A program made the translations under genes and the position numbers. Positions 1 to 64,000 of a DNA stretch of 64,000 nucleotides are shown here, piece after piece. Numbering within the stretch: position 1 is the first letter of the stretch; each line of letters starts with the position of its first letter. The notes under the pieces were generated by a model, which had not been told where the DNA came from, searched no databases, and saw only the letters and a program-made list of their open reading frames with translations. Origin of the DNA: Ceratodon purpureus (Eukaryota; Streptophyta; Bryopsida; Pseudoditrichales; Ditrichaceae); the NCBI GenBank assembly GCA_014871385.1, contig CM026428.1, forward strand, positions 1,778,602 to 1,842,601, written 5' to 3'.

Positions 1-430
1 ATTTATAATTTCGAACACATCTCTTCTGTTTGTGACGGCAGTAGTTTTGAGGTCTACTTAGGCAGAAATGTTAAACAGATGTCTTGAATAAAAAACCAGC
101 AAATTATATTCCAGACCTGTTCAAACTCAGATGTGTTCAACTTAAGACTAGAGAGTAGTCGTCACTGTAATTCTTAAATATCAGTCTAGAGTTGTCTTCG
201 TTCGATTATCATTCCTTTGACATTTCTGACAATATTAAATATTACTAGTACTAATTTCCAACGTTCATTTTAAGCAGTAGTCTCTAAATAAAACACAATG
301 TCTGATACTCGGCCATAAGTGTTGTCGTAGTTACGTACTACAATTTAATCAAAAAACATAACATACCCGTAGTTAAAACTGCCTATACCACTTGGGTTCC
401 TCAGCAATATACAGAGCCATGGTAGTCTTC
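1..430. other. No gene seen
   Basis: AT-rich sequence downstream of the stop codon of the minus-strand gene that follows. I see no convincing ORF, repeat or RNA gene. It is probably the 3' flank of that gene inside MULE-D, whose other end lies outside the window. Confidence 0.5.
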
Positions 431-1924
431 TTAACTCTTCATTCCATTTACTCCTGGTTCCTTCAAACTATCCTTAGCAGCCTGAAGCACTGCTCTGAAG
501 CTAGTGCACTCTGCTTCTTGCTGGCTGTTTAGCTCACCTCCGAACTGGGCGACCCAAGGCTCCGACAAATGTAGTGGAGATGACGCAAGGAGAACGTCCT
601 TGCAAGACATGCACCGGTAACTCTGGCATGAAATCATCTCCGCTGCACAGGGAGGGTGCAGAAAACAACCGCAAGATGATAGAATAGCTGCTTTCCAAAT
701 GAAACCAAGCCCACAGTAAGCACATGAATTCTTATCAGGGTATCCCATTGGCGGAATGGATTGAATATTTGGATATTCAAACACTCTTGGTGTTTTTAGA
801 CTTAGCATCTGCCCCCTCGCAGCGGCGACTGCAGTCCTACAGAGTTCTAACTCTCTAGTGACATCCTCCAACATTTTAGCTGCATTTCCCATCTCGACCT
901 CTAACTGAACTACATTCTCACGGATGTGCGCATCACTTTCCCTCATATGAGCGAGAGCTTTGTACAAAGACTCTGACTCGGCTATGGTGTCCTTGTATAG
1001 TACGGTAGCACCCTCTCTACGAAGAATCTGCCTCGCTTCTTTTAGTTTTGAAAAATATTTCTCGTTCAGATCCTCCTCATCATTCTCAAAGGATTCCCCT
1101 CTCATCCTTTCGAGGGATGCATTGTACCTCTGTCTTGTCCCTTGAAGGCGCTCCTCGACACTCTTCACTTCAGCGAGTTTCTGCTGTTCTAGTTCCAATG
1201 CTACCTTTAGGTCTCCTGCTTGATGATTAGGCACTGCTACAGCACCACCTGCTTCAGAGAGCTCCTTGATGATTCGGCACAAGCCCTCCACTTGGCATCT
1301 GGTTGCCACTGGCCCTAGTTTGGATGGATTGCGAAATGCTGTCTTCTGCCGAGATTGGTGACGATCCAATGCCTCGGCACACCAATTAACTTGCTTCTTG
1401 TAAACAAATGTGGCGAAACATGCTCTAAGAAAACGAAGGCAGAAGTAGTTGTTAGGAGGCCGGTTACCATATACCTTGAAGTACTGCTGGCCAAAAGTCT
1501 TCAACTGTCCATCATCTTCACACCTTGCGAACTCGTAACGCCCCTTCGACACTCCAGTCTTCCACACAGCAGCTATTTCTTCGTCCGTGATGAAATGGTA
1601 ACACTTCGCCACATCCTTCAAATGCGGGCCCTTATCGCACAGGCCGACGACCCCAGTGAAGAAATCACTCCCGTACTCAGCATCTCGCCCCATGAGCATT
1701 GGTGCCGCAACAACCATTTGCTGACGAAGCCCCTCCTCAAAATTTGCAAGATCAAAGGGATCACTGAACTCCTCTGTACTAAACACTCTATCACTACTTT
1801 CTTCTCCGTCACTCAGAGCTACAGTGTTATCATCACTACTGTCTTGGACTTCTACAGTATGCTGCACCAAGCTTTCCGGCCTAGGTCTATGCGGCTTGTT
1901 CGCCTTCTTCCTCTTCGACGTCAT
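431..1924 (-). CDS. Coiled-coil protein with C-terminal RING-like zinc finger
   Basis: About 497 aa from the ATG at 1924; an in-frame GTG lies seven codons upstream. The N-terminus is basic (MTSKRKKANK) and followed by an acidic Ser/Asp/Glu stretch. Then comes a globular region of roughly 150 residues and long heptad-rich helices, about residues 225-375. Near the C-terminus is a cysteine/histidine cluster, CAYC...CGCFLHPPC...CMSC, spaced like a cross-brace RING finger. RING proteins usually act as ubiquitin ligases; that role here is inference. No transposase or polymerase motif is visible. The gene lies about 1 kb inside the MULE end at 2968, so it may be transposon cargo. The frame is open throughout and no intron is needed. 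Exact family not recognised. Confidence 0.6.
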   Translation of the reverse strand: MTSKRKKANKPHRPRPESLVQHTVEVQDSSDDNTVALSDGEESSDRVFSTEEFSDPFDLANFEEGLRQQMVVAAPMLMGRDAEYGSDFFTGVVGLCDKGPHLKDVAKCYHFITDEEIAAVWKTGVSKGRYEFARCEDDGQLKTFGQQYFKVYGNRPPNNYFCLRFLRACFATFVYKKQVNWCAEALDRHQSRQKTAFRNPSKLGPVATRCQVEGLCRIIKELSEAGGAVAVPNHQAGDLKVALELEQQKLAEVKSVEERLQGTRQRYNASLERMRGESFENDEEDLNEKYFSKLKEARQILRREGATVLYKDTIAESESLYKALAHMRESDAHIRENVVQLEVEMGNAAKMLEDVTRELELCRTAVAAARGQMLSLKTPRVFEYPNIQSIPPMGYPDKNSCAYCGLGFIWKAAILSSCGCFLHPPCAAEMISCQSYRCMSCKDVLLASSPLHLSEPWVAQFGGELNSQQEAECTSFRAVLQAAKDSLKEPGVNGMKS

Positions 1925-2640
1925 CTGATCTCTACCTTGGTACACAGACCGTATCTGCGGACAGCACTAACTCTCTAGCAAGTAAAAACCAACAATACTC
2001 TCTATCAAGTAAAAACCTCTACTTCTGACGTAGAGAGACTATTCAAATAGAACCTTGCAAATATCACTCTAAGTGAGAGTGAACAACAAGTATAACCGTG
2101 GCCGAGAATAATGTCATGGATGAACCAAGTTTCCTAAACCACATCCTGTATTTATTGTGATCAAATGTGTTGCATATAAATCATACCTTTGCGGTACATA
2201 ATGGAGGCGCCTTCATTAGAAATAGACTGTTAAAGCCTTCGGCAGCCTGAGCCACACTAGGTATGAGCGATTAGCATTAGTACATGCAATGAGGTTACCT
2301 ATACTCATAATTGTGTAGGGATAGGAGAGAGTTTCTGTTTAAGATGAATAACTCATTCAAAATTAAGACACGGTAAATAAAGCACTTTAAAATCATTCCC
2401 CATCACTTATGACATGGTGATGGATAATAATATACGAAGCAGAAATTTACTTCATGGTTAAGGATGAAGTCAGTTGTAATAGAACTAGACTTCTGTAAGA
2501 AAAAAATTTACAATGAAATAGTTGGGAGCGATAAGTAGTTTCACTACGTTATTTTGTAAACAACATATGAAAGGACCAATACCAAATTTATGCTTACGCT
2601 AATATAGAATGATGGAGAATTAAAAAAATATATAGTAGAG
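1925..2640. other. Intergenic, no gene seen
   Basis: AT-rich, with stops in all frames. It is the presumed 5' flank and promoter side of the minus-strand RING-like gene. No clear TATA box could be chosen. Confidence 0.4.
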
Positions 2641-2968
2641 TACACAACATGCTGGAATACTCATATCTAGACCCAATAAGGGACCAAATCTAAAGGAATG
2701 TATGCATGACGTCATCATGACATCAGCCCTAATTTGTACATAAGAGAACAAACGTAAGAAAATCTTCCCAGAGATAACCCTAAATTCCACGGTAATATAC
2801 TCCTTTCCTAAAAAAAGTAATAAACTAATGCCTTAATTTAGTAATTCTCCACGGTTATAGGGTCTACTTTGCTTTTTAAAATTTGGCTAAAATTGTCATT
2901 TTTGTGCTCTCCATTCTGTGCTCTCCGCTCTCCACTCTACGCTCTCCGCTCACATACGAACTTTCCCC
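2641..2968. repeat. Right terminus of a Mutator-like element (MULE-D)
   Basis: The sequence ends in CGCTCACATACGAACTTTCC at 2948-2967, preceded by tandem 7-bp units of the GCTCTCC type (2905-2955). In reverse complement it matches the left ends at 17846 and 58408 over about 270 bp, including a conserved TGACGTCA-containing palindrome near 2705-2735. A further inner block (2641-2700) matches 19004-19058 in reverse. It therefore marks the outer end of a transposon whose body extends left. Confidence 0.8.
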
Positions 2969-3546
2969 TGCTCAGGTATCATGGTGACGGAACGGAGGCG
3001 CGCTTTAAGAGACTCGGAGGAGCCCATGGAGAGTCGCTGCGCCGGATTGGGACGAGTGGCAGTGCGCTTCACCATCTTGCCGTCTCTCTTGCCTGGGTAG
3101 CTGTCAGCGTCTGCAGGGACTGGCACCGAGCTGAGATTTGCAGGCGGCGGGGCAGAGGAGAAGAGGCGTCTTGGGGAGACCGGCTTCTTCGGCGGAAGTT
3201 GAAAGCCTACTGCTTCGAGGGCAAGAATCTCGGTGAGTTTGAGGTTAGTACCTAGTTTCACTGGCCACACCTCTGGAATGGAGGGGAATTCCTGGTCCTT
3301 TGAGTAGTGTGCTACCCACTTGCGCTTAGAGCCTTTCACGCAGCGCTCAATATCGTCGGAGCAGAAGAAGAACTCTGTCTTCTCCACTATGTTCCTGCGA
3401 TAGTTAGTCCAAAGCCCAGTGTAGGTCGGTGCAGCTGTGCAATGGGGCCCCCTGACAATTCTCTCAGTGCACTTCTTTTTCGTTTCTACTCTTTGGGCCC
3501 AGCAGCACTTCGCAGAAAGTTTGTGAAGTTTCGAAATGTGCCACTC
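2969..3546 (-). pseudogene. Fragment of MULE transposase, C-terminal linker region
   Basis: The minus strand encodes about 190 residues closely related to part of the intact transposase at 36914-37500. Shared blocks include SAKCCWAQR, CTERIVRG, DDIERCVKG, WPVKLGTNLK and KKPVSPRRLF. The DDE core and SWIM finger are absent. The fragment begins directly at the MULE end at 2968 and is cut at 3546 by a short tandem repeat. It is a decayed piece of a second family member, not a gene. Confidence 0.85.
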
Positions 3547-3606
3547 CTTCACGTCGACCTTGGTTTCTTCACGTCGACCTTGGTTTCTTCACGTCGACCT
3601 TGATAT
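3547..3606. repeat. Three tandem ~20-bp units
   Basis: The unit TTCACGTCGACCTTGGTTTC occurs about three times in tandem, exactly at the junction between transposase fragment and chromovirus fragment. It may be filler DNA from the rearrangement that joined them. Confidence 0.8.
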
Positions 3607-3846
3607 GTTGGCGTCCATCGGTGATAAGAATCCAGCAGCTGAAAATCTTGCCAAATATTTACCGGAAATTTAAGCTATTCTGAAGATGCAGTTACAACAA
3701 GCCCTAGATTTGTATAAGACTTCTGCAGACCGGCTTCGAAATGAATCTCTTGTTTTTTATGTTGGTGATAAGGTGAGGCTTCTTCGGCGAAACATCAAGA
3801 CTAGTCGGCCCTGCGACAAATTGGACTATAGGCGACTTGGTCCATT
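3607..3846 (+). pseudogene. Chromovirus integrase C-terminal region, 5' piece
   Basis: The plus-strand translation contains a Ty3/gypsy integrase C-terminal signature (VGDKVRLLRRNIKT, then CDKLDYRRLGPF). The frame resumes at 6656 after the A1 insertion. An in-frame TAA lies near 3672. Upstream RT, RNase H and integrase core are missing, so this is a truncated relic. The direct join with the 6656 frame across a 5-bp duplication shows that A1 split one pol gene. Confidence 0.8.
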
Positions 3847-3955
3847 TGGTAAAGGGAGGATTTAACCACTAAACCCTAGCCTTCACAATCCCATCAAAAC
3901 CCAACAAAACCCAACTCAACTAAGTGCTCTAAACCCTCATAGAATGCTGGAAATG
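3847..3955 (-). repeat. Truncated 3' LTR of A1
   Basis: About 105 bp, nearly identical to 6195-6303, both starting TGGTAAAGGGAGGATTTAAC. It keeps only the U5-side end of the LTR. The matching U3/R part and any polypurine tract are missing, and the A1 ORF reads into it. Confidence 0.8.
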
Positions 3956-4992
3956 TATTCTCTGCTGGGTAGCCAAGTGCTGTGCTGCCAAGTGCTGCGC
4001 TGCCGACTGTTGTGCTGCGCTGCCGACTGTTCTGCTGCCAACTGATGTGCTGCCAATCTCTGCATTGCTTCTTCAATACGGCGGTCAAAGTCGGCCTCCT
4101 GTGGTGTTGGATTCTTCTCTGGCCACTGTGGCTCTGTATGCCAGTGGTGCAGTGATGTCACTCCCGATGCTGCACCTTGTTGCAAAGCCTCTAGCTGCAT
4201 GAGGTACTTTCTTGGGTCCTGCCTGCCTTGGTTTTGACCTGCTTGGTGTTGCCTGGCCCTTTCCTTCTTGGCTAGTAAGTCCGCCGCAAAGGCCTCCAGT
4301 GCCCATTGGTCCTCTTCTTCCAGCTCCCATCCCGACTGCAGTCGAAATTCATCCAAGAAGTGAACATTCCTGCCAGGTATACTATCTTGGTGGTTGACTT
4401 GCCCATGCTCTTGAGCTGATCGACTCCTGGTTTCTTCCAACTTCTGCCTTAAGTTCTGAAATGCGGCTGGCAGTGTCTCTAGAGTTTTTGGCAGGTGCCC
4501 CAGAGATACAGGTCGGCTGCGTAGCCGGGTCGGCTCCGCTTCTATGTCGGCTCTGCCAGTGACTGTGTTTGGCCACTGAGTCCGCTCCGCAATGACCTCC
4601 TTTGTCTGACGTCTCTCCTCATAGAATGTGTTGTAGTCGTCCACTACAGGGGAGAAGTCCCCCCTAAATGACGCAGTCCTTCTCTTGTCCTCATATCCCC
4701 AGGGAATGTTGGCTTGATCAGGATGACTGTCCAGTCTATCCCCTTTTTCGAACTGCCTTCCCTCTTCAAATCGGCTTTCTTGTGTCCTCCCCTCTGATGG
4801 TGAAATGTCATTTTCGACCTCCATGTCAATGAGTTCACCCTCCTGCATAGCTGCACTGCCCTGCGAGCTAAGTCGGCTGCGTACCTCAGGTGATGTCGGC
4901 TCTACTGTCTGCTCCTCATGTTGCAGCCAACGTTTGTACCCCTCCATGGCTTGTCTCTCATCTTGCAGATCATTCGGGTCACCTTCTTCCAT
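3937..4992 (-). CDS. A1-encoded hydrophilic protein, unknown family
   Basis: About 351 aa from the ATG at 4992; a TTG at 5001 would add three residues. The protein is highly charged and Gln/Glu/Arg rich. The C-terminal third is predicted helical with repeated Ala-Ala-Glu-Gln runs. No zinc knuckle, protease or polymerase motif is visible. A decayed homologue sits in the inverted copy A2 (13362-14110), sharing the start MEEGD and the block VHFLDEFRL (IHFLDEYRL in A2). Two related but diverged copies support real coding. It may be a Gag-like structural protein of a non-autonomous element, which is inference. The stop codon lies inside the truncated 3' LTR. Confidence 0.6.
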   Translation of the reverse strand: MEEGDPNDLQDERQAMEGYKRWLQHEEQTVEPTSPEVRSRLSSQGSAAMQEGELIDMEVENDISPSEGRTQESRFEEGRQFEKGDRLDSHPDQANIPWGYEDKRRTASFRGDFSPVVDDYNTFYEERRQTKEVIAERTQWPNTVTGRADIEAEPTRLRSRPVSLGHLPKTLETLPAAFQNLRQKLEETRSRSAQEHGQVNHQDSIPGRNVHFLDEFRLQSGWELEEEDQWALEAFAADLLAKKERARQHQAGQNQGRQDPRKYLMQLEALQQGAASGVTSLHHWHTEPQWPEKNPTPQEADFDRRIEEAMQRLAAHQLAAEQSAAQHNSRQRSTWQHSTWLPSREYISSIL

Positions 4993-5001
4993 GGGTATCA
5001 A

Positions 5002-6181
5002 TGTCTGATACTGTCAGTCGGCTGCGTTCAGTCGACTGTGTGTGCTTCCTAGTCTTGGCGGCTGTTACTCCCTGTCCGTTGCAGTCGGCTCTGCTCGGCC
5101 TCCTCCAATCAGTCAGCTACCAATACTTGGCTCCTTCCCTTACATTTTGTAGTCCCTGCCACTTTAGACTCAGCAACCCTACAAATGGCTGTGTAGCCTA
5201 ATTAGTATTTAGAGACACTTTTTTTTAGCAAATAGGAACAAACCAAGGCAGTTCAGTAAAATTGCCCCTAACTAGTTCCTATCCCCTTTTTCACACTGTA
5301 TTGACCCTTAGCAAATCCAGTCCAGTGGTTATAGTACTAGTTACTGTTTTGACAATATTTGAAACTGAAATCACCCTGAATCTGCCCAACTGCACTCAGC
5401 AACCCAAATTACCACTCTGGTCTGACCTGTGCCAATCTCAAGTCCAGGTCCTCAATGTCAACTGACGTCCCCAAAAATGACGTCCCATCGCCAACCGAGA
5501 TTCCCAAATCCAGGTCCGCACAGCCGACGGAGGTCCCAAATTGAGGTCCTCAAATTCAAAATTCAAAATTCAAATTTTTTAGACTCAAAATTTTTGAATC
5601 TGAAATTTGAAATTTGAATTCCTAAAATTTCGGGTTACTTACCTTTTGCCCCTTTTTACAGTGGGAATACAAATCTGACCTGTAGCAGCCCTATCCCCTT
5701 TTTCGCTCTTGAACTGCCCTCAGTTCACATGGATTGACGCCAAGGCAAATCTGGCCCTCCACCTCCTCACAGCACCTACGTCCACCAGCCTGCAACAGAG
5801 CCGCCCCTGCTGCTACTGCTCCCTGGACACGTGTTGGACTGCCACCGTTGCTGCACCAATGTTTCCACCTCTGAAAACACCTGAAACTCTTTGGCCGCCA
5901 CTGCCCTCTCTACTGCAACAGTCTTGCTATATTTCAGAAGCCTTGGGACCCTGCCAGTGACTGGACAGCACTCTGCTGACTGATTCTAACACTGCAGTGA
6001 CTCCCTACACCCTGCCAGCAACTGTTCAGCACCTCAGAATTACAGTAACAGCAGTTCAGCACCACTAAACACTCCTGACAGTCACTGCTGCACCTCTGCA
6101 GACCTAATGTGTGTACTTCAGGACCTCTCTAGTGTGTGGAACAGCCTACAACCAGCAGGAGATCACATGGTACGAACTAAA
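5002..6181. other. A1 leader region
   Basis: Noncoding stretch between the A1 5' LTR/PBS and its ORF. It contains an AT-rich potential stem-loop of AAATTTGAATT-type inverted repeats at about 5545-5625. The stem is conserved in A2 at about 12740-12820, so it may be an RNA packaging or replication signal. The small ORFs on both strands are not conserved between copies. Confidence 0.5.
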
Positions 6182-6193
6182 GCATGGTCGCCA
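6182..6193 (-). promoter_or_regulatory. Probable tRNA primer-binding site of A1
   Basis: Minus-strand TGGCGACCATGC lies one base inside the 5' LTR. It would pair with a tRNA 3' end reading GCATGGTCGCCA. The same string sits at the same place in A2 (11929-11940). Confidence 0.6.
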
Positions 6194-6194
6194 A

Positions 6195-6650
6195 TGGTAA
6201 AGGGAGGATTTAACCACTAAACCCTAGCCTTCACAATCCTATCAAAACTCAACAAAACCCAACTAAACTAAGTGCTCTAAACCCTCATAGAATGCTGGAA
6301 ATATACAATACAAGTGCAAAAAGAGGTCCAAACTGCATAAAATGGGTCAAAACAACCCCAAAACATGGTACATCAGCTCCTAACAGCTCTCAGACCTCTC
6401 TGACTCTACCTGCTCTAGTGTAGAATGATCTCCCAAAACCCTAAACCTGCCTCTTAAACCCCCTGAAAACGGACAGAATCATCCAGTCGGCTTCGACAGA
6501 GTTCATCCAGTCGGCTCCGACAGAGTTCATCCAGCCGACTGACAGAGTTCATCCGTAGGAACTGCATGACTGTCGGGACACTTCCTGGATGAAACTGAGA
6601 GGGGACTGGATGGGGTTAAAGGGAGAGACCGGTTGGGTCTCCGGTTAACA
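6195..6650 (-). repeat. 5' LTR of A1
   Basis: 456 bp bounded by TG...CA, with the target duplication on the outside and the PBS on the inside. It contains three spaced copies of a block containing AGAGTTCATCC next to CAGTCGGCT (about 6480-6550). Confidence 0.75.
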
Positions 6651-7010
6651 CCATTCAATATTCAAGAGAAAATCAACCCAGTTGCGTATAGGTTGGAGTT
6701 ACCTGCTTCCATGAAGGTACATCCAGTTTTCCATGTCTCTCTTCTAGAATCATATAAAGAGTCTACTATCTCGGGACGATTACAACCATCTTTGCCCTCT
6801 GTTGAAGTAGAAAATCTTGAAGAATATGAAGTGGAGGAGGTCCTTGGTTCGCGGAGGAGAAGGGGAAAGTTACAATATCTTATCCATTGGAGAGGATATG
6901 ACATTAGTGAACGAACGTGGGAGCCAGCCGCAAAATTGGCAAATGCGCCGCTAAAGGTACAGGAATTTCATCAACAATATCCTGAAAAGCCAAAACCACA
7001 TCGTGGATGA
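6651..7010 (+). pseudogene. Chromovirus integrase C-terminus with chromodomain
   Basis: After the A1 target duplication the frame continues with the conserved KVHPVFHVSLLE of Ty3/gypsy integrases. A chromodomain follows (EEYEVEEVLGSR, LIHWRGYD, TWEPAAKL), ending at the TGA before 7013. In chromoviruses this domain binds histone marks and directs integration to heterochromatin. It is the 3' half of the pol relic at 3607-3846. The chromodomain aromatic and WE positions look intact, but the enzyme core is absent from the window. Confidence 0.85.
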
Positions 7011-7538
7011 AACTTCACGAAAACGCTTCTTGTATAGGTATAAAAGATAGAGTTTTAGTATGCAAAAAACACAACTACGTGTGCTGTTTGTTTGATTCCC
7101 TGTAACCATATCAAATTTACGAGTACTTCTAGACATGGATAGCAAAGAAGTAGATACTACATTAGCTGTACTTTCTCAGCCTAGCGGATCACGTCGACGT
7201 CCTCGAGATGAAGAGCCAACCAAACCCAGAAGGCGTCGAAGGATACCAAGCAGCAGATCATTTGTATTGGTGTAAGAAGTTGAACCTGCTGGAGAAGGCC
7301 GTTCCGAGGGCGTATTTGCAAGACGTTTTCATAACGAAGCTACAGAGGTTCAAGCATGATCACAAGTCGAAGGCGCTGGGCACTATCGATGGCTGCAAGG
7401 ACCCATGAGTCATCTACCTCGAGCAAGACAATTGGAATACATTGCAGAGACTATGCGCCAAGTGTTCGCTTTCTTGCGATTTTGAAGGTGATTGTGTTCT
7501 AAGCTTCTCGGAGACCTCTAAGCTAAAGGGGGAGGTGA
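7011..7538 (+). other. Chromovirus 3' internal region with polypurine tract
   Basis: Follows the pol stop. A 46-codon basic ORF starts at 7135 (MDSKEVDTTLAVLS, then an Arg-rich tail). A second frame, 7208 to about 7540, reads like a captured gene fragment (LYWCKKLNLLEKAVPRAYLQ) with one in-frame stop. The region ends in the purine tract TAAAGGGGGAGG (7524-7535), the primer for plus-strand DNA synthesis, directly before the LTR. Confidence 0.55.
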
Positions 7539-7973
7539 TGTCACGGCCACGTACTCAGGAAACAACTTAGGAAGACTCTGGAAGGATCTAGAAGTTCCTA
7601 GAAACTCCTGGAAGTTTCTAGAAGTTTTTCGAAGCTTCTAGAAGCTCCTGGAAGCTCCTAGAAGTTCCTGGAAGCTCCTGGAAGCTCCTGGAAGCTCTTG
7701 GAAGTTCCTGGAAGCTCCTGGAAGTTCATAGAAGGTCTTAGAAGGTCTTAAGTTGTGGAAGGTTCTAGAGAACCTTCTTTTGAGCTAGTATAAATAGGAG
7801 TCGAGGCTGAGGGCAACCTCAGTCTCGACAACGCATCTCTTGGAGCTCTAGCTTACACCTCTTGGTATTGTTGTGTACTCGTCTTGGTTAATCTAAGTCC
7901 TGTTCAAGCTATATCTAGAGTTCCTCTTCTAGTTCAAGTCTTTCTTGTAGCTTGTCTTCTCGTGTCCCTGACA
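7539..7973 (+). repeat. 3' LTR of the chromovirus
   Basis: Starts TGTCACGG after the polypurine tract and ends near CCCTGACA. It contains a TATA box (TATAAATA, 7789-7796), giving a U3 of about 250 bp and an R-U5 of about 180 bp. The U3 is dominated by an 18-unit 10-bp array. The matching 5' LTR is not in the window. Confidence 0.7.
7571..7750 (+). promoter_or_regulatory. 10-bp-period array resembling heat-shock elements
   Basis: Eighteen consecutive decamers, consensus GAAGYTCCTR, ending about 40 bp upstream of the TATA box. The register GAAnn-TTCnn-GAAnn of a heat-shock element is met exactly at 7611-7623 and 7631-7643. Most other units have TCC in place of TTC. A 10-bp period puts every unit on one face of the helix. 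HSF binding is inference; weak half-sites repeated 18 times could still act together. Confidence 0.65.
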
Positions 7974-8049
7974 CAAATAGACACCACTGGCCATGGCACA
8001 TTCAAGCCCCCCCCCCCTTGATTCACCCGGTGCCCCACGCCCCTAACCC

Positions 8050-9013
8050 TCACCACGTCCCCTTGCTCCATCTTCCCTTTCCAACCGGGCTCGACCTTGA
8101 TGCCGCGCCATTCTTTCCCTCATACATCCACCTTCTTCTTTCCCTCCTCGCACTTGGAATCTGCACAATACTCTTCCTCAGCTCCTCCAGCTTTCCCCTA
8201 TCAAGCTTGTACCGACTCCTCTGTCGTTTGTTGGTCTCCTCCTTGAATGCACACCAATTCACCCGACCTCCACCCTCCTCGTACTCCAAAGCAATTTCCT
8301 TTGGCAAACCTAATTGTAATCAGGTTCGGATTCTCCTCCTCTTCATGCTGGTACAGAATGGGGTGCAAATACTTCACCCTGTCCACCACCTCTTGAACCT
8401 CGCAGCCCTGCCAATAGAATCCGCTCCTGCCCCCATCCACATATGGTTTACCGAATAAATTTCGCACCGTGTCGGAGGAGACTGTTCCGCGACGGAAGTG
8501 GTGGGGATTGTCTCCATCGTTGGAGATTCCATACTCTACTGCGAAATCTGCCTTCTTCAACTTCCGCATCGGCTTCTTCAACCTGTCAATCTCTTTGTCA
8601 ACATCCTCTACGTACAAGAAGGCCTTCTCGGACTGCACATTCCCCTTCCCCTTCTTCTTCGCTGTAGACTTCAAACTCGCGGCTGGTTCTCCCTCCTCCT
8701 CGTCCCGGTTTGGTGCTCGCTGTCGCATCGCTCCTCTTGCTTTCGTCTGCATTGGTGTTGCTCCTTCTCCCACCTCGTCCCGGCCTCGCTTTCCTTCTCC
8801 TTGTCTCCCCTTCTTCCGAATCTCCTCGGCATCAGGCTCCTACGTGGATGTCCCTCCTCTAGCTGACGGCCCTCGTGCCTTCTTCCGCGGACCCTCCCTT
8901 CCAGCTTTGTCTATATCGCTCCCCGCATTTTGACTCCTTCTCTCTGGCCCTCCCTTACTTCGGCCCTTCCGCGCACTGTCCCCGTCTCCAGAGCGTGCGC
9001 TCTGGCTGCGTTC
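8050..9013 (-). pseudogene. Hypothetical protein gene, frameshifted
   Basis: Reading the minus strand from an ATG at about 9013 gives a basic, Ser/Gly/Arg-rich N-terminus. A conserved-looking globular part follows (SDTVRNLFGKPYVDGGRSGFY, KYLHPILYQHEEEENP). Near 8295-8330 the sensible frame changes to one continuing EYEEGGGRVNWCAF and KLEELRKSIVQI. A single-base indel, or an unrecognised intron, explains this. The segment between about 8775 and 8840 also needs a frame change. Family not recognised and no enzyme motif seen. It lies directly downstream of the chromovirus LTR, so it may be host sequence or cargo. Confidence 0.4.
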
Positions 9014-9275
9014 CATCCCTGCCCCGACCTCCACCTGCCAATCCCGAGCTACTATCACTGCCACCCCCAGTGCACCTTCACGGCGCCAACACAAGATACA
9101 CCAAAACTGACCTAAAATTCTCAAACCCTAAGCTCACCAACCCCCCGTAGAAAGCCACATTACAACAAACACCTCGAGCCCTACCAATCTCCACCCGCCA
9201 TCTCTGGTTGAAGCGTCGCCAAACAGTTTTTGCCAGAGTCCACAAGCATGGCTCCCAACGACCCTCAACTCTAGA

Positions 9276-9508
9276 CTCTGGATTGTCATAACGGACGGAC
9301 ATGGGCAAAATTTCCGGACACGGACGGACGGACGGACCGGCCGGTCCGGGGTGAAAATCGGACATATTCTATGAATATTCCCAATTTTTCCTCAAATATG
9401 CTCGAATATGCTCAAATATGCTCGAATATTCTCTTATGGACCTAACAGACGGACGAGCGGACCGGACGGTCTTTCAGACGGGGAGGTCCTATAAACAACC
9501 ATGCTCCA
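9276..9508. mobile_element. Small non-autonomous hAT-like element
   Basis: The right end, read in reverse (CATGGTTGTTTATAGGACC, then a GTCCGGTCCGCTCGTCCGTC block), matches the left end of the autonomous hAT at 59339 (CAGGGTTGTTCATGGGAC, then the same block). The left end is an imperfect inverted version rich in CGGACGGACGG. It is about 230 bp with no ORF. The 8-bp duplication could not be fixed with confidence. Confidence 0.55.
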
Positions 9509-11300
9509 GAGGTGCGAGACGAAGGTCACCCCTGACCACCGGTCACCCACCGAATTGAACAACCTCCACACCGCCGATCACCGGTCAACTCCAGACTCTC
9601 CATCGATGGTAACTGGTGACCGCCGGTCACTCTGGTGAATGATCACTTCCCGCCGTTCCTAAGCCGTCACTTCAAACACTTCCACCTATCGTTGCGTGGG
9701 AACATTAATTGACATTTGGTAGTATACTCCCACACTTAATTCTCTCCTATCCAAAACGAGACTAGTTTACTTAGTTACCATTCTCAAAAAAATCCCTAAA
9801 AATTTAAAAATTCCCCAAAAAATTGTTGTATGTTTAAACGTACATGTGAAGCTTTAAATAAATTATCCTTGTTTTCACAATGACATTATACACTATGGTG
9901 AGGGTTTCCAAGAATAAAAAAATATTTACTGCACATAATCAAAATATCATAAGTAGATCGCCACTAGAATGCATGAGAAAATCTCTCAAAGTATTATTTT
10001 CTTCTTAGAATTAAATTTGTCTAAGAACTTAAAAAAAAAATTAAAATTTTTTAAAAACATTTTCAAATGAATTTGTTCATTGTCCCTTCAATTTTTTATT
10101 TCTCTCCTTTTTATTACGAAAATGAAATTCAGGTATCTAAATTGTTATATCAATGCGTACCGCTTTTTAATTAAAATAACTTGAAATAGCCGTAAATGAA
10201 AACCAACTAAAATACATTTACTTCACTTTGATTTCACAATTACGCCTGTAACTTCTCATTTGGTCCTTGAAGGAACGTTGATTTTTTTTTATAAAAATGA
10301 ACAACATATATAAAGTAACTTCTACAATATCTTTCACTTTCATCCTTGAAGAAATGTCCTTTTTCATTTCTTCCACTTCTTCTTTTTCTTTTATTGTTTC
10401 ATAATTTATTTAAAGAGGGAAAGAAATGATGTTCATCTATTATTTGTTCTAATTTATTTTTCTCCCTTCTTATAGTACCATATCATCATATTTGTTTCCT
10501 TTTTTCTATCTCTCTATTATTATTTTTCTTTTCTCCTCGATTTAAATCTTTTTCCCTTTGTTCTTTTTAATTAACATATTCCATATTTGTTTACTCTTTT
10601 TTTATCCTTCTATTTTTATTTTTATTTTCTTTTATTGTTTTTCTTTTATTTCTTTTCTTCCTTCTTCTTTCACCATATTCCATATTTGTTTCCGCAAGTG
10701 GAAGGGATAAATGAAAAATAAAAATGGAAATTTAAAAAAAAAACAAGATCATTATGGGGATGCAATTGAGATCAAATAGTGGGAGTGGAAGGGATAAATG
10801 AAAATAGTGGAGGAAATGGAAAAAGTGAAAGGAATACAATAGAGATGTAAATGAAGAAGAAAAGCGTGAGTGGAAGAGATAAATGAAAAATAAAATAGAA
10901 ATGAAAAAATAAAATAAAAAACTATAATCGGGATGAAAATGAGAGTGAAAAGTGGTAGTGGAAGGGATAAATGAAAAGAGTAGATGAAAAGGAAAAAAAA
11001 ATTAAGGGAAAGAAATGATGTTCATATACTAATTTTTAAAATTGCACCTTCTATTATTAAAAATTCAAAATAGCTCTTGACAAAAAAATGTAAAAAACAA
11101 AAAATAAACATACTATATTAAGTAATTTCTATGGCATTTTTCTAGTTTATTTTTAAGTTGCTAAATTAGGAACACTCCAGAATTCTTAAATAATAAATGT
11201 ATAAAAAATCAATAGTAGTCGTTTTCAATTTATATCTTATAATTGTATTAAAAAGAGGATCATATTAGAGCCATACTATAATTTAAATGAAAATAGTTTG
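9509..11300. other. AT-rich intergenic region without a gene
   Basis: 9520-9660 holds several GGTCACC/GGTGACC words. A pyrimidine-rich stretch (10380-10680) is followed by a purine-rich stretch (10690-11000). The purine part contains four spaced copies of GTGGAAGGGATAAATGAAAA-like sequence. GGAAAGAAATGATGTTCAT occurs at both 10417 and 10997. No coding potential seen. Confidence 0.5.
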
Positions 11301-13361
11301 TATAGTATTTTGGAATACTTCAACAAACCAATCACTTGACTGAACTAGGCTTCATCCGAAGTTCATCTAAAAAAATCCTGAAGTCCAGACAACTCCATAA
11401 CTTTCAGACGCTTAACAAATATACAATTTCCAGGAGCACGATGATTCCACATTACATGGATGATGGGCAACGTCGTCTGAGTTGAACTAGGATGCTGTGT
11501 GATTCAATCAAGTGTAGATCCTGCCGCGGAGGCTGGACATCAACTCCCACCAGTGTATGTATTTGAATTCTGCCCACATGTCGAGTCAAGAACAGCTGGC
11601 CTATATGGATCTCCATCAAAGGAAATCCTTAGTGTCAGAGCTCGCTATTTTCATTGGCTCATCCAAATCTCTGAATCCATCCTCCTGCATGGAATTTGAA
11701 CGGCTCAGATTGAGTTAGGCAGAGTACTTATTGTACACTTAAATACTCAAAGGTCCCAATGGTACAATACAGTTTTGCCAAAACTGCACTACCTCTAGTG
11801 TACTCTCACCCTTCACTTCTATCTGTACATTTCAAGCATTCTTTGAGGATTTTGAATGTTTAGTTTTGTTGGGTTTTGATGGATTTGTGAAGGATTCCGG
11901 TTTAGTGGTTAAATCCTCCCTTTACCATTGGCGACCATGCTTTAGTTTGAACCATGTGATCTCCAGCTTGTTGTATGTTGTTCCATACCCTATATAGTTT
12001 CTGAAGTACTAAAACTGGATCAGCAAAGGTGGAGCCAGTCACTATCAGGATTTTTAGAGGTGCTGAAGTGCTCAAACTGGCTCAACACAGGTGCTGCTCA
12101 GTCACTATAAGGGTCCTAGAGGTGCTGAAGTACTGAAACTATTGCAGTAGAGAGAAATAGTGCAATAGGAGAAATATGGGGTCTCAAAGGGGGCCCTCTA
12201 AGACAGCCCGTTAGCAGGTGAACCGCTGTCCACACACTCCTCCCCATAAACCCCATTGGTCCATATTGCTGCCTGCTGACAGCGATAGTCCCTTCAATGT
12301 TGGCAGCGCTGGCAGCGCCAATTGGCTAGACCCGTCGCTGGACCTATAGTAATTCACTGTTGTCAGCCAGATGGCACCATTGGTGCCACCATCAAAAGTG
12401 CACAGTTTGAGGTCAAATTTTTTTGTACGTGGGAATGTCAAAGGCCCCTTTGTGCCTTAGTTTTCTCCTAATGGTGGCTAAGGGTTTCAGCTGTTTTCAG
12501 AGGTGGAAGCAGTGGTGCAGCGACGGTTGCAGTTCAACACATGTCCATGGCCAACACAGTAGGGTTGGCTTTGCTACAAGGCTGTTGGGCGACGATGCTC
12601 AGAGGAATTGAAGCCGAGCCAGATTGGCTATGGAGTCGATTCTTGTGAACTGAGGGTAGTTCCACCTCAAAAAAGGAGATAGGTGGCTACGAGGTAAGAG
12701 ATCTAGACTTCCACTATAAAAACAGGCAAAAGGAAAGTAACCCAGAAATATAGGATTTCAAATTTCAAACCTCATATCCAAAAATTTAGGATCTTAGAAA
12801 TTTGAAATTTGAATTGTGGACCTCAATTTAGAGATCTCCATTGATTGTGGGACGTTGTTTTGGAGACATCAGTTGACATTTGGCACTTGGACCTGGGTTT
12901 GGGACAGGTCAGGACTCAGAACAGATTGGGAATTTGGGTTGTTGAGTGCATTTGGGCAGAAGGGCAATTTCTGTCCCAAGTACCCTCATAGCTATAATCA
13001 GAATTGTAACCAATAGGCTAGATTTCCTAGGTGTCAATACAGTGCAAAAAGGGGATAAGAACAAGTCAGAGGCAATTTTGCAGAATTACCTTGATTTATT
13101 CCTAATTGCTAGAAAATTGCATGTAAGTACTAACTAGGCTATACATTCAATTGTTGGGTCTTTGAGTGCTAAACTAACATGAACTATAGAAAAACATACG
13201 GGAGGGAGACAAGTTTTGGTAGCTGAGTGACAAGTAGAGGCCAAATAGAGCCGACCATAGTAGACGTGAAGTAGCAGCCGCCGAGACTAGGAAGAAAACA
13301 CAGCCGACTGAACTTAGCCGGCTGATTATTACAACACTGACAGTACCAGCCATTCACACAC

Positions 13362-14110
13362 CATGGAGGAAGGTGACTTGAACAATTTACGGGCTGAGAG
13401 ACAGGCCATAGGCAGATATAGGCGTTAGCTGCAACGTGAGGAGCGGATAGCAAAACCGACTCCAACAGAGGCACTCAACTGACTTAGCTCGCAAGGCAGT
13501 GCAGCTAAACAAGTGGGTGAACTCATCAACATGGAAGTCAGGAATGATATTTCGTAATCAAATGGGAGGACGAAGGAAAGCCAATTTAAAGAGGGGAGGC
13601 AGTTCGAAAAAGGGGATAGTCTAAACAGTCATCCTCATCAAGCCAACATCCCCTGGAGATATATTAGGACATGAGTAGAATTGCGTCGTTCAAGAGGGAC
13701 TTCTCCACTACAGTAGATGATTGCAACACCTTTCACAAAGAAAGACGCCAGACGTAGGAAGCCTTCGCAAAGCCGACGTAGTGGCTAAGTTGAGTTAGTG
13801 GCAAAGCAGACTTGGAAGCAGAGCCAACTCACTGGCCAAGCCGACTTCGTGACAGAGCCGATTTGAGAGCAAAGCACAGATTGCTGCAGAGCCGACCAAC
13901 ATTACTAGTTCGTCTTCCAACAATGCCAGAGACATTGCGAGCAGCATCCCAAATCCTCATACCGACATTAGAGGAGACAAAGAGCCGACTAGTTCCAGAG
14001 CGGGCCCCACCTATCCAACCAGAAGATTTTTCTGCCAAGAACATCCACTTCCTTGATGAATATAGGCTTCGGACAGAGTGGGAGGGGGGAAGCACGGTAA
14101 AGTCGACCAC
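13362..14110 (+). pseudogene. A2 copy of the A1-encoded protein
   Basis: Begins MEEGDLNNLRAERQAI, parallel to MEEGDPNDLQDERQAM in A1. It is broken by several stops; the first TAG falls where A1 has Trp. The best preserved open part is 13812-14100 (NIHFLDEYRL). A later piece of the same gene appears near 14815-14870, just before the right arm of the nested element. Confidence 0.7.
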
Positions 14111-14116
14111 AAAGTG

Positions 14117-15045
14117 ACACATGTGATCACTTGGAAGTGATTATGAAGTGTGCTGTTTTTTAAAGCTCAAAACTGATTTTGAGCATTTTGGTGTAGTTTT
14201 TGAGCATTTTAGTCACTTTTTAAAGTGTCTTAGGTTATCTCACATGTTCTACATTAAAAGAACATCTTTAATTGAAACTTAATTTGACCACTAGTTCTAA
14301 ATCATGAAAATGAATTTTCCAAAGTCTTAATTTCTTCATTTGGTGGCCTCTATTGTCTTTAGATGATGTTTTTTCCATTTTGAAAAAAAATGTTCGGTGA
14401 AAAAAAGCGCTCAAAAAGTACCGCAGGAGTGATCCTTTTAAAAAACATCCTTGCGGTACTTTTGGAACCCTAAACCAATTAATGAGTATATGAATTGACT
14501 ATTTTAGAATACCTCTTAAACATACAGAGGGCACCACTTAATGAAAAGTGATTTTTTTATAGTTTTTGATTCTTTTATAGTTACTTTTTCAAATGACTGC
14601 ATTCACTTTGCTTGGATTTAAAGCCTTCATACAATAACTTTAAATTGTCTACTTCGCACAAAACTTTTCTAAGTTGTCTAGAAAAACAAGTTGAGAATCC
14701 ATATTAGCAAAAAAATTGACTTCAATTACATCTTTCCATCACTTTTGTACAATTTTTGCAAAAGGGCTGGAATCAACATTTAGATAAGCACTTTTTTGGT
14801 CCACTTTACCGACCTTCTCCTCGGGACCAAGAGGCGGAAGACATGCTTGAAGTGGAGGCTTTTAGAACCAAATTGTTGGCTGAATCAATTAAAATGTTCT
14901 TTTAATGTAGACGCATGCTAGATAACCTACGACACTTTAAAAAGTGACTAAAATGCTCAAAAACTACACCAAAATGCTCAAAATCAGTTTTGAGCTTTAA
15001 AAAACAGCACACTTCATAATCACTTCGTAGTAATCACATTTTGCA
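14117..15045. mobile_element. Inverted-repeat (foldback/MITE-like) element nested in A2
   Basis: The left arm, 14117 to about 14290, and right arm, about 14870-15045, are inverted copies of roughly 170 bp. They share GAAGTGATTATGAAGTGTGC, TCAAAACTGATTTTGAGCAT and TTCTACATTAAAAGAACAT-like sequence with few mismatches. There is no ORF in the interior. Just inside the right arm, 14815-14870 still resembles the A ORF, so the element may have captured or duplicated flanking sequence. No clear target duplication was found. Confidence 0.65.
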
Positions 15046-16476
15046 CTTTCTGGTCCATTTTATTGTGCTCTCCCCCTTTACAAATGGAAGAATGATGGAA
15101 GGAGCAACAAAGGAGGCAAGAGTAGGAGCGCATTGGAAGGATATCAGCTGCGGCTAAATTTATCTACTTTCCCTCTACAATCGATTGTAGGCAAGAGCGT
15201 CTTGGGACCACTAGCTGCAAAGCCGACCTGGACCATACAAAGCTTCTCATAATATGTGGACCACCTGAAATGTGATGTGTACATAGCCTGACACTCAACT
15301 GAGTCAGTATGATATCCAGCGAAATCTGCAGAGCCAATTGTTAAAGACTCAATACCTCGTCTAACCCTGTAGACTGGCTAGTGGATGTTCAGCCTACTCT
15401 AGCACCTCCAGGCTATAGTTTTGCGGATTTTTTGCAAACAGACCCAGTAGTGCCAATTGCCACTCAGAAATAGACGACTTATCTAGGCTTTTTAGCAGGA
15501 TATCCCTGTGTAGTGCCAATAGTGCGCACAAACGACTTTAGATCAGCTCCTCTACAGCCACCAGTTAGTGCGCAGCGGGGGGTAGCTTATATGCGTGCGG
15601 CGAGCGGCGAGCGGAGATTTGGAGAGTGGAGAGCAGAAAATGAGGCCCTAAATCTAAAAACAATAAAGTTCTTACTAAAAATAAAAACTATTATTAGATT
15701 ATTAGATTATTTTAGGAATATTCTAAGAACCTATAACCGTGGCCTGAATTACAGTTTTTTTAATAATTTTTACTAAGTTCCCCTGCCTTTTTTTTTAATA
15801 TTCCTAAAGTTGATACGACCGATAAACTAACTTTTTGAATCCTATGTCATTTTCTTTACATTACTACATTTCTACCAATCTCATCTACATGGCATTCATC
15901 ATTTTTTATTGATTGTTAATCATTTGAATTAATTTCCCTTCCCATCTTCTTCGATTCTATCCATCTTCTCAATTCCAATTCTATCTATCTATTCTATTCC
16001 TCCATTATATGTTTTATTGCGTTGATGTTAATTGCCATGTCATCTTCTTATTTTGCCATTCATTTGCTTCTTATATATTCTTTGTTCATTTTCAATTTAA
16101 TATTTTTCTCCCCTTTCAATTTTTATTTTTGAATCATGTTTTCCCTTAATGTACACACACCCTCTTTCAGATGCATTTATTGAGTTTAATTTTTTTTTAA
16201 ATTTATTTATTTATTTTTAAAATTTTTAAACGAACTTTCTCTAGTTCCCCCTCAATTTTTGGTTTAGGGTATGTTGTTTACAAATCAATGAAAACAGTGT
16301 CAACAAACCCAGTCACGCTATTCAGTAGGATGAAATTCATTTATTATTATATGGTCCAGGTTTCAAGGGCGCCAAGCATCTAGCTCTTGGATATTTAAGT
16401 AGTGGCAATAGAAGGTCACTTCCTCTTTGTTCATTCTCTTCTTGAAGCAAGTCCAAGGAGGAGCGTGTTTCGGATA

Positions 16477-16808
16477 TGGAAGATGTCAGGGATACAGCTC
16501 TCTCACTTGGTGATGTCGTTGGCCCATTTCATCCATATGTGGAGGTCGAGGGGGGAGACGGGGCGAATGGGTGCAATGAAGGGCATTCTGGAAATGATGA
16601 CGTGGATGTAGAATATGACGTGATAGGAGACTTATGGCTGTAGAAGAGCCAGGTAGTCTCGTAGTACTTCAGGAGGAGCCGGTTGTGCCTTTGCCACCTC
16701 ATGCATACTCCAAGGTCGAGAAGATTCCACCAAGGACTTATTCTAGGGAAGCATTATGTAGAAAGAGTGAAGCTTGTCCATTGTTGAAACGTCCCCGCCT
16801 ACGATAAA
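16477..16808 (+). pseudogene. Frameshifted homologue of the MULE-1 right-end accessory gene
   Basis: The ATG at 16477 opens MEDVRDTALSLGDVVGPFHP, matching MEEVGFGVVSLGDEGGPFEP of the gene at 38039-38482. After the TAG near 16642 another frame continues HAYSKVEKIPPRTYSREALC, matching HAYSRVGRIPPGTYSRSAIC. One indel plus a stop separates the halves. Conservation of both ends shows the family gene is real and that this copy is dead. Confidence 0.75.
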
Positions 16809-17179
16809 TGCCAAGTAGGGAATGAGCAATGAACGTCAATGTAGCTTGTCCTGTGGTGCAGCAGGAGGTTGGTAATTATGCTGAAAATGCGAGTGGGATA
16901 CCTAAACGCATTAATTTCAAAGAATAAAATGGGTTTTGAAATGTATTGATGGCATTAGAACAGTCCAACTGTTTTAGGGTATAAAGAACAAAGGCCACTT
17001 GTCCAACTGAATGCTATTGTTACTCAATGTAATAAATGTGAATGACAAAACCTTTATATTGAAATAGGCAATACGAGATTTGCATTGCTGACTTAGTATA
17101 AGGAAAAATTCAATCACCAATGACTAAGTATCCCCATTAACCACCGTCCACTATGCGAATGCGTGTCTAAAAAAGTACG

Positions 17180-17540
17180 CTCCCTCCTCTTTTTTGGCCA
17201 GGGGGTGAGTCAAGATTCCACTCTCTAGGACTAGATTGACCTCGTTGAAACTAAAGGTAGGCGCATGGATGAAAAGCTCGGTCTCGGATCACAGTTGCAG
17301 ACCTTCAAAAGGATGTAATACAAGTGTTTAGAGTACGAAAACTGAATCCTGCCTCGAAACTTAGTCATTGTCTTCTTGAATGCAGGGCAAGTGCAACCAG
17401 GCTAAGAGCTGATGGTGATCTGGTACCGTGTGATGGTAGGAGCAATGCCGAAATCCAGCCTGATGATGCAACCATGGCCCGGGTGAGGTAACATAGTGAC
17501 AGAGCGGAAGCAAGCTTTGACTCGGATTCGGAGGAGCCCA
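17180..17540 (-). pseudogene. Transposase C-terminal relic with SWIM region
   Basis: The reverse complement aligns with 37460-37810 of the intact transposase. It covers the ITIS segment, the Cys-x-Cys of the SWIM finger, and the final TFSFNEV and LESGILTHP blocks. It contains frameshifts and stops. 17541-17845 is a non-matching stretch with no gene seen. Confidence 0.8.
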
Positions 17541-17845
17541 TGCAGTGTCAGCGATGGTTTTGGAGTTGAATTTGGAGTTGAATTCGATGCGAATTCGCTC
17601 CGGCACGGGCTCTAAGGCTAGTGGCCGCGGGTAGTCCCCCACTGATTCCTGCCCCGGCCCCGGCTTCACTCTCTCTTGCTTGCCATTGCCCATGATTGCT
17701 CTTACACCTCTTCCGCTCAGGTTGCGCCTATTACTGCAAGGAACTATGGAATTGGAGGTTGCAGGTTAAGGTTGTAAGACTGCTTGACGGATCCAAGGCG
17801 CCCCTCGAGTAAATGTAGAGCGTACGTGAGTAGGAGAGAAGTAAA

Positions 17846-18110
17846 GGGGAAAGTTCGTATGTGAGCGGAGAGCGGAGAGCACAGAATGGAGAGCACAGAA
17901 ATGACAATTAGCAAAATTTTCAAAAGCAAAGTAGACCCTATAACCGTGGAAAATTACTAAATTAAGGCTTGATTTTGACACTTTTATTAGGAAAAGAGTA
18001 TATTTCCGTGGAAATCAGGATTATCTCTGGTAAGAATTTATTACGTTTGTTCTCTAAAATACAAATTAGGGCTGATGTCATGATGACGTCATGCATATAT
18101 TTTGTAAGAA
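17846..18110. repeat. Left terminus of MULE-2
   Basis: Begins GGGGAAAGTTCGTATGTGAG, followed by GAGCGGA/GAGCACA units. It ends with the conserved block ATTAGGGCTGATGTCATGAT and TGACGTCATGC at 18065-18100. It is nearly identical to 58408-58670 and matches 2700-2968 in reverse. Confidence 0.85.
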
Positions 18111-18601
18111 TTGTCATGGGTTTAGGCAAGATACAATGATCAGGGGTTAAGTTTTAGATCAAACAAATAATTCTTTCATAGGATTATGTAAATGCACAAG
18201 GAAAAAAACAAATTTCACAGAACATAAAGGAGGCAAGGTTTGAAAACTTCCTAGAATATTTCAAAATTCGTGTATAATATCTTATCTGCTGAAACCAAGA
18301 TATACCTTGTCAGAGTCCTTGGCTTCATCAAAGATTACTCTCTCTTCCTAGGCAGCGAAGCATCTTCATTTGAGTGATACAAGTAGGAGATTTTCATCAT
18401 GAAACAGCACTTGGTAAGCTGGGTTCCACAGAAGGAAGTCACTCTTGGTTTCTTGAGCTTCTTTCTAGATGGCGTATTAGGATAGTGACACAGTCCTTGG
18501 CAATCCTCTCTGTATGCGAAGGTAGCATAGGAGTTTGGGAGGGTCAATCTGCAAGCTTGCGTGGAACGTTTTAAGACTACAACAATTTAGTGTGTTGCGC
18601 G

Positions 18602-18967
18602 ATGCCGAAGGTGCGTAATGCAAGATCGAGGAGGACGAGAGCGGCTGTAGGTTTGGCCCGAAAGGCACCGGCGAGTTATCAGGACCTGCGGCCCTGGCTG
18701 CTGGAGGTGGAGCGCGCTAGGGAACGAGGCATGGACCTGCCACCGTTTAGGCACATCGGAAGCCTCCATGTTGGTGAAGGTGAATGGCGTTGGACAGTGC
18801 TTTGTACCAATGAGCTTCTCCGTATTATGGAGTTGTCTCTAATCCCGTATCCGTTGCCATCGAACGTCGATGAGAATCTAGTTGTTCAGCTGCCCAAAGT
18901 CATCATCTCGGATGGCAAAACCTGCTGGTTTGATATCGACAAGAGTTGGACTGTATATCCCCCGTAG
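18602..18967 (+). CDS. Small MULE-2 protein, unknown family
   Basis: 121 aa from the ATG at 18602. The N-terminus is very basic (MPKVRNARSRRTRA), suggesting nucleic-acid or nuclear targeting. A compact domain follows, containing PWLLEVERARERG, WRWTVLCTNELLRIM and WFDIDKSWTVYPP. An almost identical copy starts at 59178 and is cut after 54 codons by the hAT. It lies between the MULE-2 left end and the methyltransferase-like gene, transcribed toward the latter. In MULE-1 a different small gene occupies this side (24507-25016). Function unknown; no enzyme motif. Confidence 0.55.
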   Translation: MPKVRNARSRRTRAAVGLARKAPASYQDLRPWLLEVERARERGMDLPPFRHIGSLHVGEGEWRWTVLCTNELLRIMELSLIPYPLPSNVDENLVVQLPKVIISDGKTCWFDIDKSWTVYPP

Positions 18968-19645
18968 GATTAGTATTGTGAAGACTACTAGGGTGTTCGA
19001 ACACATTCCTTTAGATATGGTCCCTTATTGGATCTAGATACGAGTATTCCAGCATGATGTTATTAGATAATATAGATAATTCTAGGAATATGAGAACTCG
19101 AAACCAACTAAAAGAAATGGTCTTAAAAGTTCTTGAAATATTTCAGAGTTCGTGTACAATAATGGAGTAGCAGAAACCAAGATGTACACCAAGTCAGACT
19201 GCTTGTCTTCGTCGAAGAATTCTCCGTCTTTCGATAAGAGCATTCCTAGCTTAAGTGTCAAGCAAGAATCTATACAAGCCTTACCAGACGTCCTTGAAGT
19301 TCTATAAGCTCAATCATTTTTGTAGAACTTAAGAGTGTACTTGCTAGGGAGTTGTTTGAAGGTAACATAGGTATGGAAATGTGGGATTTTGAATGATTAA
19401 GATATAAATTACAGCGCAATATAAATTTTGAGCATTTCTTTTGTAACATTTCATTCTTCATATTATATTTTGAGCATTACAGTTGTGACTTTTCATCCTT
19501 TACAAACACGGAGACAAATTGGAAATGAGGATCATAACAAGTTTAGGTTGTTTCCAATAGAGTAGACGAAGGATTACGCAATGAACTCCAATTAAATCAA
19601 ATCAAATCAAATGAAAACAATGAAAGACCGAAGCGTCCTTCAAAC
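18968..19645. other. Region between two convergent MULE-2 genes
   Basis: No gene. 19100-19260 imperfectly repeats 18235-18400 (ATATTTCA..TTCGTGTA and AAACCAAGAT blocks), an internal duplication about 870 bp apart. 19004-19058 matches the inner part of the MULE-D end at 2641-2700 in reverse. Confidence 0.5.
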
Positions 19646-22600
19646 TCACAACATGCTACAATCGCTACTTCCACTCTCAGAACTAGATGACTCTGAATCT
19701 CCTTCTACAGCCTCGTCATCGACGAATAGAAGGGCCCTGGGATCAAAAGTAGTTGGCCGACTAGGAACATAAGTAAGGGCTTCAGATTGAAACGCCTGTG
19801 CTAAGTCCTCTGCGTAGTCCAGAAGTATGAAAGGCTGAATCGGGCTGGAATGAAGACGCCACGATGGAGTGGACACAGCTCTTGGCCGATGTGGCGGTGT
19901 TGCTGAAACTACTCTGCAATAGAAAACCGATTGTGGTTAGATCGAGTATGTAGAGCAGCAAAGAGAAGCAATGCTTGGATAATTTTGACAAAGAATAGAA
20001 GACTTACACCACTTATCAGGTCTTGGTCTCTTTGGAGGCGCTTCGTCTGCTGCTGCCGGCCTTGGAAGTTTAGGAGGGCCCATGGCGGATGGTCTAGCCA
20101 TGCACGGTTTGAGAATAGCACTGAATATGGCTTCGTCCTCCTCAAAAGCTAGAATGTGACGACCAATAGCCTGGGAAGCCTTGATGGAGGCCCCTAAAAC
20201 TCGGAGAGAAACAAAGAAATAAGAAATTGTAGAAAAAAAAAGAGGAATAATTAAGCAGAGATATGTATGAATAGTTACCTGTCCCTGCATTCCAATCAAG
20301 GACTATGTCGCCGGGCTTTGACAGCTCCTCAATTCTGCCCTGCATCATCTCAGGGGATTTCTCCCTTGGGCCTCTCCACGGCACCTCCCCATTCATGAGC
20401 TGAGATTCCACATCGGTGAAGTTGAAAATGGCATCACTCTCGGTAATGTTGAGGACCCCATGTATCAACTGGGATTTCTTCGTCTGGAAGGAGAAATTAC
20501 TGCCACTACGAACGTAGACGCGAATCCAGAACCGCATAGTCTGCACTCAAGCAAAACCAGTGAGTAAAATTAAGCGGAAGGGTTATCAGTAAGTAAAGAG
20601 AAGGGTATGTTTAGGGAAATTACCAAGTTCTCGGGGTTCGTAGGAGAAGTCAGGCCGAGTACATTGACGCCCCACCAGTCCTTGAAAAGCACAAAGTCAC
20701 CCAACCCAGCTTCTTCCTCGATATCCTTAACCACGCTCTGATCAGTGTTGTAGATGAGGCAGAGGGCACCATCCCTCTGCAGGTATGAATCTGCAAAACG
20801 GAAGATGTCGTACACATAATCCTTGGGGCGAGAGTCCTAAGGCGGAATACTCGTGCGGGGAACGGAAACGGATGGGGCGGGAAGATTCTCAGGGATGTCG
20901 GCAATGATCAAGTCGACTCCCAGATGGTCCTCTTGTTTGCAATAGTCCCCAACTCTGTTTTCGCGGCCTGCTCGAAACTTGAGGAAACAAGAAAGCAGAG
21001 TTACAAACTACAAAGCGAGTAGAGATGGCTGAATCCATTAAATGTCAAAATATCGGAACATACCTTGCGAATGAAGTCTTGAGTCTTGATCCAATCCGGG
21101 TCGCCGCCACCTTTTCTCTCGTGTCTCTTATTTTGCCGCAACATGGAATCCACAGATGAGTTGAAGACAGAAACATGTGTGGAAATCGAAGCTCCAGCGG
21201 AAGAAGTTGTTTGAGGATATAGTTTGGCCTTCCTCTGCTCAAGGAGACCTCTGGTGATCTCCGAAGCACTGATCGAGGAAGGAGCCGGCAAAGAAGCTGG
21301 AGAAGGGTTCGTAACGACAATACCCGGAGAGGGCTCTGGTGCCTTCTTTGCTGGCGCGGAAGACTCCGCACCAGTTTGCTGTGATGCCTCTGACTGAGAA
21401 CGCAGAGATTTCAGTCGCCTTCCTCTCCCTCTCTTCGGTGGTGGAGCAGAAGACTGATCCTGCTCTCCTTCACGACCTTCTGCATCATCCACGGAGTCCT
21501 CTACCACTACCTCACCCCCATCGTGTAGAGTCTTGACGTCCGCCTCTGAGTCAATCGTGAAACCACGAGAGCAATCAAGATACCAGCATCCCTCAAGCAA
21601 GTGAGGAGCTTTGTACCTTTTCAATTGTTGGGGAGAATAGATACACTCGTCCGAGGTTTTCGACGTCCAAGCAGTAAAGTACTTAGGGAGCTGCTGAACC
21701 TTGATTGCCCCCTTCAGAAGAAGCTCTCGCTTGAAGTACCTAAGTAAACCAATATGTAGAATGTTAGTATCAAAAAGATAAAGAGACCTTATTCTGGAAT
21801 TTGAATCTGATTAAAAGGAATGTATCGTACCGGTAAATAACCCGCTTGACAACCTGAGCGGTTCGAGGAAATTTAGCAAAAATGGACTTCTTGTCAAAGG
21901 GCTTATCAGCCTTATTTCCAATGAACGTAGGGAAGGCCTTGTCCCACAAGAGAATACGTGAACTCTCCACATAATCGCCCGGTTCTTGTACTTCAGGAAA
22001 GGCCTTCCAATTAATAACAAAATTCTCCACCTTGCATATGTCCTCGAATTCGTTGATGACGGCTTCCTCCAACTGTAATACAGAATTCAATTAATTAGCA
22101 ATGAGAGAGAATCGAGGAAGAGAAGAAAGGATCAGGTCATTGAAAAGGTTTTTAAGAAATTATATCCCAGCCCAGAATGAGGCCTTGTTCAACCATGGGT
22201 CAAATTCGGTATCCTTGAATTCAAGTGGTAGAAATCTGTAAGACAATCGGGAACTCAGAGATGAGTTCCACCACCTCAACCAACGAGCCTTGTATTTGGC
22301 CTCGACGGATGCTGGAACAATCTTCTAGAGCTTATCAAGTGACATCTCAGGTTTAGAGAAGTCACTGAAATGCCGATTAATCTGCAACAAGTAGAGGAGT
22401 TTTAGAAAATATGAATACGTAAATGTTGTTGTGATACAAAATACTGAACTCAGCCACGATGAGGGTCTCACTTTGTTGAGGAAGTCGTCACCATTCTTGG
22501 GATTTGCAATTGCCAAGTACTTGGTGAAGTCCTTCCTCTTAATCGATTCCACCATGTTGTTTGAAGCCGCATTCATGGCATCCCAAACACCAGTCGCGGT

Positions 22601-22753
22601 TTGGTCTTCAATGGGTGTTTTCTCCTTGTAGATTCTGGCAGCTTCGTCAGAAGCAACCACAATTTCTCGCTGGAACACAAAGTAATGTTTGAGGAACTTT
22701 ATGAAGCAGCGTAAATCAATTGCCGAATGGAAGCGTGAGGGGGGGAGGAATAA

Positions 22754-22830
22754 GTGCTTACACGGGGAAAGGTCGTATGTGAGCGGAGAGCGGAGAGCGG
22801 AGAGCAGAAACCGGAGAGCAGAAAATTGGA
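22754..22830. repeat. MULE-1 left target duplication and TIR
   Basis: GTGCTTACAC (22754-22763), then the terminus with three to four GGAGAGC heptamers. A subterminal block near 22983-23022 again has ATTAGGGCTGACGTCATCAT. 23040-23346 holds no gene. Confidence 0.85.
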
Positions 22831-23346
22831 AATTTTAGGACTAGTTCAGGGTTTAGTGTCGCCTTAGACTGCGCATTTTAAGCTCATATTTTGAAATATT
22901 TTTAAGAGATGTCACCCTAGGTTTAGGGTGTTGTGAACACATCCGCATAAAAAAAGATGTCACATGAGCAGACATACTCTCTTTCTAGTACAAAAATTAG
23001 GGCTGACGTCATCATGACCTCATGATTTAGAGGTTGTATACCATCCCCTTCATATCTAAACCCTTCCATACCTTTGAACCTGCTTGCACATTATCATCCA
23101 CCAAAATCAACACAAAAAGTAACTTCCAATTATGCTTGAAACCTGATAACAAAATGCAATGGACATACCACATACTAAGCAATTAGCTAAGAAACTTGCG
23201 GATCCAGAACAATGAAGGCGCATGCTTTTCATCTTGTTCAATTGTGCCTCTCCATTAATCGATGATGAAACTTGTACATGATATTGGCCGACCGGCGCTA
23301 GCACAATAGGGACAAATCTGGTCTTTAATTACAAGCTACACCAAAG

Positions 23347-23616
23347 CTAGGACAAGCTAAATCTAGAAGAACCCCGGATACGGGTTAGCTCTGCGGATGG
23401 CGGCTCCCAGGTGTACTTGCAGATGTCGACAAGTCGAGAAAACGCAACGCCTGCCTCATAGTTCCAAATTGCAGTGAGGTCCTTGGAGTACACGATGTTC
23501 TCCCTCAGAATTCGAGAGTACTCCTCCACCTCAGCCTCAATCTCCAGAATGACTCCGATGAAACGCACGTCCCCAAAGAAGCTCTTCATCTCCACCTCCG
23601 ACTGCGGCCGCTCCAT
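23347..23616 (-). CDS. Small acidic MULE-1 protein
   Basis: 89 aa from the ATG at 23616 (MERPQSEVEMKSFFGDVRFI). The upstream in-frame extension is low-complexity 5' leader and was not used. The protein is mostly helical by composition, with SRILRENIVYSKDL and SRLVDICKYTWEP segments. Function unknown. It is divergently transcribed from the gene at 24507, across a promoter region built of palindromes. A TATA-like TTTATAAG lies about 125 bp upstream, in the 23739-23757 palindrome. Confidence 0.45.
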   Translation of the reverse strand: MERPQSEVEMKSFFGDVRFIGVILEIEAEVEEYSRILRENIVYSKDLTAIWNYEAGVAFSRLVDICKYTWEPPSAELTRIRGSSRFSLS

Positions 23617-24506
23617 CCTGAAGTTCGAAAAAACAGAAAGAGAAGCAAAGAGGGAGAAGAATGAGAGGAGGGGAGAGCAGAGAAAGGAGAGAGTATGAGA
23701 AGGGAGGGAGGAGAGATTGTGAGGAATGGGGAGGAGGGGCGCCCTTATAAAGGGCGCCCCTCTCACCCAGGGTTAGGTCAGAGAAGGGGGCGCCGCAACG
23801 GGCGCCCCCCTCACCCAGGGTTAGGTCAGGGTGAGAGGGCCCCTTCATCAAGGGCGAGGCCCATGACGCCCATTGAAGAGGGCTCTCGGTGCCGAGAGCC
23901 CTGTGGCCGCAAGGGACGCCCGTGACCGAGAGCCCCTATGAAGGGGCTCTTAGTCACGGAGGCCCTTGCGGCCATAGGGCTCTCGGCACCGAGAGCCCTA
24001 TGGCCGGGAGGGACCCTCGGTACCGAGAGCCCCATCACCATGGGGGCTCTCGGTACCGAGAGCCCTTAGGGCGAGGCCGCCTTAGGGTGGCCACCGCCTT
24101 AGGGTGGCCACTGCCCCTAAGGAAGGCGGCGGCCTCTTCTCCTCCCTAGAGGGTTGGAAGGGTGGCGCCCTTCCAACCCTAGGTGGGGGCTCCCTTCCTT
24201 GTGATTGGGAAGGAGCGACCTTCCCAACCCTAAGGAGGGAGGGCTTCTCCCAGGGTTGGGAGGGAGCCGCCTCCCAGCCCTGGAAAGTGGAGGCGGCTGA
24301 AGGGGCTCGGTGGGCCCCATATAAGGGGTCCCACTCCCCCTCACAACTCACACTTCTCTCCTCACTTCTCTCTCTCACTCTCTCTCTCACTCTCTCTCTC
24401 ACTCTCTCCTCTCCATTCGGACTCTTCTCTCCTCTCCCTCTCTTCTTCTCTCTTCTCCTTCAATCTTCTCTTCCTTCCTCCTCTCCTCTCCCTCCTTTTT
24501 CTCAAG
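23617..24506. promoter_or_regulatory. Divergent promoter region made of GC-rich palindromes
   Basis: A TATA palindrome GCGCCCTTATAAAGGGCGC (23739-23757) faces the minus gene and CATATAAG (24318-24325) the plus gene. Between them lie five copies of the hairpin core CTCTCGGNRCCGAGAG or close variants (23880-24065). Further inverted repeats of the GGTTGGAAGGGTGGCGCCCT type occupy 24140-24290. 23760-23835 has a tandem duplication of GGGCGCCCCTCTCACCCAGG-like sequence. A CTCTCTCA-rich leader (24355-24505) precedes the plus ATG. Confidence 0.6.
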
Positions 24507-25016
24507 ATGGTTCGCAAGGTGGTGAAGGTGGCTTCCAAGGGGCAGTGCTCGAAGACTATTGGCAAGAAGAGGGGAAGGGGAGAATCCAGTTCTGGAGGAT
24601 CTATGGTGGAGGTGCCGAAGGTGGAGGTTCCTAAGGTGGAGATGCCGAAGGTGGAGGTGCCGAAGGAGGAGGTGCCGAATGTGGAGGTGCCAAAGGTGGA
24701 GATGCCCAAGGTGGAGGTGCCGAAGGAGGAGGTGTCGGAGGAGGAGGGAAATTTTGATGGAGCTCAATGGGTGCCTTATGGTCGTAGGGGAGATACACTC
24801 ATTCTCACCATCGTTGAATATGATGGGGAGACTGTCCATATGCAGATGGATGATGCTGAAGACTATGATTCCGATTCTCATCTCCATTGGTTGGGCTTCG
24901 AAGATCAGGAGGCGGCACAGGCTTATAGGCGGAAGTTGGAGGAAGATGCAACGGATGTGGTGGAGATCATAGCCCCGGAAAACAAATCAGATGTAGTTGA
25001 GGATGGTGTAGCCTAG
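24507..25016 (+). CDS. MULE-1 protein with VEVPK pentapeptide repeats
   Basis: 169 aa. Basic Lys/Arg start (MVRKVVKVASKGQCSKTIGK), then about ten tandem copies of the pentapeptide VE(V/M)PK (residues ~33-75) encoded by a 15-bp repeat. A short acidic domain follows (WVPYGRRGDTLILTIVEYDG, HLHWLGFEDQEAAQAYRRKL). Basic-repeat-acidic layout suggests a nuclear binding protein, which is inference. It has a clear TATA about 180 bp upstream and lies at the left side of MULE-1. No family recognised. Confidence 0.6.
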   Translation: MVRKVVKVASKGQCSKTIGKKRGRGESSSGGSMVEVPKVEVPKVEMPKVEVPKEEVPNVEVPKVEMPKVEVPKEEVSEEEGNFDGAQWVPYGRRGDTLILTIVEYDGETVHMQMDDAEDYDSDSHLHWLGFEDQEAAQAYRRKLEEDATDVVEIIAPENKSDVVEDGVA

Positions 25017-26973
25017 ACATTTGTAGGTGGTAGCCTAGAAATTGGCTAGGAATGTGTGCAAATTATTGAGGTACCGTGTTGCTTAGCGGAGTGGCGCCTC
25101 TTTGGCAGGTTCAACGCCCTTGTGTAGAGGTTTTTGAAAACCGTGTACCATTTTGTAAGTACTATAAATGCGAGTTATAACGACAACCTTAAAGTTGTTA
25201 TGTCTTTAATCTTAAATTTTTTGATCATTTTAATCCTTAATTTATTGATTTTAATTTCCTTTTCTTTCCCTTTATTATGCTATTTGTTTAATGTTTTTAC
25301 TTTTATTTTTTTATTCTTATTTATGCTTTGGTTCTGTAAATTAAACGAGTCCCGAGACCCGAGTCCCAAGTCTTAAGTCCCGAGTCCCGAGTCTTGAGTC
25401 CCGAGGCCCAACACCCGAGTCCCGAGACCCAAGTCCCCACTCCCGACTCTCGACTCCCGACTCCCGACTCCCCAGCCGCGACCCCCGACTCTTGCCGCGA
25501 CGCGGGACAAAGAGTCCCGCCGCGAGCAGGGACAGGGAGTCCCGCCGCGACGGGGGACAAGGAGTCCCCTTGGGCTCCCGAGGAACCCTTCCCCCACATA
25601 GTACTCTCTGTGGGAATCGGCAGACCCCCCCCTCCTGGGTCTAAGAGAGTTCCGAGACACACTTTTTTTTGGAAGACCACCCACCCTCCTTCCCTACCCC
25701 CCCCCCCGTCTCCCTGTCCCTCTCCCTCGCGGTCACTCCCGCTCCCTCTCCCTCTCCCTCTCCCGCGCCGTCACTCTCCCTCTCCCTGTCCCTCTCCCTC
25801 TCCCTCACTCCTTGTCCCTCTCCCTCTCCCTCACTCCCTGTCCCTCTCCCTCTCCCTCACTCCCTGTCCCTCTCCCTCTCCCTCTCCCTCTCTCCCTGTC
25901 CCTCCCCCTCTCCCTCTCCCTCTCCCTCTCCCTCACTCCCTCTCCCTCACTCCCTGTCCCTCTCCCTCACTCCCTCTCCCTCTCCCTGTCCCTCTCCCTC
26001 ACTCCCTGTCCCTCCCCTTGTCCCTCTCCCTCTCCCTCTCTCCCTGTCCCTCCCCTTGTCCCTCTCCCTCTCCCTCTCTCCCTGTCCCTCCCCTTGTCCC
26101 TCTCCCTCTCCCTCACTCCCTGTCCCTCTCCCTCTCCCTCGCGGTCACTCCCTCTCCCTCTCCCTCTCTCCCTGTCCCTCTCCCTCTCCCTTTCCCTCTC
26201 CCTCACTCCGTGTCCCTCTCCCTCTCCCTCGCGGTCACTCCCTCTCCCTCACTCCCTGTCCCTCACTCCCTCTCCCTCTCCCTGTCCCTCTCCCTCACTC
26301 CCTCTCCCTCACTCCCTGTCCCTCTCCCTCACTCCCTCTCCCTCTCCCTGTCCCTCTCCCTCACTCCCTGTCCCTCTCCCTCTCCCTCTCCCTCACTCCC
26401 TGTCCCTCTCCCTCTCCCTCACTCCCTGTCCCTCTCCCTCTCCCTCACTCTCTGTCCCGCTCCCTCTCCCTCACTCCCTGTCCCTCTCCCTCTCCCTCAC
26501 TCCCTGTCCCTCTCCCTCTCCCTCACTCCCTGTCCCTCACTCTAGGTCCTTTTGATTCAAGACCTTTCACTGTTTTTGTTTTTGTTTTTTTTTTGATTTA
26601 ATGTTTTATCTGTAATTTCTCTTTTGAGAAGGGGTTCTACTTCTCATTTTATTTTAATTTTTAAATTGTTTCCCCTCCACTGTTTGGCGTCTCCCGGTGT
26701 ATGAGAACTTTCGTGGTAAGAAGGGAGGGAAATTCAGAAATTGGAATTCCAAAATTGAAAGAATGGAATCCAATGGAGATGGGTTAATGCGATACCTATG
26801 CAACAAGGAGTGGTACAACATAGGACAGTAACCAACACAATCATGACTAATTGGTTCAATAATCATGATTCACATAACCCTCCTTTCCTCTTTTAATTTA
26901 AATTTTTAAATTTTTACAACAATACCAAAATTTTAAACTAAGTAAATATTGGTGTCAATAAAATAGTTTGGTC
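25017..26973. repeat. 3' intergenic region with CCCTCT minisatellite
   Basis: 25345-25500 is a tandem array of GAGTCCC/ACTCCCG heptamers. 25690-26545 is about 0.85 kb of almost pure pyrimidine, built from CTCCCTCTCCCTCACTCCCT units with CTGTCCCTC variants. The long overlapping ORFs on it (Ser-Leu-Pro repeats) exist only because the repeat lacks stops. The remainder is AT-rich. The purine strand could form G-rich or triplex structures. Confidence 0.8.
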
Positions 26974-29900
26974 TTAATATCGGCGGTAAATATCAAAATA
27001 GTCTGAGTCTTCGTCACCTAGATCCAATGTATTATCAACAGCAGCCTCCAAATGTAGGTACTCCTTAACTGCCTGGTCATATCTCCGCTTCGTCTTTCGT
27101 TCCTTTGGGGAAGGTAATGCAGCCTGGTGTCTTGCTGCCTGCTCAGCATAAACAGGCATGCGGGAGAACGTAGCTACCGGCGACAAGGGAACTCGGGCGA
27201 CTCTGCATACGAAGGCAGTATCTGAGAAAAGACGATTCTAAGCCTGACTGTTAGATTCAAAAAATGTCCAAAATTTCTGTCTAATACGAGACCTGACGAC
27301 TACACTCACTGCCTGCCCTTCGGTCGGATTTCCGGAGGATGGTAAGCCAGATCTTCTTCTGCAAGCTGTATCAGAGGATCCTCGTCATCGTCGTCGTCGT
27401 CGTCGTCATCGTCTTCTTGGTCACTGTGATGGCCCCCGGCAGGTGCACGGGGAACCAAGTCAGATCTCATCGGAGCAAGAAGTTCCTTGAATATGTCCTC
27501 GTCCTCCTCAATAGCGACAATGTGACGGCCACGATTGCGACAGACTTGTATGGAGTCGCCTACAAAAGTCGACAAAGAAGGGAGTTAGTATTAAGGCAAA
27601 CTACAATCTGGAAGTACGGGAAAGTCAGCATCATAAGACTGTAAGGCCGTACTTGTTCCCGCCGTGAGGTCAACCACAATGCCTCCAGGGGATGTGCAAG
27701 ACAAGACGAGGCAGCCCCAGAAATACTCATCAAGTTCCTTAGGACCACGCCAAGGCCGATCGCCGTTCATCTTCACAGTCTTGGCGTTAGCCGAGTTCAT
27801 AAGGACGTTTCCCTTAACAACGTCAATATCTCCACTGTGAGTTGGCTTCAGAGTGAAGGCAGAGTTCCGAGTGCCGGTGGGGAGAGATGCTGGCCTGGGA
27901 TCCGGAGTGCATCTGACATAAAGACCCACCCTAAAAAGATTAGTGGTCTCAACCCTAGATGGAACCTGAAGCGGCAGTATGTTGAAGCCGGTCCACTCCT
28001 TAAACATCTTGAACCCAAGGCTTGGGCAAAAGGACCTGATAGTCTTTCTTGTGGAGTTATCGTCAGTGTAAACAAAGACAAGGGCGCCATCATCGTGCAA
28101 GAAAGTATGGGCAAACACGAACGTGTTCTTGAACCAGTCCTTGTCAAGGACATTCCACTTAGGGACATCCGAGGCCGTTCTTGATATGCCTGGTACCGGG
28201 GAGTTGTCCGGAACCTGGGCTACTACAAGGTCCACCATTCCGTCCTTCGTCTGATTCCTCCCATAAACCCGGCAGGATTTACCATAATTGCACTGGCTTG
28301 CGAACTTGTACACGGCATCGAACATCGACTTATTGATCATACCATTCATGATCAAATCGAAAGTATCGTACTCCACCTCCTTCGGTTCGTCAACCAGTCG
28401 AAACTCAGGCTGAGACAGAGTAAAATCTGTCCCAGAGGAGTTCCCTGATGGCGAAGGTCCATCCAGTCTACGTCGGGACTTGGGAGATTTAGGGGACCGT
28501 TGTCCTTTTCGGTTATCAACAAGTGACCCTGCAACTGAACCAGTGCCACCGTCTTGTGAGGCAGTGGTCCTCTGCGCTACGCGTCTTCCTAGCTGCGCCT
28601 GCGCTTTCTTTCTCCTCTGACCAACTTTCGGGTCCTCCGGTGCAGCCTCTTCGACGTCAGGTACTTCCTCCGGAGTGGCGTTGATGACACCTAGTCGTCT
28701 CTTCAGATCTTCCTCCTCGGCGGGGCAGAAAGTCTTCGCACACTCGATGTACCAACCGCATTCCTTCAGATGCGCTGACGGATAAGTGATCTTCTGATAC
28801 TCCGTGAAAATAAACGAGTCATGGCCAGGCTCAGTTTGGGTATCCATCCAATCTGGTTCTTCCGTGATCGCCTTCTTTGGCATCAACTCCCTCCTGTAGT
28901 ACCTATAAAACAGAGGGAATTGGGTCAGATTTCTTCATCTGCGCAAAGACCAAACTAAACAAGAGCATACCAAGGTTTTGATACTCACCTATAGATAAAC
29001 CGGCTGACGATGAGATTGCCCTTAGGCACCTGGTTCCAAGTGTCGTTCCGCTGGAATGCATGTTTCCCGCCAAAGACAGTTGGAAAAGCTTTTTGCCACA
29101 CCTTCTTCTTCCAGTAGTTCAGGTACACTTGCCAGGACTTGACTTCCTTAGTCCAGTCTGGAAGCGGATATTCAAGCAGAATAGGCTCAATCTTCTCCGT
29201 GATCTCGTCCTCCAGCAGCGCATAGAAGCATGCTTTGTGCAGCCAAGCATGAAGTTGAGACTCACTGCACGAAGTCCTCGGAAAACTGTTTGCAGCCCTG
29301 GTATTATCAGAGCCGTTCCACATCTTCAGCCAACGCACTTTATACATCCCCTTGACGTTGGTGGTCGCAATCAGCTGCAGTTTGTCTAGCCCCATCTTGC
29401 ACTTCTGATTAGGGCGATGGTTGTAATGGTTCCGAATCTGAAACGACGTAAACCCAAACAACGTAAGAAACAAAGTCATGCCATAACAAACGCTCATCAG
29501 GCCATTCCACCATTGCAGCTACACCACATCCTGGAGGCGTTAAATAACGTCATTGACCAAAACTATCGATCCTTCCAGGAAATCTGCAAATTCAAATGGC
29601 TTATCAATGCCGAACATGACGAGCCACCTGTCTTTGCAGCTCCCCTAGAGGGTGAAAATAACTTGGACAGTAACGTTCTATTGGTCATCATCTGAAATTT
29701 AAACACATCATACCTAAACTTCTAATTTGTAAAGCAACAATCAAGAAGCAATATAACACCCAAAATTGACTAAGTGTCTAGAAACCCGACCGCGCCTTCG
29801 AGGCCCGAAAGGGGCTCTCGGTACCGAGAGACCCTTCCCAGCCTCGAAGGCGCGGTCGGGATTTGGTACCTGGCGACATATTCTGCCCCTTTGATCCAAA

Positions 29901-32900
29901 AACCCGACCGCGCCTTAAAGGCCCGTAAAGGCTTCTCGGCACCGAGAGCCCCTTCCTGGCCTCACTGGAGCGGTCGGGTTTCTGGCCCAAAGGGGCAGAA
30001 TCCGGCCCCCTTTTATTGTAAAAGGGGACGAAATGGCCCATCAGGCATAAAGAGCCCTATAAATGGGTTCTTTATCTGCCTGGTGGGCTCTTTCAACCTC
30101 CCTTTGGGCTCAAAGGGGCCCGTTAAGGCCCGTTCGGGCCGAAAACCCGACCGCGCCCTTGAGGCCGGGAGGGGCTTCTCGGCACCGAGAGACCCCTCCG
30201 GGCCTCATTGGCGCAGTCGGGTTTCCGGCCCCAAGGGGCCTTATTGAGCCCCTCTCAGCCCAAGAGGGGCCCAATAAGGCCCCTTCGTGCCGGAAACCCG
30301 ACCGCGCCCATGAGGCCGGGAAGGGTCTCTCGGCACCGAGAAGCCCTTCCGGGCCTCATGGGCGCGGTCGGGTTTCCGGCTCCAAGGGGCCTAAAGAGGC
30401 CTCTCAGTGGCTCAAAGGGGCCCGTTAAGGCCCCTTCGTGCCGGAAACCCGACCGCGCCCATGAGGCCGGGAAGGGTCTCTCGGCACCGAGAAGCCCTTC
30501 CGGGCCTCATGGGCGCGGTCGGGTTTCCGGCTCCAAGGGGCCTAAAGAGGCCTCTCAGTGGCTCAAAGGGGCCCGTTAAGGCCCCTTCGTGCCGGAAACC
30601 CGACCGCGCCCATGAGGCCGGGAGGGGTCTCTCGGCACCGAGAAGCCCCTCCGGGCGTCATGGGCGCGGTCGGGGAACCGGCCCCAAGGGGCCTTATTGG
30701 GCCCTCTCAGCCCAAGAGGGGCCCGATAAGGCCCCTTCGGGTTGGTTCCCCGACCGCGCCGGTGAGGCCGGGAGGGGTCTCTCGGCACCGAGAGACCCCT
30801 GCAAGCCTCATGGGCGCGGTCGGGATACCGGCCCCAAGGGGCCTTTACAGGCCCCTCTCAACCCAAGAGGGGCCCGATAAGGCCCCTTCAGGCCGGTTTC
30901 CCGACCGCGCCCATGAGGCCCGGAGGGGCTTCCCGTTGCAAAACCTGACCAAAGCCAGGGCCTCAACCGGGCCTCAATAAGGAAAAACAAACTCACTAAG
31001 TAAAAAAAGTCTAGAATCTACATACCTCTTCAATAAAGCCCTTCCCGTTCTTAGGATTTGCAACGGCTTGGAGCTTGCTAAAAAGCTTGTTGAGGGCTTC
31101 TTTTTTCTTTAGAATCTGATTGAATATAACCTCACGCAAACGCTCCCCTGTTTGCTTGTTCAGCGGCGTCGTCTGCTTGTAGTGATTGCATGCTTCCTCG
31201 CCTGCACCTGCTATCTCTTCCTGCCGCATTAAACCAGGAAAGTTAGTTTTTTTTAATTATTTCGACACAATCTACAAAACAGGCAGGAGTAAAAACATTT
31301 AAGGGATTTACCGAGAAGAGGTGGTTCACCATTGTCTCTGAAGACAATGGATACCAAGTATTGGTCGTCTTTGCCTTCTCCTTCAGGTACTCTTCCTTGC
31401 TGAGGATATTCTCAAAATACGTTATAGGTAGCAGCCCATACTTGTGCACCATCTCGATCTGGTGCAAGACATTTGTCCTGACATGCGCCTGCTCATTTGA
31501 CCTGTCACGTCGTATGATGTTAGATATCACGAACTTAATCCAATGAAATCGACGACCAAGCATTGAGTAAAAACTTAAAGATCTAGCCTCGGAATGGTAC
31601 TTACTTGTTAACTGAATGCATGGCCCTGAGAATACTTGGGTAAAGATTCTTATGGATCTCAAGGACCAAGCAATCAGGCATTCCGTGAAGGCGATGCCAC
31701 TCCATGTTTCCCATCTTCGCTTCATCGATGTAGCGCTTCCAGGCCGTGTAGCGGTGATTGCCATCGTAAATGAAAAACATCTTTCCTTGAAGTGGCTTCA
31801 AATCCGGGTCAGAATTCAATTCTAAGTCGAATTCATTATCCAACTGATCCCATGCAGAACTCCATTCCCATCTGATTTCATCTGTAACAAGCTTCTCTCT
31901 CTGTTTCGAATCGGTCAGAGCCACATAGAACACTGCTGACCCTACTCTGTACCCGGACCGGAACTCGCTCTGCAACCGTAAGACCTCAGACTCCAACACT
32001 GGCCTGACTTCGGGCATACTAACCATGCGGCATAAAGGAATTCTCAACCTCGAGAACTTCTCTATCGGCTGTTTCCGACTCCGGTTGACTGCAACAAAGG
32101 TATCGTTCTCGAACTCCTTGATCATCCGAGCCTCTATCTCCGCTGGTGTCACACCCTCGTCCTTTCCTAGAGGGTTTTCCGGCAATTCCTCCCCCTTCTT
32201 AACCCGTGGCCATGTCAGCTTAGCCGGCGGCGTCTCTGCATCGTCCCCCTCTTCCTCTACTTCATCCATCAAGGGATCTTTCTCTTCCGCCTCCACCTCG
32301 GCTGTCTTCGCCCTCTTCGGTGAAGGTGTACTCTCCATTGTATGCTCCGCACCATCGTTCTGGCCCTCGGCCATCGCCGTCTCCTTGTTGACATCGCCAG
32401 CCAGTTCCTCCCGTCCAGACTGCTCTGTCGCCTGCAGGTCCATGCTCTCGTCCTGCCCCTCCCCTCCTTGCCTCTGCCCAGCAGCCACGAACGCCGTCTC
32501 TTCTACGGCCGCCTTCTGCGTCTCCTCCACAGCTGTCCCCTGCGTCTCCTCCACAGCCGTCTCCTGCGCCTCCTCCTCTCCTTCTTCTTGCAACAATGTG
32601 TCGCAACCTAAGTAGTCAGCTGAGTTGAACCCTTTCTAAAACCCTGGATACATACAGTGGAACTGGACGCTCTGACGATGCCCTAATACCCTTTCCCGCC
32701 CTTACTTCAAGGAGTACTATCTTACCTGCTCTCGCTGGACAGCGGACTCCGCAATTCTAACCTTCTTAGACTTCTTGTGCTTTTCTGGACGCTCCTCCCT
32801 ACTTGGCCGCTTCTTACTTTTCCTCTCACTTTCTGATGACCTCTCATCTCCTGCCCTCTTCTTTGTACCCTTCTTCTCACTTGCCGGTGACTTCTCAGTC

Positions 32901-32977
32901 CCGGACGACCTCTCCTCCCCATGGCCCTTCTTAGACCTACCCTTCTTCAACTTCCCTCCATACTTAGGGTTAAACAT
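26974..32977 (-). CDS. ParB-like domain fused to N6/N4-type DNA methyltransferase-like protein
   Basis: Minus-strand exons with GT-AG borders and matching phases: 32607-31605, 31501-31312, 31220-31026, 29437-28989, 28902-27653, 27559-27310, 27202-26974. A Lys-rich 84-codon ORF (32977-32726) is a likely first exon, but its junction phase does not fit the next exon, so the start is unresolved. Order: Glu-rich segment; ParB/Srx-like domain with FFIYDGNHRYTAW (about 31742-31780); helical middle; spacer; methyltransferase fold with VDLVVAQVPDN at the catalytic-motif position (about 28201-28236), FLHDDGALVFVYTDD, GGIVVDLTAGT (motif I) and GRHIVAIEEDEDIF. The order IV...I matches beta-type amino-methyltransferases. 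The canonical (D/N/S)PP(Y/F/W) is replaced by QVPD, so catalysis is doubtful. The final exons are Asp-rich. No frame break in 1.18 kb of codons; ParB-methyltransferase fusions are otherwise known from phages and bacteria. Confidence 0.75.
29760..30960. repeat. Array of long GC-rich hairpins inside an intron
   Basis: Lies in the 1.6-kb intron between the exons ending at 31026 and starting at 29437. Seven full units and one partial are centred near 29823, 29937, 30180, 30333, 30482, 30634 and 30783. Spacing is about 150 bp in the right half. Each unit is an inverted repeat with arms of about 40 bp: CCCGACCGCGCCCATGAGGC on one side, its complement on the other, around CTCTCGGCACCGAGAG. The spacers (AAGGGGCCTTATTGGGCCC types) are themselves palindromic. 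Units at 30333 and 30482 are almost identical, suggesting recent tandem duplication. ORFs across it are repeat artefacts. Confidence 0.9.
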
Positions 32978-33111
32978 GGCGACAAACTATGTAGATCGAC
33001 CCGCACCCTACAAACCCTAACGACGTCACCCTAAACCGAACCCTGACTGTACTACACTCACACACACAAAAACCGCAACGCAGTGTAAGCCAGGCACAGC
33101 AAAGCTGCGAG

Positions 33112-33543
33112 CTAAGAACACCACGAGGGGGCACAGAGAGACTGAGCATGGAGCTTCTCCCCCTTCTTATACCTGGCCTCAAGAGCAAGGGCGCACAAAC
33201 TAATGATGTCTACAATTAACACACGTACCTCTAAGCACTCAGGTATGGTGAGGGGAATTGATTGCTGGAGCGGCGTCACACACTGCGATGGCGATGTCTC
33301 ACACAACCCGCCCCCCTTTGCTACTCGAGGTACTGCTATGACGGGAAGTTTTGCGAAGTCCTTACTCAATGCCTTCACGGTCCCGCCAAACCCCTCAACA
33401 CGTCGCCTCCGTTCCTCAGCCTGTCTCATCCTCGAAGCTGTCAGCTGCCTCGAGTTTGAGAACAGCTTGTCTCTCCCCTTCCTCTTTCTCTTTCTCTCTC
33501 TCATAGGAGTGGCGACCACTTCAGTTGAATCATCGACATGCAT
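33112..33543 (-). CDS. Small basic MULE-1 protein
   Basis: 143 aa from the ATG at 33543 (MHVDDSTEVVATPMRERKRK). Contains a strong nuclear-localisation-like RERKRKRKGRDK and an Arg-rich helix (MRQAEERRRRVEGF). The C-terminal half is hydrophobic (VRVLIVDIISLCALAL). It lies between the methyltransferase-like gene and the divergently oriented transposase. Opposite-strand ORFs of similar length exist, so coding strand is not certain. No family recognised. Confidence 0.4.
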   Translation of the reverse strand: MHVDDSTEVVATPMRERKRKRKGRDKLFSNSRQLTASRMRQAEERRRRVEGFGGTVKALSKDFAKLPVIAVPRVAKGGGLCETSPSQCVTPLQQSIPLTIPECLEVRVLIVDIISLCALALEARYKKGEKLHAQSLCAPSWCS

Positions 33544-33976
33544 CTGTGACACTATCCTGCTCTCTCGCCACACTAAACATCCCGGAGAATGCCACTCATT
33601 GCTTTAATATATCTCTCGTCAGGATGAGTACTGTTATTTTTGACGCTTCTAACTGTTTTGGCGCCCTTCCATATAAAGATTTCCTTAACTCAAAATTCCT
33701 AGAATTGGCGGCTGAGATCCCTCCCCTTTTTCCCATGTCAGGGAATTTACTCTGTCACGGTGTACCAGCCCTAATTATATTCAGTGGCAATCAAGAGACG
33801 GCTGGTCCTTATTATAGAGCCTTCTAGTGGCTGGTGATTTGTCGCATGATCGTCCTTTCAAGTAAACATAGGGGGCCCCTAAACCCAGTCATCATCCCCT
33901 TTTAGTCCGTCAGGTGTTCATCCTCTCTTCAACATTCGTCTCTGTTATGACAAGTTGAGATTAGCAAATACAAACG

Positions 33977-33983
33977 TATAAAT
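33977..33983 (+). promoter_or_regulatory. TATA box of the transposase gene
   Basis: TATAAAT 78 bp upstream of the transposase ATG. 33610-33960 contains no convincing gene. Confidence 0.5.
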
Positions 33984-34060
33984 GCAGTGAAAAATGCTGC
34001 AACAACCCTCTCAATTCTGCACTTCGTCGATTGTGTCGCTCTTTCTGATCTGCCTACGCC

Positions 34061-37000
34061 ATGGCGCTACCTGTCCCGGCTCAGTTCCAAGGTTCCGTTT
34101 TTCTTTACGCACATGGCGTTGGAATTCCGCTTACGTTTCGGGTAGATGATGATGGGTACGCTCTTGTGTCATGTCAGCGTCTTAGTCTTAGGTTCCAGTA
34201 TCAAGAGGACTCCATTAGCGTTGAGGAGGAGATCTGTGATGAGCTCACTGGAGAGATCACACATACACTAGGCCAGGTCTCATTTGTGGACAAGAGGGAT
34301 TGTAAGATGTGGAGGCTCACGCCTGGTAGGTTTAGAGTCTACGGTCTCACGGATTCCCAGATGGCTGCGTCCACCGAGATCCTGACCCCCAGACGGTCCT
34401 CTACTTGCACCATCCAGACACCAGGAGCGGTGGACGTGAAGTTGAAGACCGACTCTGGCTCAACGACGCCTCTCCTTGCCAAAGTAAAAGTTGAGCCGGG
34501 ATTAGATACCCCGGTTATCAATCTCTCCTCTGACGATGACGGGAGCCCGCGGACTCGAAAGTCAGCCGGATATATACCCGCCAGAGAACATGTCCGTCCC
34601 GAGGCGGCTGTGGACACTCGCGCTTTGGATCTCATGGCAATGCCCCCTTCTTTGGACGAGTCCGTCAGTATTGTATCGCTGTTGAAGAAGCTTACTTCGC
34701 GGCCGGGTAAGAAGAACCTCCTGAAGAAGTTAGACTACGACTCTATCCGACATGAGAGAGTGGAGTATCTGCCGGCGGAGTTCAACGGCGACGTCATCTT
34801 TGAACTGCCACCTGTGGGATCCTCTGCCTCACGATCAGCCGCCAAGTCCATGCAGGGCATGGATAAGAGGTACGATGGGCACGTGTGGACGAAGACGATC
34901 ACCACCAACATCTCCAACAATATGGGCCTCTCTTTCCGGTCGTCTTCATGTGCGGGCCATTTGCGGTGCGAGAACAAGGACTGCGGGTACCTTGAGCGCG
35001 ACCATCGCATCTTCGACGTGAATGAGACCGAATTCGACGGATGCACGTTGCAGGCGTTTGTTGTGGGTGAAGAGGCTCCGAAGGAATCCACTTTGGTCTG
35101 CAAGGTATGTAAGGAACCTCCCGTATGCGTTGCCACTTGTAGAGCAAGGATATTTTATGTTTCGGGCAAGGGCAATAGGACACGGGCGTGCATCCACGTA
35201 GGATCCCACACCCACCCTGTCAAGGTGGGAGACTACCGTGACATTAAGGTCGAGATAAGTAGTTTGATAGAAAATCAGATCGAGAACACGCCCAAGGCTA
35301 CGAAGAGCGCCGTTGTACTAGAGGCCAGCAAGGACCTGATTGGTAGTTTTTTATTACGATCGGAGGATGATCCACCGAAGACGCTCACCGTTCAAGAGCT
35401 TTACCCGGTGCTCGATAGGTGCAAAGATATGGCGTCGCCTAACATTCGGAACAAGGTCGTTACTTTTAGGTACCTCAGACGTTTCGGGGTGATGGACAGC
35501 ATAACGAAGCTGCGGGGACTCAGCACATGGGATTTCGTACAGAACAACATGTTCCCTGGCCAAGGGTCAGAATTTGACAAGGTCTACGTGTTCAAAATGT
35601 CCGAGATTGGGCCCGCGAGTGGTGTCGATCTTGTGAAGAGAATGCAGCCGACGGGGGATCTGGAGCTTTCGTGGATGATGTTTGACCACGTCAAGCGCGT
35701 GCGAAATTGGACAACCATGGCATGCCACGTGTATGACTCCACGTACTGCCGGGTCATGACGATCGCCTGCTGCGACATGCAATCTGAAGACGCCGAAGCC
35801 CAGATGGTGTTCTGGAAGAACCTCAACGCAGTCATGAAGAGACACGGCGTGGAGAAGCCGAACTTCAAGGGATTCATGGCGGACAGCGCCCAGGCTAATT
35901 GGAATGCGGTCCGGGTGGTATACGGCAATGGCAACAAGGAAGATCAAATGGAGGACCGGGAGAGGACCTGTCAATTTCATTGGACCCAGTCGATGGTGAA
36001 TCATACCGAGAAATACGTCGCCGAAGAGTTGTGGGATCAACACAAAAAGATGTGTCAGCAATACAGGAAGGCAAGATCAATGGCGGAGGCCGATGCTCTT
36101 TATCACGGGATAAGGGCTTGGTGGGCATCTGCGGGGGCAGTGTCCGAATCTGCCTTATCGAAACTTGACTTATGGCTCTCATTCTGGCATTATCGATATC
36201 GCCAATGGGGTGGATTCATGACCGAGGTAACCACGCCACCCACTGTTGTTTTCTCTTTCCCCGTACATGCTCATCGTAGTGACTCATTAATCGTTCATCC
36301 ATTATTGGATCTCAGAAATTCTCGGAGGCGGAACTCGCGGAGATGCCGTCCTGCAACCTCGCGGAGACGGTTCACAACAAGTGGCTTCAAGCATCCGGGA
36401 ATAATGGCAGTGATCTGTACGTCGCCACCATCGACGACTTTATCCGTGCTTTTCTACAGGTTGTGAATTACTACCAGTACCTAAAGGGCGACGTGGGGGG
36501 TACTGGCCCGAGCAAGAAGGAGCTGAGGCTACGATCCGCAGAACGTAGGGCGAAGAAAACGGGCGATCCAAAGGTTTTGGAGGACCCCATGCTGGACATG
36601 CCTGGCGCCGATGAGTTTTGTACGCGTGTCCCACATCTGCCAGGGGAGGAGGTGTTTGGTTCGCGGAAACGCAAGCCCGACTTGCCTCTTGGCGCTGAGG
36701 AAGAGTCGCATAGGCCAGATAAGGTAAACTTCTCGCATCCTCGAGTCAGTACCAGACCTGTCAGAGCTTGCGTGGCTCCAATGCCGGTCATCGTCGAGGA
36801 AGGCGACCGCGAGGTTGAAGCTGCTCATCATCCATCGCCACAGATGGATTCCGTCATCGCTTCACCCTTCAGCGAAGGAGGCGTGCGTCATGTCTCGGCT
36901 GTGGAGGAGACCAGAGTGAACGTGAAGCAGTGGCACATTGCTCGACTGCCAAAGACTTCCGCAAAGTGCTGTTGGGCGCAGAGGGCCGTCACCAATAAGA

Positions 37001-37818
37001 AATGCACAGAGAGGATTGTCAGGGGTGCTAAGCCCACCCCTGCCCCTACCTATAGCGGTGTATGGCACAGCAGAAGGAGGAACCTCGACATAACCGAGGA
37101 CTTCTTTTTCTGCCCCGACGACATTGAGAGGTGCGTGAAGGGGACAAGGCGCAAATGGGTGAACAGGTACGATTTATCGAGAAAGGAAGGATTTCCACCC
37201 ATCCCAAGAGTATGGCCTGTGAAACTTGGGACGAACCTGAAAGACTGTGAGATTCTTGCCTTGGAGGAGGCAGGGTTTCAGCTCCCACAGAAGAAACCAG
37301 TCTCGCCTAGGAGGCTCTTCACCTCCGACCCCCCTCCGCGAAACCTAGACTCGGTTCCGGTGCCGGCAGAGGCTGACCGGTACCCTGGAAAGAGAGACGG
37401 GAAGATTGTCAAGCGGACTGCGACTCGTCCTAATCCGCAGCAGAGGCTGTCCATGGCCTCCTCCGACTCCCTCAAAGCACGACTGCGGTCTATCACCATG
37501 ATTCCTCATCCCGGCCACGGCTGCATCATCGCGCTAGACTCCGGTGCTCCTCCCAATGTGACGAAATACCAGATCACCATCAGCTCCCTCCCCGGCTGCA
37601 CATGCCCAGCATTCAAGAAAACAATGACGAAGTTCCGTGGGAGGGTTCAATTTACATACTGCAAGCATATGTATTACGTCCTCTTAAAGGTATGCCTGCG
37701 TGACCCGGATGTGGAACTTTTCATCCATGCACCGACCTTTAGCTTCAACGAAGTGAAGTTACTCCTCGAGAGTGGAATCTTGACACACCCCTTGGCGGAG
37801 CCCTACGAGACAGTCTAG
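34061..37818 (+). CDS. Mutator-like (MULE) transposase with SWIM zinc finger
   Basis: Two exons: 34061-36226 (722 codons) and 36316-37818, with an 89-bp GT-AG intron and phase 0 on both sides, giving about 1,222 aa. The first third includes a Cys/His domain of WRKY-GCM1/FLYWCH type (CAGHLRCENKDCGY...CKVCKEPP...HVGSHTHPV). The MULE catalytic region follows: VYDSTY (first Asp), FMADSAQANWNAV (second Asp), CQFHWTQSM, with the third acidic residue in the following helical part. After a long linker comes a SWIM finger, CTCPAF...YCKHMYYV (about 37598-37680). Transposases of this family cut at the TIRs and leave 8-11 bp duplications, as seen around MULE-1. Open throughout. Pieces of related copies occur at 2969-3546 and 17180-17540. 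Confidence 0.9.
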
Positions 37819-38038
37819 AATTTGCCCTTTCTAATTTAGACCATCACGACGTCGCAGTGGTACACTGCTTTTGTTTTTAATCGAGTCTGACTATGACTCA
37901 GTAATACATGATTTGATTTGCCATTAATTTTAAAAAAAGTGACACCTGGCCGAGTAATTGTCGTTGCACATCTTGTCCACCATTCAGTTTCCACAAATAA
38001 TTACTTTATTACCATGCACTTTCTTAAAGAATATTACA

Positions 38039-38482
38039 TCACATGAATCGGATGCGGCTTGGCCGTCCTTTTGATATTTCTACATAGCTACTTTTAGTTT
38101 CCATCGGACGGACGACGCATTCATCCAGACGTGGACCTGAGGAAGAACCTCGACCAGAGCGAGGAATTTTAATGACTGGACTGGACCCCACACGTCCACA
38201 GATTGCGGATCTCGAATAAGTCCCCGGAGGAATTCTGCCAACCCTGGAATAAGCATGGCTTGGAAGGGACTTGGACTCAACCTCCTTAGTGGGCGATTTG
38301 TCGAGCGCCCCCGTAACAGTACATGGCACCACATCAAGCCCACCGCTATGTCCACCTTCTACCGGTTTAGGAGGCGATGGTCGTGGCTTCAGCAACAACT
38401 CGTCACCCTCATCTTCAAGAAAAGGTTCAAATGGCCCACCCTCATCACCTAGGGATACAACCCCAAAACCGACTTCCTCCAT
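38039..38482 (-). CDS. Conserved MULE right-end accessory protein
   Basis: 147 aa from the ATG at 38482 (MEEVGFGVVSLGDEGGPFEP); the in-frame upstream ATG at 38569 is less likely because the MULE-3 homologue starts at the later Met. Conserved blocks: SLGDEGGPFEPFLEDEGDE and SHAYSRVGRIPPGTYSR. The C-terminal half is basic and Ser-rich. It lies between transposase 3' end and right TIR, on the opposite strand, exactly as in MULE-3 (16477-16808). Conservation across diverged copies implies selection as part of the transposon. Function unknown; a DNA-binding or anti-silencing helper, as in other multigene MULEs, is a guess. Confidence 0.6.
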   Translation of the reverse strand: MEEVGFGVVSLGDEGGPFEPFLEDEGDELLLKPRPSPPKPVEGGHSGGLDVVPCTVTGALDKSPTKEVESKSLPSHAYSRVGRIPPGTYSRSAICGRVGSSPVIKIPRSGRGSSSGPRLDECVVRPMETKSSYVEISKGRPSRIRFM

Positions 38483-38759
38483 GGCGAAAACGGTATGCAC
38501 CCCACCCCAAACCCTGAACATTCCACCAGCTAACAAACGAGAGTGAGAGAGCAAAGGCTCCAGAGTCATCCATTTATTCCAGTGAAATCACAAAAGACCC
38601 TGTCATTCACGCCCTGCCGCACAATTTCGAGACCAGTACTTGGTGGGCAGACCCAAAAAACCCTTTAACAGAACCCGGAAAGTATCCCACATTCAAGGAA
38701 TATTCCTTGGAATATTCGAAAAGATTCTCTTTTCATCATCTTTTATTCTATTTTTAATA

Positions 38760-38878
38760 AAAAAATTTCCATTTTTAGAATCTGCTCTCCATTTTCCGCT
38801 CTAAGAGCAGAAAATCTCTGCTCTCCGCTCTCCGCTCTCCGCTCACCGCTCACATACAAGCTTCCCTCGTGCTTACAC
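38760..38878. repeat. MULE-1 right TIR and target duplication
   Basis: CTCTCCGCTCTCCGCTCACC (38827-38846 approx.) and CGCTCACATACAAGCTTCCC end the element. GTGCTTACAC at 38869-38878 duplicates 22754-22763. Unlike the other ends, no TGACGTCA block was seen within 300 bp. Confidence 0.85.
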
Positions 38879-39889
38879 GATAAAGAAAAGCCATGAATAC
38901 TTTTGTTGGCAAGGTAAACCAGGATGGAGTAGCTGGTTTGTGATTCAATGCTAAAGCATACTCCTGTGGTGAAAGCAGATCCTTGAATTCCTCCAATTTC
39001 ATGACGCCATAGGAGCGAATACGATAAAGTTTTGCCGGAATATTACTCTTCACGTGATCATTTTCCGTAGACCTGTACAAATAGACGGAAGTTAATAATA
39101 AGCATAAAGTACGAGTTGAATCGGCGTTCAAGAGGTGTAGACAAAGTAGAGGGAGTTATTTCTTACCAGTTAATGTCATGCATGGCATGAAGAAGGTTTC
39201 CAACATGACCGCGTGGGTCAAGAACAATGCAATGCACAGAGATGTGCCACGCTGGATCGTCGCTGTGATGCTTCTTGATATGTCTGTACCATGCGGCAAG
39301 GCGATGGTTACCTTCCCAGACATAGAACATCTTCCCAGAAAACTCCTTCCAATCCGAGTCGGCCAAGAGCTCATCTTCAAAAGCATCATTAACTTTTTGC
39401 CAACACGGGCTCCAGTCAGCCTTGATCTCCTCAGTGACATCGGTTGTCTTCTCTTTGTGGTTGTAGATGGAAATGTACATGACACGGTCTCCATCTCTAT
39501 AGCCTTTGACAAACTCTCGCTCCAAATGTTGAACTCCCATTTCTCCTCCAGGGCGCACTCTTGCCATTGAGAGCATTCTGCAAAGGGAAACTTGGATACG
39601 CGACTTTGTCTTTGGAAGTATTCGGAGTTTGTTGATAACGCCTACGGAGTCCTGTTTGTGTTGTACACGATGTCCCAATTCACTGTCCTCTGCATTCGTA
39701 AAATCAGGAGGACAAGATGGTGCTGGCAACATATCCTGTGTCTGAGTTACCTGCAAGAAGTACTACATTTTCAAATTTGATTCCAAGATAAGGATCATAA
39801 CAAGTAATGCAATTATGAAAAAGAATAGAACAATAGCTTCATGTACTGATACCAATCGTCATTAGTAGAAAGGTGTACATAGGCAACTA

Positions 39890-41535
39890 TGTAATTGGTA
39901 GAATTTACAAATAGTGGTAAGTCATGGGAATAGGTCTTTTCGTTTAGCTTTTCACGTAACTAAAGGTCACTGTAGTAAGTAAAGAATAATAGAATGCAAA
40001 GTATTTCCTTAAAAGAATCTCTTTATAACTCTAATGTCTTAATTACCCCAAGTCACATATCACCCAAGTAATCCATACTCTCAATTGGTTCAAAGGTAAT
40101 GGGAGTTCAATTTGACAAGTACCATCTCTCGGTTTATTGCCATCACTCCCTTCCAAGTTCAATTAGACAATGCATTTATTATGCATATGCAAGTTCATTC
40201 ATTACTAGGTTAGAATCTAGTGTTCAACCTATTTATGCCTATGAATGATGCTTTGGGATATGTTATGATAGATTAACTTATCTCAAGCAACTCCTTGCTT
40301 GTCTTCATCTTTTTCCTCCATCCATTGCATTTCAAATAGACATGTAATCACTGTCTACTCATTCACATTCAATCACACTCCAAGTCTACCATTCATCACA
40401 ACTATGCTTCTCAATTGTATTACTCAATTACAGTGACTGCACTATTGCTCAGTTGAATACATTCAAGTTTTATTATAATGAGAACTAATAATCACTAAGG
40501 CTGATCACTCCTTAATAATTAATGCCACTTTTATCCATCAATGTACTCAATCTATCTTCCATAAACTCTAAGTCATTCTCAGTCTTCTATTTCAGATGGC
40601 CAATCTAATTTAAAAGACTATCAAGTAATACTCAGTTCACTGTTCCAATACTCACATGGAACTCTCATTCTCCATAATTCCCATTCACAACAATGCAATG
40701 TCAATTGGACAAACTGTTGTGTTTATTTTCTAGAATTTCTATTCTCCAATTCACTCAGTGACTCTTCCTTCGTTCTGAGTTCAAATAGACAAATTCCCTC
40801 ACTGTTCACTTTGCTCCATCAGCATCTTCATGTTCAAATAGACAGTATCCAGTGGTCAAATAGACAGTATCCAGTGTGAGCCACCACATTCACTGTAACT
40901 CTCACCAACTCTCCACTGTGTCAATTAGACATGGTCCATGCAAGTCAAGTTGACAATGTATGCATGCCCATGGATGCATACCGAACCACCATCTTGTCCA
41001 TTTGACCAGCGATAACTAGACATTATGCAGCAAGCAATCTGAATTCAATTGTCAATTAGACAGTAGCCAATCTGCTCCAGTTCTCCATTCTGATTCTACC
41101 ATTCTACAGATTAATACACTGTGCATCAAAGCTATAGTTCAATTTGACAAAGAGCATTGTGAATCAAATATACAGTGAGCTACTCAGAGTCAAGTTGACA
41201 ATCAATTAGACAATGGAATTCTATTTTTATATTTTTTACATAATGTGATTATCACTCACACAGTGTTGTGTGGTGTGGTGAAGTAATTCTTTCTTCTTCC
41301 TTAATTCCTAGTTATGCCTTAATTTCTAAAAGGTGTGCCTGTACGTAGAGTCAATTTGACAAGTCGTGTCTCTAGGTAGGGTCATGTCCCCTGAATTCTA
41401 CACTATTGTCCATTTGACTCTCAACCAGATTTCTACAGCCACTATCTACTTGGATGTCAAATTGACATGATAACTTGATCCTATTTACACTGTTTTTACT
41501 AAAAAGGGACTTTTCTCAAAAAAAGTCAGCTCACA
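39890..41535 (-). repeat. Complete 3' LTR of element B (1,646 bp)
   Basis: TG...CA ends, with the target repeat AACTA outside and a polypurine tract inside. It carries about a dozen perfect GTCNANTNGAC palindromes, e.g. 40700-40710, 40855-40865, 40920-40930, 40944-40954, 40996-41006, 41051-41061. Confidence 0.85.
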
Positions 41536-41537
41536 TA

Positions 41538-41549
41538 GCCCCCCTCTTT
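41538..41549 (-). promoter_or_regulatory. Polypurine tract of element B
   Basis: Minus-strand AAAGAGGGGGGC next to the LTR start TGTGAGC. It is the expected primer of plus-strand DNA synthesis. Confidence 0.8.
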
Positions 41550-41667
41550 GTCTACTTGACGCCCGGCAAGTTTCTCATTTACAGCATTGTCTATTAGACA
41601 CTATGTCAACTAGATAAAAAAAAAATATACAAAGATTGACTTGCACACACACTGTAGCTACTGTCAA

Positions 41668-44600
41668 CTAGACATGATGACGTCGGTGGTGATTACGGTG
41701 CTGGTCACCGTAATGGCTCTCCTTCTGGATCCGCTGCGCCATGAGCTTGGACACCTCCCTCCTCACTTCATCATCTTTCCGAAGTAATTCAGTGTTATTG
41801 GAATGCTGGAAGGTTAGCCAATTGTCAATGGCTATCTTCCGAGTTTTCCTGAATTCGTTCATGAAGCATCCATTAGACCCGTATAGAAAATGAGTCATAG
41901 CCATGACTTCCAGCATTCTCCCCCAACGACTTGAGTGGTAACGGAGCTTGAGGTTGATCAAGAACTCCGGCCTCCTCTCATCATAACGGTTCACATTCAC
42001 TACCACCTTAAAATCCCTGCAAATCCGAGCTAAAAACTTGGAAAATATGGCTGCTCGGAAACACACAGGGTCGGTGTGTGTGTGGTGAATCTGCCAGAAG
42101 CCCTCATAGGCCGTGGCACAATTCAATGCCGTGTCAAATTGACCAGGGATTAGAGGCCAATTATACTCTACCGAGTCAATTAGACTATCTGGAGCCCACT
42201 TGAACCTCCTCTTACAATCGCAGAAATGTCTATTTGTCCTCACAGCCTCAGGAGCCGCATCAGTCCAATTGACATTCACAATCTCCTTGTAAATTAAATC
42301 CCATGACCGCTCCTCCCTTCGAGACAGCCCGTAATCCTCCAGCAGCCACTTAATCGCAGTCCACGTGGGTAGCGGAAAAATCGCTTCATTGTCAAATAGA
42401 CTCGCATAATTCCCCAAGTACTTGACTGTCAAGGGGGATCCTGTAACCGGTGTTCGAATAGACAGCCACCCTGGTGCCTTGTATGTGGGTGGAGGTAAGG
42501 TCAACTCGACTTGAAGATCATGGCTGGTGATGAATAGATGGTCCTTCTTCAACTCTCTCAAGGTGTCCATGATCTGCTGCCTCACCTTCTGCATCCCGTA
42601 GACATAGTGTGCCGTGGTCAACTCGCCCCTTTGAGCATAAGTCTCCCTCTCCAGCACACATGACAACTTGACAAGGATGTTATCACGGTTATCGAACTCC
42701 TTGAGCAGCCCCTCCAAAGTTACTGTCCACTCTTTGAGCTCCTCACTTGGCACCTTCTCCGCAATATCCACCACCTGTCTACTCGAATCGCCCATCTTCA
42801 CCAATCTGTGGCTCTCCACCAACATGTCAAGTTGACGTCTCTTCTGTAGCTGCTCTTCCAGAGTGGTGTAGTATAACACCACTCTTGCTCCCAAATGTCC
42901 TATTGGAAGAAACAACTTCTTCTAGTCGGTCAACTAGACATCGCCTCTTGCTATCATCTCACAGATCAGATTCTGCTGATTCGCATGTCTACTAGACGCT
43001 GCCCATACTACATCGAAATCACTGCTGTCTAATAGACATCCCCTTTCCTTCCCCACCATAGCCAACCAGTTATCCCTTTGCAACTCGTATGCATGGAAAA
43101 GGGAATAACTTGGTGGTGATGTCAAGTCGACCTTCCAAAGTTCTCCTATCAACGCCCTGTTCTCCATCCGGGCTTCCTGCAACTGCTTCTTGCCAATCTC
43201 TATAGTACGGTGGTAGAATTCGTTGTTGGCCTTCAACGTCGCGTAATCCGGGGGATTGACAACCTTCACCATTGGATTTTTCCTCAAGCTTTCCAACTCT
43301 GCCTTAAGCTTATTCTTCTCATTCCTCTCCTCGGTGCAGAGCTTGGAAATTGCAGTCTTGGCATCATTCACTTGGTCAAATTGACGTTGAAGTTCGATGC
43401 GGTGTTGCGTCTCATCTTTATACAGCTCTTGAAACGACTTCCCAGTGTCAATCTCAATATCCACAACGGTGGGCTTGGTCAATTCTTCATTTAATTCCGC
43501 CAAGTTAGCCAACTGTGTATTCAGCCTCCGTATATCTTCCACAGCTAGGTTGTTCTCAGTGGTCAAGTTGAACACCGTACGCTCCAATTCCTTGATCTTC
43601 AACCGTAGCTGCGTTTCTCTCACCAATGCATCCTTGAGCTGTGCAGCCACCTCAGCTTGCGTGAGCTGCAACGCTGGTTGCCTTGCAGGTTCACGACGGT
43701 CCACTTGACTGGCTGCTCTTGCTCCTCTTCGCAACCTCGGGTTCAGTTCAAATAGACATTGAGGTAAGGAGTTATCCTCTACTCTCCTCTTCTTGACCTT
43801 GTTCCTTGAAGATGATGGTGTTGAAGCTCTCGGCTCTGGTTCTCTTGTCAAATTGAGCAGATTCGGTAGAGCTCTTGCTGGTCCAGTTGACACTCCTGCA
43901 TCTCCCGGGTTTGGCGGCTTAGTCAACTCCGAGAGGTATATAGCACTGTAGAGAGTGATAGGATTCCGCGTGTGTTTCTTGCTAATCTCCACCTTGATGT
44001 TGTCAAATAGAATATTTCCCCAACTCAATTTGACACCATTCCACCCGTAGATCGCGGCTGCTACTCCTTCCTTTGACATAATCAGAGGCCCCTTCTCCGC
44101 CAGCATAATCCTCTGATTGAAGAAAAGTAGCCACTCCTTCCACATCTCTTTTACATTTGCCAACTTGTAGCCACTCTGTGTCTTGGCAGATCTGTCGAAG
44201 ATGTTGGTCAAATCGTCCTCTGAAATTCCGCCCACCTCTTCCATCAACAAGTTGTCTCCTTGATGCAGCTTCAACATCTTGGAGATGACTGTCGAGTTGA
44301 AAGGTATGCTTCTTCCATCTACCACGGCCATTCCTCTTGATCCATACTCCGAAGAAGTCAGAAATTGATCGATCCTCCCATCATCCTGCTCCTCGAAGAC
44401 AACCATCACGAAGTTCCAGAGTCCTGCCTTCAAGAAATTCTCCCGATTGGCTTCAAATTGCGGCCATGCCTCCCAGTCAATCTTCTTCAACTCCAAGTGT
44501 TCAATTTGACGTCTTGGTCCACTTGACAGGTCCTGTTGCATTGCATCCGCAAGCACAGGCTTCTTCGACTTCTTGTTCTTCATCGCCTTCACCTTAGGCC

Positions 44601-44757
44601 GAGCAATTGGCCTTGTCAATTTGACTGATCCTGCAACTTCGGGTTGTGGTCGATCTTGATCAGTTTCTCTGTCTCTTCTGTCAACTTGACCTTCGTTTAC
44701 CATAGTTCCTTGTTTCTGTCTATTAAACTTACACACTCGGCAGTTAGTTTGCTTCAA
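41668..44757 (-). pseudogene. Element B accessory ORF, two in-frame TAG stops
   Basis: One frame of 1,030 codons broken by TAG at 42934-42936 and 42922-42924, giving 607 + 415 aa. N-terminal part: basic Lys-rich segment, then a globular domain (IDWEAWPQFEANRENFLKAG, KLSWGNILFDNIKVEI, NPITLYSAIYLSEL). Then a Pro/Arg-rich linker with KVKKRRVED, and about 150 residues of coiled coil. The second part has a further globular domain with WLEDYG-like (KWLLEDYGLS) and His-rich C-terminus (HRNHHRRHHV). The N-domain recalls one in element C (VNWAGLMAEVVQKM, FLFHLYAAYELL). It sits where OTA elements carry env-like or extra ORFs, but no signal peptide or membrane span is visible. The first TAG lies inside a GTCNANTNGAC site. 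Role unknown; Gag-like or DNA-binding are options. Confidence 0.65.
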
Positions 44758-46137
44758 TTCTTACTTTGTCTAATTGAAATTTTTCTCGGCATTGACTCTC
44801 CCTGAAACTCTTGGCATTGTCTACTGGAACTCTCGGGAATTTTTTCTTTGTTATCCTTACCTAACTATTCTGTGAATCACTTCTTCCACTCGACAATCAG
44901 TTTATGATATCACTCTCTATTTTTCTACATCACAATCATCTAAGCATACATTACAGCGCCAGTGTCCAATTTCGTTCCTTGTTTCTTACACTTTCTTTCT
45001 CTCGGCAAGTTGTGTTTTGTGATTCCTTCATCCTTGTCTACTGGACAGTCACCACTCTTCACAAGTAACAGTTCAATTGGACATGCAAGAAGAAGATGCG
45101 AAGACAACATGCATTCGACTTGACACAACAGAATGGATGCAATGAAACTCACCCGCAATGTGTCAACTTGACTACGAGAGATATGCCTCTCAAGATGCAA
45201 TGCTTCGTCTTCCCCTTCTGTCGCACTGTTTCCAATTGACACACTCACAATGATCAGAAACTCTGGGTCCAGTTGACCTAAGGTATCATATCCAACTTAC
45301 TCTAACATCGAGATCATCGCAACACTCCTTTCAACAACATCGTGTCCACTTAACCTAAGATATCTGCAACTGTCCAAAGCTAATCAGGTTGTCCAATTGA
45401 CAAAATAGTATGCGAAATCAACAACAACACAACTCACCTCCTGATATGCAAACTGAAATACGCCTCACTCCTTCAGTCGCTCAGTTTCTCACATACACAT
45501 GCTGTAAAATGTAGCAATGCAACCCTCTATTTCACTCCTTTCTCTCTCGGATCTCTCAGTATCTCACTCCTCCTCTTCTCTAATCTCCTCTCAATGCTAA
45601 CCATGTGTCTACTTGACAACAATCTCTCGTGTTACACACTCCGATCGCTCATAGCGCTCTGTCTACTTGACACAAAACCTCTCCAACTTCTCTCGCAGAC
45701 TTGCAGCCGGGTGCTTCTTCAAGAAAATGTGTTTGTTTTGAGGTTTCTGTTTTCCCATTTGGGGACGATGATGTGGTCTACTCGACTCGACCAGTCTCTT
45801 TTGTCTATTTGACAGTTAGTGGGATTCTGCACTCATTCCCATGCTACGTGGTCATCATGATCCTAGCCCCCATTTCTAGTAACCATATCAGCCGTTTTTT
45901 ACTTACTATTTGTGTTTTTCTAATTACTACTACTTACTCATCATTTTAGTTAGTGTCTACTTGTCAATTAGTAATTTCCATTTGCTTCGAAAAATTCTTA
46001 AGTTCAGGTTTTAAATTTGTTGAACTTGCTCTTTGTAATTTAATTTTTTAGATCGTTGGTTTTTTAATTTCTTCAAAATTTCACAGTTTCTAGTACTTAA
46101 GTAGGACAGTTTTAAAATTTTTGAATTTTTACCCTCA
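44758..46137. other. Spacer between gag-pol and accessory ORF of element B
   Basis: No conserved ORF. It contains at least eight perfect GTCNANTNGAC sites (near 45035, 45165, 45270, 45390, 45606, 45661, 45776, 45803). A CTCTC-rich stretch at 45530-45590 may be a leader for the accessory transcript. 45950-46137 is strongly AT-rich, like gag-pol. No tRNA or other RNA gene seen. Confidence 0.5.
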
Positions 46138-46155
46138 CTGCCCCCCTCTTTTTTC
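46138..46155 (-). promoter_or_regulatory. Second polypurine tract after pol
   Basis: Minus-strand AAAAAAGAGGGGGGCA directly follows the pol stop region. It shares AAAGAGGGGGGC with the tract beside the 3' LTR. It may be a central polypurine tract or a fossil LTR junction. Confidence 0.65.
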
Positions 46156-46167
46156 TAAAACTTGTCC

Positions 46168-49100
46168 TCAAGTTATATATGGTTTCAAACGAAACCCGTT
46201 ATATCTTGTGGCATGAATTTTTCCTGCAAAATTTTGAAGTTCAACTGAACCATTGGGATATGATTTTAATACCCGATATGGTCCAAACCAACGCATTCTA
46301 AATTTTCCTGGAAATTTTTGAAATCGGCTATCATATAATAATACTAAATCGTTAGGATTCAAAACTTTGGGTTCCAATTTGCTATCATAATATGTTTTGC
46401 GATGTTTTTGAACAGCTTCATTATTAAGATATGCTTGGGCTCTCGTTTCATCTAATTTTTCGAGCATGTAAAGCCTATGTCTTAAAGATTCTTCATCTCC
46501 TAATCGTTCATCTAATGCAATTCTTAAAGATGGGAGCTCCATTTCAATTGGTAAAATAGCTTCTTGACCATAAACTAATTGAAATGGAGTAAATTTTGTA
46601 GATACTTTAAATGCACATCGATAAGCCCATAATGCATCTGGTACTCTTGCATCCCAATCCGTATTTGAACCTTGTACAGTTTTAGTAATTATCCGACATA
46701 ATATACCATTTGTTTTCTCTGTCTGACCATTAGCACGGGGGTGATACGGTGTAGATTTTCTATGTTTAATTGAATACTTTTCAGTTAGTTGTTCAATTAT
46801 TTCATTAAGAAAATGAGTTCCCCGATCACTTACTAATTCTTTTGGACATCCAAATCTTGTAATAATATTTTCATATAAAAATTTGGCAACAGTTTTAGCA
46901 TCATCGGTTTTTGTAGGTTGAGCTTCTGCCCATTTAGTTACATATTCAGTTGCAATTAATATGTATCTATTTCGTCCATGTCTACTAGGTGGTTTTATAG
47001 GTCCTACAAAATCAATTCCCCATTTCTCAAACGGCGTTTGAGCTAAAATTGGATTTAAAGGCATTGCTTTTGAAGGCGTAGGTTTTCCAACTCTTTGACA
47101 TGGATCACATTTTTTGGTATATCTATGTGCATCCCCAAAGAGTGTTGGCCACCAATATCCGGATTGTAATGCTTTATGTGCAGTTACCATTCCGGCAAAA
47201 TGACCGCCACATGCAGCGTCATGACAACCTTTAAGAATTAATGGTACCTCACTTGGATTAATACATCTCCGTAAAAGTCCGTCTTTACCCCTTTTATATA
47301 GAACTTTTGCAATTAATGTATATGGTTGAGATTTAAATATTAATTTTTGTTTTTGTTTATCCGTGTAATCTTGAGGGAAGGTATTGGTACTCAAGTAATG
47401 AATAACATCAGCATATTCTGCTGGAATGATATCCACTTGAAAAATATGCGCATCTGGAAAACTATCATCTATGGATTTTGGATTCACTTCCTTACTAATC
47501 CGTGATAAGAAATCAGCATTGGCATGTTTTTTGCCAGGTCTTACATTAACCGTAAAATCAAATTCTTGAAGTAACAATACCCATCTAGCTATTCTCCCAC
47601 TCAATTGTGGTTTATTAACCATATATTTAAGTGCATCATGATCTACATGAAAAGTGAACTTATAACCTAATAAATAATGTCTATATTTTTGGACCGAATA
47701 TATCATTCCTAACCCTTCTCTCTCCGTTACAGAGTAATTCTTTTCAGCAGCACTTAATTGTCTACTAGAAAAATATATAGGTCGATCATGACCTTTTGTG
47801 TCATTTTGACTGAGAACACTCCCAATAGCATAATTTGATGCATCTACATAAACTTCAAACGGTTTCTCCCAATCTGGTGGTATTAGAATGGGAGCATTAC
47901 TAAGCCGTTTCTTAAGTTTATTAAATGCTTTTGTGCACTCTTCTGTCCAAACACCAGGAGTATCGGTTTGTTTTGTTAGATGTGTTAAAGGAGCTGCTAC
48001 TTCTGCATAAAAGTAGATAAATCTTCTATAATATCCAGAAGCTCCTAAAAATCCTTTAAGTTCCGTCATATGTTTAGGTATTTCTAATTTTTTAATAGCA
48101 GCTACTTTATCTGGATCAACACCTATACCTTCTTTTGAAACTATATGACCCACTAATCGTCCACAAGGTACAGCGAATTCAGACTTAGCTGCGTTTATTG
48201 AAATACCATATTTTTCACATTGTTCGAAATATTTCTTTAAACATTTCTGGTGTTCAGCTTTAAGACTAAAGACACAAAAATCATCTAAGAAAATTTCAAT
48301 AAATTTTCTTAAATATTCCTGAAAGGCTGTTGTCATTGCTCTTTGGAAAGTAGCTGGTGCATTGCACAATCCAAAGGGCATGACATTATAAGCAAAGGTT
48401 CCCCAATCAGTTGTAAAAGTTGTTAAAGGTTTATCTTCCGGGGCGATTTGTACTTGATTAAACCCAGAAAATCCATCTAAAAAAGAATAACATTCATGTC
48501 CTGCTACACCATCAAGGATTGCATCCGTGAAGGGTAAAGGGAAATAATCTTTTTTAGTGACACTATTTAATTTTCTGAAATCCTGACAAATCCTTAACTT
48601 CCCGGTTTTCTTAGGCACCACAACAATTGGAGATACTCACTCACTATAAGGTACTGGATATATAAAATTACATTCTAGTAGTTTATCTATTTCCTCTTTA
48701 ACCATGGGAGAATATTTTGGGTTCATACGATATTGTCTTTGTCTTACCGGTTTTGTATTAGGTTCTAAAATAATTCTATGTTGACAGACTTCTGGAGGTA
48801 TTCCTTTAAGGTCCTTATAAGTCCATGCAAATGCATCTTTACATTCTTTAAAGAATTTAAACCATTGTTCATATTCATTTAGATTTAATCCTTCATAAAT
48901 TCTTATGTTTTTGGGCTCGTCTGGAGTTCCCAAATTCATATCAATGCAAGTGCTTTTAACAGGACTTATATTACTACCTTTTATATGAGACATGTTTTCC
49001 ATTAATTCTTCAGAATCGCTCAAATATTGAGGTTCTAATTCCGACTCAATTTCGGCGGTTACATTAAGTACTGGCGAATTTTCCCATGCTAGAATAGCAT

Positions 49101-52100
49101 CATCTGAATCTACTTTGTTATTCAGAAAGGAATATTCTCCAGTCCCTAAACATCTAAACTCAGGCATTTTCTCCTCTTCTACTACTTTAGTACTTTCGCT
49201 ATTTGAATCATATGAGGCTTCAGAAGTGACATCTGTGTCTTCTTCTTGAGTCTCACCATGATATTTGACTGGAAACATTGGTAATACAACCCGTTTCCCT
49301 TTTGCTTTTATAATTAATGTTCCCTTTCCCCAATCATCTTTAGCTCTAGCAGATTTAAGCCATGGACGACCTAGTAATATTGGGTATGTTGATATGGATT
49401 CACTCACCTTAAAGATTATATAATTAATCTTAAAGTTAAGGCCTCCTATAGTTGTAACTATTCCTCTCAAAATACCCAATGGTACTACTCGACTTTGATC
49501 TGCCATTCTTAAGATAATAGGAGTGGAAGTCATATGAGTTAATCCTAGTTCTTCCATAGTGTCAACATTCATTAAGTTGACACTGGAACCACTATCTACT
49601 TGGACTCCTTCAATTAGAGAACCATCTATGATTACATCCACAGTAGGTGCTCCAGGGTCCAAGGATATATCATGCACATCTACGATTTTACTCCTTTTTC
49701 TAACCAACGAAGAACTTAGTTCACCTCTACATTTAGGTGCTATTGCTAGCAATTGCCTTAAAGAAATGTCAGGTTGGATTTTATCCATATTAGTTAAGAT
49801 ATCATATGGATTCATTCCCTCTGACAATTTCATTGTACGATTATACTTCCTTTTCTTAGGAATGGTTGGTGTTTCTTTTAGTTTATTTTTAGGTGGTCTA
49901 TAAAACGTAGGTAATGTATTTGAAGTACTAGACAAGTTAGCAAAATTATTTGGTAAATCTTGAGGTAATACTGTAGTTTCTTCAACTGGTTGCTTACCCT
50001 TATCCTTCTCCTTAGATTCTTCTAATGGTATTGTTTTCTCACTATTTATAGGAATGTTTGGAGGTATTAAGGGAAATATTGGTTTAGGTTTTACAACATC
50101 CTTCTCCTTAACTACTTTTGAAGGTATGTTGTTTTTTCTCACTCTACTACTTCTATAGTCACTATCAGAGCTACTATGTTGATCACTTTCAACCATAGCC
50201 TTTTTGGCTTGTGCCCGTGTTATATAAACCTCCTGAGGTTTATCTCTCTCATATTGTGTTATTTGATTCACATTCCTTGAGTTTTCAATTTCACTAAATT
50301 GAACACTCTTTACAGGTGCTGAAGCTGTACAATTATTTGCTATATGACCACTTTGCTTACACCTCCCACATAAAGGATTATACCCAACTTGTTTCTTTGG
50401 GTTTGGACAATCTCTCGCCATATGTCCTAATTCCTCACAGTTATAACACACTAAGTGTTTTCCTTTCTCAGGAGTTCCATATCTATGGGTATTAGGATTA
50501 GTAGGCGGTCCATTCCACACAGGTGCGGCATTATAAGTATCATTCCACCTTGGTCTCCCATCCCCAGGTCTATAAGGTGGTCCTACATTTGGTCTAGTAA
50601 ACGGACGTTTTGAAGTTACACTATAAGGTGCTTTGTTATTATTTGTTCCGTTTGCCTGCAAATTAGAACTCACTGCAGCTACTACTTTCCCCAAATTCCA
50701 ACATTTAGATACGTCGTGAGGTCCTCCACAAAAACTACATTTAGGTTTATTACTAAATTCCCCACCTATCGGAGTAGAACACTCATTGGAAAGATGTCCA
50801 TGTCCATTACAATTAGTGCACCACATATTGGTACGCATATTTGTAGGTTTTGAACGTTTATCTTTCCCATGAGTTATTTGTACCGATAGTTCATTTAATT
50901 TTTTCTCTAATTTAGTAATGTTGTTCATTAATATATCATCTGTAGGGGCTTTAATTGCTAAGGGTTGAGGATTCATGACTGTGGGATTTGAAGGATAAGT
51001 CGAAACTGGTAGTTGTGATCTAGCTGGAGGTAAATAAGGATAATGATCACGGCCATAAGCGTCCATACCTTGAGCATGATCATAACCTTCTCTCCTAGGT
51101 GGATATACTTCTGCATATTGTGCAAAATCAGTATTTACTCTAGCCTCTTCCCAAGTTTTAGCTTGTGTATAAGCACTAGCAATGTCTTGGGGGTTTCGTT
51201 CCTTTAAGTAAATTCTTAACTCATCAGGCCAAACCCCTCCTACAAAGGTACATGCTAATACTTGATCAGTTAATCCATGATTTGTCCATCTCTTTAGAAG
51301 AGCATTAAATCTTGTGTAATAGGAATCTATACCCTCATTTATACCCATTCTTATAGTTCGAAATCTATCGATTAACCCTGGTATAAATGATCTAGGTCGA
51401 AACCTATCAAGAAAAGCTCTCCTTAAATCTTCCCATCTTGTGGGTACGGTTAGCAATTGGACATACCATTCATGAGCATCATCAAGCAATGTGCTTGGAA
51501 AAGTGCTTAGATATAAATGTTCAGGTAACTGATTTGCTTGTGCAACCACTCTAAATCTTTCCAAATGTCTATCGGGGTCAAACCCTGGATATCCATGGTA
51601 CATAGGATATGGTGCTATGTTTAAAATCCTTTGTTGTGCCATGATATTAGGTGGTAAAGTTTGTGGTGGAGGTGGTAGTGGTGGTGGGGGTGGTGGAGGT
51701 CTAGGATGAGGAGTTGGAGGTCTGGGAGGAGGTCGTGAGGGAGGTGAAGAAGAAGGTCTTAACAATTCTTCTTCACTTGTTTCTCTCCTTGTATCACTAC
51801 TCTCACTACTACTACTCCCAGAGGAATCTCCTGATGAAAATCTCCAACAATTTATTCCTTCCCAATCCTCATTACTTTCATCATTAGATGGTTCATAAGG
51901 GTTGGTAAAAGGTTGTATAGTTGGAAAAGTTTCTGGAAGAGATACCTCATAAACTACTTCCTCATCATTCCACTCCTTTCTATTGTCTTCTAATGAAATT
52001 TCCCTTATGTATGTTTCAATAGGGGTTGTGGTTTCTACCTCAGTTATATCTTCAATATCATTAACCCAACTCTCTATACCCGTAACAAAAGTTTGTACGG

Positions 52101-52653
52101 CTTCGTCGAGATAAGGTTTTGGTGTTTCAAAATTAGTTTGGGTTGGTGTTAAGAATTCAGGTAGGTTAGAAGGTTCTCCAACCTCTGTGATAAATGGATT
52201 CTTCAAAGAACTCTCAAACTCTGAGGAAGAAGGTGTGACTAATTCTTCTACCTTCTTTCCCTTTTCAGAATTAATTTGAAGTGGGTTTACTTCACTTGAA
52301 GATCCCCAGGTTAACCTCTTAAATGGTGGTGAGTGACAACATAAATAATGCGATCTTCTCAAACCTTCCTCTGGTAATTCTAAATCCTCATTCTTTAGAG
52401 AACTTTGGTGTTGTTCTTCTATAGAAAGTGGATTTCGAATTGTTTCACTCTCTTCAACTTGGCTAGTTGAGGTATTAAGATTTGAGGGAATAGTTTCTTC
52501 TTTCAGTAGTACTGGGGATGGTGTTGAATTATAAACGGGATTGGCAGATACTAATGTTAAGATCTGCTTTTCTTTCCTTTCAATCCGTTTTTTCAAACGT
52601 TCATTCCTTGCAATATTTTGTTTTTCTCTCAATTCTTTATCCTTTTCAGACAT
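46168..52653 (-). CDS. Element B gag-pol polyprotein with one internal TGA
   Basis: A single frame of 2,162 codons interrupted by TGA at 48637-48639. Order: charged N-terminus; Pro-rich linker; Gag capsid region (WYVQLL, RFRPRSF, LKERNPQD); four CCHC-type zinc knuckles (e.g. CYNCEELGHMARDC, CGRCKQSGHIANNC); aspartic protease (VQVDSGSSVNLM); RT (ICQDFRKLNSVTKKDYFPLP, FLDGFSGFNQVQIAPED, EIFLDDFCVFS); RNase H (VYVDASNYAIGSVL); integrase with HHCC zinc finger, DFVGP, SDRGTHF and GQTEKTNG. The TGA replaces the Trp expected in the RT motif SEWVSP, a one-base change. No chromodomain at the end. Strongly AT-rich codon use. Apart from the stop, all catalytic motifs look intact. Confidence 0.9.
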
Positions 52654-53528
52654 TGATAAATGCCATTTAGGCTTTAAGCATTGAAGCTTAGACCTAAATG
52701 ATTTTCTATCCCCAATTTTACTTAAAGAAAAAGGATCACTTATTTTTGTTGTTTACTTTACCTATTCCTTTTAACTATTACTTCCCTACTTCTCTTAAGA
52801 AAGTTTTTTATGATTCTCCCAACCTTGTTTTGTTTTACAGGTGCTCTGAATTGTCTATAGTAGTTTTTTTCGCCCAAGTTTGGCTAATTCCCTTAATCGT
52901 TCCTCCTCTAGTTTTACCATTTTCTTTATTCCATTCAATTAGAATAAAGACTAACTCTTATTGGTATCAAACCAAGAGATTATACAAGTATTCAAGGTGA
53001 AAGGTTCTACTTCAAATATCTCATCAACCTCTTCTTCTTGAAAATTCCTAGGATAATTATGTTCACTAATCAACCTTTCTATTAAGAAGTTCTGTTCAGA
53101 ATTTGATTCACCTTCCTTGCTAATTTGATCTATCTCTTTAGCTAAAAGGTGAATCAATGCTTCTTCGTTTCTTTGTATACCCTCATAAATTATCAACAAT
53201 CGTCTTAATCTGACTAATTGTTCGATAATGGTTTCACTCTCGATTGTCATGTCTTTAAAGACATAATAATCCAAACGCAATTGAAAGTGGTTTGTCAGAT
53301 TCTCTAGATAGAAAATCTGGGATTAAGACTTGACTATCTAGTTTCTGAGGTCCGTATTTAAAGATATAAGTTTTTGTATCTAATTTGTATCCATTCCATG
53401 CTCCACAACCTTTAGAGATTATAGGTGAAGTTAAATTTTTCAATCTCCCATATTGGGCAAATAGAAAATGTAAATTGCTTTGTAAAAATAATTCTCCTTT
53501 GAAAACTATCAAAGCATTATACCTTAAT
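52654..53528 (-). other. 5' leader of element B
   Basis: Holds two minus-strand ORFs upstream of gag. 52951-53280 (109 aa) is Glu-rich and helical. 53255-53528 (about 90 aa: FKGELFLQSNLHFLF, WNGYKLDTKTYIFKYG) runs in from the LTR junction and so is truncated. Neither is recognised. No primer-binding site was found next to the LTR junction, as expected if it was deleted with the LTR end. TTGGTATCAAACCAA (52959-52973) is an imperfect inverted repeat and not in PBS position. Confidence 0.45.
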
Positions 53529-54566
53529 AGGCTGATCACTCCTTAATAATTAATGCCACTTTTATCCATCAATGTACTCAATCTATCTTCCATAAACTCT
53601 AAGTCATTCTCAGTCTTCTATTTCAGATGGCCAATCTAATTTAAAAGACTATCAAGTAATACTCAGTTCACTGTTCCAATACTCACATGGAACTCTCATT
53701 CTCCATAATTCCCATTCACAACAATGCAATGTCAATTGGACAAACTGTTGTGTTTATTTTCTAGAATTTCTATTCTCCAATTCACTCAGTGACTCTTCCT
53801 TCGTTCTGAGTTCAAATAGACAAATTCCCTCACTGTTCACTTTGCTCCATCAGCATCTTCATGTTCAAATAGACAGTATCCAGTGGTCAAATAGACAGTA
53901 TCCAGTGTGAGCCACCACATTCACTGTAACTCTCACCAACTCTCCACTGTGTCAATTAGACATGGTCCATGCAAGTCAAGTTGACAATGTATGCATGCCC
54001 ATGGATGCATACCGAACCACCATCTTGTCCATTTGACCAGCGATAACTAGACATTATGCAGCAAGCAATCTGAATTCAATTGTCAATTAGACAGTAGCCA
54101 ATCTGCTCCAGTTCTCCATTCTGATTCTACCATTCTACAGATTAATACACTGTGCATCAAAGCTATAGTTCAATTTGACAAAGAGCATTGTGAATCAAAT
54201 ATACAGTGAGCTACTCAGAGTCAAGTTGACAATCAATTAGACAATGGAATTCTATTTTTATATTTTTTACATAATGTGATTATCACTCACACAGTGTTGT
54301 GTGGTGTGGTGAAGTAATTCTTTCTTCTTCCTTAATTCCTAGTTATGCCTTAATTTCTAAAAGGTGTGCCTGTACGTAGAGTCAATTTGACAAGTCGTGT
54401 CTCTAGGTAGGGTCATGTCCCCTGAATTCTACACTATTGTCCATTTGACTCTCAACCAGATTTCTACAGCCACTATCTACTTGGATGTCAAATTGACATG
54501 ATAACTTGATCCTATTTACACTGTTTTTACTGAAAAGGCACTTTTCTCAAAGAAAGTCAGCTCACA
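53529..54566 (-). repeat. Truncated 5' LTR of element B
   Basis: Matches 40498-41535 at a constant offset of 13,031 bp, with no net indel. It looked identical over the stretches compared, except for three substitutions in the last ~35 bp. The inner 609 bp of the LTR are absent, and leader sequence begins directly at 53528. Confidence 0.9.
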
Positions 54567-54568
54567 AA

Positions 54569-54900
54569 CTATGAAGGTGGAGCACGGCTATAATACTCCC
54601 TAGCCTGTCTATAGTTCCAATGACGGCGCCTCCTCCAAAAACGCCTGGTCTGTTGGAGAGGGCATGGTAGTATCGCCGGGAGGGCGAAGACAACATGGGC
54701 TGGCCTCCTCACTCTAATAGGCGAGGAAGGAGAAGGTGGAGACATCGGCGGGGTACCAAGCCGTGGAGAAGTAGGCATGTAGCCTGGGGATGTAGGCTCA
54801 TAGACAAGAGACGTAGGCATGTAGTGAGGAGAGTGGACCTCGAGAGGTCCACTACCTAAACGTACAGGGTTTCCTAAATCACACCTACATAAATGGGGCT
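54569..54900 (-). pseudogene. Probable upstream exon of the MULE-2 methyltransferase-like gene
   Basis: The minus strand after an acceptor-like TTTATGTAG encodes CDLGNPVRLG, then a Pro/Ser-rich disordered segment with four heptad-like repeats (HYMPTSL, VYEPTSP, GYMPTSP, RLGTPPM). An Arg-rich tail follows. The exon start resembles that of MULE-1 exon 2 (TTAG, then codons for CD). It ends near the element B target duplication; the exact donor is unclear. The repeats resemble the RNA polymerase II CTD heptad YSPTSPS. Alternative: a separate small gene. Confidence 0.4.
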
Positions 54901-54961
54901 GATCAAATGAATCCGAGAGGTTGGAAACATTGATAACTGAGATCGGGAAACTGATGGACAA

Positions 54962-55136
54962 GGGTGCTTCTGAGAATACCTACAAGGAGTGGAACAAAGA
55001 CATTGTCAAGTCACCATTTTAGTTTACAAAACTTCTAAAGGAAGTTTAATTGACAATGCCAAATTCAATACAAAAAGGAAAATGGATTAAATTACCTCAG
55101 TTTCTGCAGGAGTTGGACCATCACCTTTGTCGGATC
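54962..55136. other. Junction region between MULE-2 and element C
   Basis: AT-rich, no complete gene. On the plus strand 54915-55020 reads SERLETLITEIGKLM and TYKEWNKDIVKSPF before a TAG, possibly the 3' end of an unrecognised gene. Confidence 0.35.
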
Positions 55137-58100
55137 CGAGAAACTCAGAATAAACCGGAAAAGCCCCATCCGGAGTTAGTATTCCATTAATTTTTCATTT
55201 TTCGGTTAATTAGGTAAAAACTAGCTAGACCCTAGCTGTATTAAGAGTTAACACAAACCGGATACTCCAGAAACCTTAAAAACAATCAACGCAGGAAGTA
55301 TTCTCGGAACCTGGATTCCAAAAACTCGGAAGAGAAAACACGGAACGGGTTGACGATCCGAGTACTGACCGTTACTGTAACCGCGTCAACGATCCGAAAC
55401 GACGCGGAAGTCATCATGACCCGGATAGGCGTCTAGCCCGCTACGGTGGCGGCTGCAATTACGGGCCGCCGCAGCGTTTATGATGCCCGGGGTATATAAG
55501 CGAGGGTGTTAGGGTTTGGAGTTCCTTTTTGCGGACTGGGAGTAGAGAGTGAAAGAGCGGTGAGGTGTTTTTGTCTTTTCCGATTCACTGGCAGTTGGAT
55601 TGCCGAGTTTCTTGCTGTCGGATCGTAGAGGGAGAGAAGTAAGGCGTAGCAATGTCGCACGTGCAGTGTAGAGTTCTTAGTCCCGGCACTCCGGTCAAAG
55701 AGTCGGAGATGGAAGAGTTGATCGCGGATCTCACCCGGATGAGGTGCCAGGGGTTGCTGTCACGGCCGTGGTTGCTGAGGAATGAGGCGATGGTGAGGGA
55801 GGTCCTGGACAGACCGGACAATAGGTGAGACGATACGATCCGGGGCAAGCCCACGCTGTCGAATGCGGAACAGTGGGCAGAAACTTACGACTTTGAGCAG
55901 AACGGACTCCTTTGGGCAACCCGGACGGATAGGTACGTGCATGATAGGTTTCACGGGAAGATCCATAAGAATAATGGATACGAGATAGACGCCTGCAAGG
56001 ATAGGAGGCAGAGACAGGTCTTAGCCTTCCTCGTTCCGATCCTGTATCCGCTGAAACCGGAACAGGTCACCATTACGGTCGGGAACACCATCCTCGGAGC
56101 GTACACAGGGGAACGTCCGGTGAATTGGGCCGGGCTCATGGCGGAAGTTGTGCAAAAGATGGTGCCAACGATCGGAAAGAAGCCGACCCCGATCGCCCCT
56201 TTCCTCTTCCACCTTTACGCTGCGTATGAGTTGCTGAGCGAGAGGGAGGAAGAGACTTATACGACAGCGAAGAACTTCCTCAGCTTTTCGGAGATTCCGT
56301 CCGGGATGGAGGCCGATCCGCGTGGCGAAACCTCGGACATAGCGTCTACGGAACAGGAGGACGATACGACGATCGTTCCGAACCCTGGCGCTACTAAGGC
56401 TCAGTCTAGGTCGCGATCGGAACGCGCTGCCTCACAGCACGCGGAGCCTTCTACGGCCCGGGGAGATATGGAACGGAGGGAGGTCAGTTCCGAGCCGGGA
56501 TTTCCGGTTGAGCTATTCCGGAAGATTCGGGAGGAAACTCATCGGGCGCAGGCCTCTTACGATCGGATCGAGACACTGTTCCGGAGAGTCTGCACGTCTC
56601 TTGGAGGCTGTTTACCGGAGGAGGTGATCCGAGAGGTGGAGTTGTTGAAGGACGCCCCGGAACTTCGGAGTGAGAAGAAGCAGCTGGAGCTTCAGTTGCA
56701 GGAGCTTACGAGGGAACTGGCGACGAAGAGCGAGGAGATCCGGAAGTTCCATGCCGAGCAGGAGGAGACCTTGGGGGAGCTTTGGAAGTTGGTAGGGAAT
56801 TCGGGTGCGGTAGTCAACAAGGCCCGGTTGTTCGACGAGAATGTACTGCAGCCTGCAGATTTGGAGAATAAGCAGAAGATCATCACGATCCTCTCCAAAT
56901 GCGAGCATTCGATGAACCAGAATTTGAAGAAGGTTCGGCAGCTGCTCGTTCCGGGAGTCGGAAGTCCTAGTGTCGGAACCGCCGGTCGGAACCATCCGCT
57001 CCGCGGATCTCCCTCTCGGACCGTTGTAGGGGAATCTAGAGGGGTAGGGTTCCGGACCCCAATAGAGCGCAACCTCCAGCTTGAGGAGCAGATGGCGGTG
57101 GACGCGGACATCTTCAAGCCGAACCGAACGATCGCGGAGCTGATCCGGGAGCACCAAGCACAGGTGGCGTCACCCGGAGCCAGCATGGTCCAGCAAAGCT
57201 GCGCGATCCCCACCGGTCCGGCGGAAGTGATAGGGACCACAACCACAGTGAGGCGATCCGAAGAGCGGACGGTTACGGAACAGGTGACCCGGCCCGTGCA
57301 GCCGGATGTTCTTCCACGACTCGGATCGGGGACGATCATTGCGGATAACCAAGGGGAGATAGCAGGAGCGGGATGGGGACGAGCCATTTCACCAACCGGA
57401 CGGACCCGAGTGACTCAGGAGGGGGGACTTACCCCTTCACCCACATTTAAGACCGGAACGGTGACGCCTACCCCCACCAGAACGCCAGTGGTGGATTCCC
57501 CTACTAACAGTGCCGGTGCTTGGAGAATTTTGAGGAAGAGGAAGGATCCGGCAGAGAAGGGCACCATTACAATCTCAGAGTCCGACTCGGAGACCTATGC
57601 GAGCTCTCCGGTTGGGACAATCGGAACTGGGACTCGGACCTCTACGACCGGAACCCCTCCCGCACATATGATATCGAAGTCTCCCAAGTCTCCCAAGAAC
57701 CGGATCGTTACCCAGCTGTCCTTGGAGACCAAGGCGAATGAGTCCAAGGCGGAATGGAGTGCTAGGCGTTAGGCGGAGCGGGCAGCAGGGGCAGGAGGAT
57801 CCGAGCCACGGGTGACCAGGTCGAAGGAGAAGGACCGCGAGCAGGAGAGTCACAAGAAGACAAAGATGGGGTAGATTCCTCTCGCTGCAACTGGCCGTCA
57901 CTTTCCGGATTTATAGGAGTAGATTCCGGATCGGCACATCCGGTTTAGTTGTAAGGTAGAATTCTAGGTAGATTGTTAGGGATTAGGGTTTTGATTGAAC
58001 TACCGGCGCCGCCGCTTTTGTGAAAGCCCCTGCTTACTTAAACGGGGAAGGCGATGCAGTCCGGGTCTTTGTTTTGCATGTTTTCTCCCTATATTCCTTA

Positions 58101-58404
58101 TCAGTAAAGTATTCGTGTTTTTGCAAGTACTGTGCGTGGTTTCCCGCTAAGTGTGAATGGTCCGGGAAGGATATGAGAGTCCCGCTGTAGCTCGGATAGG
58201 AAGGTGATGGGAGTTGCGACGAGACCCGAACCGGAAAGGTAATGGGATTGAGCGGAAAGATTTAGTGGATTGTCGTAGGAGTGAAGCCTCACTGTTCCGT
58301 CCTCAACCCAACCTCACGGGGAATAGCCGTTGCTAGGGTCAAAGCGGATCAAGGATTACTTGATCGGGCTCCCTGAACTTCTGAAGAGGTTCCGTACACT
58401 GTGA
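55137..58404 (+). mobile_element. Element C: retroelement-like segment with single long ORF
   Basis: Has a TATA box (TATATAAG, 55493-55500), a leader, a Gag-like ORF (55652-57772) and about 630 bp of 3' sequence. The words CGGA, TCCG and GATCCG are repeated throughout coding and noncoding parts. No second LTR copy, RT or integrase is present in the window, so it is truncated or non-autonomous. It abuts the MULE-4 end at 58408. Boundaries are approximate. Confidence 0.45.
55652..57772 (+). pseudogene. Element C coiled-coil protein, one premature TGA
   Basis: ATG at 55652 (MSHVQCRVLSPGTPVKESEM). TGA at 55826-55828, where CGA is the simplest ancestor, then the same frame stays open to TAG at 57770-57772: 706 codons plus stop. 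Domains: an N-terminal globular region with VNWAGLMAEVVQKM and APFLFHLYAAYELL, recalling the element B accessory protein; a coiled coil of about 120 residues (EKKQLELQLQELTRELATKS); a long Ser/Thr/Pro-rich, probably disordered tail ending in basic KSPKSPKNR. An alternative start at 55937 would give 611 aa. No zinc knuckle. Probably a structural Gag-like protein; family not recognised. Confidence 0.6.
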
Positions 58405-58407
58405 GAG

Positions 58408-59338
58408 GGGGAAAGTTCGTATGTGAGCGGAGAGCGTAGAGCGGAGAGCGGAGAGCACAGAATGGAGAGCGCAGAATTGACAATTAGCAGAATTTTTAAA
58501 AGCAAAGTAGACCCTATAACCGTGGAAAATTACTAAATTAAGGCTTGATTTTGACACTTTTTTTAGGAAAAGAGTATATTTCCGTGGAAATCAGGATTAT
58601 CTCTGGTAAGAATTTATTACGTTTGTTCTCTAAAATACAAATTAGGGCTGATGTCATGATGACGTCATGCATATATTTTGTAAGAATTGTCATGGGTTTA
58701 GGCAAGATACAATGATCAGGGGTTAAGTTTTAGATCAAACAAATAATTCTTTCATAGGATTATGTAAATGCACAAGGAAAAAAACAAATTTCACAGAACA
58801 TAAAGGAGGCAAGGTTTGAAAACTTCCTAGAATATTTCAAAATTCGTGTATAATATCTTATCTGCTGAAACCAAGATATACCTTGTCAGAGTCCTTGGCT
58901 TCATCAAAGATTACTCTCTCTTCCTAGGCAGCGAAGCATCTTCATTTGAGTGATACAAGTAGGAGATTTTCATCATGAAACAGCACTTGGTAAGCTGGGT
59001 TCCACAGAAGGAAGTCACTCCTGGTTTCTTGAGCTTCTTTCTAGATGGCGTATTAGGATAGTGACACAGTCCTTGGCAATCCTCTCTGTATGCGAAGGTA
59101 GCATAGGAGTTTGGGAGGGTCAATCTGCAAGCTTGCGTGGAACGTTTTAAGACTACAACAATTTAGTGTATTGCGCGATGCCGAAGGTGCGTAATGCAAG
59201 ATCGAGGAGGACGAGAGCGGCTGTAGGTTTGGCTCGAAAGGCACCGGCGAGTTATCAGGACCTGCGGCCCTGGCTGCTGGAGGTGGAGCGCGCCAGGGAA
59301 CGAGGCATGGACCTGCCACCGTTTAGGCACATTGGAAG
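58408..59338 (+). mobile_element. MULE-4: left end almost identical to MULE-2, cut by hAT
   Basis: 58408-59338 matches 17846-18768 with only scattered substitutions and one extra 7-bp GAGCGGA-type unit. It includes the TIR, the TGACGTCA block and the start of the small gene. The match stops exactly at the hAT end CAGGGTTG at 59339. Confidence 0.9.
59178..59338 (+). pseudogene. 5' part of the small MULE-2-type gene
   Basis: First 53-54 codons of the protein described at 18602, with the same reading (MPKVRNARSRRTRA...PPFRHIGS). It is interrupted by the hAT element; the remainder would lie beyond the window. Confidence 0.8.
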
Positions 59339-59559
59339 CAGGGTTGTTCATGGGACAAAAGGACCGGTCCGTCCGTCCGGTCCGCTCGTCCGTCCGTTAG
59401 GGGTCAGGGGAGGTCCGTTTGACCAGGACTTACGGTTGACCACCCAAATAGTGAAATGGGAGTTACCTTGGCCACCTAGGATGCCACGCGTCTGACATGT
59501 CACCAAATATTCCACATATATTGTTGACTCGGGGGATGACGTGGCTAAGAGGAAGGGCG

Positions 59560-59925
59560 CCAACGCCTTCAGTGAGGGGGGCGCGAGCGCCTGAGAGGGG
59601 GGGCGCGAGCGTCTTGGGAAGGGGGGCGCGAGCGAGGGGGCGCGAGCGACTGGGAGGGGCGCGGGCGCCTGCGAGGGGGGGGGGGCGCGAGCGCCTTTGA
59701 TGGTGGGGGGGCGCGAGCGCCTGCGATGGTGGGGGGGCGCGAGCGCCTGCGATGGTGGGGGGGCGCGAGCGCCTGCGATGGTGGGGGGGGCGCGAGCGCC
59801 TGCGATGGCGGCGGGGGGGGGGGGGGGGGGGGGGGCGCGAGCGCCTGCGATTGCAGGGGGGCGCGAGCAAGGGCTTTAGGGTGGGGGCGCGAGCGCCTGC
59901 GAAGGGGGGGCGCGAGCTGGGAACA
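59560..59925. repeat. Left subterminal G-rich array of the hAT
   Basis: About 14 units of GGGGGGGCGCGAGCGCCTGC type, spaced 20-30 bp, with one run of over 20 G. A related array with GGGGGGCGCGAGCTTCTCC units lies at 63725-64000, in the same rather than inverted orientation. ORFs here are repeat artefacts. Confidence 0.85.
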
Positions 59926-60089
59926 AGAATCAACCATTGAAGGAAATTAAGACACTACTGAATTTTTCATAGTGACATAAATGAGAGAAGTTTCAATTCA
60001 TGTCGACACAAAATTACATTCAATAGCCTTAGCTAATGTTTTATGGACATTGACTAAGGTTAACATATAAGTATCTACGTATAAAATTT

Positions 60090-60091
<2 letters not shown>

Positions 60092-60139
<48 letters not shown>
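60092..60139. repeat. (TA)n microsatellite
   Basis: About 24 TA dinucleotides in the AT-rich 3' flank of the hAT genes. 59940-60230 has no gene. Confidence 0.95.
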
Positions 60140-60144
<5 letters not shown>

Positions 60145-60232
60145 TTTTTTGTGTTTTTTTAAAATTATTTTGGAGACATATATATTATACTTTCTCTATA
60201 TAACTTCTATATGTAATATGCTAATAGATGTA

Positions 60233-60952
60233 TCACTTTTTTTTGTTTTTTTTGGCGGTGCGCCGCTCTGGATTCCTTCGAGTACCGGGCTTACCCAATG
60301 GTACTCTTACAACAATGTCTTCATCATCAGGTGCTTCTTCACGGCTATCTTCTGATGAGTAATATCCTTCTGAGGATTTCGACCCCTCGTCATCTCCATC
60401 TCCCCCCTGATTAGGCACATATTCCTCCACCGTGGAATAAATGTTGCGCAATTCGTGGTCAATTGTACCATCCACCACTGTGGTCACAATTCTTTTGATC
60501 TTCCGTCTTTTGGTCTTATCGGTGATTCCGTCCACATTCATTACGGGTAATCTACGTTTACCCACAGCCACAGGTAAAGACGGGGTAGTTCCAACAGTAT
60601 ATCCTGAAAAAAAAGGGCGAACGTTTGTTGGACCTTTCCGTGACCGTATCACTCCATGACGCGTCGTAGAAGGTCCAGCTGGTAGACTTCGTCCAGAAGA
60701 AGTGAGTGGAATGCTTGTATTTGGTGTTGGAGTTAATGAACCATGCCCAGTAGAAGTGCTTGAACGAGGTGGGGGGGGGTCGACCCAACCCTGCAAGTAC
60801 TGCTCCGATTGAAGGTGTACTCTGGGGCAGGGGTGTTTGAAACAATCGGCCAATAGGAATTTCATCTTCTTGTCCACTTCTGACTGTCTCTGATTGTTCA
60901 TTTCTTGGAGGGCTTTCATCCAAACCTCCAGACCTGATTGTTTCCTCAACAT
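60233..60952 (-). CDS. hAT-borne second ORF, unknown
   Basis: 239 aa from the ATG at 60952 (MLRKQSGLEVWMKALQEMNN). A helical N-terminus, a Ser/Thr/Pro linker, and a basic-acidic tail with KTKRRKIKRIV and a Lys-rich end. An overlapping frame (60558-61106) also has plausible acidic sequence (MGEQIPIPEDVEGGEEVEQL) leading into it, so a spliced or frameshifted longer product is possible. It lies directly downstream of the transposase. Accessory ORFs occur in some hATs; function here unknown. Confidence 0.45.
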   Translation of the reverse strand: MLRKQSGLEVWMKALQEMNNQRQSEVDKKMKFLLADCFKHPCPRVHLQSEQYLQGWVDPPPPRSSTSTGHGSLTPTPNTSIPLTSSGRSLPAGPSTTRHGVIRSRKGPTNVRPFFSGYTVGTTPSLPVAVGKRRLPVMNVDGITDKTKRRKIKRIVTTVVDGTIDHELRNIYSTVEEYVPNQGGDGDDEGSKSSEGYYSSEDSREEAPDDEDIVVRVPLGKPGTRRNPERRTAKKNKKK

Positions 60953-61035
60953 TTACTGGCAGAATGGCCTGGAGTTGTTCAACTTCTTCTCCTCCCTCAA
61001 CATCTTCTGGAATTGGAATTTGCTCTCCCATGTTG

Positions 61036-63519
61036 TTACCCCCCTCCTTCATTGTCATTGTTCGAAACGCTACGAACGGGGTAAATGTCATCATTATTGC
61101 CACCATCGTCGCTTTGATGCTGAGTCATTTCGACTTCAAATTCATCGTCAATATCATCGTCTGCCCGATCGTATGCGACCTCGCCTCTAGTTTGTATTTC
61201 ATTGACAACGTGGTGAGGCGAAGTAGCTGCCTCTTCATCAAATCCTGCCCAGTCAAAAACTCCATTCGGCTGGTTAACGGGTTCAGTGCGTGGCATGTCA
61301 CCATCACCATTGTCCACGGGTAACTCTGGATACTCATCATCCATAGTAGCAGGAGTGTAATGAACTCCACCGTCATCACCATCGCCTTCATTAACTTCAA
61401 GTCCGTCGTGGAATCCTTCATCTCCATCATCATCACATACGTCTTCATCGTACATGGCTGGCACTTCTTCATCCGAGTCTTCGGAGAACGGTTGGTTCTC
61501 GTACCAAAGAACAGGATCCGCTCCACGTCGTTCTCGAAGGAGCTTACTGTTCGTGTAAATGTACACCAAGTCCTCTGCCTTCTTCACGGCCAATCGGTTG
61601 CGAACCTTACTGTGAACAAAGGAATACATGCTCCAATTTCGCTCACATGATGATGCCGAGCATGTTAACGAAAGGATGCGCTTTGCTATCAACGGTAACG
61701 CATCGCCCCCAACCCGCTGCCACCATTGATGAGGTAGCATCTTAGTCTGTCGAATGTTTGGGGCCTCCAAAGGGCTGAATGGACCGGTGCGTTCCTCAAA
61801 CTGTGTTAGCTCGAACAACACAGTATCGTGGTCCAGTTTAAGGGACTCACTCAAATGAATTAGCACTTGCAGGAGTGCACGCTTCGCAGCACTGTTAGTC
61901 AATAGCTCGTGGCTCTCCGAGAAAATGTAGGGATTCAAAATGGCGCCTGCGTAATGGAGATCTGTCAACATCATCTTCCATCTCTTCGTAAAATGTTTCT
62001 CAAAGCGCCCTGCTATAGCGGGGTCTAGGAAAAAAGGATCACCCCGTAGACGGAACACATGCTTCTTCAAATTATTCATGGCCAACCATGCCCTCCCCAT
62101 TGCCGGTGTTTGTCCATCAAATGTCTTCAAGGTCACAACAGCCGGCTTCATAACATGCACAAGATTCTCACAACGTAACCAAAATGTCTCATCGAGAATG
62201 GTACTCCGTACTTGACATGCTAAGGTGTGAGCTCGATACCCGTTTGACCGATTGAATAAAGTACCCACATATTCGTCCCATTTTGGACTGGCTACCACTT
62301 GGATTAGTGCCTCCCTCAGTTCAAGCAATCGAACAATCATCAAGTACTGGCATCCAAATCTTGTCTCCGCTGGTAACAACAGAGACAACTTCGGGCTGAA
62401 TTGGCGAAACAAAGCCATGGTGACATGACGGCGACGTATAAAATTTGGTATGCGTTTTGCCAAGGCAATCAGCTCTTTGAAGGTTGCTTCCTTCCCCCAA
62501 TCTTCTAGTAAGAGGTCCATGATGTGAGCTGCACAACCTTGCTTGTAAATGTGAGGATAAGCTTCAACCACCTGGTCCATGGCTCCCAACATCGCACTAG
62601 CATTGTCGGAGCAAATCTGTACCACATTCTGCGGTCCAACTTCTTTGATGTACTCTTTCAATTTCCCAGCTATGTATGCCTTTGATTTCTTGTACCCCGT
62701 TGTATCAATGGAACCTAGGAATATATCTCCTGCTGGACACACAAGCATGACATTCATCAATGGCCGATGAACAACGTTGTCCCATCCATCCGAGCAAATA
62801 GTTGCCCCGTACAAGCTAATACACTGCTTCGTTTTCTCCTCTATTCTCAACTTGAGAAGCTGCTTTGTTGGCTGGATGTGCTTGGTTCGCATTGCGTTGT
62901 ATGCTGGTGGACGGTACACAAAACCCGGTTTCGATGTTGCCTCCACAGCAGCGATAAAAGATGGATGTCTAACCACATTGAAAGGCACATTCGCTTCATA
63001 AAAATAGGACGCCCATTTCTCATCCAATTCATTGCGCATCCCAATCTGATAGGCCTCGGTAAAACTTTGTTGCCGCATAGATCTTGGTGTACATGAATCG
63101 CCTCTGCTTATAGGCGGAGTTGACTGAGACGGTTGAACTTGGGAAATCCTCTCCTCTTGGACCTCCTCCGTTCTCTGAGGCACTTCCGTAGATTGCTCAG
63201 CAGGCATAGACTGGCTAGAACATGGTGCCAAGTGTGCCAAGTGTGCCTCGCCATCACCACCATCAGTGCCGTATATCTCCGCATGTGTCATTCTTTTTGG
63301 TATTACATTACGACAATTGGCAAAGCGCCTAAATACGGCGGCGGGGGCCTTGGTACAATGACTCTTGCTTGAACCTTCACCCCATCCATAGTGCTTGAAA
63401 GCTCTTTGTCGTTTATAACGAAAGGTGAAATTGCACCACACACATTTCACATGGTCCTTATCAATGAACGTCCACCACGGAGCCCACTCAGCCGTCGACT
63501 GACGCTGTTGACCTGCCAT
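61036..63519 (-). CDS. hAT transposase (BED finger, DUF659, C-terminal dimerisation domain)
   Basis: 827 aa from the ATG at 63519 (MAGQQRQSTAEWAPWW); an upstream in-frame TTG is ignored. The N-terminal BED-type finger has CVWCNF...HY...HC spacing. A DUF659 catalytic region follows: ICSDGWDNVVHRPLMNVM (first Asp), ICSDNASAM (second Asp), KQGCAAHIMDLLLED. The C-terminal hAT dimerisation block is QWWQRVGG...SLTCSASSCERNWSMYSFVHSKVRNRL, with the conserved Glu-Arg-x-Trp. A long acidic tail follows. The frame is uninterrupted, so the element may be active. hAT enzymes excise via hairpins and duplicate 8 bp. Confidence 0.93.
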   Translation of the reverse strand: MAGQQRQSTAEWAPWWTFIDKDHVKCVWCNFTFRYKRQRAFKHYGWGEGSSKSHCTKAPAAVFRRFANCRNVIPKRMTHAEIYGTDGGDGEAHLAHLAPCSSQSMPAEQSTEVPQRTEEVQEERISQVQPSQSTPPISRGDSCTPRSMRQQSFTEAYQIGMRNELDEKWASYFYEANVPFNVVRHPSFIAAVEATSKPGFVYRPPAYNAMRTKHIQPTKQLLKLRIEEKTKQCISLYGATICSDGWDNVVHRPLMNVMLVCPAGDIFLGSIDTTGYKKSKAYIAGKLKEYIKEVGPQNVVQICSDNASAMLGAMDQVVEAYPHIYKQGCAAHIMDLLLEDWGKEATFKELIALAKRIPNFIRRRHVTMALFRQFSPKLSLLLPAETRFGCQYLMIVRLLELREALIQVVASPKWDEYVGTLFNRSNGYRAHTLACQVRSTILDETFWLRCENLVHVMKPAVVTLKTFDGQTPAMGRAWLAMNNLKKHVFRLRGDPFFLDPAIAGRFEKHFTKRWKMMLTDLHYAGAILNPYIFSESHELLTNSAAKRALLQVLIHLSESLKLDHDTVLFELTQFEERTGPFSPLEAPNIRQTKMLPHQWWQRVGGDALPLIAKRILSLTCSASSCERNWSMYSFVHSKVRNRLAVKKAEDLVYIYTNSKLLRERRGADPVLWYENQPFSEDSDEEVPAMYDEDVCDDDGDEGFHDGLEVNEGDGDDGGVHYTPATMDDEYPELPVDNGDGDMPRTEPVNQPNGVFDWAGFDEEAATSPHHVVNEIQTRGEVAYDRADDDIDDEFEVEMTQHQSDDGGNNDDIYPVRSVSNNDNEGGG

Positions 63520-63724
63520 TCTCCGTGTCTCTGAAAAAGTACAATGATCTCCTGTCTGCAAGTGTTAGTATGACACATGTGAGAAAAAAATGGTATGTGT
63601 AGACATCAACCACAGGCCAATGTGATGCACATAGTCTCAAGCAAGGAGCCCACAAGGAGTTCCGGGACTAGAGGCCATGATTTCAAATGATATTGGGCTT
63701 GGGCTAAGTTGGTGGCATTTATAC

Positions 63725-64000
63725 TCGTGAGGGGCGGCGCGAGTTTCTCCAGGCGGGGGGGGCGCGAGCGTGTGCAGGGGGCGCGAGTTTCTCCAGGTGG
63801 GGGGGGCGCGAGCTTCTCCATAGGGGGGGGGGGGGCGCGAGCTTTTCCCAGGGGGGGGCGCGAGCTTTTCCAGGGGGGGCGCGAGCTTCTCCAGGTTGGA
63901 GCGCGAGCTTCTCCGAGGGGGGGGGGGGGGGGGGCGAGCTTCTCCAAGGGGGGGGCGCGAGCTTCTCCAGGGTGGAGCGCGAGCTTCTCAAAGGGGGGGG
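63725..64000. repeat. Right subterminal G-rich array of the hAT
   Basis: Ten or more GGGGGGCGCGAGCTTCTCC-type units, continuing to the window edge. 63560-63720, just upstream, is the presumed transposase promoter with no clear TATA. Confidence 0.8.

Follow-up and report, generated by a model that had tools for sequence, protein, structure and literature searches.

Fusions of a ParB domain to an N6_N4_Mtase domain exist in bacteria and phages. The ParB fold is a palindrome-loading clamp, with ParB and Noc acting as CTP-dependent clamps at parS sites, and canonical beta-class amino-methyltransferases carry the catalytic motif (D/N/S)PP(Y/F/W). Gene capture is common in Mutator-like elements. 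Transposons of brown, green and red algae are reported to encode ParB-methyltransferase proteins (PMC12477816), the green and red cases being cited there, in the accessible text, from Iyer 2011 and Petroll 2025. The same text describes the Ectocarpus element Sola1-1_Ec32 as a giant 21.5 kb DNA transposon encoding a 1104-aa protein with ParB-like and N4C/N6A methyltransferase domains, for which its authors suggest self-modification (PMC12477816). A ParB-methyltransferase transposon gene is, as a kind, already known, which contradicts the suggestion, in a preliminary description of the locus analysed here, that such a gene was undescribed. The VANC anti-silencing proteins of Arabidopsis VANDAL Mutator elements bind tandemly expanded short motifs in noncoding parts and introns (PMC5735166, accessible portion).

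The locus lies in a 64,000-nt stretch of the Ceratodon purpureus genome (the window). It resembles Sola1-1_Ec32, as far as the accessible description of the latter extends, in being a giant DNA transposon with a gene on the strand opposite to the transposase that encodes ParB-like and methyltransferase domains. Compared by description, Sola1-1_Ec32 is a brown algal element with a Sola transposase and a domain predicted to methylate, whereas the moss element is Mutator-like with a SWIM region, has another residue in place of the catalytic aromatic wherever the motif was found and carries palindrome arrays. With the VANC/VANDAL system, again within the accessible portion of that source, it shares an accessory protein in a Mutator-like element and a noncoding, tandemly repeated short motif that extends into accessory-gene introns and varies by family; the VANC21 motif is not palindromic, however, and the moss protein has ParB/Srx and methyltransferase folds instead, and working like VANC would denote functional likeness, with no claim of homology. 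The bacterial and phage fusions and the YhdJ/CcrM-type beta-class enzymes share its domain types and the order of motif IV followed by motif I, but YhdJ keeps DPPY, whereas the moss gene has introns, a long middle part and DIPE. Our literature search, with subscription papers mostly outside its reach, returned no moss ParB-methyltransferase transposon and none of these palindromes; to the extent of this search, what is new is the occurrence in a Mutator-like element of a moss, the conserved change of the motif and the TCGGNNCCGA arrays.

The element, its gene pair and an older relative

The ParB-methyltransferase (ParB-MTase) gene of the element, copy A, comprises eight exons on the minus strand, from an ATG at 32977 to a stop ending at 26974, with GT-AG introns throughout and one open frame of 1281 aa (Table 1); the multi-exon gene proposed earlier for 26974–32977 was recovered exactly. 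Head to head with it, on the opposite strand, lies a transposase of two exons and 1222 aa. Pfam returned a weak SWIM match in the transposase (E 0.019–0.053, below cut-off) and no match to the MULE domain. Mutator elements produce 8–11 bp target site duplications (TSDs) and often encode SWIM fingers (PMC6446971, accessible portion). 'Mutator-like' is accordingly used as a reasoned label for a probable affiliation, based on the TSD, the terminal inverted repeats (TIRs) and the weak SWIM match; of the earlier proposal that the gene is cargo of such an element, carriage between TIRs and TSDs stands firmly, the Mutator part in this qualified form.

Table 1. Positions of the element, its genes and the related copy B in the window.
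Feature	Position	Strand	Basis
Whole transposon, 16,105 bp	22764–38868		TIRs and TSD; joined flanks rebuild copy B exon 3/intron 3 boundary
Left 10-bp TSD GTGCTTACAC	22754–22763		Same as 38869–38878; only two occurrences in window
Right 10-bp TSD GTGCTTACAC	38869–38878		Perfect match to left
Left TIR, begins GGGGAAAGGTCGTATGTG at 22764	22764–22804	+	Alignment to right end
Right TIR	38824–38868	-	Alignment to left end
Left-arm palindrome cluster: TCTCGGNNCCGAGA (3) and one more TCGGTACCGA core	23884–24061		0.0006 expected in left arm
Transposase exon 1, DDE-like region (by eye)	34061–36226	+	Many near-identical genomic copies
Transposase exon 2, SWIM-type CxC..CxH	36316–37818	+	Pfam, by-sequence reading
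Copy A exon 1, Lys/Ser-rich start	32726–32977	-	Gene model
Copy A exon 2, acidic linker and ParB/Srx-like domain (YDGNHRYTAW)	31605–32635	-	Gene model, AlphaFold, structure comparison
Copy A exon 3	31312–31501	-	Gene model
Copy A exon 4	31026–31220	-	Gene model
Copy A intron 4, with ~151-bp tandem array holding 7 palindromes (29816–30793)	29438–31025	-	Repeat and palindrome scans
Copy A exon 5	28989–29437	-	Gene model; border with exon 4 also in copy B
Copy A exon 6, methyltransferase-like domain, QVPDN (motif IV position), VVDLTAGT (motif I)	27653–28902	-	Gene model, Pfam, hhalign
Copy A exon 7, RHIVAIEED, acidic motif after motif I	27310–27559	-	Gene model
Copy A exon 8	26974–27202	-	Gene model
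Copy B 5' part: ParB-like exon 39167–39750 and exon 38877–39072	38877–39750	-	Comparison with copy A
Copy B 3' part: seven exon pieces, methyltransferase-like, DIPEN motif, two in-frame stops	20009–22669	-	Comparison with copy A

Because its flanks, once joined, restore an exon–intron border of copy B, the element must have jumped into this older related gene. Copy B (39750–20009, minus strand) is colinear with copy A at 27–39% identity in aligned pieces, with best E values of 6e-33 for the ParB exon and 1e-15 for the methyltransferase exon. In our gene model, five intron positions are common to both copies in the same phases (2,0,0,2,1), the strongest sequence evidence that copy A is probably spliced in vivo as modelled; the copy B model contains three introns beyond these five. 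Copy B is a pseudogene, as its frame contains two stops and one donor site has been lost. The two diverged copies noted earlier are thus both present, but do not ride together as cargo of a single element: the decayed copy is the insertion site of the element that carries the intact one.

Exons 4–8 were inspected, where covered, in seven other family copies, in four of which exon 4 is absent or cut. L002, L005 and L008 read openly, free of the altered acceptor site of L006 and the 2-nt deletion of L007, and no read-through was possible in L003 and L004. The right end of the element was located in all seven other copies, the left end in one of seven in the first stretches and in one of four upon a second look. 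A perfect 10-bp TSD was present in two of the three copies with both ends located (the window and the C2 copy) and absent from the third (C1).

TIR starts like that of the studied element also occur at 17846 (+), 58408 (+) and 2968 (minus) and mark further elements with this type of end; the first two precede 901-bp stretches (17863–18763 and 58439–59339) that are 98.9% identical, giving spans of 17846–18763 and 58408–59339. SWIM-part fragments of related transposases, 67–79% identical, lie on the minus strand at 3570–2965 and 17563–17184 as nested remnants. A long, imperfect C/T-rich repeat array occupies 25588–26545 in the left arm of the element, and left-arm length seems variable among copies. 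Direct repeats at 40498–41535 and 53529–54566 (99.7% identical) surround gag/pol-like ORFs (46168–52653, minus), making 40498–54566 a probable young LTR retrotransposon, and an 841-aa ORF at 61036–63561 (minus) resembles a hAT transposase.

Predicted domains and the altered catalytic motif

AlphaFold modelled the ParB/Srx-like domain with a pLDDT of 88.3, and 30 of the 32 best structural rows were named ParB, Noc, KorB, PadC, SerK, SbnI or sulfiredoxin, the other two being uncharacterised. The model thus assigns the domain, by overall fold, to the ParB/Srx superfamily, as had been proposed from the sequence. A G-x-x-R type motif is present, reading GNHR in 54 of 61 relatives, GNHC in two and GNHQ in two, and was not found in three. 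Pfam ParBc gave no match at E 10, where DUF1015 alone aligned (E 0.044) at the GNHR stretch. The domain shares with the ParB/Noc clamps and parS the fold, the G-N-H-R motif and palindromic candidate sites; unlike in these clamps, no helix-turn-helix was identified in the ParB-MTase protein.

For the second domain, Pfam N6_N4_Mtase matched copy B at 30.5 bits (cut-off 26.7; E 4e-7), over profile positions 161–219 of 221 only, and copy A at 20.8 bits, below cut-off; among ten other relatives, six matched below cut-off and four, two of them ParB exons, gave no match. A PHROG DNA methyltransferase profile matched at 6.5e-9, and hhalign aligned the domain to YhdJ over 197 columns (E 2e-4, probability 47%) with motif IV before motif I. 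AlphaFold performed poorly on the methyltransferase exon with a four-row alignment (pLDDT 36.8), and that model was not used as fold evidence. The profile matches point to a beta-class amino-methyltransferase-type domain, in agreement with the fold first suggested.

To locate the catalytic motif, a pattern in which the P and the LPVP-like context after it are invariant was run on 31 sources. Matches were obtained in 25 (DIPE 20, DVPE 3, DLPE 1, DIPK 1), 13 of them from the C. purpureus genome itself; the six sources that did not match are fragments with no such region visible. An aromatic residue occupies the fourth position in none of the 25 finds and an acidic residue in 24, and QVPD is present in all 30 copies of copy-A exon 6, window included. 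The alteration reported beforehand for copy A (QVPD) and copy B (DIPE) is therefore upheld, with the consensus [D/Q][I/V/L]P[E/D/K] replacing DPPY. Relatives covering the SAM site show the pattern D..A[GAS][TV]G followed by EED. In copy A, the initial D of the catalytic motif is missing too, as is the final G of motif I. Since the motif change is kept at ~30% identity, it is not attributable to decay; function would have shifted, or catalysis been lost, early in the lineage.

The domain alignments hold 17 and 61 relatives, apparently exons of intron-containing genes. Residues 200–1281 of copy A had no match among 5.8 billion proteins, probably because length limits drop exon fragments, and a pattern search of viral contigs was without match. 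Prokaryote genomes yielded a single match, on a 4.7-kb contig of a cyanobacterial MAG (L071, CADCWO010000058.1), rejected as a prokaryotic relative because its similar exon-split pattern suggests that the MAG is contaminated with eukaryotic DNA. Weak matches to calpain, glycosidase, BsuBI/PstI and the like were dismissed as chance.

Family copies, selection and palindrome arrays

The assembly searched comprises 362,488,568 bp, with one contig (C6) of 110,524,308 bp. Beyond the window, at least 36 places match 2.4–3.0 kb of the gene region at 92–99%, and many transposase rows in the genome show 100% identity along 479 aa, indicating that the family was recently active. Among 51 near-full-length copy-A-type methyltransferase exon rows (at least 88% identity, out of 228 matches), a divergent transposase of the same type lies within 60 kb of 41 and within 15 kb of 30, at 6.4–7.9 kb in 29; the other ten have none within 60 kb. 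At locus F2 (C5), where the transposase is 48% identical, the head-to-head gene pair is still kept.

Exon 6 is free of stops in all 30 copies compared, window included, and their 33 synonymous, 42 nonsynonymous and 0 stop changes correspond to 0.53 of the neutral ratio (P=0.005); as the copies compared were the top-scoring ones, the sample is biased toward open frames and against stops and changes, and one copy has a 1-nt gap. Changes common to at least two copies gave 10 to 8 (P=0.018), and the absence of stops in the 30 copies is not significant by itself (2.4 expected, P=0.09). The exon-6 counts thus carry a signal of purifying selection on the ParB-MTase gene. Stops occur in 5 of 14 near-full-length rows on the 110-Mb contig vs none of 37 on other contigs, a skew on the large contig (C6, 110.5 Mb) that might fit a poorly recombining sex chromosome. 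The C. purpureus U and V chromosomes are larger than 100 Mb and account for ~30% of 360 Mb (PMC8000587, accessible portion).

The palindrome TCTCGGNNCCGAGA occurs ten times in the window (0.00 expected), always within the element, with three occurrences in the left arm, seven in the intron 4 array and none in the right arm. All eight copy-A loci read, window included, contain 4–11 TCTCGGNNCCGAGA in the array, and the palindrome is invariant in the five units compared. F2, F3 and F4 are ~18.9-kb stretches rather than delimited elements. F2 contains TGTCGGATCCGACA eight times and TCTCGGATTTCCGAGA five times; two of these palindromes are in its left part, and the remaining eleven recur with a ~150-bp period in the stretch separating exons 4 and 5. 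The F4 stretch, which does not extend to exon 4, holds 28 palindromes, of which 25 sit in a ~150-bp array immediately upstream of exon 5 and the other three in the left part. F2 and F4 are closely related, at 92.7% over 4.6 kb, and blastn of copy A against F2 found no array DNA in common. TCGGNNCCGA arrays with a ~150-bp period are thus found in the same intron in two families with unrelated array DNA. At a copy-B-like locus, TCGGCTCCGA arrays lie upstream of each of two genes, outside intron 4. TCGG alone, of the 256 possible four-base arms spaced by NN, is seen at least five times in all four loci, two to six arms reaching five occurrences in any single locus, the NN spacing having been chosen after the first cases were seen.

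Genome-wide, TCTCGGNNCCGAGA was counted 2005 times vs 15 for the reversed pattern and TGTCGGATCCGACA 591 times vs 0, numbers that track element copy number. Among the first 50 of the 591 TGTCGGATCCGACA places, a listed ParB-MTase gene is no more than 15 kb away in 32 cases and no more than 30 kb away in 42, vs 0.29 and 0.58 expected for randomly placed sites, and TGTCGGATCCGACA was found within 15 kb of all eight ParB-MTase genes examined. The first 50 listed TCTCGGNNCCGAGA places fall in two copy-A elements (22) and elsewhere (28); neither of two clusters outside copy A has such a gene or transposase in the 9.5 kb examined. Within the F4 array, the palindrome ranks just 22 of 137 windows for conservation. 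TCTCGGCACCGAGA and TGTCGGATCCGACA are candidate family-specific binding sequences, and TCGGNNCCGA palindromes may be the ParB-MTase protein's own landing sites. Motif arrays in an element's own noncoding DNA, a VANC-type trait, are present in ParB-MTase elements as candidate sites, and they lend support to the idea that the protein binds or reads its own DNA.

Candidate roles of the protein

The explanation we favour is that the gene would be a long-standing second gene in a group of large Mutator-like DNA transposons and that its product would recognise the element's own DNA. The ParB/Srx-like domain would load at the TCGGNNCCGA palindrome arrays of intron 4 and the left arm, and the SAM-methyltransferase fold, its catalytic aromatic replaced nearly always by an acidic residue, would act as a reader or binder or as an altered enzyme. 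Most likely, the protein would protect the element from silencing, or mark it for the transposase, like VANC for VANDAL. Binding of the protein to the element that encodes it, with shielding or marking as the outcome, is suggested by the combination of VANC-type motif arrays with a palindrome-loading ParB clamp; DNA binding, SAM use and anti-silencing are activities that we infer. Self-recognition through palindromes, with VANC-like anti-silencing and an altered or lost methylating step, is a tentative reading, plausible at somewhat under even confidence. Against it stand the ten of 51 rows that have no divergent transposase within 60 kb, the two TCTCGGNNCCGAGA clusters outside copy A that have no such gene or transposase in the 9.5 kb examined, the upstream rather than intronic TCGGCTCCGA arrays and the lack of an identified helix-turn-helix. 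The palindromes could also be ordinary satellite copied along with the elements, their counts following copy number; their conservation rank in F4 is low, the NN spacing is post hoc, and F2 and F4 are close kin. The choice of the 30 exon-6 copies as top scorers favours open frames.

A bolder version, which we regard as rather doubtful, would be a eukaryotic parS-like system, in which a ParB-fold clamp with a methyltransferase fold re-purposed by the conserved Y-to-E change loads on nucleosome-length (~150 bp) TCGGNNCCGA arrays and resets chromatin or DNA methylation across the element; palindrome arms and protein would co-evolve within each family.

Alternatively, the protein could be a transposition co-factor that binds subterminal and internal palindromes and bridges the ends or recruits the transposase, with no role in silencing. 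The head-to-head pairing with the transposase and the left-arm cluster, ~1.1 kb from one end, speak for such a role, but the larger array sits mid-element in an intron, away from the ends, and the right arm of the window element contains no TCTCGGNNCCGAGA; we consider it unlikely. An active DNA methyltransferase that modifies adenine or cytosine at the palindromes despite DIPE, and thereby marks its own element as proposed for the algal proteins, is quite unlikely: the fold and SAM-site pattern of relatives showing these parts, the acidic residue kept in 24 of 25 finds, which suggests a constrained pocket, and the self-modification suggested by the Ectocarpus authors in the accessible text (PMC12477816) agree with it, but the (D/N/S)PP(Y/F/W) aromatic is missing from all 25 and copy A is further missing the initial D of that motif and the final G of motif I. 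Least probable is a captured ParB-MTase gene hitch-hiking beside incidental satellite DNA, since purifying selection, introns and motif common to diverged copies, retention of the gene where the transposase is just 48% identical and the 0/37 stops on other contigs oppose it, notwithstanding gene capture by Mutator-like elements as generally known, the 5/14 stops on the 110-Mb contig and F4 palindromes hardly better kept than the rest of their array.

Collectively, these findings extend ParB-methyltransferase transposon genes to a land plant, the moss C. purpureus, and reveal a methylation motif that was altered and then kept across deep divergence. The palindromes provide a concrete candidate binding site, by which recognition of the element by its own protein may be tested in one binding assay.
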